Part shown: piece after piece, positions 1 through 64,000 of the stretch
Position numbering within the stretch: position 1 is the first letter of the stretch
Layout of the letters: each line of letters opens with the position of its first letter
Assembly (NCBI GenBank): GCA_916610825.1
Contig: OU744448.1
Location: forward strand, 18,599,936-18,663,935
Length of the DNA stretch: 64,000 bases
Source: Haliclystus octoradiatus
Taxonomy: Eukaryota > Cnidaria > Staurozoa > Stauromedusae > Haliclystidae
Direction of reading: 5' to 3'
The notes under the pieces: generated by a model
What the model was told of the DNA's origin: nothing
The model's database searches: none
Seen by the model: only the letters and a program-made list of their open reading frames with translations
Position numbers and translations under genes: made by a program

Positions 1-505
1 GATGCTGCTCTGATAGGCATGGCTGTATATAATTAATAGCTTGAAACTGTTGCGTATGACGACAATAAAAAAGAACAAAATTGGATGATGTATGAATAAA
101 AATAATCAAAATCTCTTCCAAACGTTCATGATCATATATCTTATACATATGTATCTATATATTTACAATTAAAAAGAACAACAATTGTTATTATTTATTG
201 AATAGTTGCTAAATTTTCAAAGCTTCCGAAGAAGTTCTTGGATCTCTTCATGCGATCTCCTATCCTGAAAACAGATAACACACGCACATATATAAGATAA
301 TATAGTATACATAAGGATGGTGACTGAGTCAAAGAAAACACATTCTTAATTTCTGTTACTATAGTTTCACGCAGTGTGCGATCATAATATAGTAAGATAA
401 TATAGTATATAAATATTAGCAAGATTTAAAAGGTCTACTGAGTATAAACGGGGAGTTGAATTAATGCATTAACATTCTAAATATTTTTTCATTGAGAATC
501 TAAAT
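1..505. other. AT-rich sequence, no gene recognised
   Basis: I see no exon, repeat family or RNA gene here. The open frame on the minus strand at 195-422 has a low-complexity Ile/Tyr-rich translation typical of AT-rich non-coding DNA. Confidence 0.5.
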
Positions 506-856
506 AAAGTAATTGAGTCGGTGACGCTCTACCAAAGGCACCGTACCATTCCTCTATTCTAGAAGAGTTGCTCTTTTCGCTGAGAGCAATCATGTTAATT
601 AGATGCTGTTGTTAATATTGATCTTAGCCGACACTGCAGACCAAGGACTTGATTGTCAATGCGCAACGATGCGCTGCAGCTACTCACAATGCAATTTCCT
701 CTGGACCATTCCATCCGCCATCCTTAGATAGTACTCATTTTATATTTTTAGATAAAGTCAAGGCTGGGTTGACCTTCGGGGGATTTGAACCACAATCGAA
801 CAGATATGACCAGATCTGCAGCTCGGTTGCTCTGCTATCTGAGCTAATCCTCCCGT
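506..856 (-). mobile_element. tRNA-derived SINE, copy 1
   Basis: Read on the minus strand, this starts with a tRNA-like head (GATTAGCTCAGATAGCAGAG as box A, GGTTCAAATCCCCC as box B). It continues through a body shared with the copies at 19352, 26533 and 48879 and ends in the shared tail (GGTGCC, then ACCG, then TTACTTT). RNA polymerase III would read it from an internal promoter and a LINE would mobilise it; both points are knowledge of SINEs, not seen here. The + strand open frame at 649-990 is this SINE read backwards and is not a gene. The parent tRNA is uncertain; the head resembles a tRNA-Ala type start. Confidence 0.85.
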
Positions 857-2150
857 CGATGGACCTAAACGATGTTTCACATAACTCGTTATGTATAGAT
901 AGACTACCGATGCAAAGAAATTTATATAATCGGTTTTATAGGTCCAAAGCAAACCTTCAAATACATCTTTCCCACTTTAGAATAAATTAAACCTCTGACG
1001 AAAGGGAGAGAAAAACTAACCCCACGGAACGAGAAGAATTCAATATTGCTGGTATATTGCAGAATGTTGTATCACGTGTATTTTACTCCTGTATGAAACC
1101 CCTACGTGAATGTATGTTATCTTATATGCTCGTCATGTGTAATGATTGTGCACCTCTGTAGTTACTAAGGAGTTGCCGTTGAAGATAGTATTGATCATTT
1201 TGCTATTAGTGGTAAAGTTATTCTTACAGTTTGTTTATATAACATTGTGTGTTTCATCATGGTTTACGAGAAAATCATGGAAAATCCACGAAACAGAAGT
1301 CGAATAGTCTACATCCTGAATACAACTTATTCCAAGATTGTGGAAGGACAATCACACATATTAAAATTTATCCTGTTATCCTGTCATACTCATATATCTC
1401 AACATTTGTCTAAAGCGGTTATTCGTAGAGATTGATGACATGGTATTCGTTGGGAGAAAAATTCCAATAAAAAATGATGAAAGCCTTCTATACCTAAGAT
1501 TTGTTCCTACACCTAAGATACATTTAAATAAAACATGTATTTTAATGAAAGGACTTGCTTTTAAGGATAACAGGACTTGTAATAGTTCTTCTGAATGTAA
1601 CTGTATGCCTGAACACAATGGCGTAGAATCAAAACAGAAGTCAAATGATTAGCAAAAAGCAGCGATATTTCCAACATCAAAATGGTGATTAAGTATCAGT
1701 TTTGTTTTTTCACCTGTTAAGATATTATGTAACTTGTTATTATTATATTGATTTAAGTTTTGTCTTGCTTTATTTGTGAATGTAGAATTGTTAGCAAAGC
1801 ATGCAATGTTTGTAACTGTGCTAACAGGTCGCGTGAATTAGATATACCACTGTTAAGTAACTGTTGTCCTGTAAACTTTGTATCTAGAATTATATCGTCA
1901 GTTGTAGAGAGAGAAAAGGAGTAAGATGTAGAATTGTAGATATTTGTTGGCTACATTTATATATACTCTGCCGCCTGGAATAGTCACCGATGTAACTGAC
2001 ATTGCTTGTAATTGTTAATTTACCGTCTACGTATGTAGATGTTTCTTTGATCATAATAACTTTTTAATACAGATTATGGTGGTATAATGATATTTAAAGA
2101 AATGAACGGTTACATGATCAGGCCATCCCGTAAGCATTGAATGCTTGTTT
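857..2150. other. No recognised gene; perhaps 5' flank of the Gypsy element
   Basis: Short open frames at 1247-1652 match nothing I know. The stretch leads into a decayed Gypsy element. A 5' LTR would be expected around 1700-2270, but I cannot pair it convincingly with the 3' side apart from the shared heat-shock-like motif. Confidence 0.35.
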
Positions 2151-2178
2151 ACCTGGGAGTGTAGAAACCTTCCTAAAC

Positions 2179-2196
2179 TTCTAGAACATTCTAGAA
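2179..2196. promoter_or_regulatory. Heat-shock-element-like motif, 5' side of the Gypsy element
   Basis: TTCtaGAAcaTTCtaGAA is a perfect four-unit alternation of TTC and GAA with 2-base spacing, the binding pattern of heat shock factor. A near-identical copy sits at 5542-5559 on the other side of the element, as expected for a motif inside the LTRs. That it acts in regulation is inference. Confidence 0.45.
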
Positions 2197-2331
2197 CATG
2201 GTAAACAATGGTAGAACCCCACGCACATCACGTGAATCATCGCATGTCCGGTCGTCTAATGAAGAAGGTCGCCAACAACAGGGAAATGCATAAGCGCTGT
2301 CATAGCGACTGTACATGACAGTGCCATCTCT

Positions 2332-3405
2332 ATGGCAGTCAAACAGTGTCTCGAACTTGATGTAAAACTGGATTACACCTCAACATCATCATCTGTACCT
2401 CACAACACCGTTTATGTCATCGACACTGGAAATAATCAGCCAACTCATGCCAAAGCTCGTCAACTGCATCCTGCAAAGCTGAAATATGCTCAAGAAGAAT
2501 TTCAAAAGTTATTGTCAACTGATGTCATTTGTCCCTCATTAAGTTCCTGGGCGTCGCCCCTCCACATGGTCCTGAAAAACAAAGATGGTCAACCCACCTC
2601 AGAATGGCTTCCATGTGATGATTATCGTGTCATCAATCGTCTTACAAAGAGCGACTCTTACCGTCTACCTCACATTCAATGTTTCACTCGTTCTCTTCCT
2701 GGTTCATCAATTTTCACCAAGCTCGACCTAACCAAAGCCTACCATCAAATATCTGTTTCAAAAGAAGATATTCAAAAGACCGCAATCGTCACACCATTTG
2801 GCTTATTTGAGTACACCTGTATGCCTTTTGGTCTTCATAATACTGCTCAAACATTTCAACGCTTCATCGACTCTGTTCTCCGAGACCTAGATTTTGCCTT
2901 AGCCTACATTGACGATATCCTAGTTTTCTCAACATCAGAAGAAGAACATCACCGACACCTCCAACAAATATTTCAAAGATTACAACAATTTGGTCTTCGT
3001 CTACAACCTGGTAAATGTGAATTTATGAAATCAGAACTAACTTTTCTTGGTCATCACGTCACTTCAGCAGGTATTCAACCATTATCATCCAAACTCGATG
3101 TCATCTCCAATTGGCCAACGCCCACAAACGTCAAAAATCTTCGCAGTTTACTTGGCTTCTTAAATTTCTACCGTCGTTTTGTTCCACAATATACTGATAT
3201 AATTTCACTACTTCAAGAACTTCTCACTACTTCATTACGCTCAAGCCACAATTTTATATGGGAAATTCAACATACAACTGCCTTTGAGTTATCAAACGCA
3301 AACTTTCAACAAATCTTCTACTACATCATCCTGATCCTGAATACACAAGCTACCAATTGGTCACAGATGCCTCAGCTGCCATTGGTGCAGCACTACACCA
3401 GATGA
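2332..3405 (+). pseudogene. pol: Gypsy reverse transcriptase domain
   Basis: The longest intact piece of the element, 357 codons. It shows the run from the primer-grip side (KLDLTKAYHQISV) through FGLFEYTCMPFGL to the catalytic YIDD at residues 192-195, then the thumb (LGFLNFYRRF). These motifs are typical of Ty3/Gypsy RT. The first Met is only the first ATG in an open stretch, not a true start. The reading frame is lost at its 3' end: RNase H begins in another frame (TDASAAAIGAAL near 3360). Confidence 0.85.
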
Positions 3406-3750
3406 CTCCAGATGGTCCTGTTCCTATTGGTATGTTCAGTGGAAAACTTTCATCAACTCAAACAGCGATACAGCACATTTGACCGTGAGTTATTGGCAGC
3501 CTATCTGAGCACTTTACATTTCAGAAATCTCATCACTGGTCGCAATGTCACTCTGTTCACTGACCACAAACCCTTATCTCACGCTTTCAAAACGTCACGT
3601 CCAATGAAGTCTGACCGTAATCAACGCTACCTTGGTATCATCACTGAATATATAACTGACATCCAATAAATTTTCGGAGAAGATAACATTGTCGCTGATG
3701 CCCTGTTTCGAATGCCTTCTACATCAACTCAATTGGTCAACTCACCTGAA
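3335..3750 (+). pseudogene. pol: Gypsy RNase H domain, frameshifted
   Basis: The RNase H start (LVTDASAAAIGAAL, about 3345-3455) is in one frame. The rest (YSTFDRELLAAY, then LFTDHKPLSHAF, 3412-3669) is in another, so at least one frameshift falls near 3455. A stop at 3667-3669 interrupts the link to integrase, after which DNIVADALFRMPS (about 3685-3722) is still readable. The D, E and D residues of the RNase H active site are visible across the two frames. Confidence 0.75.
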
Positions 3751-4034
3751 CACTCAGACACTGCTGATGACGATGTACCTGGTATCAACTCTGTCTCTGC
3801 TCAACCATTGATTTCTGCAACTGATCTGCCAGCCATTGCCAATGGTCAACGCCTTGCTTAACTATCCTGTAATGGTCCAACCAACAACTCATCTGTGAAA
3901 CGTCAGAGCCGTATCCACGCCCATTGGTCCCATCTGATCTACAACAACCAATTATCGATACATTTCACAATCTTGGACACTTTGGTTTTCACAAGACTGC
4001 CAATATGATAATGGAACGCTACTTTTGACCCGAC

Positions 4035-4703
4035 ATGAGAAAACACATCAAAGAATATTGCCGCATCTGTCAAACCTGTCAACAAGTAAATATTGGCCGC
4101 CAAACCCACTCTTCAATTGGTACATTTGCATTACCTTCTAACCGTTTTGAGAGTGTTCACATTGACATAGTTGGACCTCTACCTACACCTGTTCCTCCTC
4201 CTGAAGGTATCTATCAACTACCAGCCAGATATTTACTCACGATCATTGATCGTCACACTGGCTGGCTAGAAGCTACTCCATTGGTCAACAACATTGCTCC
4301 AGATGTCGCACATGCCTTCATCAACATATGGATTGCCCGTTTTGGAGTGCCTCTCTATGTTATTACTGACCGTGGTTCACAATTTGAATCTGAATTCTTT
4401 TATCATGTCTCTCTTGCAGTTAGTTTCCATCGTTTACGCACTGCAGCATATCATCCTCAAGCCAATGGTAAGATTGAACGACAGCACCGCAGCATCAAAG
4501 TTATTCTGAAAGCCCACAGCATCAATTGGCTCAGAGATCTTCCTATCGCCTTACTTGCTCTTCACAGTGCACCTGATGACGATGGCATTTCTCCATTTAC
4601 ACGACTTACTGGTGAACGCATTATGGTACCGCGTATTCTGGCAACTGAAGACGCTGATCCGAAATTTTCAATAGATGATTTATTACACACACTATCTCCT
4701 TGA
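4035..4703 (+). pseudogene. pol: Gypsy integrase domain
   Basis: 222 codons. The end of the HHCC zinc finger is visible (CRICQTC, residues 9-15). The catalytic triad is D44 (HIDIVG), D112 (TDRGSQF) and E148 (GKIERQHR), with 35 residues between the second Asp and Glu, the DD35E spacing of retroviral-type integrases. The reading frame closes shortly after the core. A C-terminal remnant follows in another frame at about 4822-5112. The domain is well preserved, so the element died fairly recently in evolutionary terms (inference). Confidence 0.85.
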
Positions 4704-4821
4704 AACAACGAAAGAATCAACAATGTTATATACCAAAAGATCTATTAACTTCTACTACACATGTATGGCTTAGAGTTGACCGTGTTCCTGGAAGCACCCT
4801 ATACTGGCCCATTCAAAGTCA

Positions 4822-5112
4822 TCAGTCATTGAACTCACAAATGGATTACCACAAACAGTTTCAATTGATCGTCTAAAACCCTGTCGTCTTACTGCTACAC
4901 CAACATCTCAAACTACTGTCTTATCAACTTCACCTGATCCAACTCAAGATGTTTCATCGCAATCTTTAACCAGTACTCCAGATGCACCAAGTCCACCATC
5001 CACAGCACCAGCTACAGACGCAAACATTTCTACATCAGCACCTATATCGACAATTACAAGAACTGGTCGTCACGTAAGAATAAACCTTAACCCTGATTAC
5101 ATATATTATTGA
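4822..5112 (+). pseudogene. pol: Gypsy pol C-terminal tail
   Basis: An open frame starts VIELTNGLPQTVSIDRLKPC, typical of the integrase C-terminal SH3-like end. A Ser/Thr/Pro-rich linker follows, and the frame ends TRTGRHVRINLNPDYIYY before TGA at 5110. RTGRHVR is the usual tail motif of invertebrate Gypsy pol proteins. It is shifted relative to the integrase frame. Confidence 0.65.
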
Positions 5113-5374
5113 GAAATCCGAATTAGAAGATGCAAACAAGAAGAAGAAGAACAATGGCATTCAACAAAACTCATCAAACACACAAGAATAAGTAACAACT
5201 CAAGAAAATACTGAATTCATCAAACTCACAAGCAAAGAATATGACTATAAATGAAACATTGAAGATTATCAAGCTCATAGAAGAAACTGAAATTACATCA
5301 AATACATCACTTGTATAGAAATTTCTTTTTCTGGGAAATTCAAAGCAATTTAACAAACTGGTATACCCCAAAAT

Positions 5375-5776
5375 TGTTATGACCTTTCTTACTACCTTTC
5401 ATGAAGTTAGTCTTTGAACATTTCTAAACCTTTATAAATAGCTTATGCCATACCATAAGTGCTTACATTTATATTTACATTTATTACTTACAATTTAGCA
5501 CATATTATAGCGTTAATCTTTATCATTTTCCTTCCTGATACATCTAGAACATTCTAGAACATAGAGAACCTACATGACTACCTGCAAGACTCACAATGAC
5601 CATGCATGATCTAGCAGCTTCTAGCATTTATCTAAACACTATAAATACAGTAAGTGAAAACTATGAGAACTTAATGTACAGTCTACTATCAACATGTCAA
5701 CTTGGAATTGATATTATTATTATAAGAAATATTCTAATCAATTCAACCTACGCTGTTATTATTATTTCTTCAACAT
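5375..5776 (+). repeat. Probable 3' LTR of the Gypsy element
   Basis: Runs from TGTTATGACC to TTCTTCAACA, i.e. TG...CA ends. It contains two TATA-like sites (TATAAATA near 5433 and 5641) and the heat-shock-like motif at 5542. With no intact 5' partner, both ends are inferred from composition and position only. Confidence 0.35.
5542..5559. promoter_or_regulatory. Heat-shock-element-like motif, 3' side of the Gypsy element
   Basis: ATCtaGAAcaTTCtaGAA matches the motif at 2179-2196 with a single change in the first unit. Confidence 0.4.
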
Positions 5777-6850
5777 AATTCTATCGTTCTCATCAGGAGA
5801 ACTTATAGTTATAGTACAGTTTGAAAAAGACAAACAAATTAATTTGAGGCTTTTAGAAATTAGAGAAAAGGGAATATCAGTACGTTAAACTAATAAAGTT
5901 ATACATAAAAAGATTAGTATTCAATTTGTATGTATGATCATTCAATTATAGTGAGTTATTCTGTAGAATAATTATTCCCAGAATTAAACCAGACAGTTTT
6001 TCTATGTTTGTTGTCACTATTCCGAAAATTCAATAGAATAACGACTATTAAGACGAAGCAGTGTGAAGACACCCCCAACAGAAACTGCAAAGTAGAGTGA
6101 AAGGACGAGTAACAAGAAGAATGAAACAGTTAAGCAAGATAGATTGAAAAGTACTGCTGATATTTTTAACCAAATCTTTGGACAAAGTAAAATTTGAAGC
6201 ATGTCTTAAATTACTCCAAATTGCGAGGGGGTGTTGAGATTTATTCAATTATTAACTTAAATTAATACATACAATATTATTCATATAATCATCAACTATT
6301 CAATTGTATTCATTACTTACATAGTCTTTACTTGTAAAAGATGTTTTTATTATTGCATGTAAATGAGGCTGATGCCCACATGTTTTCATTACAATCTTCC
6401 TAGCTTTTTACAACATTTTATGAAATATATTACAGTTTATTTCTTTACTAAATCTGTGCAATCTTATATTTCTAATCTCCATTGAACATAAAGTCACAAT
6501 GTCAACAATGGTAACAAATAACCATGTTAACGTTAATATAACAATACAAAGAAGTGGTAAATGACAAATGTCTATATACTTATCTCTATAAGGAGAGCAA
6601 TGTTGCGTTTTGACATACTATGGTTGAGATGGATGACTTGACTGTTGACCTGATGGAGGCCAAGCCAGAACTAACTTATGGGTGTAGAACACAACTATTT
6701 CTACTATGACAAGACAGGAACAAGCTAGGCATCGTCTGATACTAAACTCATTAATTACCACGAGACAGGAACAAGTTCTACAAAACACAGTATAAGTTGA
6801 CCAATCACGATGAGACAAATTAGTGCTATTGATATACAATGATACATGAT
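5777..6850. other. No recognised gene
   Basis: AT-rich sequence between two dead retroelements. A loosely repeated phrase (AGACAGGAACAAG at 6712 and 6769) is the only internal structure I noticed. Confidence 0.4.
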
Positions 6851-6879
6851 ACTATAAATCCAACCAATCACAGTTAAAC

Positions 6880-7620
6880 ATTATGAACACAAAATATGCT
6901 AGTTGATTTAGATCATCTGGATCATCAGTGAGAGTGGTAATTGGACGGCGATTGATGATGGCTTCTGTTTCTACCACGGCTGTCTCTAGTGTTTCCAAGG
7001 CAAACCTTTTATCATCATTGGTTGCCTTCAAACATTGTTTCACTGAACGGATGAGGCATTCCCAAGCTTCTCCATGGTGCGATGCACTAGGTGGGTTGAA
7101 CTTCCATGAGGCACCTGTCTCAGATAAGAGCTTGGACACACAATTGACATCAAGATTAATAAGAAAATGCTTAAGCTCGTCTCAAGCACTGACATAATTG
7201 CTTCTGTTGTCAGACATAAAGTTTTTAGGACTACTTCTTCGACTCAAAAATCTTCTCAACACACAAATAAAATGGTCAGTGTCAAGGCTACAAACTTTTC
7301 CAGATGTATGGCCCTAGTGGCCATACAAGTAAACAAACACATCCAATCTTTAACAGTTCTTCTCAAAACTTTACCATAAAAAGATCCAAAATAGTCTATA
7401 CCATTTACTTCTAATGGAGAAGAAGATTGTAATCTCTTCCTTGGCAATAGAGATATAAATTGTTGAATTCTCTTAGCATGTAATTTAAGACAAGTAATGC
7501 AAGACCTAGATTTGGATTTTACTTTGGAATGTAGACATTGTATCCATAACTTTTGACGAATGGAACAATTAACCGAGCTATGTTTAAGTTTGATGTCTTC
7601 ATCTTTGAAAAAGTTACTAA
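6880..7620 (-). pseudogene. pol: BEL/Pao integrase remnant
   Basis: On the minus strand the order is a zinc-finger end (SCITCLKLHAKRIQQF, about 7500-7455), then PLEVNGIDYFGSF and CLFTCMATRAIHLE (7447-7290), then WKFNPPSASHHGEAWECLIR and INRRPITTL (7139-6900). GIDYFG, TRAIHLE and FNPPSA are hallmarks of BEL/Pao integrases, not Gypsy. The frame breaks between about 7290 and 7139, losing the second catalytic Asp region. No LTRs are seen nearby. It is a fragment. Confidence 0.8.
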
Positions 7621-7675
7621 GGAATTAATTTTATATTTCCCTACGTCTGACAGCAACCAGTGTGGTGATGGAGCA

Positions 7676-7862
7676 TGCCCTTGCGAAAAACAGTTCAGGA
7701 GTTCATGAACAGTTCATGAACGTTAAATGGCCTTAATTTTCATGAACCCTCATGGACAGTTCAGTAACAGTTCATACAAATTTTGGGCTATTTAGCGTTC
7801 ATGAACTGTTTATGAACTGTCCATAAAGTGTTTATGAACTCTTGAACTGTTTTTCACAGGGG
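7676..7862. mobile_element. Palindromic foldback element (GTTCATGAAC family), copy A
   Basis: The left end CCCTTGCGAAAAACAGTTCA mirrors the right end TTGAACTGTTTTTCACAGGG as an imperfect terminal inverted repeat. The inside is made of degenerate repeats of AGTTCATGAAC. No coding capacity. It resembles a MITE; the best-preserved copy is at 50999. Confidence 0.75.
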
Positions 7863-8430
7863 TGTCTTCACAGTATATATAACAAAATTCCATATTGCAT
7901 CTAAAAATTACATAGTTTGATTAATTTACTTACTATTATGTACTATAGGGTCATGCTTAAAACTGTGAAGTCAATATAACTTTCTAGAATACAATTATTT
8001 GTTTTGCATATTTAAATACTTACATCATAATGGCAAATGATTGGGGCTTATCACGCTTTCCAATACAACTACAAAACTCCTCAATGACCATTCACATGTA
8101 CAAGTCACCTGATTTACATGTTTAGCAAACACTCCGAGACAATTTGCTCTCAACCTCAACCATCAATGAAAGCATGTGTGTATATTTTCTATGACAGCAT
8201 GTGTGTATCTATATACAAATAGAGATCCATGCGTAGTGCCTGATAAGATTTCCCAGGTAGCACCTCTCAATAAAAACCGTTTCTCACTGTAAATGCTTGA
8301 TCAGCTAGAATAAAACCCCTGGCTCAGAAATCCACAATATTTACAGAATTACAGGCAGGCCTGTTAACCAGAGCAAAACGATGTTGATTACACAGAAATT
8401 TGTTTGGAAACTGATTTTTGACTGATTTAC
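7863..8430. other. No recognised gene
   Basis: AT-rich spacer. A short direct repeat (AGCATGTGTGTATMT at 8171 and 8193) is the only structure seen. Confidence 0.4.
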
Positions 8431-8436
8431 ACAAAA

Positions 8437-9069
8437 ATGTCTGATTTCAGGTCCAATGCCAAGGGTATTCAGAAAGTTTTTCTCATTTATTCGAAGCAGG
8501 TCATTGTATTGCTAATGTTCCTTGTCGCTTCCAGGTCTGCGAATTGGAAATTATATTTTGCAAAGCAGAAGAACTTTTTGTATACTTCCACGCTCAAGAT
8601 CAGATCAATGGGGACCTCTCTATGTTTCTGATATGCTAGAATTGAAGTCAACTGCCCTAGAAGTATGGAAATTTCTGAATGACAACAACTTTGTCATTAC
8701 TAAAAGTATGATTTGCAAAGTGGAAACAGTGCAAAACTCATTAAAAGTGAAGCAAAGATCAGTCTTTTTTGTAAAGAGGGAAACCTTTTACGAAAACTGA
8801 TCTCTTTAAATTGCCAATTTTTCTGTTCTGTCTGCTGAAATAAGTTAAAATGTAGTGAAACGTGATGAATTAGGAGAGACTGCTGCCAGCAAAATTGTGG
8901 CAGAAAGAATTATAGAAAAACGGTTGACTTTTGGTCTAAGAGGGGAAATGTTTCAAAGTTTTTTAAGGACAATGGTGTTGTTGTAAAGGTGAAAGTTAAT
9001 GGCCAATTAAAAACTCTCAAGCAAGACAGGCAATTATTGGCTAGGCTATTAGCTATTAGCAAATCCAAG
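8437..9069 (+). pseudogene. Unknown coding repeat, 5' part (split by an LTR element)
   Basis: Patches of coding-like sequence on the plus strand in shifting frames: ETAASKIVAERIIEKRLTF (about 8877-8933), then KVNGQLKTLKQDRQLLARLL (about 8993-9050). The second patch continues after the LTR element at 13687 as PEIDFQKAIGEYEFNVV. I know this arrangement (basic residues, LKEERGLL-like, RPELDL-like, then YEFGVV-like) from unnamed proteins present in many copies in marine invertebrate genomes; I cannot name a function. Frameshifts and stops indicate a dead copy even before the insertion. Confidence 0.4.
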
Positions 9070-9074
9070 ACCTG
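9070..9074 (+). repeat. 5-bp target site duplication, left
   Basis: ACCTG directly before the 5' LTR, repeated exactly after the 3' LTR at 13682-13686. Confidence 0.9.
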
Positions 9075-9499
9075 TGTGCCTTTATCTGTTATTATAATTT
9101 CAGTTGAGGGCCGTTATGTTTGATTTGCCTCGTTTGTGATATTAGTTAATACATTGTTAATGGAATAGGCAGGTTGACGTCATACATGTTAACGCGGGTG
9201 TATACGTAGCTTGCATGATAATAAAATGCGGAACATAAATGACGATAGATTGAAATTGTTCCCGTGTTAATAGTTTAATGTTTAATAATAGTTTAGCTTG
9301 AATGTGTTTATTCCGTATCATGTAAAATTGTTCCTGTCTTAATGACTTTGTTTTGTATTTTTATTATTTGGACTTTAGCATTGACGTAAATAGAATATAG
9401 TATAAATAGAGAGTAATTTGTAAGTAGTTGAGTGAGTTTTTGGTGTTCTTGAGTGAAGAATAAATTGGGAAAATTATTGATTGTGTGTTAATTGCTACA
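9075..9499 (+). repeat. 5' LTR
   Basis: TGTGCC...CTACA. It contains a TATA-like site (AGTATAAATAGAG near 9398) and an AATAAA signal at about 9459, i.e. a plausible promoter and poly(A) site. Aligns base for base with 13257-13681. Confidence 0.92.
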
Positions 9500-9514
9500 A
9501 GCTAACGGGCCAAT

Positions 9515-10243
9515 ATGTCGTCAAAGATTAAAATTACAGATGTGATTGTAAAGTATAATGGTGACGGAGATTTTACTGAATGGTGGCGACGATTTGATGC
9601 TGTATGTAAACTGAAGTCAATAACGCACGTTGATAGAGCTATGCTGATTCCTTTGTTATTGACTGGTCCTGCATTTTTAGTCTTTGAAAAAATTTCTGAG
9701 GAGAATAAGAAGATTTTAGATCAAATCAAGAAGAAGTTAACATTGGCATTTTCAATATCGCGCTATGCTGCTTGGGAACAGCTGCAAAGTCGGCGTTTGG
9801 AAAAGGGAGAGAACGTTGACGCTTTCTTTGCAGATTTACAACGATTAGCGGAGTTAGCTGACGTGAATGGTGCAACGTTGGCATTTGTGGCTGGTTTACC
9901 GGAGAATGTAAGCCACCAGTTGAAAATGATGTCAGATCCCACTGATGAAGACCTTGTCAACCGGGCAAGAATGTTAATGGAGACGGAAAACCATATGGAA
10001 GCTGGTATGATCGCAAGGCAAGCAGCATATTCTCGGAAATTTAATAATAAGAATATACGTTGTTATAACTGTCATGGTATTGGTCATATATCTCGTAATT
10101 GTACTGACAAGCCTAAAGAAGCCATTACGTGTTTCAAATGTGGAGAAGCTGGGCATTACGCTATTGGTTGCGCAAAGAAAAGTTCGGGAAACGTGGAAGG
10201 GGCTGCGCTATCAGTGGAAGCAGTCGCGGCCCCTCGAAATTGA
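9515..10243 (+). CDS. gag: Gag polyprotein with two CCHC zinc knuckles
   Basis: 242 codons starting 15 bases after the 5' LTR. Residues 10-165 form a capsid-like region (FTEWWRRFDAVCKL near the start, as in retrotransposon gag). Two zinc knuckles follow, C183-x2-C-x4-H-x4-C196 and C206-x2-C-x4-H-x4-C219, which bind the element RNA. Gag forms the particle in which reverse transcription takes place. The frame overlaps pol by about 115 bases; pol is in the -1 frame and is reached through the signal at 10186. The short spacing from the LTR leaves little leader RNA. Confidence 0.92.
   Translation: MSSKIKITDVIVKYNGDGDFTEWWRRFDAVCKLKSITHVDRAMLIPLLLTGPAFLVFEKISEENKKILDQIKKKLTLAFSISRYAAWEQLQSRRLEKGENVDAFFADLQRLAELADVNGATLAFVAGLPENVSHQLKMMSDPTDEDLVNRARMLMETENHMEAGMIARQAAYSRKFNNKNIRCYNCHGIGHISRNCTDKPKEAITCFKCGEAGHYAIGCAKKSSGNVEGAALSVEAVAAPRN
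10186..10233 (+). promoter_or_regulatory. -1 ribosomal frameshift signal (slippery site plus hairpin)
   Basis: GGGAAAC at 10186-10192 is a canonical X-XXY-YYZ heptamer in the correct phase of gag (G GGA AAC). After a 6-base spacer (GTGGAA), GGGGCTGCG at 10199-10207 pairs with CGCGGCCCC at 10225-10233, a 9-bp stem with one G-U pair and a 17-base loop; an A-U pair can extend it. Slipping back one base moves the ribosome from gag into the open pol frame. The GC-rich stem stands out in an AT-rich element. Confidence 0.85.
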
Positions 10244-13167
10244 ATAAATTACTGATTGTTAAAGTTTTAGTGAATGGTAGTGCTGCTCGTGCATTGGTTG
10301 ATACTGGTTGTACATCCACTATTATTAGCTCTACAATTTATAATAATTATTCAAAGTCAATGATGAATGGCGGCGCTATTGTAATGATGAATGGACAGTC
10401 TACTCCGATAATTGGACGTGGTAAGGTAATGATACACTATGATGATTTTACGAGTAATGTGTTATGTTTGGTAGTGAACGATTTAATGAGCGATATTGAT
10501 ATGATTTTGGGATTGGATGTGATTACCCTTATGGGGGGTTTAAAAATTATGGGAAATGGGGCGTTTGTTCTTGGTAACGTGTGTTGTGCAACTGATGTGA
10601 TTTCAGAGGACATGAGCGTGTCGAAGGGTGGTGTTGTAGAAATAAATGATGATAATGTTTCTGCAAAGTTTGAAAGTGACGTTTGGACTGTAGCGTGGAA
10701 GTGGATCGACGATTGTGCGCCAGAAGTACTGGATAATACGATAGGATTTTATGGTAATGATGATATGACAAAATTTGAATTTGAAAAAACATTAGATTCA
10801 TGGATCGATCAATCATATTTAATACCTTATGATGAGGGTAAGATGGGGCCACCGAAAGGATTGATTCCGATGTTTGCTGTAGTTCAAATTAATAAAAAAA
10901 AGGTTCGGCCAGTATTCGATTTCCGTGAAATGAATGAATCGGTGTCAATTTATTCGGGGGCAAGTGATATCTGTTTGGATAAATTGCGATCGTGGCGTCG
11001 TTGTGGGGTAAAATGCGGCATTGTAGATTTAAAAGATGCTTATTTGCAGCTTAGGGTCGATCCATCATTATGGCCATATCAAACCATTAAACATAAGGGG
11101 CAGTTGTGGTGTTTGACTAGAATGGGGTTTAGTCTAAATGTGGCACCGATGATTATGACTACCATTTTAAACAAAGTATTATCCTTAGATTCTACTGTAA
11201 GAGAAGGTGCAGACTCTTATGTTGATGACATCTATGTAAATGAAGATATTATTAATTGCGATGATGTTATAAATCATTTATCTAAGTTTGGTCTCAAATG
11301 TAAACCAGCAGAAAGATTGAATACAAAAGACGTCGTAAGAGTATTAGGATTAAATGTTATAAAAGATGAAAACAAGCTGGTATGGAAAAGGGCTAATGAA
11401 TTATGTATTGATGGGATAATGTTTAATACTTTAACAAAACGTGAGTTATTTTCACTGTGTGGTCGTTTTACAGGAGTTAACCCAATATGTGGATGGCTAC
11501 GTATAGCAGTATCTTATTTAAAAAAGATTGCCTCACCAACGGATTGGGATGATGTATTACCTGAAAATATAATTGGTTATGTTAAAGAGTTATGCAAACG
11601 TCTAATTGGTAATGATCCAGCTTATGGTAGATGGGATATCAATTCTACTGTAAAAGGAAATCTTTGGTGTGATGCTAGCTCAATTGCCTTGGGCGTCTGT
11701 TTACAAATTGAAAATGAAATTGTAGAAGATGCGTGTTGGTTAAGAAAGGATGAAAAGCATATTAATTTAGCAGAATTGGACGCAGTTTTAAAAGGTTTAA
11801 CTTTAGCGGTAGTATGGAAATTAAAAGAAATTACTATATTTACTGATTCTGCTGTTGTACATGGCTGGTTATTAAATACACTGTCTCCAAGAAAACGGGT
11901 GAAATCAAAGGCAACTGGTGAGTTATTAATTCGTAGGAGACTAGAGTTATTTAAAGATATTGTTCATGATTACGAATTATCAGTATCAGTTACTCTTGTT
12001 CGGTCTGATGTGAACATTGCAGATAAATTAACAAGAGTACCTACACATTGGTTAAAAGGGAAACATATCAATTATCTTGAAAATAGTAACACTGAGGTTT
12101 CTTCGACAAATGTTTCTGCTTCTGCAGATGAAAATGTAACTAATTTGTATGATTTGCATAAGATTGTTCATACAGGGGCAAGAGCTTTAATGTATTTAGC
12201 TGATGAAGTTGGAGTACAATCGACAGAGAAAGATGCCAGAGAAGTAATTACGAATTGCAATGAATGTCAGTCAATCGACCCGCATCCGATTCAATGGCAG
12301 AAAGGATCGTTAGATGTGGAAGATAATTGGTACCGCTTAGCAATTGACGTTACAAAATATGAAAGGGATAAGTATTTATCTATGATAGACTGTGGACCAT
12401 CACGATTTTGCATTTGGCGTAAGATCCGCAATGAAGGAGATGCAGAAATGATTAAACAATTAAAGTATGTATTTATGGAACGAGGACCACCAGACGAATT
12501 AATGTTGGATAATTACAGTTCATTTAAGTCAAAAGACTTTACTGCATTTTGTAAATCATGGAATATTAATGTAGTACCTAGAGCAGCATATTATCCAGCT
12601 GGAAATGGTATTATTGAAAGGAATCATCGCACTATAAAACGTTTAGCATCAAGAGGGAGTTATTCTATTGAGGAAGCTATATATTGGTATAACAATTTAC
12701 CTTCGGACGGTCGCACTGTTGCCCCAGCAAATGTCATCTATGATTATAAAGCGCGTTTAAAAATTGTACCATCTACAAGTAATGTCACTAAACCACTCGC
12801 CCAAAAAATGTACAGAGAAGGTGATCTAGTATGGGTAAAGCCTGATATTTCTGTACGGTGCAATGTCAAATGGAAACCTGGTGTCGTAATATGTATACAA
12901 TCTTCTACAAAGGTTTTGGTTCAAATTGGAGAATACGAAAGTTTGAGACATGTTTCGCATTTACGTAAACGTTACGAAGATGACAATTTTGATGATGGAA
13001 ATATTATTTATCAAGATGAACCAGTATTAAATAACGATGATATAAATTCTTCTTATAGTTCATCTGACGATGATGATGATAATGAAGTTGTAAAGAATTT
13101 AAATGTACGCAGATCACAAAGAATTGTTAACCCACCTGATCGGTATGGTTTTGATATAGACAATTGA
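10187..13167 (+). CDS. pol: Pol polyprotein: protease, RT, RNase H, integrase
   Basis: An open frame without interruption, probably made as a Gag-Pol fusion by -1 frameshifting at 10186. The ATG at 10129 is upstream of that site and unlikely to be used. With residues counted from 10129: protease DTG at 58-60 (ALVDTGCTSTII); RT with VRPVFDFREMN, GIVDLKDAYLQL and YVDD at 364-367; RNase H with D515 (WCDASS), E549 (LAELDA) and D573 (FTDSAV); integrase with D740 (AIDVT), D794 (LDNYSSF) and E830 (GIIERNHR), exactly 35 residues between the last two. The tail is acidic (SSSDDDDDNE) and then basic (NVRRSQRIVNPPDRYGF), as in many Gypsy integrases. The HHCC finger before the integrase core is poorly visible: only CNECQS is clear. 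Confidence 0.92.
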
Positions 13168-13256
13168 GAATTATGTTTTCATCTTATGCTGATCATTGAT
13201 ATGTAATACAAAAATAATAATAATAAAGGAGTTAAGATTTAGAAATCTTGGAGGCA

Positions 13257-13681
13257 TGTGCCTTTATCTGTTATTATAATTTTAGTTGAGGGCCGTTATG
13301 TTTGATTTGCCTCGTTTGTGATATTAGTTAATACATTGTTAATGGAATAGGCAGGTTGACGTCATACATGTTAACGCGGGTGTATACGTAGCTTGCATGA
13401 TAATAAAATGCGGAACATAGATGACGGTAGATTGAAAGTGTTCCCGTGTTAATAGTTTAATGTTTAATAATAGTTTAGCTTGAATGTGTTTATTCAGTAT
13501 CATGTAAAATTGTTCCTGTCTTAATGACTTTGTTTTGTATTTTTATTATTTGGACTTTAGCATTGACGTAAATAGAATATAGTATAAATAGAGAGTAATT
13601 TGTAAGTAGTTGAGTGAGTTTTTGGTGTTCTTGAGTGAAGAATAAATTGGGAAAATTATTGATTGTGTGTTAATTGCTACA
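13257..13681 (+). repeat. 3' LTR
   Basis: Same length as the 5' LTR, with about five substitutions (for example TTCAG/TTTAG and CCGTA/CAGTA). Just upstream, AAGATTTAGAAATCTT (13235-13250) is a small perfect hairpin; the polypurine tract is not obvious. Confidence 0.92.
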
Positions 13682-13686
13682 ACCTG
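13682..13686 (+). repeat. 5-bp target site duplication, right
   Basis: ACCTG, the match of 9070-9074. Confidence 0.9.
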
Positions 13687-13916
13687 AAATTGATTTCCAG
13701 AAAGCCATTGGTGAATACGAGTTTAATGTTGTTACGACTTCTAATTTTGCTTATGACAGTTTGCTGATTATGCTGTCTAATAAGTCAAAGGCGAGGAAAT
13801 ACATTTGTGGTCTGGAACAACTCCATGAGTCTGTGGCTTATCCAGCTGAAAATTGTATGTTTTTCTACTGCATTGCTGTTCTAAAGCAATTTTTACACGT
13901 AAATGGTAAAAGCTAG
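13687..13916 (+). pseudogene. Unknown coding repeat, 3' part
   Basis: Continues the interrupted coding sequence from before 9070: after the duplicated ACCTG the frame reads PEIDFQKAIGEYEFNVV, then YDSLLIMLSNKSKARKYICG, and stops at 13914. The homologous join to the left part requires a frame change, so the host sequence was probably already broken. Function unknown. Confidence 0.4.
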
Positions 13917-15520
13917 AATCATATGAGTTCAACTAATATTGAAAGTAAATTTTATAAACGTGGATCAACTTACAGCTGATTCGTTTGATGACGTAAGTAT
14001 TATATATGATTGATGTTTTATCGCTGACGAATGACTTCATTTTCACTGTGTTTTAGCCATAGCCTGACAGTCAATAATACATTGTTCGCTGTCCCTTGTT
14101 CATCAACTTTTAACTTTGATTTTTGATCACTGATTTTTGTTGAAATAAAGGTACAGTAGTTGAATGCTGATGTTTTCAAGATTTGAAGTGACTAAAAGTT
14201 TGTGTTTTCCGTTTTCTCTCTGAAGGAAATTACACCTCATGAGACAATCTGACAAATACAGTTGATATATGTTCTTAACAATTTACGTCTTTCAGAGGAC
14301 TTTGCAGGCACACTTACAAACGACATTCGGCTGGAAGTATTGTGGTGGCATCTGACGATGCATTTATTATGTATGACAGAGTAAGGCAGGCATTACAAAA
14401 GACAATCGATATAGCTAATCTTTGCTATTCCGACGAAATCCGAAATCAATTTCTAGATTTGAAGCCGAAATGAACATTGTGTTAAAGTTGGTGCTAACCT
14501 TTTAGCAGTGATTATTTTATTGACAGAGTTTTGAAATTGTTTTCTCAATATATCTGACAGTACTGAGTCTGCGCTTGCATACTGAGTCTGCACCTTCGGT
14601 AGGGCGACATCGTCTACATTACTTTACTACTGAGTCTGAATCTGGCTTAACACAAAATAAATCTTTAACCAATAGAGATATGCACTTGGTAAAATATCTG
14701 GCAGGGCATTTCTGTCATAGAATTTTATGGTAAATTAAGAAAGAAAATGTAAACAAAGATTTGCTAGAGTTTCTTAGAAATTGTAAGACAGAGGATGGAC
14801 AACAGCTAGGTATATGCAAAGGACGAAGGTGACATGTGGGAAATGAAGAAGAATGTGATAAGAGTTTTTACGTCTGTTGAGTTGCAGCTCAAAACTGAAA
14901 CAGCAGCACATTCAAATCACATAATAATAACATCTTAACTACTATTGTTCGACCAGTGATTTCAAATCTAAAAGAAATAGCTTTAGAAATAGACAAAGCT
15001 TGTGACCTAGTAGAGCAACTATTGGGTCTATATGTTGGAATTCGTTGTCATTCTTACAGTGAAAATATTAAACAGAGTTCTCTTGCTACAAAAAAGCGAT
15101 CATTAAGAAAAACACTAAAACAATAAAACCTCAAATTAAATTAAACAAAAATGCATCACCTTAATATGTAATATTGATTTATAACCAAAATGTCATAATA
15201 AAGATTTATTGAATAATAATTTATATATTTTCATTCACTCGGTTGCTTTTGAAACATTTCTAGCAATAGGAGATACAGTGTACTATGATTTAGCGATATT
15301 ATCATGATAACCTGATTTAAAAAGAGTTGGGTTATCTTGGCTTCTGCCAACCGCTTTTTTTCTTCCAAAATATATTTCTAGATTGTCTTGGCAAAACTTC
15401 TCACTTAAAACATAACTTAATTTTACTCCATTGTCCAAAAGGTACGGAATTAACTGAGTGACCGAATATATTGTGATTTCCCGCTAAACACCTGACGTCA
15501 TTCCGACAAAATCCTACCTA
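13917..15520. other. No recognised gene; weak coding-like patches
   Basis: A plus-strand frame from about 14911 to TAA at 15124 (it includes NLKEIALEIDKACDLVEQLL) looks protein-like, but I cannot assign it and it has no clear start. It may belong to the same unknown coding repeat. The phrase ACTGAGTCTG occurs three times around 14562-14637, flanking a SINE tail. Confidence 0.3.
14589..14632 (+). mobile_element. Tail-only fragment of the SINE
   Basis: GCACCTTCGGTAGGGCGACA followed by TCGTCTACATTACTTTA matches the 3' tail of the SINE copies at 19352 and 26533. The head and body are absent. Confidence 0.6.
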
Positions 15521-15524
15521 CATG

Positions 15525-16145
15525 CGAGTCGGAGTTGGGCGGAACATGGCCGGAGCTCCATCGAATTTTGGTCGGAGAAATTTGATTGGTCGGAACCCCG
15601 TCCAAAATTTGTCTGAAAATTTGCCGGTCGGAAATACTGCGTCGGGATTTGACCGGAGCCCGATCTGAAAGTTATTCCTTAACATTTATCGAGACATCAG
15701 ATCAATACCCCTAAATGTCAATACCTTAGCAAAGACATTGAATAATGTATAGTCTAGCGAAATGCGAGGACACTTGTTCAATTGTATATTAGTAAAGAAC
15801 ATAAGTTTCTAAATTATCATTAATATAATATAGCATTATTAATAATTGATTAATTTTACACATAAATTTACTGTTGCTGCTCTGTCTACATGTTATTGTT
15901 TTATTTATAAACATCCATTTTATTTGTTATCAAAACGAGGCTTCTTGATGCTACTTTAGAGGAACGGGATTGGATATCCGTATTGACGGTATCAGCACAC
16001 ATTTTATTCAGAGTTGGTCTGAACTTGGATGGAATTAGGTACAAATTTGATCGGAGAATTATAGTTTCGGTCGAAATTTAGTCAGAAATGCGTTGAAATT
16101 CGGCAGGAAATTAGTCAAAACAGGGTCGGAAAATTTGGTGGGAAA
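15525..16145. repeat. TCGGA-rich degenerate repeat
   Basis: Two clusters (15530-15670 and 16010-16140) of degenerate repeats around GGTCGGAAATTTGGTCGGAA, separated by ordinary AT-rich sequence. They may be the two ends of one non-autonomous element. No coding potential. Confidence 0.45.
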
Positions 16146-16758
16146 GACCTATTGTAGTGTCTCCAGAACTTCGTCTTTCCAACCAAATCTTCCGAGGTCA
16201 TTTCCACTCCGAAACGACGTAATGTGCTTACTGGGTTGCAATCCTTGATGTGTTTGACCACAATATTTTTGTGAGCAGCTTTGACATTCCTCTTTTTCTT
16301 AGATTGACAATTTTCAAAATAACCTCCAAGCAATTGAGGAAATCTTTAAGCAGCCACTTAAACGTTAGATCAGTTGATGATGTGTATGGTTCTAGTTGAG
16401 ACTTTCTATTTCTTATATATTCTTGCTTGTTGCTCATATTTAGGGAATCAAAGAACCTATCCATCATGTGCAAAATGTGGCAGTCACAACCTCAATACTA
16501 TCCTCTGAACCTAAAGACTGGAAAACATTGAAACACTTGAACTTAGATTTTGTACTACCAATCTGACATTCACTCTGGAGTAAGGTTTCAGGTTTACATG
16601 TTGATGTGTTAATTTTGGTAATAATTTGAATCCACATTCTAGATCTTCACTATGTAAATTGCTGGAGAAGGTATCAACTTCATTCCACATCAACCTTGAT
16701 GTTGTACAAGACTGATACAAACAATTTCGAGCTGTTTGAATCAAGTGAGGTGCATCAG
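16146..16758. other. No recognised gene
   Basis: Minus-strand open frames here are short and match nothing I know; no splice-supported exon was found. Confidence 0.35.
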
Positions 16759-17059
<301 letters not shown>

Positions 17060-17317
17060 GGAAGGAAGGAAGCTAGACGATACAGATTTGGGGTTTTATG
17101 AACAGAGCCATTGGCTGTCGAACCAGTCATATCACCATGAAAACTGAAAAAGTTACAATTCGATGGGGCTCTGTCACCAACAGTAGCCACTACTCTCAAA
17201 CAACATGTTGCTTCCAAAATGCCCACTGCCTTCCAAAATAGGGTGAATAACTGTATTCCAGTAACTCATGTGGTAGAAAAAAATGTTGCAAAGCTGTAGA
17301 ATAAAGAGTTTATACAC

Positions 17318-17323
17318 TTTATT
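17318..17323 (-). terminator. Poly(A) signal of the RMDN gene
   Basis: AATAAA on the minus strand, about 112 bases after the proposed stop codon at 17435. It supports the terminal exon. Confidence 0.55.
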
Positions 17324-17434
17324 AGGAGTACTAAGATGTGGGTTGCAAGCTGATCTTCGGCTTTTACAAGACTATATGTAGTATCAACATCACAAAGAAC
17401 AACAAATAAAATTAATTCCCCAGAGTTTTTTTCC

Positions 17435-17485
17435 CTAAGCAAGTTCTTCCTGTACTTTCATTTCATCTAATGAAATTTTAATGTG
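17435..17485 (-). CDS. RMDN-like gene, exon 10 (terminal)
   Basis: Follows the acceptor TTGTGAACAG, joins exon 9 in phase 0 and encodes HIKISLDEMKVQEELA before TAG. An acidic, helical C-terminus suits the family, and a poly(A) signal follows. It is short and weakly conserved, so an alternative last exon is possible. Confidence 0.55.
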   Translation of the reverse strand, partial: HIKISLDEMKVQEELA

Positions 17486-20400
17486 CTGTTCACAATCCAA
17501 ACAGCAAAAAAATACGAAGCTGTCTAGTTTAGACGTTTGCTGGCTGCTTTTAGTTCATCTGTCAATCCAAGATTGTATTGCTATTTAACTTGCTGGTTAT
17601 TGCTTAACCTGTTCTTGTATTGAGCTTGTTATATTTGTGTGCAGTGCTGCATTGGGCTCTCGCAAAGGTGTCCTCAGCAGTGCTACGTCGGTTCAAATTC
17701 TATCACCAGAAGACCACCCTGCACTTGTTAAAGAACTGGCACAAGAAGTAGTGCAGTCTGTTGAAGGTTTCAAAATGTTTCACATGAAATTCTCCCTTTC
17801 AGCAATATAAAATGTACCTACGATAACTGATAAATGAGTAGTTCCTCAAAGCAGCTCGTTTGATCGACAATCGACAAAGCTGGTACATTAGCAGGCAGTA
17901 GTTTACTCAGCAGTAAAAGTGAAGAACTGATCTGGAAAAGTTTGAAATATTTGCTGACAATCTTCACCTCTCAAACATTATCTTTTCAGATTTGCACGAA
18001 TCGAACAAATGGTAAGCAGAACTTTCAATTTCCGCATAAAATTATCAGCCCTGTATACAGTAATGTACCACAGTAATTTATATAGTAACGTATTCCAAAG
18101 AGTTGTATTCAACGTTTCTGAGGGATGACTTAATGTGTGTCTATGTTAGAAAAACTACTGTGGAAACGCACCAAATTTAGTGTGGCATCTGTCTCAGGTG
18201 AAAGCTACAATTTGTCCATATTTGGAATCATTTCACATGGAATATATGAGAGTTGAATTATATAAAATTTTAGCGATGATTACAGAGTCATTATGAGCAA
18301 ATAAGTAAAAAATTATTACGACCATGATCAGAATATATTGCATGTTATTGAAATAGCATTATATATTACCTCGTCTGATTTTGAGGGGAGATCTCTGCCA
18401 ATCAACAGCCATTCCTTAGCTTCTTTGTAGCAACTTTTCTGATAGTAACACTAGAGGAAAACAATAAAAGATAGTACTGTGTTTAGGTTACATTCCGATG
18501 TGCTGATATCCAACGCTTTGGTTTGGAGTCTTAACTTGATATCCTTAAAGCAGACGCTTTACAAATGAATGGTGAAACTGTTAAAATTATTCACAGAATG
18601 AAATATGTTAAAAATGGTTAGTAGGCCTATAGTTACGTTCAAATATTTAGATATAGATAGATAGCTAGTTTTTTCTTAAGCTGTAATTAAAATCCATTTA
18701 AAGATTGTTCTTTTTTTCAAATATGTAATAAAATATCACTGTAAATAGAATTTTACTACCTTTAAACAAATTTCCAGTTTATTGATTAATTTTGTATAAT
18801 AAACATGGATATATTAAGATGTATTACCGGTAAGCTGATTGAGAATAAGAAGTCGAACTTGAGTTGAGGCAATGTTGGGTTTATCTAGGAACCCCACTCA
18901 ACATTTGCTCAACACGACCTCAACAATGTTGAGCCGTGTAGAGCACTTGTTGAGTAAATGTTGCGTAGGGTGGCTAAATGAGCACAACATTTTCTCAACA
19001 CAGCTCAACATTGTTGAGCAAATGTTGCGTTTAAATTAGCCGGGGCTTTACAAATCTAACATGTATGATAATCATTACTGCTTTACAAATTCCAAAATAT
19101 TTTGTTTGGTTATGAATCACTATAGTGATACATCAAAATGCTAACAAAATGTTAAAACTGCCCTGAACATTATCCTATAATTTTATACAAAAATAGCTTA
19201 CTACTCTGACTGTACTCCAAATTGCTGGATAACAAATTTATTGTACTACAAAAGATCCTTCTTTCTCTTATTCTCCTCTCTTTCTTTCAACTTGCATGCC
19301 CCATTTCTCTTCTCCTTTCCTCTTTTTCTCTCCCCCCCTCCTATAGTAAGATCCCCTTAGCTTAGCTCAAATGGCAGAGCAATTGGACTTGAGATCTGAA
19401 CATATCTGGTTGAGTGTGGTTCAAATTCCCCTAAGAACAACATAGCCTTGACTTTATCTAAAAACATCAAATGAGTTCAATTGTTGATGGCGGACGGAAT
19501 GCTCCATTGCATTGTGAGTAGCTGTGTTGCATTGTTGCGCATTGAATATCAAGACTTATCAATGAAATATGATTAATCTGATCTGCAGTGTCGTGGTTGA
19601 GATCAATAAAGAGCATTTACAATCATTTTTCTTAGCAAAAAAGCCACTCATCTAGAAATAGAAGAGTTGTACGGGTGCCTTAGGGAGGACAAGACCGTCC
19701 TAATTACTTTTTATGGCCTTAAAGCAGTGAGATTATTAAAAGAGAAGAAAACGTTCTTAATTTTCACACTATGTATTGATATACCAAATGAAAATGTAGA
19801 CAGTCATGTGCTGATCTGAATTGATAATATACCTACATACAATTGAATGTGATATCCTTTACTTAACTGGAAATTATTTTATCCATTGAAGTCCACATCA
19901 CCACATGTTACCCTACACTTCTGAACCAACAACATCAATGTTATTCAAAATTCAATACAATATCTGTGATTATTTGTCTTTGAAGAATTATATGAACTGT
20001 GGATGGGATCTCAACAATTTGAGATAATGAAGATGAACTGAAATTGGAGTGATCGAATTCAAACCACCGTTAAACATGATTAAAAACTGATCATACAGTA
20101 CATGGCGAACAACATAGCATAAACTCCCAGAAACAGATACTATATCCACAATCCAATATTTACCTTCCCAATAAACATGGTATTGGTCTTCCAAAACCCT
20201 GGATTTAACTTTTCAGCCTGAGAGAAAGAATGAAATAGAAAAAAATTAAGTTGGAGCAACATGTTTTGAAACAATGACTTTTCAACGCCATTTCAATAAT
20301 ATTGCAGAGATTTAATAAAGAATCAATTTCTATATGTTAATCCTCTTTAGATAAATTCTATTTAAAGTTACAAAAAATAGTTACGAATGACTCTCTTACT

Positions 20401-23400
20401 GCGAATTGCAGCACATGAGTGTTAAATTGTCTGTATCTCACAAACCTTTCATGGGCTTTTAACAAACAGTTCACAAAAGGTCATGGAACAGGCAATTTAC
20501 GCTCATTTACGATTTACCAACTTTTCTTGAAGTCCATAAACAAATAATGAGGTTCATTTACTCGTCAATATTTTTCAAGAAAGTAGGGATATGACTTTGG
20601 AAAAATTACAAATTAACTATTTGAACTATTTTTGTTTGAAAAATAAACCATTCATAAATTTGATCTTAAACATGCTTGTTCAAGTTTAAATCATAGCCTG
20701 TCTGTGTCATTTACTTATCTACCTTCACCTTTATTTGGACAAATTGTTCCAAGCATAGAACAGAGATGTGATTTAATATTTCTAAAACTTACATTTCAGA
20801 GAAAATAAAATAACACCCCTGGGAATAAAAGTGTTAAATTCATGAATTGCACAGGAACTGTTTATGAACTTACTGAAATGTTCAAGAATAATTCTATCAA
20901 ATTTGCTTTCAAAATTGAGCATGCATTAATCATAATGATAGAGTTGACATTTGATAGCAGTTATTAATTAGAATAATATTCTTGATTCACCTTCAAAAAA
21001 TTCTCTAAAGCTTCATCTACTGTGGCTGAAGGAGGAGAAGCATATAGAGTTGCAGCAGCTTTTCTCATATACCATGGTAGTATATAGACCTATAAAAACA
21101 GTCTGGTGAGTACACAAATTGACAAGAACATAACATCAGACTTTATATAATCATCGAATGTGATCCTGATCGCTGATTGCAGCTGTTGTGTCAGCTGACT
21201 GGGCGAAATCGTGAAATTGTGGCTTTTGGCTTCAAACTTAAATAATACCATCTGTAATTTTTCACAAAGCATTTCTATTGAAAATCCACCCTTATTCTAG
21301 TCTCTACAATGACAGCTTGTGATTTTTTAAGCCTCTTTCGTGTCTAATTACACACCAAGCAATGTTCATTTGCTAAATGCTCTACAGTATACACACACAT
21401 ATATATAGGTCTTGATTATGGTAAAGGATAACAGGTTTCTATAGTAAGAACCACAAAAGCACCAATATTAACTTTTAGTAGAAAGCATTAAAGTGTGCAA
21501 AAACAATTATAATATTCAAAGTTATTGGATTTTAGGGCAATTTAACTGAGGGCCGTCCATGAACTATGTTGACTGGGTAAATTCTAACATTGGTTTATCA
21601 ATGAGGCTTTTGAAGCTAATAAAATCATCAATTTATTCAAAATCCTGAAGTAAAATACCTCTTTGTTACTATTTCTACTTTGAGATTCTCAAATTTCCTA
21701 ACAGATAATAGACAGAGCGCCATAGAACTAAAACGGCAGGTTTCTCCGGGTAACTTCACATAAAATGTTCGTAAAAGCTATAAATACTTTCCCGTTTCTC
21801 GTTTTAGTCAAATTTTATCGTGGAGCTCACCAACGATGAATTTGTGAATCATTTCACAAAGAGAGCCCTCTTGATTCATACATTTCGAGTTTTTGTCATG
21901 TGTTTATGGATTCGCAAAATCATGGGAGAACAAAACAATCAAAGACCATGAAGCTCACATGCAGCATTTTCTCAAAACGATAAGAAGGCTTTGACAATGA
22001 ATCATGAAATATAAATTGGATTTTTGAAGGGTTCACAATAAAATTTAATTGAAACAAGAAATAGATAATTTAACAGAAGCTTCTGTGATAAACATTTGAC
22101 AGAAAAAACAATTGGTAACAACATATTGATTTTACCGAGTCTTTTGGTGTGTTTAATGTAGGTTTCAGCCTGCGAATCGCATCGAAACGAAAAGCATCTC
22201 AATTAAATTAATGAGGCAATCGGCTTTATTCGAGCAGTGACTTAAAACAGTGAACCATTTCAAACAATCACGGGTTCTTAATTTGTATTGTTGTGATAGA
22301 TGCTATCCAATTGCATGTGCTTGGTATTCTGGAATGCATTTGTGAAGGTGACAGCAAGTAAAGCCGACATAGTCTGCATCGCACAGACCCCACTGAAACT
22401 TGTATACGACGCATTGTTGATGCAGGATTTCGGGTTTCTTTTCTCTATAGTGTAAATCCTCTACCAATTTTCTGCTTCTAAAAACCGGCCTGATGTTGAT
22501 GTTGACTTTGTTGCTCAGACGGTGTAAATCTTGCCTTGAAACTTTACTAGACTTTATATCTTTAAAAGGTAAAACAATATTTACAGATTTTTCTTCCTTC
22601 AAAGTATTACTAATATTACAAGCGTTAAAATCATTAACAGCATTAAAACAGGCTTGGCTAAAATTGGCTTAACTTGGCTAAAATAGAATTAAAAACGGTA
22701 ACAGGGTATTTTAGCTTGTAAAATATAGATCTTAGACGGTGTCATTATTCTTCAAATATTCCATTGTTGGAGAAAATGTTTAAAGCGCGATTAAGCATTG
22801 TTTTGAGTAAACCAGTTTTATAGGTACCGGTATAGTAAGTTTAGGTTTTCAAAAATTATTTTAGTTCACTTGAAAATGATCACAAGTTGTGATTGAAAAG
22901 TCGTGGAAAATAAACTATTAAATATATTGTTACCGATCGTTTTTTCTGTCAAATAGGGAATTGTTCAGCATATTTTTATGAACACTTTTATGTAATTTTC
23001 AAGTTGCCCGGAGAAAGCTGCCATTTTAGTTCTGTGGCGCTCGGTCTATAATAGTAACAGAAAACAGTGGACAAGCATACATACTTTCAGAGTTCCCGGC
23101 CCCTCTAATTAAAGCTCAGATATAAGGTCTGATAAAATACTTTTGCTTCCGGGATTCAAATGCTTGCTTCCAAAGTTCAGAAATGAAAAGGCCCTAGTTA
23201 AGTTCTGAAGCATATTTTAAAATATTTATTTGACTCTAACTAGTTCAGAATATTATCTTGAATAATTCTAAACTATTTTCAATTACGAACTAATAATTTA
23301 AATATCCTCATAACTTGTTGACACTTTCTACATGATTACATTACTACACAGATTGTTGTGTGTCTCCCTCTTCCTCCTCGATTAATTAAGAATGTATTTT

Positions 23401-26400
23401 ATGGACAACCCCTATATTATTCAAAGCAAAACAATTGTGATCAGTCAATATCAATGTACTTTAATAATTAGAAAATGATATGGTCTGAAAAAGCAATTTA
23501 CCAATACAAAATATTGACATATTATTATAATTTAAAATAATATATTTGAGATGCATGTAGTTAAATTGGCGTACCTCATAACACCAGCGGCCGAGTAGAG
23601 TGTATGCAGCAGGATCATCATTTTTCAATTTGATTGATTTTTCAATGTGTTCCTGTAATAAAGGCATTGGTTTGATTACAAAACCAAGATATAGTAAGAC
23701 TACACATTTCATTACTTGCTGATAATCCAGGGATTCCTCTGATCAAAAATATCACTAACCTTGAATTTGTATCCCATTAATATTTTATCTTGCGTTGGTT
23801 GAAATTCACTGTAGCTACCAAGTAGAATAGCAAACCTAAATAAAAAATAATGCCAACATATTGTACAGCCGAATTCAATATTGCTTTATAATTACAGGTA
23901 TTTCTGTTGTCTAATGTTAAATATAGATTTGGTATTGATTAATTAGTTTGAATATAATTATAGATTTGCTATAACTCATTAGTTTTGATATTGCCTGTTA
24001 AAAGATTACTGCTTGCTATGTTACTATATAAGGATAGTTATATTGTATTTGTTTTATGATTGGTCAGCTTTATTGAGTAATGTTTCTTACTTACTATATA
24101 AGGATTTGTAATATTGTATTAGCTTATTTGATTGGTTAGCCTCATTTTAATATGCCTCGTTTACAGGCATATATATATATATAGAAATAAATTAAGGTGT
24201 CGTCATTCTTCACCTTGCGTTGTTGGTAGAATCGATTGTTGTTTTATTGTGTTAATAAGTTAACTACAATTTATAAATTTCAAAGCAAATTGCCAATAAT
24301 AAAACCAGTTCAGGATATACAATCATGATTAGTTTAGTCAACTAGTCGTACAATGAGTCTACTTTACTTACAATTTATCATTACATTTTTCAAGTTCTAT
24401 TATTTAGGAATAATAAATTAGCAAGTTGATCAAGTTTCTTCTTTATCTGATAATATTTTTCTCTGCCACTAGTTTTCTGACGCTTCGCTTTAAAGTTTTG
24501 AAAAATCATAAGGCCTTGTATAATTGTTCAAAAATAGGTGGTTGTTATGCTTACGTCAACTCTACCACACTGTGCTTGGGTACTAATGAATGAGGTAATG
24601 ATTTGATTGGATCAAAGGAAATATACCAACAAAACGATATCTCGAGGTATGGCGGGTTTTAGATTAAAATATTGTGTTTGTGTGTTTTCAAATTAGTTTG
24701 GAATTGTTAGAATTATCTTGGGGCTCTTACCAATCAAAATTATTAATATTTACTATAATTACAATAGTCCATGCAACCTAGATATGACTTTATGGTGTCA
24801 GACATGTCCCTGTTCATGGTATCCCTTGCAAAAATCTATGAGTTCATGAACAGTTCATGCACAGTTCATGAACAATTCATGAACTTCATGAACAGTTCAT
24901 GCACATTTTTTTGTTGGTTCATTTCTTTAACATTCAAATTCTGAAGGTTGAATGAATTGTGCATGAGCTATTTATCAACAGTTCATGAAAGACTAATAGA
25001 AATTTTTGTCAATAAAATGCCGTTTAATGTTCAAGAGCTAATTATTAATTGTCCATGGACAGCCCATGAGCGGTTGCTAAAGTGTTTATGGTTTGTCAAG
25101 AGGTTTGTAAGTAGTTCATTGGGTTACTGAACTGTCCATACACTCATGAGAGAGTTTACACGATGATCAACATAAAAATAATACCATTTATGAGCAGCTG
25201 CATCAGTGTCATCAATGATAATTGCCTTGCCTCCAGCTTCCACACCTGAAAAGAAAGACAGAATTGTTAAAGTATTGATATTCCAAAAAAACGTATTTCA
25301 TGAATTTATAATGTTCTTGTGTTTCTGCTGTGCGCTGTTATTACCTACTCCAAAATGCATTCAAAAATTACTATTCTGCGTCTTATTCTTTTTCCACAAC
25401 CAGGAACCTGTTTATTTTTCGTTTATATACCTCAAATCTAGATAAAATATATATGTCCGTCTTGAGATTGAATCAATCTTTCTGAAAACATGTATTCATC
25501 ATTTGGTTTAAACGCTATATTTTTATATATATAGACTACCCAAGTATATTTTTGTGCTCCATGAGGCTTCGGCCAGAATTTTTCTGCCTCTTTCAATGCT
25601 TGATTGGCAGGAGTGTGATCTGGTAGTCTTTGTAGATGGCCCTACCATTTTAGATGTCTGGCTTCGACCTCAAGGCTCCATGGGGATTGATTTGTAAAAT
25701 TGTACAGGTTAGAATTTATTATTTTATCTTCCCATGTCAAATTCATTATTCTTCTTAAAAATTTTCTTTGAAAAATGTCTCATAAATGTTCATTATTATT
25801 TGTTACCCGACATAACTCACAATTGTAGGCCTAGAAAAAAATACTTTCCACATTAGTTCTGAAAATGCTAAATTTGTTTTCAATGTTTATCTTCTTGTAA
25901 GAAAGCTTTTAGCTTATTCGAGTCCTGAATAAATGATGATGATGGTGATGATGATGAATCATGTGATATGATATAATATTATTAATACTATATTTTATCA
26001 TATAATATTGTCAACATTAAATTATATCCAATGATTCATTAAAATGAGACTGCTAATACAATGGTTATATTTTTGTATAATTGTATTTATCCTTGTTGAT
26101 GAGAAGTGAAGCGTTGTTTTTTGCCAGTACATCAAACAGGAGACATAGAACGATGTGGTGATAAAAAGAAATAAATGGGAAAAAACTTTTTAACTTTTTT
26201 ACTCTGTGGTGATAGAGCTGTTAAATTTATTACAATTGTACTGATGACAGGTGAATCAAAATATATTGTTCTTTATAAATTCATGATATTATACTGAAAA
26301 CTTAAATTGTCAGTTATGTAGAAATAAATGATTGAAAATTAGGTCTGGTGCATGTCAGCCCACAGTGTTCCTAGTCTCCCCAATTAAATTATTGGTCTTC

Positions 26401-29400
26401 CGCGACAAATAATTACAAATTGTTACACTTCTATAATTGATACCTAGTTCTTTCTTTTCAATTGAGCATTTTTGATTATTTAACGACAGAAGAATTGTTA
26501 CATTAGGCGCGACCACAATAATGGCGAGGATTTGAAGGCGTAGATTAGCTGAGATGGCAGAGCAGCGGAACTTCAGATCAGATCATATGTGATCGACCGT
26601 GGTTCAAAACCCCAAAGGTCAACTCAGCCTTGACTTTATCTAAAACATAAAATGAGTACCATCTGAGGATGGCGGATGGAATGGTCTAGAGGGGATTGCA
26701 TTTTGAGTAGCTGCTGCGCATCGTTGCGCATTGAAAATCGAGACCTATCTGCCATGAAATCTGTTGAAATTGATCTGCAGTGTCGCGGCTGAGATCAGTA
26801 AAGAGCGTTTAAAATCATTGCTCTCAGCGAAAAGAGCCAGTTCTCTAGAAATAGAAGAGTGGTACGGGTGCCTTCAGTAAGGCGAAACCGTCTACATTAC
26901 TTTTAAAATAATGAATGATTGAAAATTGTGAAATGAAATTTGAAGGTCGATATCATACATAATACGAATGTAAAGATCCTACCTTGCTTAAGAGATGCTT
27001 GTTGCTCTTCTTTCTTTTTATCTTTACCTTTGAGGGTTGCATGGTCGCACAAAGCACTAGCATATCTCCACATTACCTCACAGTTGCCCTGAAACTTCAT
27101 AAACAATATACCGGTAAAGAGATTATTAAATGATGAAGTTAATCAGCTTGGATTAAATCAAAGCAAAGTAAAATAAATTAAACCTTCATAGAAGCTTCCA
27201 AACTTATTTCAATACCATCATTTGTACCGATAGCAAAAATGTCTGTAAATATTTTTACCGGTATTGTTGTTATCCTGTCATTTTGAATCTATGGGATTAC
27301 ATTGAAAGATGAAGCAGTTCTGTGTATACAAGAACAAAACATATTTATTTGTGATATAATGAATCTCCTCGCCACAGATGATGATCATTGTCATCAAAAA
27401 TCAAAAAACCATTGCTCTACTTTGGTTGATCTCCCTAAGTTAATACGTTTTGCGCTTTGCCATTGTTTAAGTAATCAATACCTTGTGCCATGTCCTGCGT
27501 TGATCCAGTGTTTTAACACCTTTTTGATAGAAACTTCCATCGCAGTCTAATAAAACCATTTTAAGTCATATTCAATTTCAGTCATATACGGCCAACAAGG
27601 TGTCCCAAACATATAGGCAGATTTGTTCTGAAAAGTGGATAATTTCTTTTCCGCAACAGAAAAGTTACGATTTTTTGAAGTCTAGACTTTGCTATTATTC
27701 CATAGTGGGCTCTGCTGTCATTTCAACAGAAGTCCCAACTTTCTAAGCAGCACTATTTCTGAAATATGGTACTTTCAACATTAAATAACTCAGTTTACAG
27801 GAGTCCCAATCAAAAATTATTGTTGCCATTCCTATTTAATTTGCATGGACTACTCGATTCCAGAATAGCATTTTTTGGTGTCATGTGCACTTTAAACAAT
27901 AACGGATTTCGTTATTATATATTGACTAAAAAATGCTTATTATGAAGCTAAGTCTGACATAAATAATTTGATTGAAGAAATTAATAAATTTCTTGGTTTA
28001 GAATCGTAGAGTCTACTAAAATTGAAATTGGAACTGTTTGAAACTGAAAATTTGTAATGGGAAAACTTAGAACCAGAAAGTTTAACATTGAAAACGATTT
28101 TCATGGTTTACACTGACAATCGCAAATATGTGAAATGGTAGGCCACAGGAACGGTGCATTCCTATAATGTGATTGTCTCTACTAGTCCTTCTTCTCTACT
28201 GCATTGTAGACCTACCTGCTTCCAGTGGTTTGACAGAATGTTATAAGCAATTTCTTTGTCATCTTCGTCTCCTTGCTGTAATTTTCTTATTTCTTCAAGC
28301 AAATCGTCAACAGGTCTCGTTCTGTAAAAACATGAATATTAGGCATAAATAAGCTTTTTTCAATATTTCAAATGCTCGTGCCTAGACGTGTCTTGGTTGT
28401 GTAGACCTGGGCTACTCTCAAAGTATAATTATTAGGAAGCAAAATTTGCGTATTTGATGAGTATTTTTCAGAATTTGCCGACCTATTACCGACTATAGAT
28501 GCAGGAGTTGAAAAAAACTAATATCATTCATTTGGATCACATAAATTGATACCTATATATCTTTACTCATAAAAGAATGGCCATATACATACTTCATCAG
28601 CAAATAGACCAAGGTAGGCTATGTTATAATTACAAATATAATTAGCCTATTAATACTTTTTAAACAAAGTCAGTGCTAATACATTCCTTTGAATTGCAAG
28701 ATTTATATTTGTAAGTCAAAGCAAATGATAAAAATGAAAATTTGTTGTAATTATTTATATCTGAATAAAACAATTTAATGTTTTAATCTACAGAATAAGC
28801 TTAAGATCATACTTAAGCTCTGAGTAATGGCTATGGTTTGAAATTAATTCAAGTAAATTTAGTTCTGCAGTGCCAAAAATAATGAGTTCCGACTAAAGTC
28901 AAGGCTTATCAATATACACTTATATAGCACTTATATCTTAAAGCTCTAAGTGCTTTACAAATTGAATCAAATAAAACAGAAATTTTGAAAATAAAATAGT
29001 ATCTAACATTTGTATATAACTATTCTAGAAATAATTTAAACTTTTGAAATTAACTATCCAATGTCTTTAATTGCAAAATATATTATCATTTAATAGTATT
29101 CATTAAAGACTTTCTAAAATAGATTTGAAATTCTGCTCAAAATTTGATATTGAAATGAAATACAAGATCATCAGAAATATTATTCCATAATAACGGTGCT
29201 GCGATTGAAAAAGCAGGGTCAACATAAAATATAAAGTTACATTATGGGCATACAAATTATGTTTGTAGGCCTATGTTGAACATAGACAGAGGATTATAGG
29301 CCTAGACCTCTAGCAAATCATTCATGTACACAGTCCGGAGGTATACACGAAGAAGCTTAAAAGCAATCAATAACATCTTGAACTCAATTCTTTGACAGAC

Positions 29401-32400
29401 AGGTACAGCCAATGTAAGCTCAAATAACATTGATGAAATAGAATCATATTTGCGAGTATGTTTAACAAGTTGTGCTGAGCTGAATTTTTCATATGTATTA
29501 AAAATTTAGAAATGCCAAAAAAAAAATGGTCCGTTCAAAATGTGTGTTGTGTTTTCAAAAATGTAGGCCTATGGCTCAAGTATGGAAAATCAAGGCTTAG
29601 ATTGGGCATATAGCTTTAAACGAAAATTCATATTATGAATACTACAGTAAACGAAAATTCGAATTAAGGGGAATTTTTACCAAATAAATAAGGCACCTTC
29701 CTTAAATCCAGTAGCAAGGATATAATTGTGTGGAAGGACCCTTACGAGTCCTTCCATAGGATACTCTCATAATCCATAGTCCAGTTCCGAAGCATATCTC
29801 TCTATTCAACACGATCTAACAACTTTATTTGAAGAAAAACGTTTAAATGGCATTTTTTCAATTAAATTTGTGATTGCGTACGGAAAAATCAGAAAGTAAC
29901 TTCATTATAAGAATGTCACACTGTAATATATGCCCATAAAATTATGCTGTGACCTGATAAGTATTTAGTAAAATAGCTGTTCACAGACTGGGTTGACCTG
30001 ATAGCTTGTTTGAATTGATCACGATGTGTTTATGTATTTATTGATGCAGAGCACACGCTCTCTGGAATGCTAGCTGACGAATCAGTGTTCCCTAATCTTA
30101 TCAGCCCCACCACTCCATAGAATTTTGGTCTTTTGGAGGCTTTAAGCAGGATTGTCAAGAATAAAATTAACATTGAATTAAACAAACGCAAAGAAAGAAA
30201 GAAACAGCACAGATCTTTTCCCATCCGTCAGAAAGCTCTTTGAATTCCAGAAAGTATTTTACAGTCAATAGTTGGTGTCAAACATGCAGGCCAGTAGGCA
30301 CAACTCTCTAGTGAAAAGCCCATTTCCTCATTAACTGCCTTTGCAGCAAACAATCACTATCAGCCTAACAGAATGATTCAATACTTAGGCAGAAAACAAT
30401 CTTGTCCAATGGTGATTGAAAGCACTACTTCCTTGTGCATAAAATAATTAAACTTGACGAATTTAACAGAGCATAAAATAGTGAATAAGAAACAACAATA
30501 GGTGCAATCAGCAAGCAACAACAATGAGGGTAACAATTAACAACCATGTGTAGCCTAAATGTGACAGCGCTACAACTACGTGCCCTGAAGCACAACACAC
30601 CAGCGAGCGGACAAAATCGCAAGGCCACGTGACCAAAGATTATAACGACCAGATCCGGCACCGAAAGTCGAATTCATTGTATTTTCGAATTCAATTGTTC
30701 TCGGACGCCATTATGTATGTTGCCCCTCGATGAGCTGGCTGCAGTTACGCGATAAAATCGCAATGGAAAAAAACGATAAATTAGCACCTATTTTAAAGGC
30801 AAATAACATGTTTCTTTTGCGCCCAATTTTCATGCTAAAGGAAAATAACAGGAAAGTATATCTTCTATTTTGAGATGACCGTTTGATAATGGAATATTGT
30901 GTACTGGAAGACAATATTTTATTGACCTATGAAAGTTGAACAAAATCATTGATTTTACTGAAGAGAAAAATTGAATATAAATTATGAATACAAGCATTTT
31001 TTGGTAAATAAAATTCACAATTAAATTGCAAATAATATTTCATAATATGATTTCATTAAATTATCGAATGTATGTGGCTCTTTACACAAATTTTCCGACT
31101 TTGAAATGCCGTGGTTTGGAGTGCGTGTGATCGTATTCGATCGACAATAATGGCAAAAACGTAAGCAGTAATTTCCATAAAAAACCCACTCCAAATAGCT
31201 TATTCTTTGACTGTGATTGCATTATTCCATATCACCAAGCATCAATGCATATTATTTTACAGTTTGCAATGAAATTTATGTGATAAACTATAAATATTGT
31301 CGTCCTTTCTTCATTTCAACCATAGACTTTTTAGGTTTTTGAATTGATGGCATTTAAAATAAATTTGCTAATATCAAAATTATGATTTTGAATTTTACAT
31401 ATAGCGTACCATCCATCCACTCGCATTGGGTAGCTTGAGAAGGCTGAATTCAGCTTCAAAAGTGAATTATTTCAAGTATCATTTTGTCGATAATTCCCTA
31501 AAATCGTAATGGACAATGATGAAATGCGTCAAAAATGGGCAACAAACATAATGGCCGTTATTTGACCAATCACAATTTTCGAATGTTCAGTGCCGTATCT
31601 GGTCGTTATAATATGTGCACGTGACTGTAAAAAACTGCAAAAGACAAAAGAGTAGAACAAAGGGTATCAAAAATAATCTTCATTATTAATGCTAAAGTTA
31701 CTTCATGCTGGCTCAATTTTGATTAAATGAACTCCCTAAGTCAAAGCAACAGCTGTAGTCTCTGGCACTGGAAAAGTTAATTTGTCAGCTATTTAATGAA
31801 ATTTTGATAAAATATGCATAATCCATGTCACCCCACCGTGTCCCACGTCCCCACTAAAATGGTTGGTCTTCCGCATTAAATCTTTGAAAAATTGCTACAT
31901 TTATATTATGATTTTGAATTTTACATATAGCGTACCATCCATCCACTCGCATTGGGTAGCTTGAGAAGGCTGAATTCAGCTTCAAAAGTGAATTATTTCA
32001 AGTATCATTTTGTCGATAATTCCCTAAAATCGTAATGGACAATGATGAAATGCGTCAAAAATGGGCAACAAACATAATGGCCGTTATTTGACCAATCACA
32101 ATTTTCGAATGTTCAGTGCCGTATCTGGTCGTTATAATATGTGCACGTGACTGTAAAAAACTGCAAAAGACAAAAGAGTAGAACAAAGGGTATCAAAAAT
32201 AATCTTCATTATTAATGCTAAAGTTACTTCATGCTGGCTCAATTTTGATTAAATGAACTCCCTAAGTCAAAGCAACAGCTGTAGTCTCTGGTACTGGAAA
32301 AATTAATTTGTCAGCTATTTAATGAAATTTTGATAAAATATGCATAATCCATGTCACCCCACCGTGTCCCAAGTCCCCACTAAAATGGTTGGTCTTCCGC

Positions 32401-35400
32401 ATTAAATCTTTGAAAAATTGCTACATTTATGTAATTGATATTCTCACCCTTTTGAATTGAGCATGTTGGCTAATAAATGACATAAAACTTGTTACATTTG
32501 CACAACCACAATAATTTTAATAATTAAAAATGTGAAAACTGGTCCAAGTCTCCCCGGGTTTCCCCTATAGGCTAAAGCGTCCTTTTTCGTTGGTAAAATG
32601 ACAAAATATGATATATCATATCATATCATAACTTTGAACAAAAATTCAAATTGAGGGGAATTTTTGATTTTTAACTATTAGGATTTTTCAACAAACAATC
32701 AATACTCAACAGTTGTATATTACAATTACAGAGGTTGAACAACAACAAAAAATTTCCGGGTTGACAGGATGTTTCGATGCAAAAATTTGCAGAAATCTCT
32801 GTGTAGTATATTGCTGTAAGTCTCCCCATGGTTCCATGAAATCAATATCTAGACATGACGGATGACAGCAATATGCTATAATGTAAGCATTAATTAATTT
32901 TAAGATTAGGGATATAGATTGTTTTGATGCAAAAACATGAACATTTTTTTATGGCGGCGTTGCTAACGATTAACCCTATACTGTGGAAATTAATCGATTT
33001 TACAACTTTCCAATGTTAACATTCCTGCCCGTGGGGGGTATTTTTTAGACGGGGATGGGCAATTTTCAGAAACCTGGAAGAACAAAAGTTCACAACGGGC
33101 AAGAATTAACAAGTTACAATTTCATGTTTTTATGATCAAAACAAAGAAAAGTTCAAAAATCTCGAAAATCTTCTATATTGATACCGTAAAAATTTCACAA
33201 GAATCTGGAAAAGCATGACTTATAAATGTCAAGCCGATGCATAGATGTGAATAATAAGGTGCCCTATTTTATAGCTGACTAGTGAAGTGTACCCGCTCCG
33301 CAGGGTGAAATTTAAATATAAAAAAATACAGAACATTAATTGCTAGAAGTTGAAAGTTGAAAAATAATGCACTTGTACTTAGAATTGTGATTGATATAGT
33401 AGACTGACAATTAATTTGCATGTTAACATGAACCATGAAATTATCATTGTTTGAGCAAAAACTGATGTATTTATATATAGAGAGATACTTTTTTCCAAAA
33501 TTTCCATCTAAAATGGCTTCAAAGTGTTCCATAAGCTTATAGATTTAACAACACCAAGGATTGTGAAACACACATGTCAAATTTTTATTGGTCTGATTCA
33601 AAAAAGTTTGACTAAGATTTGAATTTCTTTTCCGATGCATCACTCAGGCCATATCCATGCAGTCATTTATAGGCCACTTTTAAACAAATTGAATATAACT
33701 ACGCTCATTATACTAATACCCCTGACGCTCATATATTAGATCTGATGAATTGCTGTAATATTTAAAATATCCTTAAAATATTTATGTTGGTTTATGAATA
33801 ATGATATAATTGCTGTTGTTCTCTGAACTGCATAAATAGCTGAATAACATAATCAATTATTTAGTTACATCAAATCGTTCTTCAAATATCTATCGTGTAA
33901 AATGAATCATTTTTATCTTACTGTATAGGGGCCCCTATGTATCCTGGCAATAACGCAAACACGCACTTAATTTTCGCAACTTCACGCATAACGCAGTAAA
34001 AATTTCAATTCTCACGTATTCAGCCAATAACCCTTGATGACGATTTAATTTAGACCATTCGGATTTGAAACATTTTCGAGCCGAAAGAAATTATTATAGT
34101 CGAAAGAAATGTGTTTTACAGAAATTGAAAAGTGTAAATCGCAACATCGCAAGTATGCGAAATAGGTTATTGTTCATGCAAATGGGGTCCAGGGGTGCAC
34201 CTCCGGGAAATATTTTCAAAATGTGATGTCACAATCTGTGAAAAACCCTATGCTATAGCTCAAAAGTCCTCAAAAGCTTTTTAGCTTAGGTTTATATTTA
34301 GTAGAACGCAGAAACTTTCATTCACGTAATTAGGCGTATAAAAATTGCCTTTTCACGAATTCACGCTCAAAATATAGGCCAATACCGCGTCACGAATAAA
34401 TATGGGGGGCCCCTGTATAGTATTAGCGGATAAAGTACATACCGCACTGTACACGCATTTTTTATCATCATCATTTATTCTGGGCATTCTCATTGTTGAA
34501 AATTTTATACAATAAATAAATATTTGAGAATTGATTGACGAAGTCAATTTCTTACATTAAGAATATGCTTGAAGGAAAGTTAATAAACACAGCTAATATT
34601 TAATATCTCTAGTAAAATGTATAACTGTCTATTATATAATTGCAGACATTTGTTTTAGGGGTGAAACGATGATGAAATTTACCGATGTTCGATGCCGATT
34701 AGTTTGCCACCGATCGTATATGACATCAGTCGATTAATCGGATTTTGCCGATTGTTTCCCATCCAAGCAAATGAAAACAAAAGATCAGGAGGCTACACAT
34801 ATTCGTAGATCATGAGTATATTATGTAGGTGTCAAGTTGCATGGCGAATGATTCAATTCGAACGTTGGTTTTAAATGGGATTTGAATTACAAAATGATGT
34901 AAACAAACCAGAGCGACGAACGTTCTGAATTACAAAACGAAGTAAAAAAAACAGAGCGACAGCACTGGGCGATATTAACTTTGAATTAAGATATCAAAAC
35001 ATTGAATTAATAAATTTTCGAATAAAAAACATCAATTTGAATTTCATTCTCTATTACGTTGTATTTAGTATAATCTACTACAAATGCAATCATAAACAAA
35101 TCATTGGATTCAACCCTAAATGAATGATGAAAGATAAATGCATGAGCGGAAATAGCCCAATTGATAAATAAACAATAGAACTGAATGTCAGTCGGGTGTG
35201 AAATACGAAGCGTGACGAACATGAGAATGTAATTCGTTCTTTCTATGGAGCCGCAAGAGAAATCCTACGAAAAAAATACGCTTCGGACCGTCAATTGAAG
35301 GAATATAAAGATACGGACACGAAACATGGCCTATGTTGTGACAAATAATTATATGATACCCCACGAAAAGTTTTTTTTTTTTACTTCATTTCAATTCATA

Positions 35401-38400
35401 TGTAGTTATGAAATTAGGCTAATAATGGCTTCGAAAAGCACCTACATAAAACCTTTTTTAAAACATTTACAAAATTTGCTTAGATCTACCTCTTTTAAAC
35501 GACATTTGATGTCTTTGATCAGTGTTGGACTCCAAACTGGTGTTGATGACTCCATTATAGGCCTGATGTATGTCGTATAGGCCAAGATAAGGCTAGGGTT
35601 ATATGGACGCACCGAACTCAATTCGAATTAGGTGCGACACCGAATAGCATTAAATTCGCATTTGGGGTTATACAGACGAACCAAATGTCGACGATGTTTA
35701 AAAACTGGCCAAAATGTCACGTGATAGGAAGTAGTTTTCTTGGAATTATGCCGCATGGTTTGAAACCAGAGTGTTTTGTTTGCATTATTTTTCATTTTCA
35801 GCGATTTTTCCGTTCAATTTTGCCTATCTATAGTTTGAAACTTGTATGAAGTAGTAATCTCGAAGGTTTGCAAGCATTTTTACGGGATACAGTTTTTGTT
35901 CTAGCAAGGCATAGTACTCAGAGCAAATTGAATGCGAATTTCCATTTAGATAATGTATTATGATAAAAGCGACCCCAATTCTAGTGCTGATGCATTGTGA
36001 TTGACTAGAAGAAAGCGTTTTTAAATGTTTTAAATCATGATTTTGGAAAACATCAGCTTTCCTGTCAGCCATCTTTCAATCATATAAACAAGTCACCATA
36101 ACAACTTCCCAAAAGCGATGTTCTTTCCATCGCATTGCCATGGAAACATTCTTTAAAATGATTTATGATTTGTACATCCCCCGGTTTATTGCCATATAAG
36201 GTAAATATAGGAGCTCAGTCACGGCACCGTGAGTGGAGTGTATTTAGTTCGGTGCGATTTTGACGTGCGGAGCTAGCTTGACGCACTTAATGTTTTTTGA
36301 GGAATGTTGATGAACCGAATGATGTTATACGAAGCGCGCTATCATGAGATTTAATTCGAATGAATGAATCAATTGAGTTCGGTGCGTCCATATAACCCTA
36401 GCCTAAGAGTTTGAGGATTGTTGGTATAGAAACTTTTAAATAGTTGAAAGGAGCGTTGATAAGCCTTGGATGCTATTATTTTATATTTGGTTTAAAATCA
36501 GGCGAGAGTGTTATTCCAAGATCTTTGATGTCTTGAACAATATCCAGAGAGATACCTCTGAGAGAGTAATTTGACAGGTGTAAAATTTTTTAATCAAAAG
36601 ACATTGCGTAGCACTTGTGAAATGCTATTGTCAGCTGCCAAATATCAGTCCAATCGCAAAAGTTTGTCAAAGTAGTAAGAAAATCTGAATTATCTGGTGA
36701 ATCGCGGGGATAGTACAACTTGGTGTCATCAGCAAAACATTTGACACCCGTTATTCCCTCGATGACATCTACAATATCATTTATGAACAGCACAAAAAGT
36801 ACAGGACCAAGTACCGAACCTTGAGGTACCCCGCTAGTCACTTCTACAAAGGGTGAAAAATCATTGTCTAGGTACACTGCCTGCTTGCGACCTTCCAAAA
36901 AACAGGCAATCCATTTCAAAAGTTCAAATTTGAATCCATAAGCATTTAGCTTAATTAGTAGCTTTGAATGGCAAACAGTATCAAATGCTTTGGAAAAATC
37001 GACATAAACACAATCTACTTGCATGCGTTTGTTAGCATGTGATATCCATTCGTTTAAAGTTGTAAGAAGTTGAGAGCATGTTGACCTCTTTTTTAAAAAA
37101 CCGAATTGTGCCTTGGAAATCAACTTGTATTTTTGAAGATATTCAAGCATGACGTTTAGTACAATTCTTTCCATAACTTTGCAAGCAACAGAAGTCAAAG
37201 AAACAGGTCTGTAGTTGGTACAGAGAGAGTGTACACCTTTTTTGAAAATGGGACAAACAAATTCTTTTTTCCAAGAAAGTGGCAATTCTGCACTAAGCAA
37301 GGAGAATTCAAATAAAATAGAAAAGGGAGCAGCTAAGTTTGGTTTTGATACGTTTACTAGGAGAAACGTGAATCTCGAATACTGTTTATACAGACAGACA
37401 TACATCGACGTTTATATAGTAGATTACAAATTCCCCTTAATTCGAATTTCCGTTTGCTATAGTATTTATAATATGAAGTTTTAGTCGAAGTTATGTGCCC
37501 AATGCAAGTAAAGAACATGTGTAATTGTCTAGTTGTTTTAAAATTCTCCCTAATTTGTTTGCTATAGTATTTATCATATGAACTTTCGCTCAAAGTTATG
37601 TGCCCAATGCAAGTGAAGAAGCTGCCTAATTTTTGAGTTTTTTTTTAAATTCCTCTTAATTCGAATTTTCGTTTGCTATAGTATTCGTAGCATGAATTTC
37701 TGTTTGATGATGTTTTTTGTTTAGATCAGTGTACAAGAAGCGTGGTGATGAATTTTAAATTTCAGGGACTTTTGAGTAAGAAAATAATAGTTGTTTAACC
37801 TTGTCTTTGACAAAAGAGGATCATAACGATATCCACAAAAAATAACAGTAACAACAGTTGTGTAGCCTAAATCTATAACAATTAGTTCAAAATATTTGAA
37901 ATTGTAGCGTTTACTTTAAATTCCTTTTAATTTTAGTCATCTATTATTTCATAATAGGCCTATTTATATTACGCGCTTGCTAACGCACGATTGAACGGAA
38001 GTTCTGAATTTGCGTTTAAGCCCAATTTGCGTTCAAATGAACATTCGTTTGATACCAATATTCGTTCAACTTCACACAAGTTATTTAAATACAAGTTTCT
38101 TTGTCAGCTACGTCTGGCCGTTAAGATGAATGGTGACAACAGGAAACTGCATCACACAATCATTAATCATGGCAACAATGCCTTAAACAGATCAGTTACG
38201 GCTTTAAAAATGTTTTAAAATAATCTTCCTATCTAAAATAATGATGAAACATTCTAAATAGGGAACTGAGAATTGAATATTAATGAAATACAATATTTTC
38301 AAAAATAATGTGCCTGCAAGAATTCTATTGTTACAATTTTGTGCCTGCGACCGGCGGTCCCGACTTTGGTGACCCCTGCTGCTGTGCGCCTGAGTTCTCA

Positions 38401-39009
38401 GGTGCGCCCGCATAGACACATTTCAGTCGGGGACAGCGTCCCGACTGGACGACACAAGCAGATACTTTGCAGGATATCTATAATACAATACAAGCAAGGT
38501 ATACAATAACATAAGCACAAAATAGGATAGACTGCTATGATAATTGATTAATTGTCTCCCTGATTTAGGTCCAAATTCCTCTAAGCAATGAGTTGTGATT
38601 CTGTTTTGTGAATATTTCAAACCATAAAATCCACTTGTCAAATTCAGACTTACCTTCCCACTGAAAAACTTTCAGATTCTGTATCTGTAAGTGCCATTTC
38701 AAACAAATCATCGTCATTGTCGTCAGAATCAGACATTTCCTTGGCATCATCTTTTCCTCTGGAAGTGGTTGATACATTTCCAGGTTTGTTGTGTTCCTTA
38801 TTATCCCTCTTGGAGATTTCAAGACATTCACGCAGACTTTGAACTTCTCTGATTAGCCGTTGCAAGGTTCTGATGAGTGCATCTGCATGTTTTGCTTTAT
38901 CACTGACAACCTTTCTAATTACAATGCCAACACCTAAACCGAAGCCAATTCCAAATAGGAAATGTTTGGAAATCTCGCATGCTTTGGGCACTGATACCGA
39001 ACACTCCAT
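17435..39009 (-). CDS. RMDN3-like regulator of microtubule dynamics (ten exons)
   Basis: RMDN/FAM82 proteins are TPR-like proteins; RMDN3 (PTPIP51) sits in the outer mitochondrial membrane and tethers it to the ER through VAP proteins. Exons (minus strand): 39009-38654, 28321-28216, 27088-26983, 25245-25185, 23835-23760, 23652-23575, 21089-20991, 20217-20164, 18450-18370, 17485-17435. All introns are GT-AG and all phases agree; the sum is 1068 bases, 355 residues plus stop, close to RMDN1/2 length. Exon 1 carries a hydrophobic anchor (about residues 16-32), a coiled-coil-like stretch and an acidic, Ser-rich region (LFEMALTDTES) like the FFAT region of RMDN3. Exons 6-9 carry family signatures LLGRWCYE, ASPPSAT and LPSKSDE. 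The final exon is the least certain. Introns hold many mobile elements. Confidence 0.88.
17645..17766 (+). other. Possible exon of unknown gene inside RMDN intron 9
   Basis: Between an acceptor-like TGTGTGCAG and a donor-like AAGGTTTC, one plus-strand frame reads without stop and is protein-like (ILSPEDHPALVKELAQEVVQ). I do not recognise it. It is antisense to the RMDN gene and may be a relic of a retrocopy. Confidence 0.25.
18370..18450 (-). CDS. RMDN-like gene, exon 9
   Basis: 27 codons flanked by CTCTAG and GTAATA: CYYQKSCYKEAKEWLLIGRD then LPSKSDE, the conserved C-terminal helix pair of RMDN proteins. Phase 0 at both ends. Confidence 0.88.
18854..19040. mobile_element. Foldback element built from CAACATTGTTGAG
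   Basis: Palindromic phrases CTCAACAATGTTGAG and CTCAACATTGTTGAG with repeated AACATTTGCTCAACA and AGTAAATGTTGCG in both orientations. No coding potential. Architecturally like the GTTCATGAAC family, but with a different core word. Confidence 0.6.
19352..19711 (+). mobile_element. tRNA-derived SINE, copy 2 (RMDN intron 8)
   Basis: Head TTAGCTCAAATGGCAGAGCA and box B GGTTCAAATTCCCC, the shared body (TGATCTGCAGTGTCG, GAAATAGAAGAG) and tail GGTGCC...TTACTTT. More diverged in the head than copies 3 and 4. Confidence 0.88.
20164..20217 (-). CDS. RMDN-like gene, exon 8
   Basis: 18 codons (AEKLNPGFWKTNTMFIGK) between CAG and GTAAAT; phase 0 on both sides. Continues the TPR-like helices. Confidence 0.88.
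20991..21089 (-). CDS. RMDN-like gene, exon 7
   Basis: 33 codons with the family signature ASPPSATVDEALENFLK after YILPWYMRKAAATL. Acceptor TTATAG, donor GTGAAT, phase 0. Confidence 0.9.
22130..22640 (-). mobile_element. Penelope-like element fragment with GIY-YIG start
   Basis: The minus-strand frame 22602-22303 reads IVLPFKDIKSSKVSRQDL, then FRSRKLVEDL, then QQCVVYKFQWGLCDADYVGF, the linker and start of the GIY-YIG nuclease as in Penelope-like elements. After a stop the C-terminal end is still visible in another frame (EMLFVSMRFAG, down to about 22150). It belongs to a different PLE lineage from the one at 57.3-59.7 kb. Dead 5'-truncated fragment in RMDN intron 6. Confidence 0.7.
23575..23652 (-). 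CDS. RMDN-like gene, exon 6
   Basis: 26 codons: EHIEKSIKLKNDDPAAYTLL then GRWCYE, the most diagnostic RMDN motif. Acceptor TTACAG, donor GTACGC. Confidence 0.93.
23760..23835 (-). CDS. RMDN-like gene, exon 5
   Basis: Begins with the last base of a split Trp codon shared with exon 4 (HKW|FAILLGSYSEF) and ends MGYKFK in phase 0. Acceptor TTTAG, donor GTTAGT. Confidence 0.9.
23997..24269 (+). repeat. Possible solo LTR
   Basis: TGTTAAAAG...TTAACTACA, with a duplicated block of about 70 bp around TTACTATATAAGGAT (24018 and 24089), a TATA-like run and an AATAAA signal (24188) before the end. This is LTR-like layout, but no target duplication is seen. Confidence 0.3.
24828..25152. mobile_element. 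Foldback element (GTTCATGAAC family), copy B
   Basis: CCCTTGCAAAAATC at the left end, then several AGTTCATGAAC and AGTTCATGCAC units, and degenerate units to about 25150. It ends about 30 bases from RMDN exon 4. Confidence 0.65.
25185..25245 (-). CDS. RMDN-like gene, exon 4
   Basis: 61 bases; completes a split Gly codon and reads GVEAGGKAIIIDDTDAAAHK, ending inside the Trp codon completed by exon 5. The DD...AAHKW phrase is typical of RMDN proteins. Confidence 0.9.
26341..26530 (+). repeat. Diverged interspersed repeat, also at 32340
   Basis: Shares an ordered set of phrases with 32340-32520 (CCCACAGTGTTCC/CCCACCGTGTCCC, TTGGTCTTCCGC, TTGAATTGAGCAT-like, CACAATAAT). Unknown family. Confidence 0.5.
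26533..26904 (+). mobile_element. tRNA-derived SINE, copy 3 (RMDN intron 3)
   Basis: Head GATTAGCTGAGATGGCAGAG, box B GGTTCAAAACCCC, body and tail (CGTCTACATTACTTT) well preserved. Ends about 80 bases before exon 3. Confidence 0.9.
26983..27088 (-). CDS. RMDN-like gene, exon 3
   Basis: GNCEVMWRYASALCDHATLK followed by a Lys/Glu-rich stretch. Acceptor TTTCAG, donor GTAGGA, ends in phase 1. EVMWRYA is the conserved first TPR-like helix. Confidence 0.92.
28216..28321 (-). CDS. RMDN-like gene, exon 2
   Basis: Completes the split Arg codon of exon 1 and reads TRPVDDLLEEIRKLQQGDED, ending WKQ in phase 0. Acceptor TTACAG, donor GTAGGT. Confidence 0.9.
28322..30615. other. RMDN intron 1, 3' part: no further gene
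   Basis: AT-rich intron sequence. At 29590-29690 it carries, inverted, the repeat found in tandem at 37425-37700 (AACGAAAATTCGAATTAAGG). Three TAGGCCTA octamers lie between 29264 and 29570. Confidence 0.5.
30625..31615. mobile_element. Non-autonomous DNA transposon with inverted ends
   Basis: The left end (CACGTGACC..., TTATAACGACCAGAT, CCGGCACCGAA, GCCATTATGTATGTTGCCC) is mirrored at the right end (31540-31625). The terminal inverted repeats are about 100 bp and imperfect. No transposase frame inside. Element edges are near 30638 and 31612; the target duplication is unclear. Confidence 0.65.
31381..32432 (+). repeat. 526-bp tandem duplication
   Basis: 31381-31906 is repeated at 31907-32432 with only about three differences by eye (for example TGGCACTGG/TGGTACTGG). 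The unit contains the right end of the DNA transposon above plus about 290 bp of flank, so the duplication happened after the insertion. Confidence 0.95.
32433..33920. other. RMDN intron 1, middle: no gene seen
   Basis: Includes the second copy of the diverged repeat (to about 32520). The rest is unassigned AT-rich sequence. Confidence 0.45.
33922..34418. mobile_element. MITE-like element with GGGGCCCC ends
   Basis: The left end ACTGTATAGGGGCCCCTATG and the right end, read inverted, ACTATACAGGGGCCCCCCAT match over about 17 of 20 bases. No coding frame. The inside contains repeated TCACGxA words. Confidence 0.45.
34419..35590. other. RMDN intron 1, no gene seen
   Basis: Repeated ACAGAGCGAC/CCAGAGCGAC words near 34905-34965 suggest a small decayed repeat. 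No exon found. Confidence 0.4.
35588..36406. mobile_element. PIF/Harbinger-type MITE with TAA duplication
   Basis: The element 35591-36403 starts GGCTAGGGTTATATGGACGC and continues ACCGAACTCAATT; the right end is its exact inverse over about 33 bases. TAA flanks both sides (35588-35590 and 36404-36406), the 3-bp TWA duplication typical of PIF/Harbinger. No transposase frame, so non-autonomous. Well preserved ends suggest fairly recent activity. Confidence 0.8.
36410..37405 (-). pseudogene. LINE reverse transcriptase fragment (CR1/Jockey-like)
   Basis: The minus-strand frame 37405-36590 contains the RT core in order: NYRPVSLTSVACKVMERI, AQFGFLKKRSTCSQLL, YVDFSKAFDTVCHSKLL, SGVPQGSVLGPVLFVLFIND and CFADDTKLYY. 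After the stop, YSLRGISLDIVQDIKDLGIT continues in another frame to about 36480. The endonuclease and 3' end are missing. It sits in RMDN intron 1, directly beside the Harbinger MITE. Confidence 0.85.
37425..37700. repeat. Degenerate tandem repeat, about 105-115 bp unit
   Basis: Three copies of a unit with TTAATTCGAATTTCCGTTTG, CTATAGTATTTATxATATGAA and GTTATGTGCCCAATGCAAGT. The same sequence occurs once, inverted, at 29590-29690. Confidence 0.65.
37701..38653. other. RMDN intron 1, 5' part
   Basis: Unassigned, with one GC-rich patch at 38345-38450 (CCGGCGGTCCCGACTTTGG) that looks like the end of an interspersed repeat. Confidence 0.4.
38654..39009 (-). CDS. RMDN-like gene, exon 1
   Basis: Starts at ATG 39009. 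A hydrophobic, Gly-rich anchor (FLFGIGFGLGVGIVI) followed by basic residues fits an N-terminal membrane anchor as in RMDN3. Next come a heptad-like helix (ALIRTLQRLIREVQSLRECL) and an acidic segment SDSDDNDDDLFEMALTDTES. Ends in phase 2 at donor GTAAGT. Confidence 0.9.
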
Positions 39010-39284
39010 GATGAGTTATAATTAATTAATTCATGCTAGGCTATTATGTTGTAAAACAATTAATGAAGAAGAAATAACAATTCGCCATCAATCTTATAAG
39101 GCAGCATTACCAAGACCAGAGTTCTAATCCACTAAACAAAACTGTGCTCCGAGTCTGAGCCTCTGCAGGTCATTTCAAATTCGAAAAACTACGAAAACTA
39201 GTGAGCATAACAACAGATACGAGGCGCAAACAGGACTGCCATGATCAAAATTAGAAACGAGACTTGTAGGTCGTAGTCGTAGTG

Positions 39285-39349
39285 ATTGGCTCAATTCGTC
39301 TTCTTCTTCTTCAAAATCAGAACCAGCAATCAAGAAAAAATGTGATTGG
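39285..39349 (-). promoter_or_regulatory. Two CCAAT-like boxes upstream of the RMDN start
   Basis: GCCAATCAC and ACCAATCAC on the minus strand, about 280 and 340 bases upstream of the ATG. Promoter role is a guess based on position. Confidence 0.25.
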
Positions 39350-39399
39350 TAACCATTCCAGAGAAAAATAACATCATGCCTTATCTACTTATAAGTACC

Positions 39400-42190
39400 T
39401 TAATTCGTTTGGTAAGAAATTGCTTATGCCTACTATTAATAATGAATACATGTATATTGTAGCCTACACTACGTAGTATCCTATGTCACACAGACTCAAT
39501 TCAATTTCTCCTAAAGTTTATAAGTAGGCCTACAGTCATTATAGAAAATGACTTCACACAAATTGCAACAGAAGCATTTTTCATCTATTGTAGAGCCAAG
39601 TTTTATGCTTAACAACATGTCCAAAATTTTCCAAAATCGGAGTAGGCAAAACGCGAAATGCCTTAACTTAGCAATTTGATTAATGGCATTCCCAGTAGAA
39701 ACATGAAAGCGAGGCTGTCAAGTTTCATTCAAGGGTTTTATTGCAATCATGTGATTTAAAGAACTTTGAATGACCAGCAGCCTTTGCTTTGTCTTGTTGT
39801 TTTGATTAGGCCTACAAGAAACGAGGCAAATCCTCTGGAAAGTGACGCCAGCACAGGTCAGAGGATTATCCTCGTGGCCCAGTCTGCAAATAATGGCAAG
39901 ATATCAGGGGCGGCAGCGCCAAAAAAAGTTAGAGGCAGGGGCGGCAACTGATCAAATTTGATCAAATTTGACTTCAGGGACGGCAAAATCCATCATTTCA
40001 GCAAAAATAGATAAAAAAGATAATGACAAAAAAAACATTTTTAATTGCCGATTTTCGATGAAAACAGCAGCTCCAGGGGCGGCAATCACGAGAAAATTTT
40101 CCATCCCGGGGGCCCAGCTGCCATGCTTTGCAGACCAGCTCATGGCTGTTGCTACAATGACACGACAGAAAGCTTGAGAAAATAGTCTGGTTTATCAATT
40201 TCAGTTTTGAAGAAATCTTAATTCTTAGGCTACTTGTCGAAACGCAAAGTCTATGGCTATAGATAGCCAACAAATATATACGGCTCACACATAAATAGCG
40301 GAATGGGAGTCACAGTCCGATTATCTGTCTGAGAAGTTTGACACAAATCAAAACAACTTGAAGAAAATATACTTTCAAATCAATACTAATTAAATTCGTA
40401 TGATTATAAATTTTACAATTTACGTGTATAAATACTACAGAAAAACAATGCAATATAAAACATAGATAGGTATGTACTAACTATTTTTAGACAAAGCCTA
40501 AAAATTTACAATGTTTAATTTGTTTACAAACATAATTTTTTCAAAATTCGGCAATGAGTCAATGATCAAAGTATCTGTATTAAAAAACGAATTCACCTGG
40601 TGTTATAATTTCATTTTTTTTTTATGATAAATTTCGATTTTGAATGCTAACAAGTCTCTTCCCGTTCTTTCAATCCCCAATATTCTTGTATCAAATAAAA
40701 ACCAACATGAAATTTTGAATCAGTCAAGTTAAGTTGTAGATCAGTTGTAGTTTTCAACTCTGTCTTCCGTCCACAATTCGTATGACGCTAGTGGCAAGTG
40801 AATTGATTTTCGTGCTACATATTTCTTCAAACGTCGAAAGCCCCTATGACGTCCACCTCTATTGCTCTTGTAACTTTCCAAACCAGTTCGTTGATAAATA
40901 ACTTGGCAGAGATGCTTCCATGTTTGTTTTACGAAATCGCATGTGTGTGCAAGGGAGAGACAAAGGCGGGCCGTGTATCATGAAAACAAGTGATTGAAAT
41001 CTGGGTCCAGATTTCAAAAACAAAAATATGCAAAGGTTGCTGGTCATTCTATGGTCTTTAATTTGAGGGAATACCATCAGACATAGTAGCCCTGCATCAT
41101 TTAACTCATGTAATGTGCTTTAAATTTCTTTACTGTCCCTATGTATCAAATTACCAAAACGAGGCTATGTACGAAGATACACAAATAGTCATAGAAAACG
41201 AGAAAAACATACCGGTGTATATAAAGTTAACTAAAGAACTAATAACTTAATTAGTCCTTGATATGACATCAATGTAACTTCGTATAGTATGGACTACAGG
41301 TACCCAATCGTTCATGTTAATAATTTTACCATGGAATGAAAATTAAACACAGGAACTTCACCTAAAGGATATGCCTAAAATGTTATTCTATCTATATCCA
41401 ATCTTGCAATGTCTTAAAATAGTATATTCTACAAGTAAGTAAAACTGTAGGGTTCACAATATGTGTTTGCCAGACCTTCATAATATCCCTGCAAATAACA
41501 ATGGGTCAGTCCAGATCGAATCGAACGGCTTCGTTCAAAAAAACTGATTTCGTTTAAACTTTTTATACATGTAGATATGTGTACGGAGATATCGTAGGCC
41601 TATATGGAGTATTTTTGATCTTAGATGAAAAATAACGATTTTATCAGCAGTTTAATTTGTACCCTATTTGTGATCAATAATCCATAAAAACTTTCTTTTC
41701 CTTGTAGCTCATTAGTTTGTTTGTTTAATGAAATGAAATTTTGTATCAGGATAGAATAAACAGTTTTTTATTGATTAATGTCATTTTATTGACAAAACTC
41801 CGAGTAGTTGTATCAATGTTTCAATTTTCCAAAAAAGCTTTAGAGTCCGATGGAATGAAGGGCACGTCATTTTTCACACCAATTTTTTCATCAGTTGATT
41901 AAGCAAAATTAAAACATGCAATGGACAAAAATGTACGATAGTGTTATTTGTTTAAAGAGTTTAATGATCAAAAATGTAGTTTTGTCGGTATTTCTTTTGA
42001 TAATTATATCATCACAGCCTGAAGAAATAATAGCTTAATTGTAATTTGATATGCACAACTTATAGATAACTACGTATAGATAACGCGTTTGGAATGCTGT
42101 ACATAACACGTGAGAAGGCGTGAAGTGATAATTCTCACGGCGTATCACATGTCAATAATACTCACATGTCTACAATAGATCGTAATAATT
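39400..42190. other. Intergenic, no gene recognised
   Basis: Contains a GC-richer patch at 39830-40140 with repeated GGGGCGGCA words (39908, 39938, 40077), probably a decayed repeat. No splice-supported exon was found. The missing first exon of GCHFR should lie somewhere between here and 44850. Confidence 0.4.
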
Positions 42191-42194
42191 TAAA

Positions 42195-42290
42195 CTGGTT
42201 CAGGAGTTTATGAGCAATCCATTAACATTTCATGAACGTTAAATGGTTCCAAGTATTTCTGAACTGTTCATGAACTGTCCCGGATGTAGG
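42195..42290. mobile_element. Foldback element (GTTCATGAAC family), copy C
   Basis: GTTCAGGAGTTTATGAGC on the left and CTGAACTGTTCATGAACTGT on the right; ends eroded. Confidence 0.55.
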
Positions 42291-42300
42291 GTATTCTAAG

Positions 42301-44849
42301 GCTGCTAATAAGCAGGCTGCACATTATATTATATCATTTTATATCCGGAATCCGGATATGCCTAAAATTTCTCTAAACATTCTGCATTCTGGACATTTTG
42401 CAATTAAATAGGCTCGCAAGTATATGCAATCCTTGTCCATTATCCCTTTTGCAAATGTACAGTGTAACCCAGTTAATATCACAACCTGCTTAAATGGAAC
42501 AATTTTATTCACCACAATAGAGTTTGACCGTGATGTTCGGCCGACAACACTAGGCTACATTTATATTTCTATATTCAAAGCTGAAAGCTGAATCGTCTTA
42601 CTCTTTTCATTAAATATTTAACTGTTCAATGGGGGTTTCTTATGAAAAATTTGAGGAGAAATGGAGGATATATCAGTGTTTTAATTTTGAATTTGTTTGC
42701 TCGAGGGTTTGTTTACTTATTGAAACAAACATTTGCAAAAGCATTTTGTTCTGTTTTAAAACTAGACCCAGGATTTGATAAATGTAATTAACATTTGAAA
42801 TGGCTCTTTATATATGAAAACATTTGAATATTTCATGTCCAACAAAATGGGGGAGAGAATTAGAGATAATTTCCACAGAAGGTTAGCCTACAGATGTTAT
42901 ACTTGTTACGAGTTGTCTCAGATCTGCAAAAGAAAACGAAGCATATACTTGATACATGCTTGACTTAATATAGCCTTCCCTTTACTTGAGGGACAATCAT
43001 GACATTTTGCGGTAAGGGTAAAATACCACACTGCAATCTCTTGCAAACTTAACAACCAAGCTCAAAATATGAAAATTGTCTTCTTGACTTATCAATCTGA
43101 AAGTTTTCCGACCCCTGTCTCAATGATGCTGCTTGCTCACAATTTTATTATTTTGATGAATCTTACAGTGCTTGATTCCTGGTAGCTTGAAATGTTCATT
43201 TCTTCATTAACTGTGGTCAATCAATCAACCATATTTATTTCACCTCATACTCCACTATTAAAATATACAATATATACAATGAAACAGTTACCCATAAGGA
43301 TATTTTAAAAAGAATGCCGAGTAAGAAAAGTACTATATATAGTTTAAAAACAATTTAGAAATGTTATGAAACTAGATAGTAAATAGAAATTTCTAATAGC
43401 TTTACCGATAGGGTTTGTGTTTTATAAGTAGCTATGTAGGTCAAGGGTATCAATTACAGACAAAAAACTACATAATGTTTCGGTATCTTGGACTTCAGGA
43501 TGTTTCTGTAAAATGTTATTATAAAGCCTCAAAGCAACTCTATATACTAAGCCTTTACCCACTTTTTTATGTTTGAACTTTAAAATCCTTTCTTGCGGCT
43601 GACCTTGCTCTACCATGTACGAATCCAAATTCGGAAGTGATATAACTTGGAGTGTTACTATGTTTTACGTCCAAGCACATTTTTAATGCCGATTTCAGAC
43701 TTCTTTGCCGTAGAATTTCTGTTTGATTCTTTAAGATGAGTTAGAGTGTTCTTAACAAGCGTCATTTTCACGGCGCAGGAGAAACATTTGTAACGGTGAG
43801 ATTGTAAACCGACATTGAGGGATGTTATGAATTTGAGGTGGAATGATTATTCCAAAGTTTTCTTCAGATGCCGTTAAATTACATCATTTGACCATATAAC
43901 TATCAAAGCGTGCCAAGAACATTAGTATTTGATATGATATCGATGGGATGTGTCAACCAAATCTTTTCTTTGTTTGCTTTGTTTGCTTTGCATAATCATC
44001 TTGATGAAATCAAGTTTATAACGACTTATGTTCTGTTTGTTCACTACATTTGTATTTATAAATTAGCGACAGATAAATTAAATTAAGTAAAAGGCGGCAG
44101 ATCACCAACCCGTAGCTCAATATACAATACAAGCTTCTATTTAAACTCTTCTGTAAATCTCCGGGTTTTCCATATTCTGCGTAGTAAGACCTGCCGGAAA
44201 CTTTTTCTTTTTAGCACTTTGCTTGTGTAAGTACCTAGCAGGTTCCTGTTTTCTGTAATAAGGATTTACAAATCTCAACAAGGGTGGCACCAGGATTTCC
44301 ACAACAAGGGGCTAACTCCCCTGACTAGGGGGTTATTTATAGACATTATCTGTAAAAATTATTGAAGAAGTATTTTCCTTGACAAGAGGGCTGTAGCCCC
44401 CTGCGCTCCTTTACATCTTAAATCTATTTTCTACCAGTGTCTAGTTGCGTTCCAGTGTACTTGTGTAGCGACACAATAATCCTGCTGATGTGATAAGATG
44501 TGCTAGATTTGCTAAAGCACTTTACAAAATTATAGTAAAACAATTTGAGAATCAAAGGCCATGAAGCTTACATACTGTATTTTCTTAAAATGATAAAAAC
44601 TGAGAGAAAACAGAAATGTGGTGTTGCTATGTTGAAGTCAGATATGTGCTGTTGCTATGTTGAAGTCAGATATGTGCTGTTACTATGTTGCTAGTGAGAA
44701 AGTCGGATTGTGTTGTTACTTTGTTTCTGAAAGTAAAGTCATATATTTGCTGTTACTATGTTGCTACTGTAGTATGAAAGTCTGATGTGTGGTGTAACCA
44801 TGCTGCTAATAGGAAAGTGAGATATGTGTTGTTGCTATGTCGCTAATAG
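42301..44849. other. Intergenic or GCHFR intron 1
   Basis: At 44625-44850 a run of degenerate repeats of TGTGxTGTTxCTATGTTGxTA precedes the GCHFR exon. The minus-strand frame 43628-43422 was not recognised. Confidence 0.4.
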
Positions 44850-46016
44850 GAAAATGGCCCAACAATCTGCGGTGACGAATGGAGTGACAAAAGTGTTATG
44901 AGTTATTTGGGAGCAACTCTGGTTCAGTCTCCTGGAAATTGCTTGTAAGTATGTGTATGTCTAACCACATAGCTGTGACATCAAACCTTGGAAATCATTC
45001 ATGCAAATGAGGCAATTATTTTTTAGGCAAGCCAAATTTATAACTAACAATGAAATCTTTCTGTATTCATATTTTATTTATAAACCTCATCATAATTGTA
45101 CTCAGCTAGTAAATGTTTATGTAATTAGTCGATGTTACTAAAACAATTAGACATCTTATCCTCGTTCTACTAATTCATCCTTCGAAAAAAAAACAGTTCA
45201 GCAGTTCATGAACAGTTCATAAATGTTGAATTGACCCAAACTTCTATGAATTGTTTATGAACTGTTTGTGAGGGTTCATGAACTGTTCATGAACTCCTGG
45301 ACTATTTTTACATGGGATAACTGTTTACGCGTTCTACTAATAGTTTACAGCCTTTAGCAATCAGCAGGCAACTTAATCTATTATATTAATATCAAGTATC
45401 AATGTCTCACATTGGCGATAAATAGCTATGTAATGTAAAACAGTTTGGAGAATAGTTAGTTAATAATTATCATGTGACGTTAATTGCACTATAAATCTTA
45501 AATAATAATGATAATGATAAAGGATAATGAATCGCTACTGGAAACATAATATGATGGGATTGGGTACTGAAATGATTATATGGTATGTCTACTGAATAAA
45601 ATTCGAATCCATATTATGTTTACACGTTATATTAATACATCTAGATTCTTCTCATTCCACTGAAAAACTACTGAAATGCACCTTGAAATTTCAAAGCTAA
45701 TTAATTATGCCCAATTCAGTACACTAGTCAGTATGTTTTGAGTAGTTAGCTTTGAGGTTTTCAAAAGTCATAGTGTTGTTATAATAGGAAACGTAGCAAC
45801 TTGTCTCCCTGTTAACATTTTTGTTTTGTTTACATTTTGATTGTATTTCTTAGCAAGGAATATTCAGTCACATGCTGCCCAAGAATTGTTCTTGACAAGC
45901 TAGAAAAAATTGGTTATGTTGTCATAGCAACATCAGGTGTTGGACAGGCTATTATCTGGACACTGCACAAACCCAAAGATATAAACGAAAAATCAACTGA
46001 TCCAGAGAACCATTAA
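44850..46016 (+). CDS. GCHFR: GTP cyclohydrolase I feedback regulatory protein (GFRP)
   Basis: GFRP binds GTP cyclohydrolase I and sets tetrahydrobiopterin synthesis: inhibition by BH4, stimulation by phenylalanine. Exons 44850-44944 and 45854-46016 (GTAAGT donor, TTCTTAG acceptor) join in phase across a Phe codon. Visible: ENGPTICGDEWSD, YLGATLVQSPGNCF, then PRIVLDKLEKIGY and TSGVGQAIIWTLHK, all matching conserved blocks of the 84-residue family. The first 10-12 residues (a beta strand) must come from an upstream exon that I did not find; exon 2 starts in phase 0. The C-terminus extends about 14 residues (PKDINEKSTDPENH) past the usual end. A poly(A) signal follows at 46239. Confidence 0.9.
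45183..45317. mobile_element. Foldback element (GTTCATGAAC family), copy D (GCHFR intron)
   Basis: CGAAAAAAAAACAGTTCAGC at the left and GAACTCCTGGACTATTTTTA at the right as imperfect inverted ends, with AGTTCATGAAC units inside. Confidence 0.7.
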
Positions 46017-46238
46017 ACAACATTGCAATAATCCAATGGATATTTGTAGCAAACATAAGTGGGAAAGGAAAGGAAAATGGCAAGCTATCTAACTTGCTGT
46101 GCATTTATTGTATATTGCGACTTTGTACATGTGCTATTTATACATTTTGATAGTTATTTTCGATTTGTTATTTATATTAGTTTTATTTATTGTTGCAATG
46201 CATGCTATGTGTGCATTGAGAATTTATGCCTTCCTATC

Positions 46239-46244
46239 AATAAA
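46239..46244 (+). terminator. Poly(A) signal of GCHFR
   Basis: AATAAA about 220 bases after the stop codon. Confidence 0.6.
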
Positions 46245-46377
46245 AAATAGATGACAGTAATTTCTAATGCTTGTTTGCTCCATTTTGCTCACATTTTGAA
46301 TAATATTAACATGATAATAATAATATGGTATCTAAATAGCAGTTGAGATGTTGATCCATGTCATTTGACAGAGCGTA

Positions 46378-46513
<136 letters not shown>

Positions 46514-46522
46514 GTAATAATA

Positions 46523-46588
46523 AAATTTATGTTTATCTAATAGCAGATAATATAGGGCTCTATATGTCTTCATTTGACAGAGCGTAAT
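46523..46588 (-). repeat. 65-bp module X, copy 1
   Basis: Read on the minus strand: CGCTCTGTCAAATGAAGACA, then ATATAGAGCCCTATATTATC, TGCTATTAGATAAACATAAA, TTTT. It lies between two TAA arrays. A second copy is at 46790 and a third, split by a LINE, at 59737 and 62371. It contains TTATCTGCTATTAGATAA, a 6-bp hairpin. Confidence 0.8.
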
Positions 46589-46857
<269 letters not shown>

Positions 46858-46869
46858 ATAATAATAATA

Positions 46870-46968
46870 TATGGCATTGAGTAAAAAATCTGTCTGAAGA
46901 TCGCAGTGAAATGCGTGAAACTTGAAGTAACAGTTAAGAATGTGTATTCTTTGACTCTTTCGCCATAG
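46870..46968 (+). mobile_element. Solo Penelope-associated module carrying a hammerhead
   Basis: About 100 bp, from ATATGG to CCATAG, homologous to the outer 3' end of the Penelope-like element (57300-57395 and 59632-59727), but with no coding sequence. TAA arrays lie on both sides. Confidence 0.75.
46890..46933 (+). ncRNA. Hammerhead ribozyme, solo copy
   Basis: Type I layout. Stem I CTGT (46890-46893) pairs with ACAG (46930-46933); core CTGAAGA; stem II CGCA/TGCG around loop GTGAAA; GAA; stem III AC/GT around TTGAA; cleavage base A at 46929. Stem II differs from the copies at 57336 and 59649 (CGCT/AGCG) on both strands, so pairing is kept. Confidence 0.8.
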
Positions 46969-46974
46969 ATTATG

Positions 46975-47092
<118 letters not shown>

Positions 47093-47396
47093 GTATATGA
47101 CACTCTGGTGTCTGCTGTATGTGTGTTTTTTTATGATTTTTTTCACCAAATTGTCTAACTCATCTTGATCTAGCTATTATTGCCAGCCCTTTTCCATTAT
47201 TTGTGCAGGACTGAATATGGGCTAAGGGCCAGGAATAAGTATTAATCACCTGCTGATAATAATACTTACAATAATAAGTGAAAAATTATTAAATGACCCT
47301 AGTGATACAAGCCTTGAGAGTTTTCAAGTTTTAATGTTATAGTAATTTGCTGATAAAAGTTACGAAACTGTTGAGAAACTTTCAATTTGTACATTC

Positions 47397-47434
47397 AGTA
47401 GTAGTAGTAATAGTAGTATGTATAGACAGTCCTG
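47397..47434 (-). repeat. Possible LINE 3' tail fragment
   Basis: TAGTAGTATGTATAGACAGTC resembles the 3' terminus of the LINE at 59765 (TAGTAGTATAGACAGTC). Only about 35 bases. Confidence 0.35.
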
Positions 47435-47538
47435 TGTAAAAATGTTATTGTAAAACTTATCCGGTTTCTGAATAAATGTTGATGATGATGATGATGATCA
47501 TCCATCATCATTACTATAGCAACGCTTGCACATTCACT

Positions 47539-47568
47539 GTTGCTATCGGTAACAGCGTTGCTGGAAAC
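47539..47568. promoter_or_regulatory. Two RFX X-box-like motifs
   Basis: GTTGCTATCGGTAAC (47539-47553) fits the X-box layout of two 6-base half sites, GTTGCT and GGTAAC, with a 3-base spacer. GTTGCTGGAAAC (47557-47568) is a second, weaker one. RFX factors drive motile cilium genes, and the radial spoke start codon is 165-195 bases downstream. Confidence 0.55.
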
Positions 47569-47732
47569 GAGACGATCAACAAAGTCACACAAAATGGCAG
47601 ATAAAAATTGCTAAGAATATTTTATTTTAAATACATTTCCATAAGAATATTACGAATACAAATTTCACTGTATTCTTTGATAGTAACAGTATCAAACATA
47701 AGAAATATTGGGCTGCATAATTCTACGTGAGT

Positions 47733-47839
47733 ATGGAATCAATAACTGAAAATAGGGAAAGCAGCACGAACGTTGGAATGCAATGTAAACATGCCAAAGC
47801 TTATTTATTGCAATCAAGCTCCACAACGAAAACAAATCT
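47733..47839 (+). CDS. Radial spoke head 4/6-like gene, exon 1
   Basis: ATG at 47733, ending at donor GTAAGT in phase 2. The last residues AKAYLLQSSSTTKTN match the conserved N-terminal start of RSPH4A/RSPH6A (AKxYLLxxS...NLYDHL). The next residue is Leu split by the intron, as the family predicts. Confidence 0.75.
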
Positions 47840-50800
47840 GTAAGTGATGATTGCCGAAATATTTGACGAATTATAAGACATACGCTGATAAATGAAACAC
47901 AGTTTATAAGTGCCGTAAGAAACCATAATAGGAATCATCTATAAAACGAAGTTAATACAGATTACAGAAGTCCAATTAGAATTCTGAGAATTGGTCCTAA
48001 AACACTCAGGACAGGTCCGGTGTTAGGAGTTCAATCAGTTCATAGTTTTTGTTTGTTAAATAAATAATAAATTCGTTAAGTAGGTATATGTATTTTCGTA
48101 GCTGGCCATTGTTAGTTATACGTCCGGTCCTTTATTTTGAGTTAATCACATCTGTTAGTGCCGTAGTACATGCCAATGTATCTTGATTTGAACTTCATAA
48201 TGCTTGTCATGCTAGTTAGGATTTTCTTGTGTAAGTGTTGGATAATATAGCTGCCGTATATTATCTTGTTGCATATGTTGATGTTTTAGGTATGATCATC
48301 TTGTTACTGTTATTTCAAAATTGATATTTGAAAAACCACAGAATAACGACAGCATAATAGGTATTTCGTGCAATAAATGTGTGTTATTCAATCGTTAGCA
48401 AAGCATCATAACGGTTGTCATAGCTACCAAAGTATGACAGTTCTTAAAATTTTCATGAACTATTTACGAGCCTCATAAACTGGTCATGAACACTGTGCAA
48501 CACTTCATTAGCATTAAATGATGTGTTTCTAATGGACTTTTTCATGAACTTAGCTCTTGATAAAAGTAGAGGCCATTAATGTTCATTATCTGCTTTCGCA
48601 TGGGAAATGACTGGCACAAACAAAGAATTAAAAGGGGTGCTTTCGATGTTCCAATTTGGAGGCAGAAGAGGCAAGTACCTCTGTGAAACGTAACTCATAA
48701 AAATTTAGCAACCCAATTTTTACCAACTGCTAATGTACTGTTGAAGAACACAGCTCATGAAGGGTTTACTTGAGAATGGTACATATAAAATTTCTGTAAA
48801 ACAGGTAAATTTCCCAGGAAAGATGTTGTGAACTGTTCATGAACCTCTTGAAATGTTCATAAATAATAATTTATACGGTGTTGCCCTTCCGAAGGCACCC
48901 GTACCACCCCTCTATTTCTAGAGGAATGGCTTTTTTTGTTGAGAGCAATGATTTCAAACGCTCTTTGTTGATCTCAGCCGCGACACTGCAGATCAATTTC
49001 AACAGATTTTATGGCACATAGGTCTCGATTGTCAATGCGCAGCTATGTGCCGCAGCTACTCACAATACAATTCCCTCAGGACCATTCCATCCACCATCCT
49101 CAGGTGATACTCATTTGATGTTTCGGATAAAGTCAAGGCTATTTGACCTTCGGGGGATTTGAACCACAGTCGATCAGATATGATCCGATCTAAAGTTCGA
49201 TTGCTCTGCCATCTGAGCTAATCCTCTAAAAGTTCATGAACAATTCATGAACAGTTCATGAACTAGTTCATGAACGTTAAAGGTACTAAATTTTATGGAA
49301 TTTTTCATGAACTGTTCCTGGAATGTTTAGCAGACATTTGTGAACACAGTTCCGGAAAGTTAAGTGGCCTAATTTCATGAACAGTTCATGATAAAGTGTG
49401 TGAAAACAGGCCGGTTGACGTTCATGAACTATTCAATATTTTGATCATGAACTAGCTCATGAACCTTTATTAAATTAATTCATGAATTGCTCATGAACTA
49501 TTTATAGGGTGCCCATGATCGTAGTTCTTGGACTCAAAAATTGTTGTTGCAGGGGGTGTTCACAAACGGTTCATGAGATTCATAAACTTCATGAACGGTT
49601 AATGTATGTTTATATGCACATGGAACTTTTTCTTGGGTTGACTTTGAATGCTATTCATTACGCTCCCACTGTTTAAGGCAATAATGGTATTATGAACAGC
49701 TCATAAGCAGGTGAACAAGTGTAACAGTGTTAATGTAACAGTATTGTTCACACACAGTTCACAAGTTTCATTTACTGTTAATCAACTTTTTACCCTCGTG
49801 CAAACGTTTGAGGGGTTGCCTTACACGCAATCCCTTCATCCCTATCTTCTCCAAGTTACTGAATTTCACTGTTTAAGGAAATAATCACATTTTCTATTTC
49901 ATATCTGCATTTTTATCCAAGACTCCTGCGAAAAACAGTTCAGAAGTTAATGAACAGTTCGGGAGCTTATGAACATTCATAAACAGTACATGAAAAGGTC
50001 CATGAAAATTGGGCCAAATATATTCATGATTTGATTATGAACTCCTGAACTGTTTTTCGTAGGAGAAATGGTAACTTGCAATGTTATTATTCCTATTTTA
50101 GATCGATTTCAAGATGTACTCATAGAGGAAAAGAAGGCTAAATTCAAATTTAAACCAGATACAATCAAGGTCAGTATCTTCCTCTCTCTTCCAAGAAGCT
50201 CACTGTGGGTTAAGAGTAAAAACATACAAACAGGCCAACAAATATCTCTAAAAAACTATCAAGTCTTGACTTTTGAAATACAGTTTCTGCAAAATTTTTG
50301 AATTTGGATTACCAATTTGATTCCAAAAATGTAACAGATTTACTGAACGACCTATTGAGAATTATATTCAATTGACATACTTATCAAATTTGGGTTTCAA
50401 AAAATATTATAGATAATATTACAGTTGAAACAACTTGTGAGGTTTTAATTCTACACCCCTGTAAAAACTGTTCATGAACTCAAAAAAATTTCCACAGGGG
50501 TGATAACTTTTAATGTCCAGTCGAAATAGACCTCAAAACTTTGAAGGAAATGACTCTAAATGTCCAGTGAATATAGACTTCGGCATTATGGAAGTCGTGA
50601 GGCAAAAAGCTTCAATTAGAAACACCAGTCTAAGTCTAAGTATATACTCCTGAGCTTCATGATTTTTGATCAACTGGAATGAAATATATCTTTATGAATT
50701 GGTCCTGAAATGTGTATCACTTCCCCTATGAAAATAGTTCCTTGACGCCAAATGACCCAATTTTCATGAACTGTTGATGAAAGTTTATAACCAGTTCATG

Positions 50801-53474
50801 AACAGTTCATGAACTCAACACTTTTTTTCCATGGGTTTATATATGTATATGTACTGAATATAACAGCTCTTTACTATAGTTAACTTTATATTGTAACTTC
50901 CATTTGTAATCACAGACTCTCTACCTTGTAAATAGTAATGTATTATCTGTATTCCCCCTCTTACTCTTGAACCGTCATTGTGTAAACATTAACTTGTACC
51001 CCTGCGAAAAACAGTTCAGGAGTTCATGAACAGTTCATGAACAGTTCATGAACAGTTCATGATAATTTGGGGCCATTTAGCGTTCATGAACTCCTGAACT
51101 TTTTCGCAGGGGTATAGCTGGTTCACCATCAAAGAGGCTCTGTTACTACATTCATATGATACTCATTATTCATCCCCTCCCTGTCTGTGGCCAGCTATTT
51201 ATATACAAATATATTATTTCATACATATTTACGTGGTGTTCTATCACTATCAGTCTCAAATTAGAATACTACACTACATATACTCAATCTATAATGAATG
51301 TAATTAATAAGTTTATTGTGCATTCCTGATTTTATCACACAGCAGCAGATTAAATAATCCTGTATGGTGCAACTTATTCTTCAGGTTTTCCAGTTCTTAT
51401 ATAATCCTTGATAACACATTCATCTATGTTTAAAAGCAGCGAACTGAAAATCCATATCATCGATATATTACTGTATGTAATTGTTACTCATAACTTTCAA
51501 CGGTGTATTGAAATTGTGTAGAAATTTTATGACCTCACAAAGGATTCCTTTGACCTTTAACAAATTATTTTGCTCTAGGATGCTGCAAGGAATATTCATA
51601 GTTCATAGGATTTATGAACACCAGTAGTGTTAATGAACTCAACACTTTTTCACAGGAGATTTTTTACATGTATTCTACCTATAGTGTAATCTAAAAATTT
51701 ATTTATAACTCATGACAGAAATAACTAATCAATAACTATGGCTAATGATGGAAGTATTGAAAGCTTTGCGGATTTTAAATATTTTGAATTGCAATTGTTT
51801 TCATTTAGGATGTTGAAGCTAACAAAGCTGATGTGGTTGTTGCAAATCAACAAAAACCATTATTTGATGTAAGAATTATAAACTATTTTCAATTAGTCGA
51901 AACCGACTAGGGTACTATGCAATGATCTACATTCTGATTGGTTGCTCCGTCGTCCACTATTTTCTCATGGTGAACACTGGCAAGTTCTCTGTCAAATTTC
52001 AAAAAGTAATCAAGCGATTCGCAAATGTTTTTGAATCAAAATTTTATACAAATTATGAGAGTAATTTATAAATTCCTTCCCCGAGAAATCAACGAGTAAC
52101 AAAATATGAGATGAAGTTGCTCAATGGTAGGCTATGCATATATAATTTGAATCTTATTTAACAATCTTCTCGCAACTTCTTGCTGTTTTATTGCAGATAT
52201 AAATAAGTCCGCTAGTCAGCTAAAGTTTACAAACAGTGAAATTTTGTATTACAAACTGAAAACTTATGTATTTTTAGATACTCAATAGTTACCTTGCTCA
52301 AGTTTGCTATTTTGTGGGGCTGTATTTGGTAACCAGTATTGATATCCAACTTTTTTGTTTTAAAAATTAAATCTGAATCAAGTCAAATTAAAATTCATTC
52401 TCCAAATCACGACGCTGCAGTCGTCATGGATGCCTTTGATTGACGGTTGTATTTAAAATTAATTATACAGAAAGCGAATAAATAGTTGGAATTTAATTCT
52501 TTTGATATGTTTTGTGTGCACCACTAGTTGGTTTCTACTAAAACAATTAGACAGCTCGCCCTTGTTGTCTACCGTCTTGAATAGTCCCCTCAGAGGACTA
52601 TTCAACGGTAGCCAACTCGGGCTCGTTGTCTAATTGTTAAATAGATTAAATAATTGATTTGATGTACCTATGACATAGATGATTGTATGGATGAATAAAT
52701 GTTTATTAGATCATAATAAAATTTACAGAAAATAAAAAAAAATAATGATAGTTTTACAATGTTACATGATAAGCTCCTCCCTTAAGTTTGGAAGATTGTT
52801 TGTTTCCTACCTTATATTTACAGAAAATTGAAAATAAATTTCAAAATGATAACACAAATTGAAATTTTAAAAATACGAACAATGAACAGTTCACAAACAG
52901 TTAGCGAAAGCTGGATCAGCTCACGTTCATGAACTGTTTCCAAGGGGATTTAGGCTCATTAAAAACATAATGTTAACGTTGAGGTGCTTTCATTGATTGT
53001 TCATGAATTTTCCTTGAGCTATTTGTGAATTGATGAACTGAAAAATGATCTGCATGTATGACATTGTCTGATATGAACACACACAATACAGTGTAACCCG
53101 CTTGTGTGCACATCAAGAGTTATTTAGCAAGGACTATCTATTACCTGGTAAAATAGTTAATGGATTTTCAAAGACTGCAGATGAGCAATAATTCCATTTG
53201 AGTGGGATACACTGTATGATATAACTACAGATAGAAGGGGTATTCACCCTATCAAATCGTTTTATTTTTAAATTTCAGATCGAAGTTGATGCATCTGTCA
53301 TAGATGAGAATATTGCTGAGGAAGACAACCCTAATATACTTCCAGATATAATGGAGAATATGTTTTACTTTGAACAAGCAGGTGTTGGTTTGCCAAAAGA
53401 AGATATTTTTAAAATATTCTTAGCTCTAAAGCAGCTTACAGACACATACTCATTAGAGAGTTGTCGTTTCTGGG
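47733..53474 (+). CDS. Radial spoke head 4/6 homolog (partial gene)
   Basis: RSPH4A/RSPH6A form the head of the radial spoke in motile cilia and flagella. Exons found: 47733-47839, 50102-50169, 51809-51868, 53279-53474. Exons 50102 to 53279 join in phase and read DRFQDVLIEEKKAKFKFKPD, DVEANKADVVVANQQKPLFD and NMFYFEQAGVGLPKEDIFKI, ending SCRFWG. FYFEQAGVGL and SCRFWG are hallmarks of the family. One exon (expected to encode the YDHL...DERPENA block, length 2 mod 3) between 47839 and 50102 was not found, and the C-terminal two thirds are not seen after 53474. The gene either continues past 64000 beyond a pile of retroelements or is broken. Confidence 0.85.
48440..48878. mobile_element. Foldback repeats (GTTCATGAAC family), cluster E left
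   Basis: Scattered GTTCATGAAC, CATGAACT and ATGAACCTC words through 48445-48870, broken by the SINE that follows. Confidence 0.5.
48879..49228 (-). mobile_element. tRNA-derived SINE, copy 4
   Basis: On the minus strand the head is GAGGATTAGCTCAGATGGCA and box B is GGTTCAAATCCCCC, with the full body and tail. GTTCATGAAC repeats run up to both sides, so it is nested in foldback DNA inside a radial spoke intron. Confidence 0.9.
49229..49790. mobile_element. Foldback repeats (GTTCATGAAC family), cluster E right
   Basis: Dense run of AGTTCATGAACAATTCATGA-type units at 49231-49510 with degenerate units to 49780; probably several elements inserted in or beside each other. Confidence 0.65.
49924..50071. 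mobile_element. Foldback element (GTTCATGAAC family), copy G
   Basis: CCTGCGAAAAACAGTTCAGA at the left, CTGAACTGTTTTTCGTAGGA at the right. It ends about 30 bases before the splice acceptor of the exon at 50102. Confidence 0.75.
50102..50169 (+). CDS. Radial spoke head 4/6-like gene, exon (DRFQDVL block)
   Basis: Acceptor CTATTTTAG, donor GTCAGT. Begins with two bases of a split Asp codon and ends in phase 0 at ...PDTIK, the region of RSPH4 between the N-terminal helix block and FEQAGVGL. Confidence 0.75.
50456..50504. mobile_element. Very short foldback element, copy H
   Basis: CCCCTGTAAAAACTGTTCAT ... TTTCCACAGGGGT: terminal inverted ends with almost no interior. Confidence 0.6.
50723..50836. 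mobile_element. Foldback element, copy I
   Basis: CCCCTATGAAAATAGTTCC to AACACTTTTTTTCCATGGG, with AGTTCATGAACAGTTCATGA inside. Confidence 0.7.
50997..51114. mobile_element. Foldback element, copy J (type copy, TA duplication)
   Basis: The best-preserved member. TA|CCCCTGCGAAAAACAGTTCA, then four AGTTCATGAAC-type units, a unique centre (AATTTGGGGCCATTTAGC), then the inverse end CTCCTGAACTTTTTCGCAGG GG|TA. TA on both sides suggests a Tc1/mariner-like 2-bp duplication (family knowledge). Confidence 0.85.
51809..51868 (+). CDS. Radial spoke head 4/6-like gene, exon (ANQQKPLFD block)
   Basis: 20 codons, phase 0 at both ends, acceptor CATTTAG, donor GTAAGA. The AxxQKxLF phrase is conserved in RSPH4 proteins. 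Confidence 0.85.
51869..53278. other. Radial spoke intron with foldback remnants
   Basis: Degenerate GTTCATGAAC units at 52880-53045. The palindrome-like pair at 52550-52645 (CTAAAACAATTAGACAGCTC mirrored by GACAACGAGCCCGAG...) suggests another small inverted repeat: GTCCCCTCAGAGGAC at its centre is a perfect palindrome. Confidence 0.45.
53279..53474 (+). CDS. Radial spoke head 4/6-like gene, exon (FEQAGVGL block)
   Basis: Acceptor TTTCAG, donor GTAAGT, ends in phase 1 after SCRFWG. NPNILPDIMENMFYFEQAGV and the helix IFLALKQLTDTYSLES align well with RSPH4A/RSPH6A. The strongest single exon of the gene. Confidence 0.95.
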
Positions 53475-53589
53475 GTAAGTTTAAGCTAACCTCTTTGAAA
53501 GTTTCATTAACGGTTCATCGGCATTTCTGCAAAATTTGGTTACTTATATACTTATATGCTAACTCTACGTCAGATTTTATTTGCACCTA

Positions 53590-53690
53590 TCCGAAATTGA
53601 CCAAAATTGATTTTTCATGAACTGTTCATAAACTGTCTGTGAGGGTTCATGAACTGTTCGTGAACTCCTGAACTTTTTTTGCAGGGGTAG
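53590..53690. mobile_element. Foldback element, copy M
   Basis: Only the right half is clear: TTCATGAACTGTTCATAAAC ... CTCCTGAACTTTTTTTGCAG GGGTA. Confidence 0.6.
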
Positions 53691-53699
53691 GAAACACTA

Positions 53700-54440
53700 T
53701 GTTGAGTGTTAATTTGAATATTATTAGGGGTTTGAAACACTAATCAAATGATTTCAAATGAAGCGCTTTGAAGATCTTTTGATAACTTGGATTTCTGACT
53801 AATCTGATTTTACTCAAGCGAGTAATGATGTAGTTCATAAAATAGTTCAATGAACTGATGTTTGAGATTTTTTGTTACGTCTAACCTTTTTCATTATTAT
53901 TTGAATATTGCCTCCTAGCCAAATGTTCTGTGGATGCTGATTTCTGCATTTATAAAAATAATATTCACTAAGGTAATAGGTCTTGCTATAGTAGGATTTG
54001 TTAATCTTCAAGTGTTTGATCTCTCTTTATGGTTTTAGAATAATTGATGTTTTTTCATCGAGAAATTTCAATTTCAAATTTACCTTCTTTTGAAAATCGC
54101 TACTTTTCTCCTCGATTTGGATTTAAAGTTAATTTAGGAAACGTTTTCTGTCACTGTACTGTATCAAATATTCTGAACTTAGTGTTATTCATGCCTATGA
54201 AGCCTTTTCGGATGCTGTATGTTTTGAATAGAATATAGAATAGAATATAGTTTATCAAAGAGATATAAGCAGTACAAAAGTAAATTTAATGCAGTTAGTT
54301 ATTTACAATCGATATATGAGGTAATAAAAGATATTGAAACTTCTTGATGTCTGAGAGTTCCCTTCATATTGTATTATTTTAAGGATATATTATTTATCTA
54401 TAGATCTTTTATTTATATATCTGTTTATCAATGTTAAGCT
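53700..54440. other. No recognised gene
   Basis: AT-rich. I searched for the next radial spoke exon (expected to open with the KILG block) and did not find it. Confidence 0.4.
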
Positions 54441-55200
54441 TCTGATATTAATGTTGATCTAATTGCGGTTTTGAAAAAAAAAGTTTTGATAAATTTATAT
54501 GTTCGCTGTATTTACATAATAGTGATGAGCCACGGGAAATAAAACTCCGCTTTCCTCTATCGGTAGTGACACGTGGAAGATGTGGTTGTCCCTGTTCCTT
54601 AGGCAATATTACCGTTCGCAATTCGTTTAGTTCGGAGATGTTCAACTAGTCAAGTTATTTTAGACTGACTCCCATCTTAGAAAATTCTGCCTTATTCAGT
54701 ACAAGTTTGGCAGCGCGGTTGATTACATCTCGCTCAAATTTAAACAATAGTGTTGGACAACAACAGCTCCAAACAGGCAAGGCATATAACACTGGCTGTA
54801 ATATCTTCAACTCAATCTTCAACTCAAGAACGGTTTGTAACATTTCAATTGGGATGTCATCTTGTACTTTGCATATTTTTCGTCGTCTCATTCTGGATAT
54901 TTTGATGATCTGCTTGATGTGATGTTTAAAGGATAATTTTCATCAAATGTGACTCCAAGGTTTAGCGATAAACAGTTTGTGCGGCACCAATTTTGCAATT
55001 CTTGTAAATCTGCGCTAATTTCTCTTGTTGCTGTTTCTTGTGGATTGAGGTTCTTACTTTGATAAATTGATTACGTCACTCAAGCATGATTGGATCCATT
55101 CCAAAGCTTTATCTTTTATACTAAAATGCTTTGCAAGAATGACAAATGCTATCAAAGGCTTTAGATAGATCATGAAGTAGGAGTATTGTCATGTTTTAAT
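54440..55200 (-). pseudogene. LINE 3' fragment (CR1/Jockey-like RT), internally deleted
   Basis: On the minus strand: LLHDLSKAFDSICHS (about 55190-55135), then DLQELQNWCRTNCLSLNLGV (about 55010-54950), then LKILQPVLYALPVWSCCCPT (54891-54655) and NISELNELRTVILPKEQGQP (54645-54448). The order matches an RT C-terminal half with the YxDD block deleted. Confidence 0.65.
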
Positions 55201-55209
55201 GGTTCATAG

Positions 55210-56220
55210 CATTAAGGATAGTGTCTGGTACAGGCATCATAAATAACCAATCACCATTGAGCATGCAACAACTTAATTATATTGATAACATGAAAACAGT
55301 GACAACAGAAAACTTTTCCTTTCACAAGGTAACACCAGATGATATTTCTTCGGTTTCGCGTCATTTTAAGACAAAGAAATTCCTGGTCTTGACTCAATAC
55401 CAAATTGGATATTAAGACTCGGTCACAATGTTTTAGCTTCTCCACTTAGTAAGGCGTTCAATCAGCTATCAAACATAGCATTTATCCTACCCACTCGAAA
55501 GACGGTCTCATATCACCGTTATTCAAACGCAACGATTCTTTGATGAAATCAAGCTATTGACCCATCACTCTTCTTAAGTCTCCATCAAAGGTCTTTGGAC
55601 GCTTACTAGACATCCAAATAAAAACATACATGGAAAATTGGAAACAAATTGCCTATGGTCAGACACATTATTACGATTCCTGAAAAACAACTCATGCAGC
55701 ACCGCTCGTGTCAAGATTACGGAAAACTGGTGGAAAGCCCTAGATGAGAATAAAACTGTTGTTGCCTTCGATCTCAACTAAGCATTTGACGTTGTTCATC
55801 ATGGGCTACTTATACGCAAGCTACCTATCTATGGTTTCTCTAAATCATCAGCAGCACTTCTGAAAAGCTATCTACAGGGCAGAAGAAAAAATAGATAGAT
55901 CTTTATCAAGTTGGAGATCGGCTCCAAGTGGAGTTCCTTAAGGCAGCATACTAGGTCCAACCCTTTTCAACATGTTTGTAAGTGACTTACATCTCAGTAT
56001 GTCTCATTGTTCCATCCACCAGTACGCAGATGACATCACTATCTACCATCACCATTTCAATGATGATCTATGAAATTAACAGCGATATAGAGAACCTTTG
56101 CAAATGGTTCTCTGCAAATGACCTAACTTTAAACAACAAAAACACCGTTTCGATTATTCTTGATAGAGGGCAACCAAAATTGGTCAATAGATATGAGTTG
56201 ATGCAAATTTTTCAATAGAT
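55210..56220 (+). pseudogene. LINE RT fragment, opposite strand, frameshifted
   Basis: Readable in pieces: FSFHKVTPDDISSVSRHFKT, KNNSCSTARVKITENWWKAL, AFDVVHHGLLIRKL, SKSSAALLKSYLQGRRK, then QYADDIT (about 56020) and LCKWFSANDLTLNNKNT. Multiple stops and shifts; dead. It lies between two minus-strand LINE pieces, so it probably inserted into them. Confidence 0.7.
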
Positions 56221-56224
56221 ATGA

Positions 56225-56490
56225 GTTGATGTTGTAAGGAGTACGTAATTACGTCAATTGCTATTATTTTTTCCATGACTTTGCATGCTATTCATGTTAA
56301 AGAAATTGGTCTGTCGATATTTTTGTGTGAGGAAGTGCCTTTCTTGAAGATGTGGCATATTACTGCATGCTTCGAAACAGAAGGAATGGAACCAGTCTTC
56401 ACGGACATCTCAAATAAATAGCCTAACGGTATTGCGATTTCAGATGCAATGGACTTTAAAAATAATGCTGGGTAACCATCTGGTGAGCGT
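56225..56490 (-). pseudogene. LINE RT 5' fragment
   Basis: The minus strand reads SPDGYPALFLKSIASEIAIP, then AVICHIFKKGTSSHKNIDRP and ISLTCMACKVMEKII: the RT0-RT1 part of a CR1-like LINE. It may be the front part of the element at 54440-55200. Confidence 0.65.
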
Positions 56491-56543
56491 GATGTTGAGT
56501 CTAAGTGATATGATTTGATTGTGTTTCATCATTGTTTTTATAG

Positions 56544-57301
<758 letters not shown>

Positions 57302-57335
57302 TATGGCGAAAGAGTCAAAGAATACACATTCTTTA

Positions 57336-57378
57336 CTGTTACTCAAGTTTCACGCTTTTCACAGCGATCTTCAGACAG
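57336..57378 (-). ncRNA. Hammerhead ribozyme, minus-copy PLE
   Basis: Identical to the 59649 copy when read on the minus strand: stem I CTGT/ACAG, core CTGAAGA, stem II CGCT/AGCG, GAA, stem III AC/GT, cleavage base A. It is on the same strand as the RT of its copy, downstream of the ORF. Confidence 0.8.
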
Positions 57379-57545
57379 ATTTTTTACTCAATGAAAAATA
57401 TACATGATATCTACGTTCTATGATAAACTCTCCGTAATGCTGCTTTCTATTGTTTAATTAATACAATGCTATTGTTATTGCTATTGTTAATACAAGTGGT
57501 AGAAAAATGTGATGGTTTCCTTTATTCTCAGTAAATGATTATTTA

Positions 57546-58716
57546 TTATGTTTTTGATTTATTAAAATTGGACAGGTAATATTTATTTTCGTGACGACAT
57601 TTAGATATTAATTCAGTTTTTTTGTTTATTATTGGTTCTTTTGCGCATATAATATGATATTTTTCTAAGAGGCATAAATGGCATTTTTTCGAGATGTTGT
57701 TGTATGCTTTTGCATTAGCGATGGCTGACCATTCGATTTTGTATGTGATGTTTTTGTCTTTTAAATCCCAAACGTGTTTGGATAGTTGTGTGCTAGTGTT
57801 GTATTTTCTGTGTTTAAGTGTTGCCTTGTGTTGCGTGTAGCGTTGTTTGAACGTGCCTTCCGTCAACCCAATGTAGCTCTGTCCTTCTTGGTCAAATGGA
57901 GTAGTGACGTTTGCTTTATAGATAATACTTTTCATTTGGCATTTGTTGTTGAAAGGGCATAAGTTTTTGTATCTACAGTTGCATTGGTTGGTGTTAGTTG
58001 TGGTGTTTGTTGTCGAATTGATTATTTTATTGTTATGGCTCTTTAGGATTGAATTCATGTTATTTGTGCAACTATAGCTGACTTTGATTGTGTTGAGATT
58101 GAAAATCTTGTTTAATTTGTTCGATTTCGGGAAGTGTTTTTTTATTAAGTTAAGGAACGTACGACCGATGTTAGTTTTCACGCTCTTGTTGTAGGGTGGA
58201 TTGAACCATATGGCTTTTCTTGATCGGCATTTTCTATTGTTGTTTAATGTTGTTTCTCGTGGATTGTATATTAGGTGCGTATCGTGTCCGCTTTTTCTCA
58301 AAGCGTCAGCGTATGGTTCTTTACTGTTCTCGAATATTGTGGAGTTAGTGGATAAATCAGATAGTCTTTGATTAATAGCTGTTGGTATTTGTTTTAGTAT
58401 ATTTGGCGGGTGGTTGGAGTTGATGTTAATGTATAATGGTTGGTCGTTAGGCTTTCGATATGGCTGGTATGTGTCAGTGTTCAAGTTAAATGTTAGGTCT
58501 AAGAAGTCAATTACCTTTAAGTTTGATTTTGTCGTTATATTTAGTCCAATGTCTTTGAATTGTTTGATTATTTTCTTTCGGAGTCTTTCTGCCTGTGTGC
58601 CTGATTTATTCTTCAGGATTGCGATACCGTCGTCTCTGTAGAGCCCTACGTTCCCGTTCCCGAAAATGTTGCTTATTTTTTGTAAGATGAATAATCCGAC
58701 CAGTTCACACACCTCA
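57546..58716 (-). CDS. Penelope-like RT (partial) with GIY-YIG endonuclease
   Basis: The open frame runs 58808-57546 (420 codons), but only about residue 27 onward is element-derived in this direction; the first part is antisense of the plus copy. It shows RT motif B (YDGAEVCELVG), the catalytic YRDD at residues 57-60, thumb-like sequence (NLKVIDFLDLTF, PYRKPNDQPLY) and a Cys-rich linker (CNCRYKNLCPFNNKC), then the GIY-YIG nuclease (YKANVT...SYIGLTEGTFKQRYTQHK, ending LLEKYHIICAKEP). RT motif A and everything before it are missing, so the copy cannot move by itself. Confidence 0.9.
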
Positions 58717-58818
58717 GCGCCGTCATATCGAAAGCCTAACGACCAACCATTATACAATATACAATCCACGAGAAACAACATTAAACAACAATAGAAAATG
58801 CCGATCAAGAAAAGCCAT

Positions 58819-59481
58819 ATGGTTCAATCCACCCTACAACAAGAGCGTGAAAACTAACATCGGTCGTACGTTCCTTAACTTAATAAAAAACACTTCCCGA
58901 AATCGAACAAATTAAACAAGATTTTCAATCTCAACACAATCAAAGTCAGCTATAGTTGCACAAATAACATGAATTCAATCCTAAAGAGCCATAACAATAA
59001 AATAATCAATTCGACAACAAACACCACAACTAACACCAACCAATGCAACTGTAGATACAAAAACTTATGCCCTTTCAACAACAAATGCCAAATGAAAAGT
59101 ATTATCTATAAAGCAAACGTCACTACTCCATTTGACCAAGAAGGACAGAGCTACATTGGGTTGACGGAAGGCACGTTCAAACAACGCTACACGCAACACA
59201 AGGCAACACTTAAACACAGAAAATACAACACTAGCACACAACTATCCAAACACGTTTGGGATTTAAAAGACAAAAACATCACATACAAAATCGAATGGTC
59301 AGCCATCGCTAATGCAAAAGCATACAACAACATCTCGAAAAAATGCCATTTATGCCTCTTAGAAAAATATCATATTATATGCGCAAAAGAACCAATAATA
59401 AACAAAAAAACTGAATTAATATCTAAATGTCGTCACGAAAATAAATATTACCTGTCCAATTTTAATAAATCAAAAACATAA
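58819..59481 (+). pseudogene. Inverted second copy of the PLE C-terminus (GIY-YIG)
   Basis: From MNSILKSHNN at 58969 the 170-codon frame is identical to the end of the minus-strand protein. Upstream (58819-58968) the same sequence continues in a shifted frame (one missing base in the poly-A run near 58890). Carries the Cys-rich linker and the whole GIY-YIG domain, but no RT core. Confidence 0.85.
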
Positions 59482-59648
59482 TAAATAATCATTTACTGAG
59501 AATAAAGGAAACCATCACATTTTTCTACCACTTGTATTAACAATAGCAATAACAATAGCATTGTATTAATCAAACAATAGAAAGCAGCATTACGGAGAGT
59601 TTATCATAGAACGTAGATATCATGTATATTTTTCATTGAGTAAAAAAT

Positions 59649-59691
59649 CTGTCTGAAGATCGCTGTGAAAAGCGTGAAACTTGAGTAACAG
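59649..59691 (+). ncRNA. Hammerhead ribozyme, plus-copy PLE
   Basis: CTGT (59649-59652, stem I), CTGAAGA (59653-59659), U, CGCT-GTGAAA-AGCG (59661-59674, stem II), U, GAA (59676-59678), AC-TTGA-GT (59679-59686, stem III), A59687 (cleavage base H17), ACAG (59688-59691, stem I). Flanking CATT (59633-59636) can pair with AATG (59697-59700), extending stem I after an internal loop. U-U instead of the usual G-C closes stem II next to the core, which could lower activity. Confidence 0.82.
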
Positions 59692-59736
59692 TAAAGAATG
59701 TGTATTCTTTGACTCTTTCGCCATATATTATTATTA

Positions 59737-59764
59737 TTTACCGCTCTGTCAAATGAAGACATAG
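59737..59764 (+). repeat. 65-bp module X, copy 3 (left part, split by the LINE)
   Basis: TTACCGCTCTGTCAAATGAA GACATAG; resumes at 62361 as ATGAAGACATAGAGCCC. ATGAAGACATAG is duplicated on both sides. Confidence 0.85.
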
Positions 59765-62372
59765 TAGTAGTATAGACAGTCACATTATAGGAATGTGCCG
59801 TCCCTCTTACGCCTTACATATTTGCTACATAAAGAACGCCACAAAACACGGTCAGACATAGCTGACAAAGAAACTTTTAAATAACACAATTCACGATACA
59901 AAACATTATGAAAAGATACTACTCTACCATAGCCCCGTCGAAGCATCTCCTTCGGTTGCCAATGAAGGATGTCATGCAGCGGTTGAGGGGCATACGTCTT
60001 TGATCTTTCGATGTGACCTAAAAAAGACATCTGACGTTGGTGAGCAATAGCAGAGGCAGAAGGGGAAAGTTTCCTAAGTTTAGCAGTAGACAGTAAGTTG
60101 GGCCAATGTACTCCTAAAGCATGCCGAAGCATGGCGTCATAAGCTGAGTCAAGTCGGGTCAATAGTGAGGTTGATAGAACCCACGTTTCAGAAGCATATA
60201 ATAGAACAGGTTCTATCGTGTGTCTGAACAGTCTTAACTTAACGTCAGTGTTGACATCGGACGCCCAGAATTTATTCAGACCTCTAATGGCTGCCCAAGC
60301 CTGGCCTCTACGTTGTGTTAAATCATCTGAAGAAGATGGAAGTACAGAACCTAGGTACTTGAACGAATCTACACGTTCTATGTCACCATTAGATGTAGCA
60401 AGGTGTGCCTGTTTTATGCCTAAAGCAATAAATTTCGTCTTAGTCGTGTTAATTGTCAAGCCTACCGTTTTACCAACCCGTTCAACTTCATCAAGAAGCT
60501 GTTGTGCTTCAGATATGCTATTTGTTAAGATAGCAATATCGTCAACGAATGAGAGGTCCGATACGCTGCGCTCTGGATGACGTGAAGACCTACGACGATC
60601 AAGGATAAAACCGGAAGAGTCAGGACATGAAATACGAAAAACATAATCGATAAATAGTGTAAATAAAAAAGGGGACAATGTGTCACCCTGTAGTACGCCA
60701 CAAGCTGTCGGGAAATCATCAGTATCACCATAGTGAGTTCTAACAAAAGCCGAAGTAGAAGAATAAAAGGACATAATAGCATCGATAAGAACAATAGGTA
60801 CATTATAGAAATCTAATATTTCTGGGATTCTGCATCTTAACACAGAGTCAAAGGCCTTTTTGAAGTCAATAAAAATTGCAACAATGTCTTTTTGATGAGT
60901 CCTACAGCCTTCTAACAATATCCTAGCTGATAGAATTTGGCCTAAGGTTGACCGGCTATTCCTGCCACCATTTTGATTGTATCTTAAATATGGGTCAATT
61001 ACTGACGCCAGCCTTTTATGTAGAATCTTATTATTAGCTTTTCCTGCAGTACAACTTAAAGTGATACCCCTCTGTTGGTCTAGGTTTCTAGACGTGTTCT
61101 TGTTGACGGTGATGACAGCAGATCTTCGCCATTGACCCGGTACTTGTTGCTCCCCTGACAAAACGGCATTTATGATGGTAAGTAGCTCATTTTGTACAAG
61201 AGGTTCTCGAAGTGCCAGGGTGGGGATTCCATCTGGTCCAGGAGACGCAAGGGGTTTCATAGAAAATAGAATAGAGCATAATTCGTCATTAGTAACAGGA
61301 GAAGTATTATAATTGGACATATCAGGAGGGGAGAAGTTAGGCGGTGGAGCTAATTTATTTAACGATAGTAGACAGGATGGGGGATTATATAAATCATAAT
61401 AATAATTACGAATCATACTGTTTGCCTCGACAGAATCATACGCTTCAACTAATAAGGGCTTGTGGGATGGGTTCTTAAGACGCCTTATCTCTTTCCATGC
61501 TATACAATGCTTATTACTATTACTAGCCGTTTTTACCGCTAAAATTATAGCGTTTAATTCACGCTCGATTAGGGCGTTATGAGCGGCAGCGAGATCTATT
61601 GTTTTTTGATCAACAATAGATTGTAAAAGACTGATATTGTGTATAGTAGGAGAACAATCACGTAATTGTTTTTTAGCAAGTTTCAATTCATATCTTACCT
61701 GTGTGATCATTGCGTCACTGTCCCAAGAGACGCGTGACCATTGTCTTTTCTTCCGCGGCAAAACGGTCTCAGCTGCTTTGATGATGGCTGAGGAAAGAAT
61801 GGAGAAATCACCTCTTGTGGGTTGTCCAACAAGAGAATTCTCAAGACAGTCGTTAAACGCTTGTGAAAACTCTGCCAGACTTTCCCAACAAAGGGATGAC
61901 CCCGCCTTTCCTTTGCAGTACCGGATGCGTTGTTTCATGCAAGAGAAAACAAGGCGATGATCAGATGGAATAGCAAATGGTGCTATAGTATCACAATCGT
62001 AAAATAAACGTGGACAATTAGTGAGAATATAATCAAGACGTTCTTTCCGGCCTTTCGGACCAGAGAAAGTAGCACGTCTTGACAGAGGTTTACGATACAA
62101 AGAATTTAACGGAGTAAGGTCATAGATATTAATAAGATCAATTAAATAAGGGGAATTATCATTTAAATTACGTCCTACAGGGTTTAATGACAAGGGGTAA
62201 CACGCATTAAAATCACCACACAACATAATAGCATCACGGGATGGTATTTTAACTAAGATTGAAGATAACTGAGCATAGAAAAGGGAGGCCTCGATCTGTC
62301 TGACAGCAGTGGGAGAGTAAACAGAGAAAACATGTACGATACGATCAAATAATTTAACAGATGAAGACATAG
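59753..62372 (-). mobile_element. 5'-truncated LINE with 12-bp target duplication
   Basis: The element body 59765-62360 is bounded by ATGAAGACATAG at 59753-59764 and 62361-62372. It splits a copy of module X, giving a clear empty-site reference at 46523 and 46790. The 3' end is a short TAC/TAG-rich tail (TATACTACTACTA on the minus strand). Confidence 0.92.
59785..62370 (-). CDS. LINE ORF: APE endonuclease (truncated) and RT
   Basis: 861 codons, uninterrupted. The N-terminus begins inside the apurinic-like endonuclease: GDFN at residues 52-55, LDYIL at 112-116 and SDHR at 136-139 are present, while roughly the first 90 residues are lost. The ATG is supplied by the duplicated target sequence. 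RT follows with RGITLSCTAGKANNKILHKR, NQNGGRNSRSTLGQILSARI, FIDFKKAFD, GVLQGDTLSPFLF and the catalytic FVDD (SDLSFVDDIAILTNS), then a long C-terminal region. No RNase H is recognised. GVLQGDTLSPF and a microsatellite-like tail recall RTE- or L2-like lineages; the clade is uncertain. The open frame implies recent insertion. Confidence 0.88.
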   Translation of the reverse strand: MSSSVKLFDRIVHVFSVYSPTAVRQIEASLFYAQLSSILVKIPSRDAIMLCGDFNACYPLSLNPVGRNLNDNSPYLIDLINIYDLTPLNSLYRKPLSRRATFSGPKGRKERLDYILTNCPRLFYDCDTIAPFAIPSDHRLVFSCMKQRIRYCKGKAGSSLCWESLAEFSQAFNDCLENSLVGQPTRGDFSILSSAIIKAAETVLPRKKRQWSRVSWDSDAMITQVRYELKLAKKQLRDCSPTIHNISLLQSIVDQKTIDLAAAHNALIERELNAIILAVKTASNSNKHCIAWKEIRRLKNPSHKPLLVEAYDSVEANSMIRNYYYDLYNPPSCLLSLNKLAPPPNFSPPDMSNYNTSPVTNDELCSILFSMKPLASPGPDGIPTLALREPLVQNELLTIINAVLSGEQQVPGQWRRSAVITVNKNTSRNLDQQRGITLSCTAGKANNKILHKRLASVIDPYLRYNQNGGRNSRSTLGQILSARILLEGCRTHQKDIVAIFIDFKKAFDSVLRCRIPEILDFYNVPIVLIDAIMSFYSSTSAFVRTHYGDTDDFPTACGVLQGDTLSPFLFTLFIDYVFRISCPDSSGFILDRRRSSRHPERSVSDLSFVDDIAILTNSISEAQQLLDEVERVGKTVGLTINTTKTKFIALGIKQAHLATSNGDIERVDSFKYLGSVLPSSSDDLTQRRGQAWAAIRGLNKFWASDVNTDVKLRLFRHTIEPVLLYASETWVLSTSLLTRLDSAYDAMLRHALGVHWPNLLSTAKLRKLSPSASAIAHQRQMSFLGHIERSKTYAPQPLHDILHWQPKEMLRRGYGRVVSFHNVLYRELCYLKVSLSAMSDRVLWRSLCSKYVRRKRDGTFL

Positions 62373-62410
62373 AGCCCTATATTATCTGCTATTAGATAAA
62401 CATAAATTTT

Positions 62411-62411
<1 letters not shown>
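62371..62411 (-). repeat. 65-bp module X, copy 3 (right part)
   Basis: AGAGCCCTATATTATCTGCT then ATTAGATAAACATAAATTTT, in the same direction as the left part at 59737. Confidence 0.85.
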
Positions 62412-62815
<404 letters not shown>

Positions 62816-63175
62816 ATAATAAAGTATGGTATCACTGGGAATGGGAAAAACACCCCCAAGCTATTTCACTATCCAACGAAGTGCATCGATAGCCTACTCA
62901 TACATACAAATATCAATTTCATAGCAATATACACAAAATACATATGAAAACTTGTGATCTGTATCACATTAAACAATTTAATGCTGATTTTCATTGAGAC
63001 TTCAATCAATAACTGTTTTAGTCAATGATAAACTTGTGAATTTTGGAACATATGATCATAACAGGAAGCGATCTTTACAGTTTATAAATGACCAGAGATT
63101 GACCAGACATTTGATTGATCGAATTTCTCGATTTAGCTCGATTTCTGTATTGACCTATTGGTCAATGACTACCCT
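62816..63175. other. No recognised gene
   Basis: Short open frames only; no radial spoke exon recognised. Confidence 0.4.
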
Positions 63176-63458
63176 ATGAAAAAATTCCATGGGTTTATTA
63201 AAGCTCATGAAAGAAATTTTGACTGCCCATGAACAGTTCATGAACAATCACAAAGAGTTCATGAACACTTCATGAGCAGGCGTAAAAATAACAATTCACA
63301 TTCTAAAGTCTCGAAGTTAATCATACGGTTGATTTTGATATATGACGCTGAAAAAAACATTTGCTGAGTTCATAAACTGTTCATAAACCGTTCATGAACT
63401 CCATAAACTTAAATGAACTGCTCAGGAATGTTCATGAAGAAAATTTTTCACAGGAAGA
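63176..63458. mobile_element. Foldback element (GTTCATGAAC family), copy O
   Basis: ACCCTATGAAAAAATTCCAT at the left, GAAAATTTTTCACAGGAA at the right, several CATGAACAGTTCATGAACA units and a degenerate interior. Confidence 0.65.
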
Positions 63459-64000
63459 TGGATTGTACTGACTTGGTTTTTCAGCTAATTATAAAATTAT
63501 TTTTGAAGAGTGTAAATTGCTTTCGGGCAAAGAAACATTTAAAAAATGACAGTTTCAAATCTTGAGAACCGGAGATTCAAATTGAAGTGACGTCATAATA
63601 GCTAATTTCTGATCATGATGAGCGAGCGCGACGAAGATCACGAATTTTTCAAATTCTCAAATGTCTCAAAAAATACTTATCCTTTATCGACAAAACGTGC
63701 CAAAGTAATCAAGGCACTTAGTACAACAAGTTAATGTAAAATTTGCCAGTTTTAATTTTTATGAGTCGGCCTTATTGAAATTTTGCAATCATATTCCCTA
63801 TCGACTTTATTGAAGTATTAACTTAAGTGAGTTGTCATTTCCCTAGGAACTACAATTTTTAAATAGAATTTTCAACACAGCTAGAATAATGAAAATTGAA
63901 GATAGAGTTCATCTTTCAATATTTAAATTTTTGTACCGGTGTATTAGAAGTCTGATAGATTGTCTATAAGCATAATAGTTTCTGGTCAATTCAGTCCCAA
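63459..64000. other. No recognised gene
   Basis: AT-rich, nothing recognised. Confidence 0.4.

What the first reader, a model, noticed from the sequence alone, without database searches (positions are those of the whole stretch)
59649..59691. Hammerhead ribozyme in a Penelope-like element, supported by a compensatory stem change
All conserved core parts are present in order: CTGAAGA (C3-A9 with free position 7), GAA after stem II, stem III with A-U next to the core, GTA as cleavage triplet, and a stem I that pairs perfectly across the cut. Between this copy and the solo copy at 46890 stem II changes from CGCT/AGCG to CGCA/TGCG, i.e. both partners change and pairing stays. Hammerheads in Penelope-like elements are an established finding; this family, with a U-U closing stem II and a 2-bp stem III, may be new.
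Basis: partly seen in the sequence, partly recalled or inferred. Interest (0 to 1): 0.9.

Follow-up and report, generated by a model that had tools for sequence, protein, structure and literature searches.

The report
Hammerhead ribozyme in a Penelope retrotransposon
A small self-cutting RNA motif sits in a Penelope-type jumping gene of an animal genome; the motif is of a known kind, but the ends of some short inserted copies look like a record of it cutting RNA in living germ cells.

Summary
All hammerhead core parts stand at 59649-59691(+). A strict hammerhead pattern has 2110 matches in the 262-Mb genome (reversed control 0). In 86 distinct copies the stems show 56 compensatory cells against 15.6 in shuffles. 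Rfam models do not hit. Minimal Penelope hammerheads and the U-U mismatch are in print, so the ribozyme is a new member of a known kind, in a Penelope-like element with 2.5-kb tandem units.

New is what copy ends show. Copies are head-to-head pairs: 14 of 14 examined have one tailed and one tailless end, five with 12-16 bp target duplications. Short pairs mostly end at ATTGAG, just before the ribozyme (69 of 100 arms; presumed RNA start). Another set ends exactly at the ribozyme cut: 14 of 42 arms in one search, one arm more than 1 nt past. This recurs in two other families; three further families gave none in a small sample. Cut and uncut ends are rarely mixed in one pair (17 cut, 1 mixed, 83 uncut). 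Best reading: cut and uncut RNAs both serve as templates, each pair using RNA in one state.

The parts
59649..59691 (+). Minimal type I hammerhead ribozyme (the finding); predicted cut between 59687 and 59688
   Evidence: (64.0 bits)
57336..57378 (-). Identical hammerhead in the inverted partner arm; predicted cut between 57340 and 57339
46890..46933 (+). 'Solo' hammerhead copy with CGCA/TGCG stem II and 3-bp stem III; predicted cut between 46929 and 46930
   Evidence: 62.1 bits
351..393 (-). 5'-truncated hammerhead arm of another subfamily (family 2); core broken at its 5' side
   Evidence: (42.2 bits)
59623..59637 (+). TATA/Inr-like box TGTATATTTTTCATT upstream of the ribozyme; similar boxes seen by eye upstream of several families (second copy 57390-57404, minus strand)
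   Evidence: promoter role inferred
59635..59640 (+). ATTGAG, presumed 5' end of the element RNA (end point of most short cDNA arms)
59719..59739 (+). CGCCATATATTATTATT: zone of the tailless 3' end; the minus-strand arm ends in the same motif (57292-57308) next to a (TAA)n array
59740..59764 (+). First part of the 3' tail of the right arm, interrupted by a nested non-LTR retrotransposon
62373..62413 (+). Rest of the 3' tail, ending at a (TAA)n array
57546..58728 (-). Left arm of the head-to-head pair: 3' part of the PLE frame (YRDDG ... GIY-YIG-like)
   Evidence: start at the junction read by eye
58724..59481 (+). Right arm: 3' part of the PLE frame with an internal deletion; joined to the left arm over a 5-nt overlap catat (58724-58728)
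   Evidence: junction and deletion read by eye
59765..62360 (-). Nested non-LTR retrotransposon (863-aa RT and endonuclease frame) in the PLE tail, flanked by a 12-bp duplication ATGAAGACATAG (59753-59764 and 62361-62372)

Best explanation
59649-59691 is a minimal type I hammerhead ribozyme in the pseudo-LTR of a Penelope-like retrotransposon (PLE), 14 nt downstream of the presumed RNA start (ATTGAG). The element RNA folds into the hammerhead, probably with help (dimer or protein), and part of it cuts itself after the GUA. The PLE enzyme cuts both strands of an ATT-rich target and starts reverse transcription inside the RNA: on one strand at the end of the tail, on the other at the ATT run before it. 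[quoted passage not shown] The two cDNA 3' ends are then joined, by short overlap or with filler, giving the head-to-head, one-tailed insertion with target duplication. Shown: motif, covariation, pair architecture, one tail per pair in the pairs examined, TSDs in five of them, and two preferred arm ends. Inferred: actual cleavage, the RNA start, dual priming, and that both arms use the same RNA or RNAs in the same state.
For: Motif and chance. Genome copies: 900+1210 pattern matches, reversed control 0; 40 of 40 scored copies identical over 111 bp (capped at 40 of 1348 candidates). Covariation: 56 double-change cells against a shuffled mean of 15.6, slid versions at most 14 (alignment fitted to the model); on the unfitted A1, 12 against 3.8. 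Pairs: 14 of 14 have one tailed and one tailless end (2^-14 if ends were independent and evenly tailed); TSDs of 12-16 bp abutting both ends in L007, L027, L043, L044, L047. RNA-start ending: 69 of 100 arm ends at ATTGAG or 1 nt short, 28 shorter, 3 past it. Cut-site ending: of 42 arm ends at 21 loci, 14 at 0, 2 at +1, 1 at +15, 25 short by 2-8 nt; 5 loci (2 of them also) have both arms within 0-2 nt. Replicates: family 2, 3 of 4 loci within -1..+2; family 6, one pair (L020) with arms at 0 and +1. Rarely mixed: 17 cut, 1 mixed, 83 uncut (expected mixed 28.9, P 7e-19); counting only pairs with both arms at the site 5/1/83, P 7e-8. In vitro precedent for cutting and extending both strands and for two internal RT starts: PAc of Anolis (PMC11167929, parts 1-2 of 4 read).
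Against: No self-cleavage assay. The monomer hammerhead fold is not the MFE fold: -2.8 against -9.6 kcal/mol for 59649 and -3.3 against -6.0 for 46890. Rfam hammerhead models give no hit in the window or in 15 of 67 fetched loci. In PAc, ribozyme mutants did not change insertion and no RNA-seq reads began or ended at the cut site (PMC11167929). The pattern-free blast of the fetched loci gives little support for the cut-site ending: 1 of 40 family-1 arms at the site, 2 of 14 in family 6 at 0 or +1, none of 18 in family 2, and none of 53 arms of families 3, 4 and 5 at 0..+2 (one at +3; four family-3 arms at -9 or -10); most of these loci were fetched because they hold a full ribozyme, which biases against cut arms. 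Mixed pairs exist (1 of 11 loci; by eye L023 in another family), and 10 of the 11 loci end 4 nt or more past the site. 7 of the 14 loci with an arm at 0 or +1 share one junction sequence (CTTTAC[A/T]GTAAAG), so their independence is not proven; flanks could not be fetched. Arm-end counts come from fixed patterns that see only part of the range, and the 83 uncut matches include at least one overlapping double.
Confidence: 0.72

Rival explanations
1. Hammerhead in a PLE, but arms ending at the cut site have another cause: reverse transcriptase stops at the folded stem I or at the neighbouring hairpin, not at a cut RNA end.
For: The 59649 RNA can form a hairpin AAAGAAUGUGUAUUCUUU directly downstream and a 4-bp stem I.
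Against: A block by stem I should stop before ACAG is copied (-4); arms end after ACAG is copied (0: 14, +1: 2, -4: 2 of 42). The same point is met in two families with other downstream sequence.
Confidence: 0.12
2. The cut-site junctions arise later, by end-joining deletion at a microhomology hot spot within longer inverted pairs.
For: 7 of 21 loci share a junction with a 2-nt overlap, and ACTGT/ACAGT is nearly self-complementary.
Against: Loci with filler and no overlap also end there, and arms past the site are nearly absent in that search (1 of 42 beyond +1).
Confidence: 0.12
3. A second transcription start at ACAG, not the ribozyme, makes the shorter RNAs.
For: Insertion ends only report an RNA 5' end, not how it was made.
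Against: It would have to coincide with the predicted ribozyme cut in three families; the TATA/Inr-like box lies upstream of ATTGAG, not there.
Confidence: 0.06
4. The motif is a sequence relic inherited with the pseudo-LTR and no longer a working ribozyme.
For: No Rfam hit; weak monomer fold.
Against: Compensatory changes in stems I and II across families and the cut-site arm ends.
Confidence: 0.08
5. The inverted pairs form by fold-back self-priming of one cDNA (self-priming on an antisense template is proposed for Adineta PLEs) instead of two primed strands.
For: Explains why both arms share one end; self-priming is proposed in PMC3846280 (passages).
Against: Fold-back should shorten the second arm; many pairs have two full arms with filler between them. 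In five pairs the outer ends sit at a TSD, and the two outer ends differ in the tail.
Confidence: 0.2

Closest known systems
Minimal type I hammerheads of Penelope-like elements (Cervera and de la Pena 2014; Lunse et al. 2017: neither held, known here from reviews PMC6155905 and PMC7761336, passages read)
   Same: Type I, very short stem III, in the pseudo-LTR, tandem element copies, thousands of dispersed motifs per genome
   Different: This family mostly has U-U at 10.1/11.1 and GUA; no other difference of kind seen. Dispersed copies are explained here as short head-to-head insertions.
PAc (Poseidon of Anolis carolinensis), PMC11167929 (parts 1-2 of 4 read)
   Same: ATT targets, both strands cut and extended, two internal RT starts that define the tail, hammerhead in the pseudo-LTR
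   Different: There the ribozyme overlaps the ORF start and RT starts lie in the ORF; no cut-site ends were found in RNA-seq. Here the tail lies between ribozyme and ORF, and insertions ending at the cut site are found.
Penelope families of Adineta vaga, PMC3846280 (passages read)
   Same: Head-to-head inverted pseudo-LTRs, TSD, tail optionally on one of the inverted pseudo-LTRs
   Different: Few copies there; here 14 of 14 examined pairs have exactly one tail, and arm ends are mapped to the presumed RNA start and to the ribozyme cut.
Retrozymes of animals, PMC7229834 (part 1 of 6 and passages read)
   Same: Non-coding copies with type I hammerheads
   Different: Retrozymes are 170-400 nt tandem repeats with canonical hammerheads; the short copies here are inverted pairs without an inner region.
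R2 retrotransposons with an HDV-like ribozyme at the 5' end (recalled, not read here)
   Same: Ribozyme cleavage sets the 5' end of the element RNA
   Different: Other ribozyme, single-arm insertions at one rDNA site.

Membership tests
Type I hammerhead ribozyme | Core CUGANGA, GAA and NUH cleavage triplet in order | tested here: met
Type I hammerhead ribozyme | Three helices kept by compensatory change, stem I open-ended | tested here: met
   Stems I and II (55 of the 56 double-change cells); stem III nearly invariant (1 cell), so hardly tested
Type I hammerhead ribozyme | Match to an Rfam hammerhead model | tested here: not met
   a library criterion, not a defining feature of the fold
Type I hammerhead ribozyme | Self-cleavage after the triplet | tested here: inconclusive
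   Indirect only: arm ends at the cut site; no biochemistry possible
Type I hammerhead ribozyme | Loop I-loop II tertiary contact (canonical forms) | not tested
   Described as usually lacking in PLE forms (PMC6155905)
Penelope-like element | RT frame with C-terminal GIY-YIG endonuclease | tested here: inconclusive
Penelope-like element | Tandem units with pseudo-LTRs, inverted arms, optional tail | tested here: met
   2517-nt spacing of two ribozymes around a 699-aa open frame; pairs and tails
Retrozyme | Short tandem repeats with canonical hammerhead | tested here: not met
   Short copies examined are head-to-head pairs

The most novel reading that the evidence does not exclude
Insertion junctions of Penelope-like elements are a fossil record of in vivo hammerhead activity: a minority of templates were cut by their own ribozyme before reverse transcription, and both strands of one target are extended on the same RNA molecule from two adjacent start sites, which explains the one-tailed head-to-head insertion and the thousands of orphan hammerhead motifs in animal genomes.
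Probability: 0.5. Interest if true: 0.8.

Novelty: new member of a known kind. Interest (0 to 1): 0.6.

Why it matters
[quoted passage not shown] Here the genome offers a sign, precise to a nucleotide or two and seen in three families, that cut RNA was used as template. It also gives a simple origin for dispersed hammerhead motifs: short double-primed copies of the 5' pseudo-LTR. Both claims can be checked in any genome rich in PLEs.

Tried and rejected
Chance motif: rejected. Rfam match as the decider: rejected, because no sibling copy in the 15 loci scanned hits either, including copies with a G-C at 10.1/11.1 (L021, L024, L035), while compensation is strong. Retrozyme: rejected by architecture. 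Novelty of U-U and short stem III: rejected on printed precedent. The tail (ACCGCTCTG...AAATTTTATT) as a separate target repeat: rejected, because it sits between ribozyme and ORF in the tandem unit and changes together with the ribozyme family (by eye). microRNA-like Rfam hits in L014, L020 and L027 (below gathering scores) are read as the inverted pairs themselves.

Led nowhere: Pfam and PDB sequence searches with the PLE protein; structure prediction (not available); a footprint search in families 3-5 with GACTAMACATTN{0,30}AATGTKTAGTC, never answered. Planned genome-wide counts of tailed/tailed pairs and a stem I search (GTAACBG) were not run. Two papers were read in passages without use (PMC12910113; PMC6431247). 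The organism was not determined.

Full report
What is there. The window (G000:C4:18599936-18663935 of a 261.9-Mb, 33-contig assembly) holds at 59649-59691(+) the parts of a type I hammerhead: stem I CTGT/ACAG, core CTGAAGA, a U-U, stem II CGCT/AGCG, GAA, stem III AC/GT with loop TTGA, GTA and the cut after 59687. The same 43 nt stand on the minus strand at 57336-57378, and the variant CGCA/TGCG with a 3-bp stem III at 46890-46933. A both-strand descriptor scan gives these three and no other, against 2 hits in total in 100 shuffles. A family covariance model adds a 5'-truncated copy at 351-393(-). Rfam has no hammerhead match in the window (E<=1, E<=10, on stretches of 501 and 251 bases) or in 15 of the 67 fetched loci (E<=5).

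Is it a real ribozyme fold? In the whole genome the pattern CTGANGAN{8,26}GAAACN{0,12}GTAACAG has 900+1210 matches and none when read backwards (about 100 listed). The matches seen fall into several families with different stem II: CGCT/AGCG, CGCA/TGCG, TGCT/AGCA, CGTT/AACG, GCGC/GCGC (36 distinct cores among the 67 loci; the outermost stem II pair is U-U in 29 of 36). Model R1, built from 36 such sequences, gives 130 matches in the 52 sources searched (of 68 held; some loci overlap). In the 86 distinct rows, 9 of 10 pairs show changes on both sides: 56 cells (55 in stems I and II) against a shuffled mean of 15.6 (0 of 500 as high) and at most 14 when slid. That alignment is fitted to the structure; on the unfitted alignment A1 the figures are 12 against 3.8, with the 3' side of stem I fixed by the search pattern. 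Against easy activity: the monomer hammerhead fold is weaker than the MFE fold in both copies, so help by dimerisation or protein is likely. Both kinds of help are reported for PLE hammerheads (dimers: cited in PMC7761336; protein: PMC11167929).

The element. In L003/L004 two ribozymes lie 2517 nt apart, with a 699-aa open frame (stop to stop) between them; the order is TATA/Inr-like box, ATTGAG, ribozyme, CCATATATTATTATT, tail (ACCGCTCTG...), ATG. The window encodes only 3' parts of this frame, on 57546-58728(-) and 58724-59481(+). The protein has 4895 relatives with E<=0.001 among 8000 scored candidates, with conserved YRDDG, a Cys cluster and a Y...YIG-like, R, H, E, N set. Pfam and PDB sequence searches give no useful match, so the name 'Penelope-like' rests on these motifs (recalled) and on the architecture. 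A non-LTR retrotransposon (59765-62360) sits in the window copy's tail with a 12-bp duplication.

How copies are built. In the loci taken as non-redundant, 14 pairs of ribozymes stand head to head within 6 kb (strict pattern only). All 14 have one end with the tail and one without (tail = a motif match 15-110 nt downstream); L020 and the 46890 copy, read by eye, do too. Five pairs carry duplications of 12-16 bp at the two outer ends (L007, L027, L043, L044, L047), so each of these is one insertion. In the other nine no duplication, or only short or misplaced repeats, were found; several of them stand in (TAA)n arrays, which the test leaves out. One-sided tails on inverted pseudo-LTRs are in print for Adineta (PMC3846280, passages). 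The in vitro work on PAc shows both strands cut and extended and two internal RT starts that bound the tail (PMC11167929). The present pairs look like the product of that reaction.

Where arms end. The pattern TCTTCAGACAGN{10,40}CTGTCTGAAGA has 83 matches per strand (a palindromic pattern, so 83 in all); 50 were listed, two of them overlapping at one place. Of their 100 arm ends, 69 lie at ATTGAG or 1 nt short, 28 are shorter and 3 run past. The pattern-free blast of the loci shows the same for family 1: of 40 arms, 16 end 50-53 nt upstream of the cut, 14 reach the end of the 260-nt reference, 1 ends at the cut, 9 are scattered. I read ATTGAG as the RNA 5' end.

A second preferred end is the ribozyme cut. 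AAAGAATACACATTCN{0,30}GAATGTGTATTCTTT finds 21 loci. Of 42 arm ends, 14 are at the first base after the cut, 2 one base further, 1 at +15, and 25 are 2-8 nt short, 8 of these at -3 (7 of the 8 being partners in a 2-nt overlap join). CATTCTTTACTGTN{0,30}ACAGTAAAGAATG finds 5 loci (2 of them in the former set), all ten arms within 0-2 nt. In family 2, 3 of 4 loci end within -1..+2; in family 6 one pair (L020) has one arm at the site and the other 1 nt past by the blast match. Pairs with one long arm and the other near the cut number 11; 1 of them ends at the site (+1) and 10 end 4 to 28 nt past it. Against this: in the blast of the fetched loci, families 3, 4 and 5 have no arm at 0..+2 among 53 (one at +3, L023; four at -9 or -10) and family 2 none among 18. 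These loci were mostly fetched for holding a full ribozyme, and the genome-wide search in families 3-5 did not complete.

Taking family-1 loci with an arm at 0..+2 and neither longer as 'cut', the counts are 17 cut, 1 mixed, 83 uncut, where independence would give about 29 mixed (P 7e-19); with both arms required at the site, 5/1/83 (P 7e-8). These classes come from different exact patterns, so the P values are indicative. One more mixed pair was seen in another family (L023).

Reading. Some element RNAs were cut by the ribozyme before they were copied, most were not, and the two arms of a pair come from RNA in the same state, most simply the same RNA. A structural RT block would stop before ACAG, not after it; a deletion hot spot does not explain the loci with filler; a second promoter would have to match the cut in three families. 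None of these is excluded by experiment. Limits: seven of the cut-site loci share one junction and their flanks could not be fetched; the RNA start is inferred; the organism is unknown; Cervera 2014 and Lunse 2017 were not held.

Known or new. The ribozyme itself is a new member of a known kind; U-U at 10.1/11.1 and a stunted stem III are in print. For the cut-site footprint and the same-state arms I saw no print in the listings of paper searches of the open library or in the passages read; most subscription papers are not in it.

Noticed in passing
window 59765-62360: Non-LTR retrotransposon (863-aa frame with endonuclease and RT domains) nested in the PLE tail, with the 12-bp duplication ATGAAGACATAG on both sides.
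   Followed up: partly
window 46519-46585: A tail module in inverse orientation stands inside a (TAA)n array without any ribozyme next to it, possibly a tail-only insertion.
   Followed up: no
window 2263-5112 and 9506-13167: Long frames that read like two LTR retrotransposons (by eye; the second with a zinc-knuckle gag and a 1016-aa pol); not searched.
   Followed up: no
window 53225-53620: Open frame that reads like an exon of a radial spoke head protein (by eye, not searched).
   Followed up: no
window 24835-25000, 45188-45274 and 63180-63440: Stretches rich in TTCATGAAC-like repeats that fold back on themselves; the first two give weak microRNA-precursor hits far below gathering scores.
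   Followed up: no
L022:403-671(-): Fragmentary match to eukaryotic SSU rRNA (103 bits) in a dispersed locus.
   Followed up: no
L001:1846-2296: Two direct copies of a short head-to-head family-2 pair, 372 bp apart, beside a family-1 copy: an array of short pairs.
   Followed up: no
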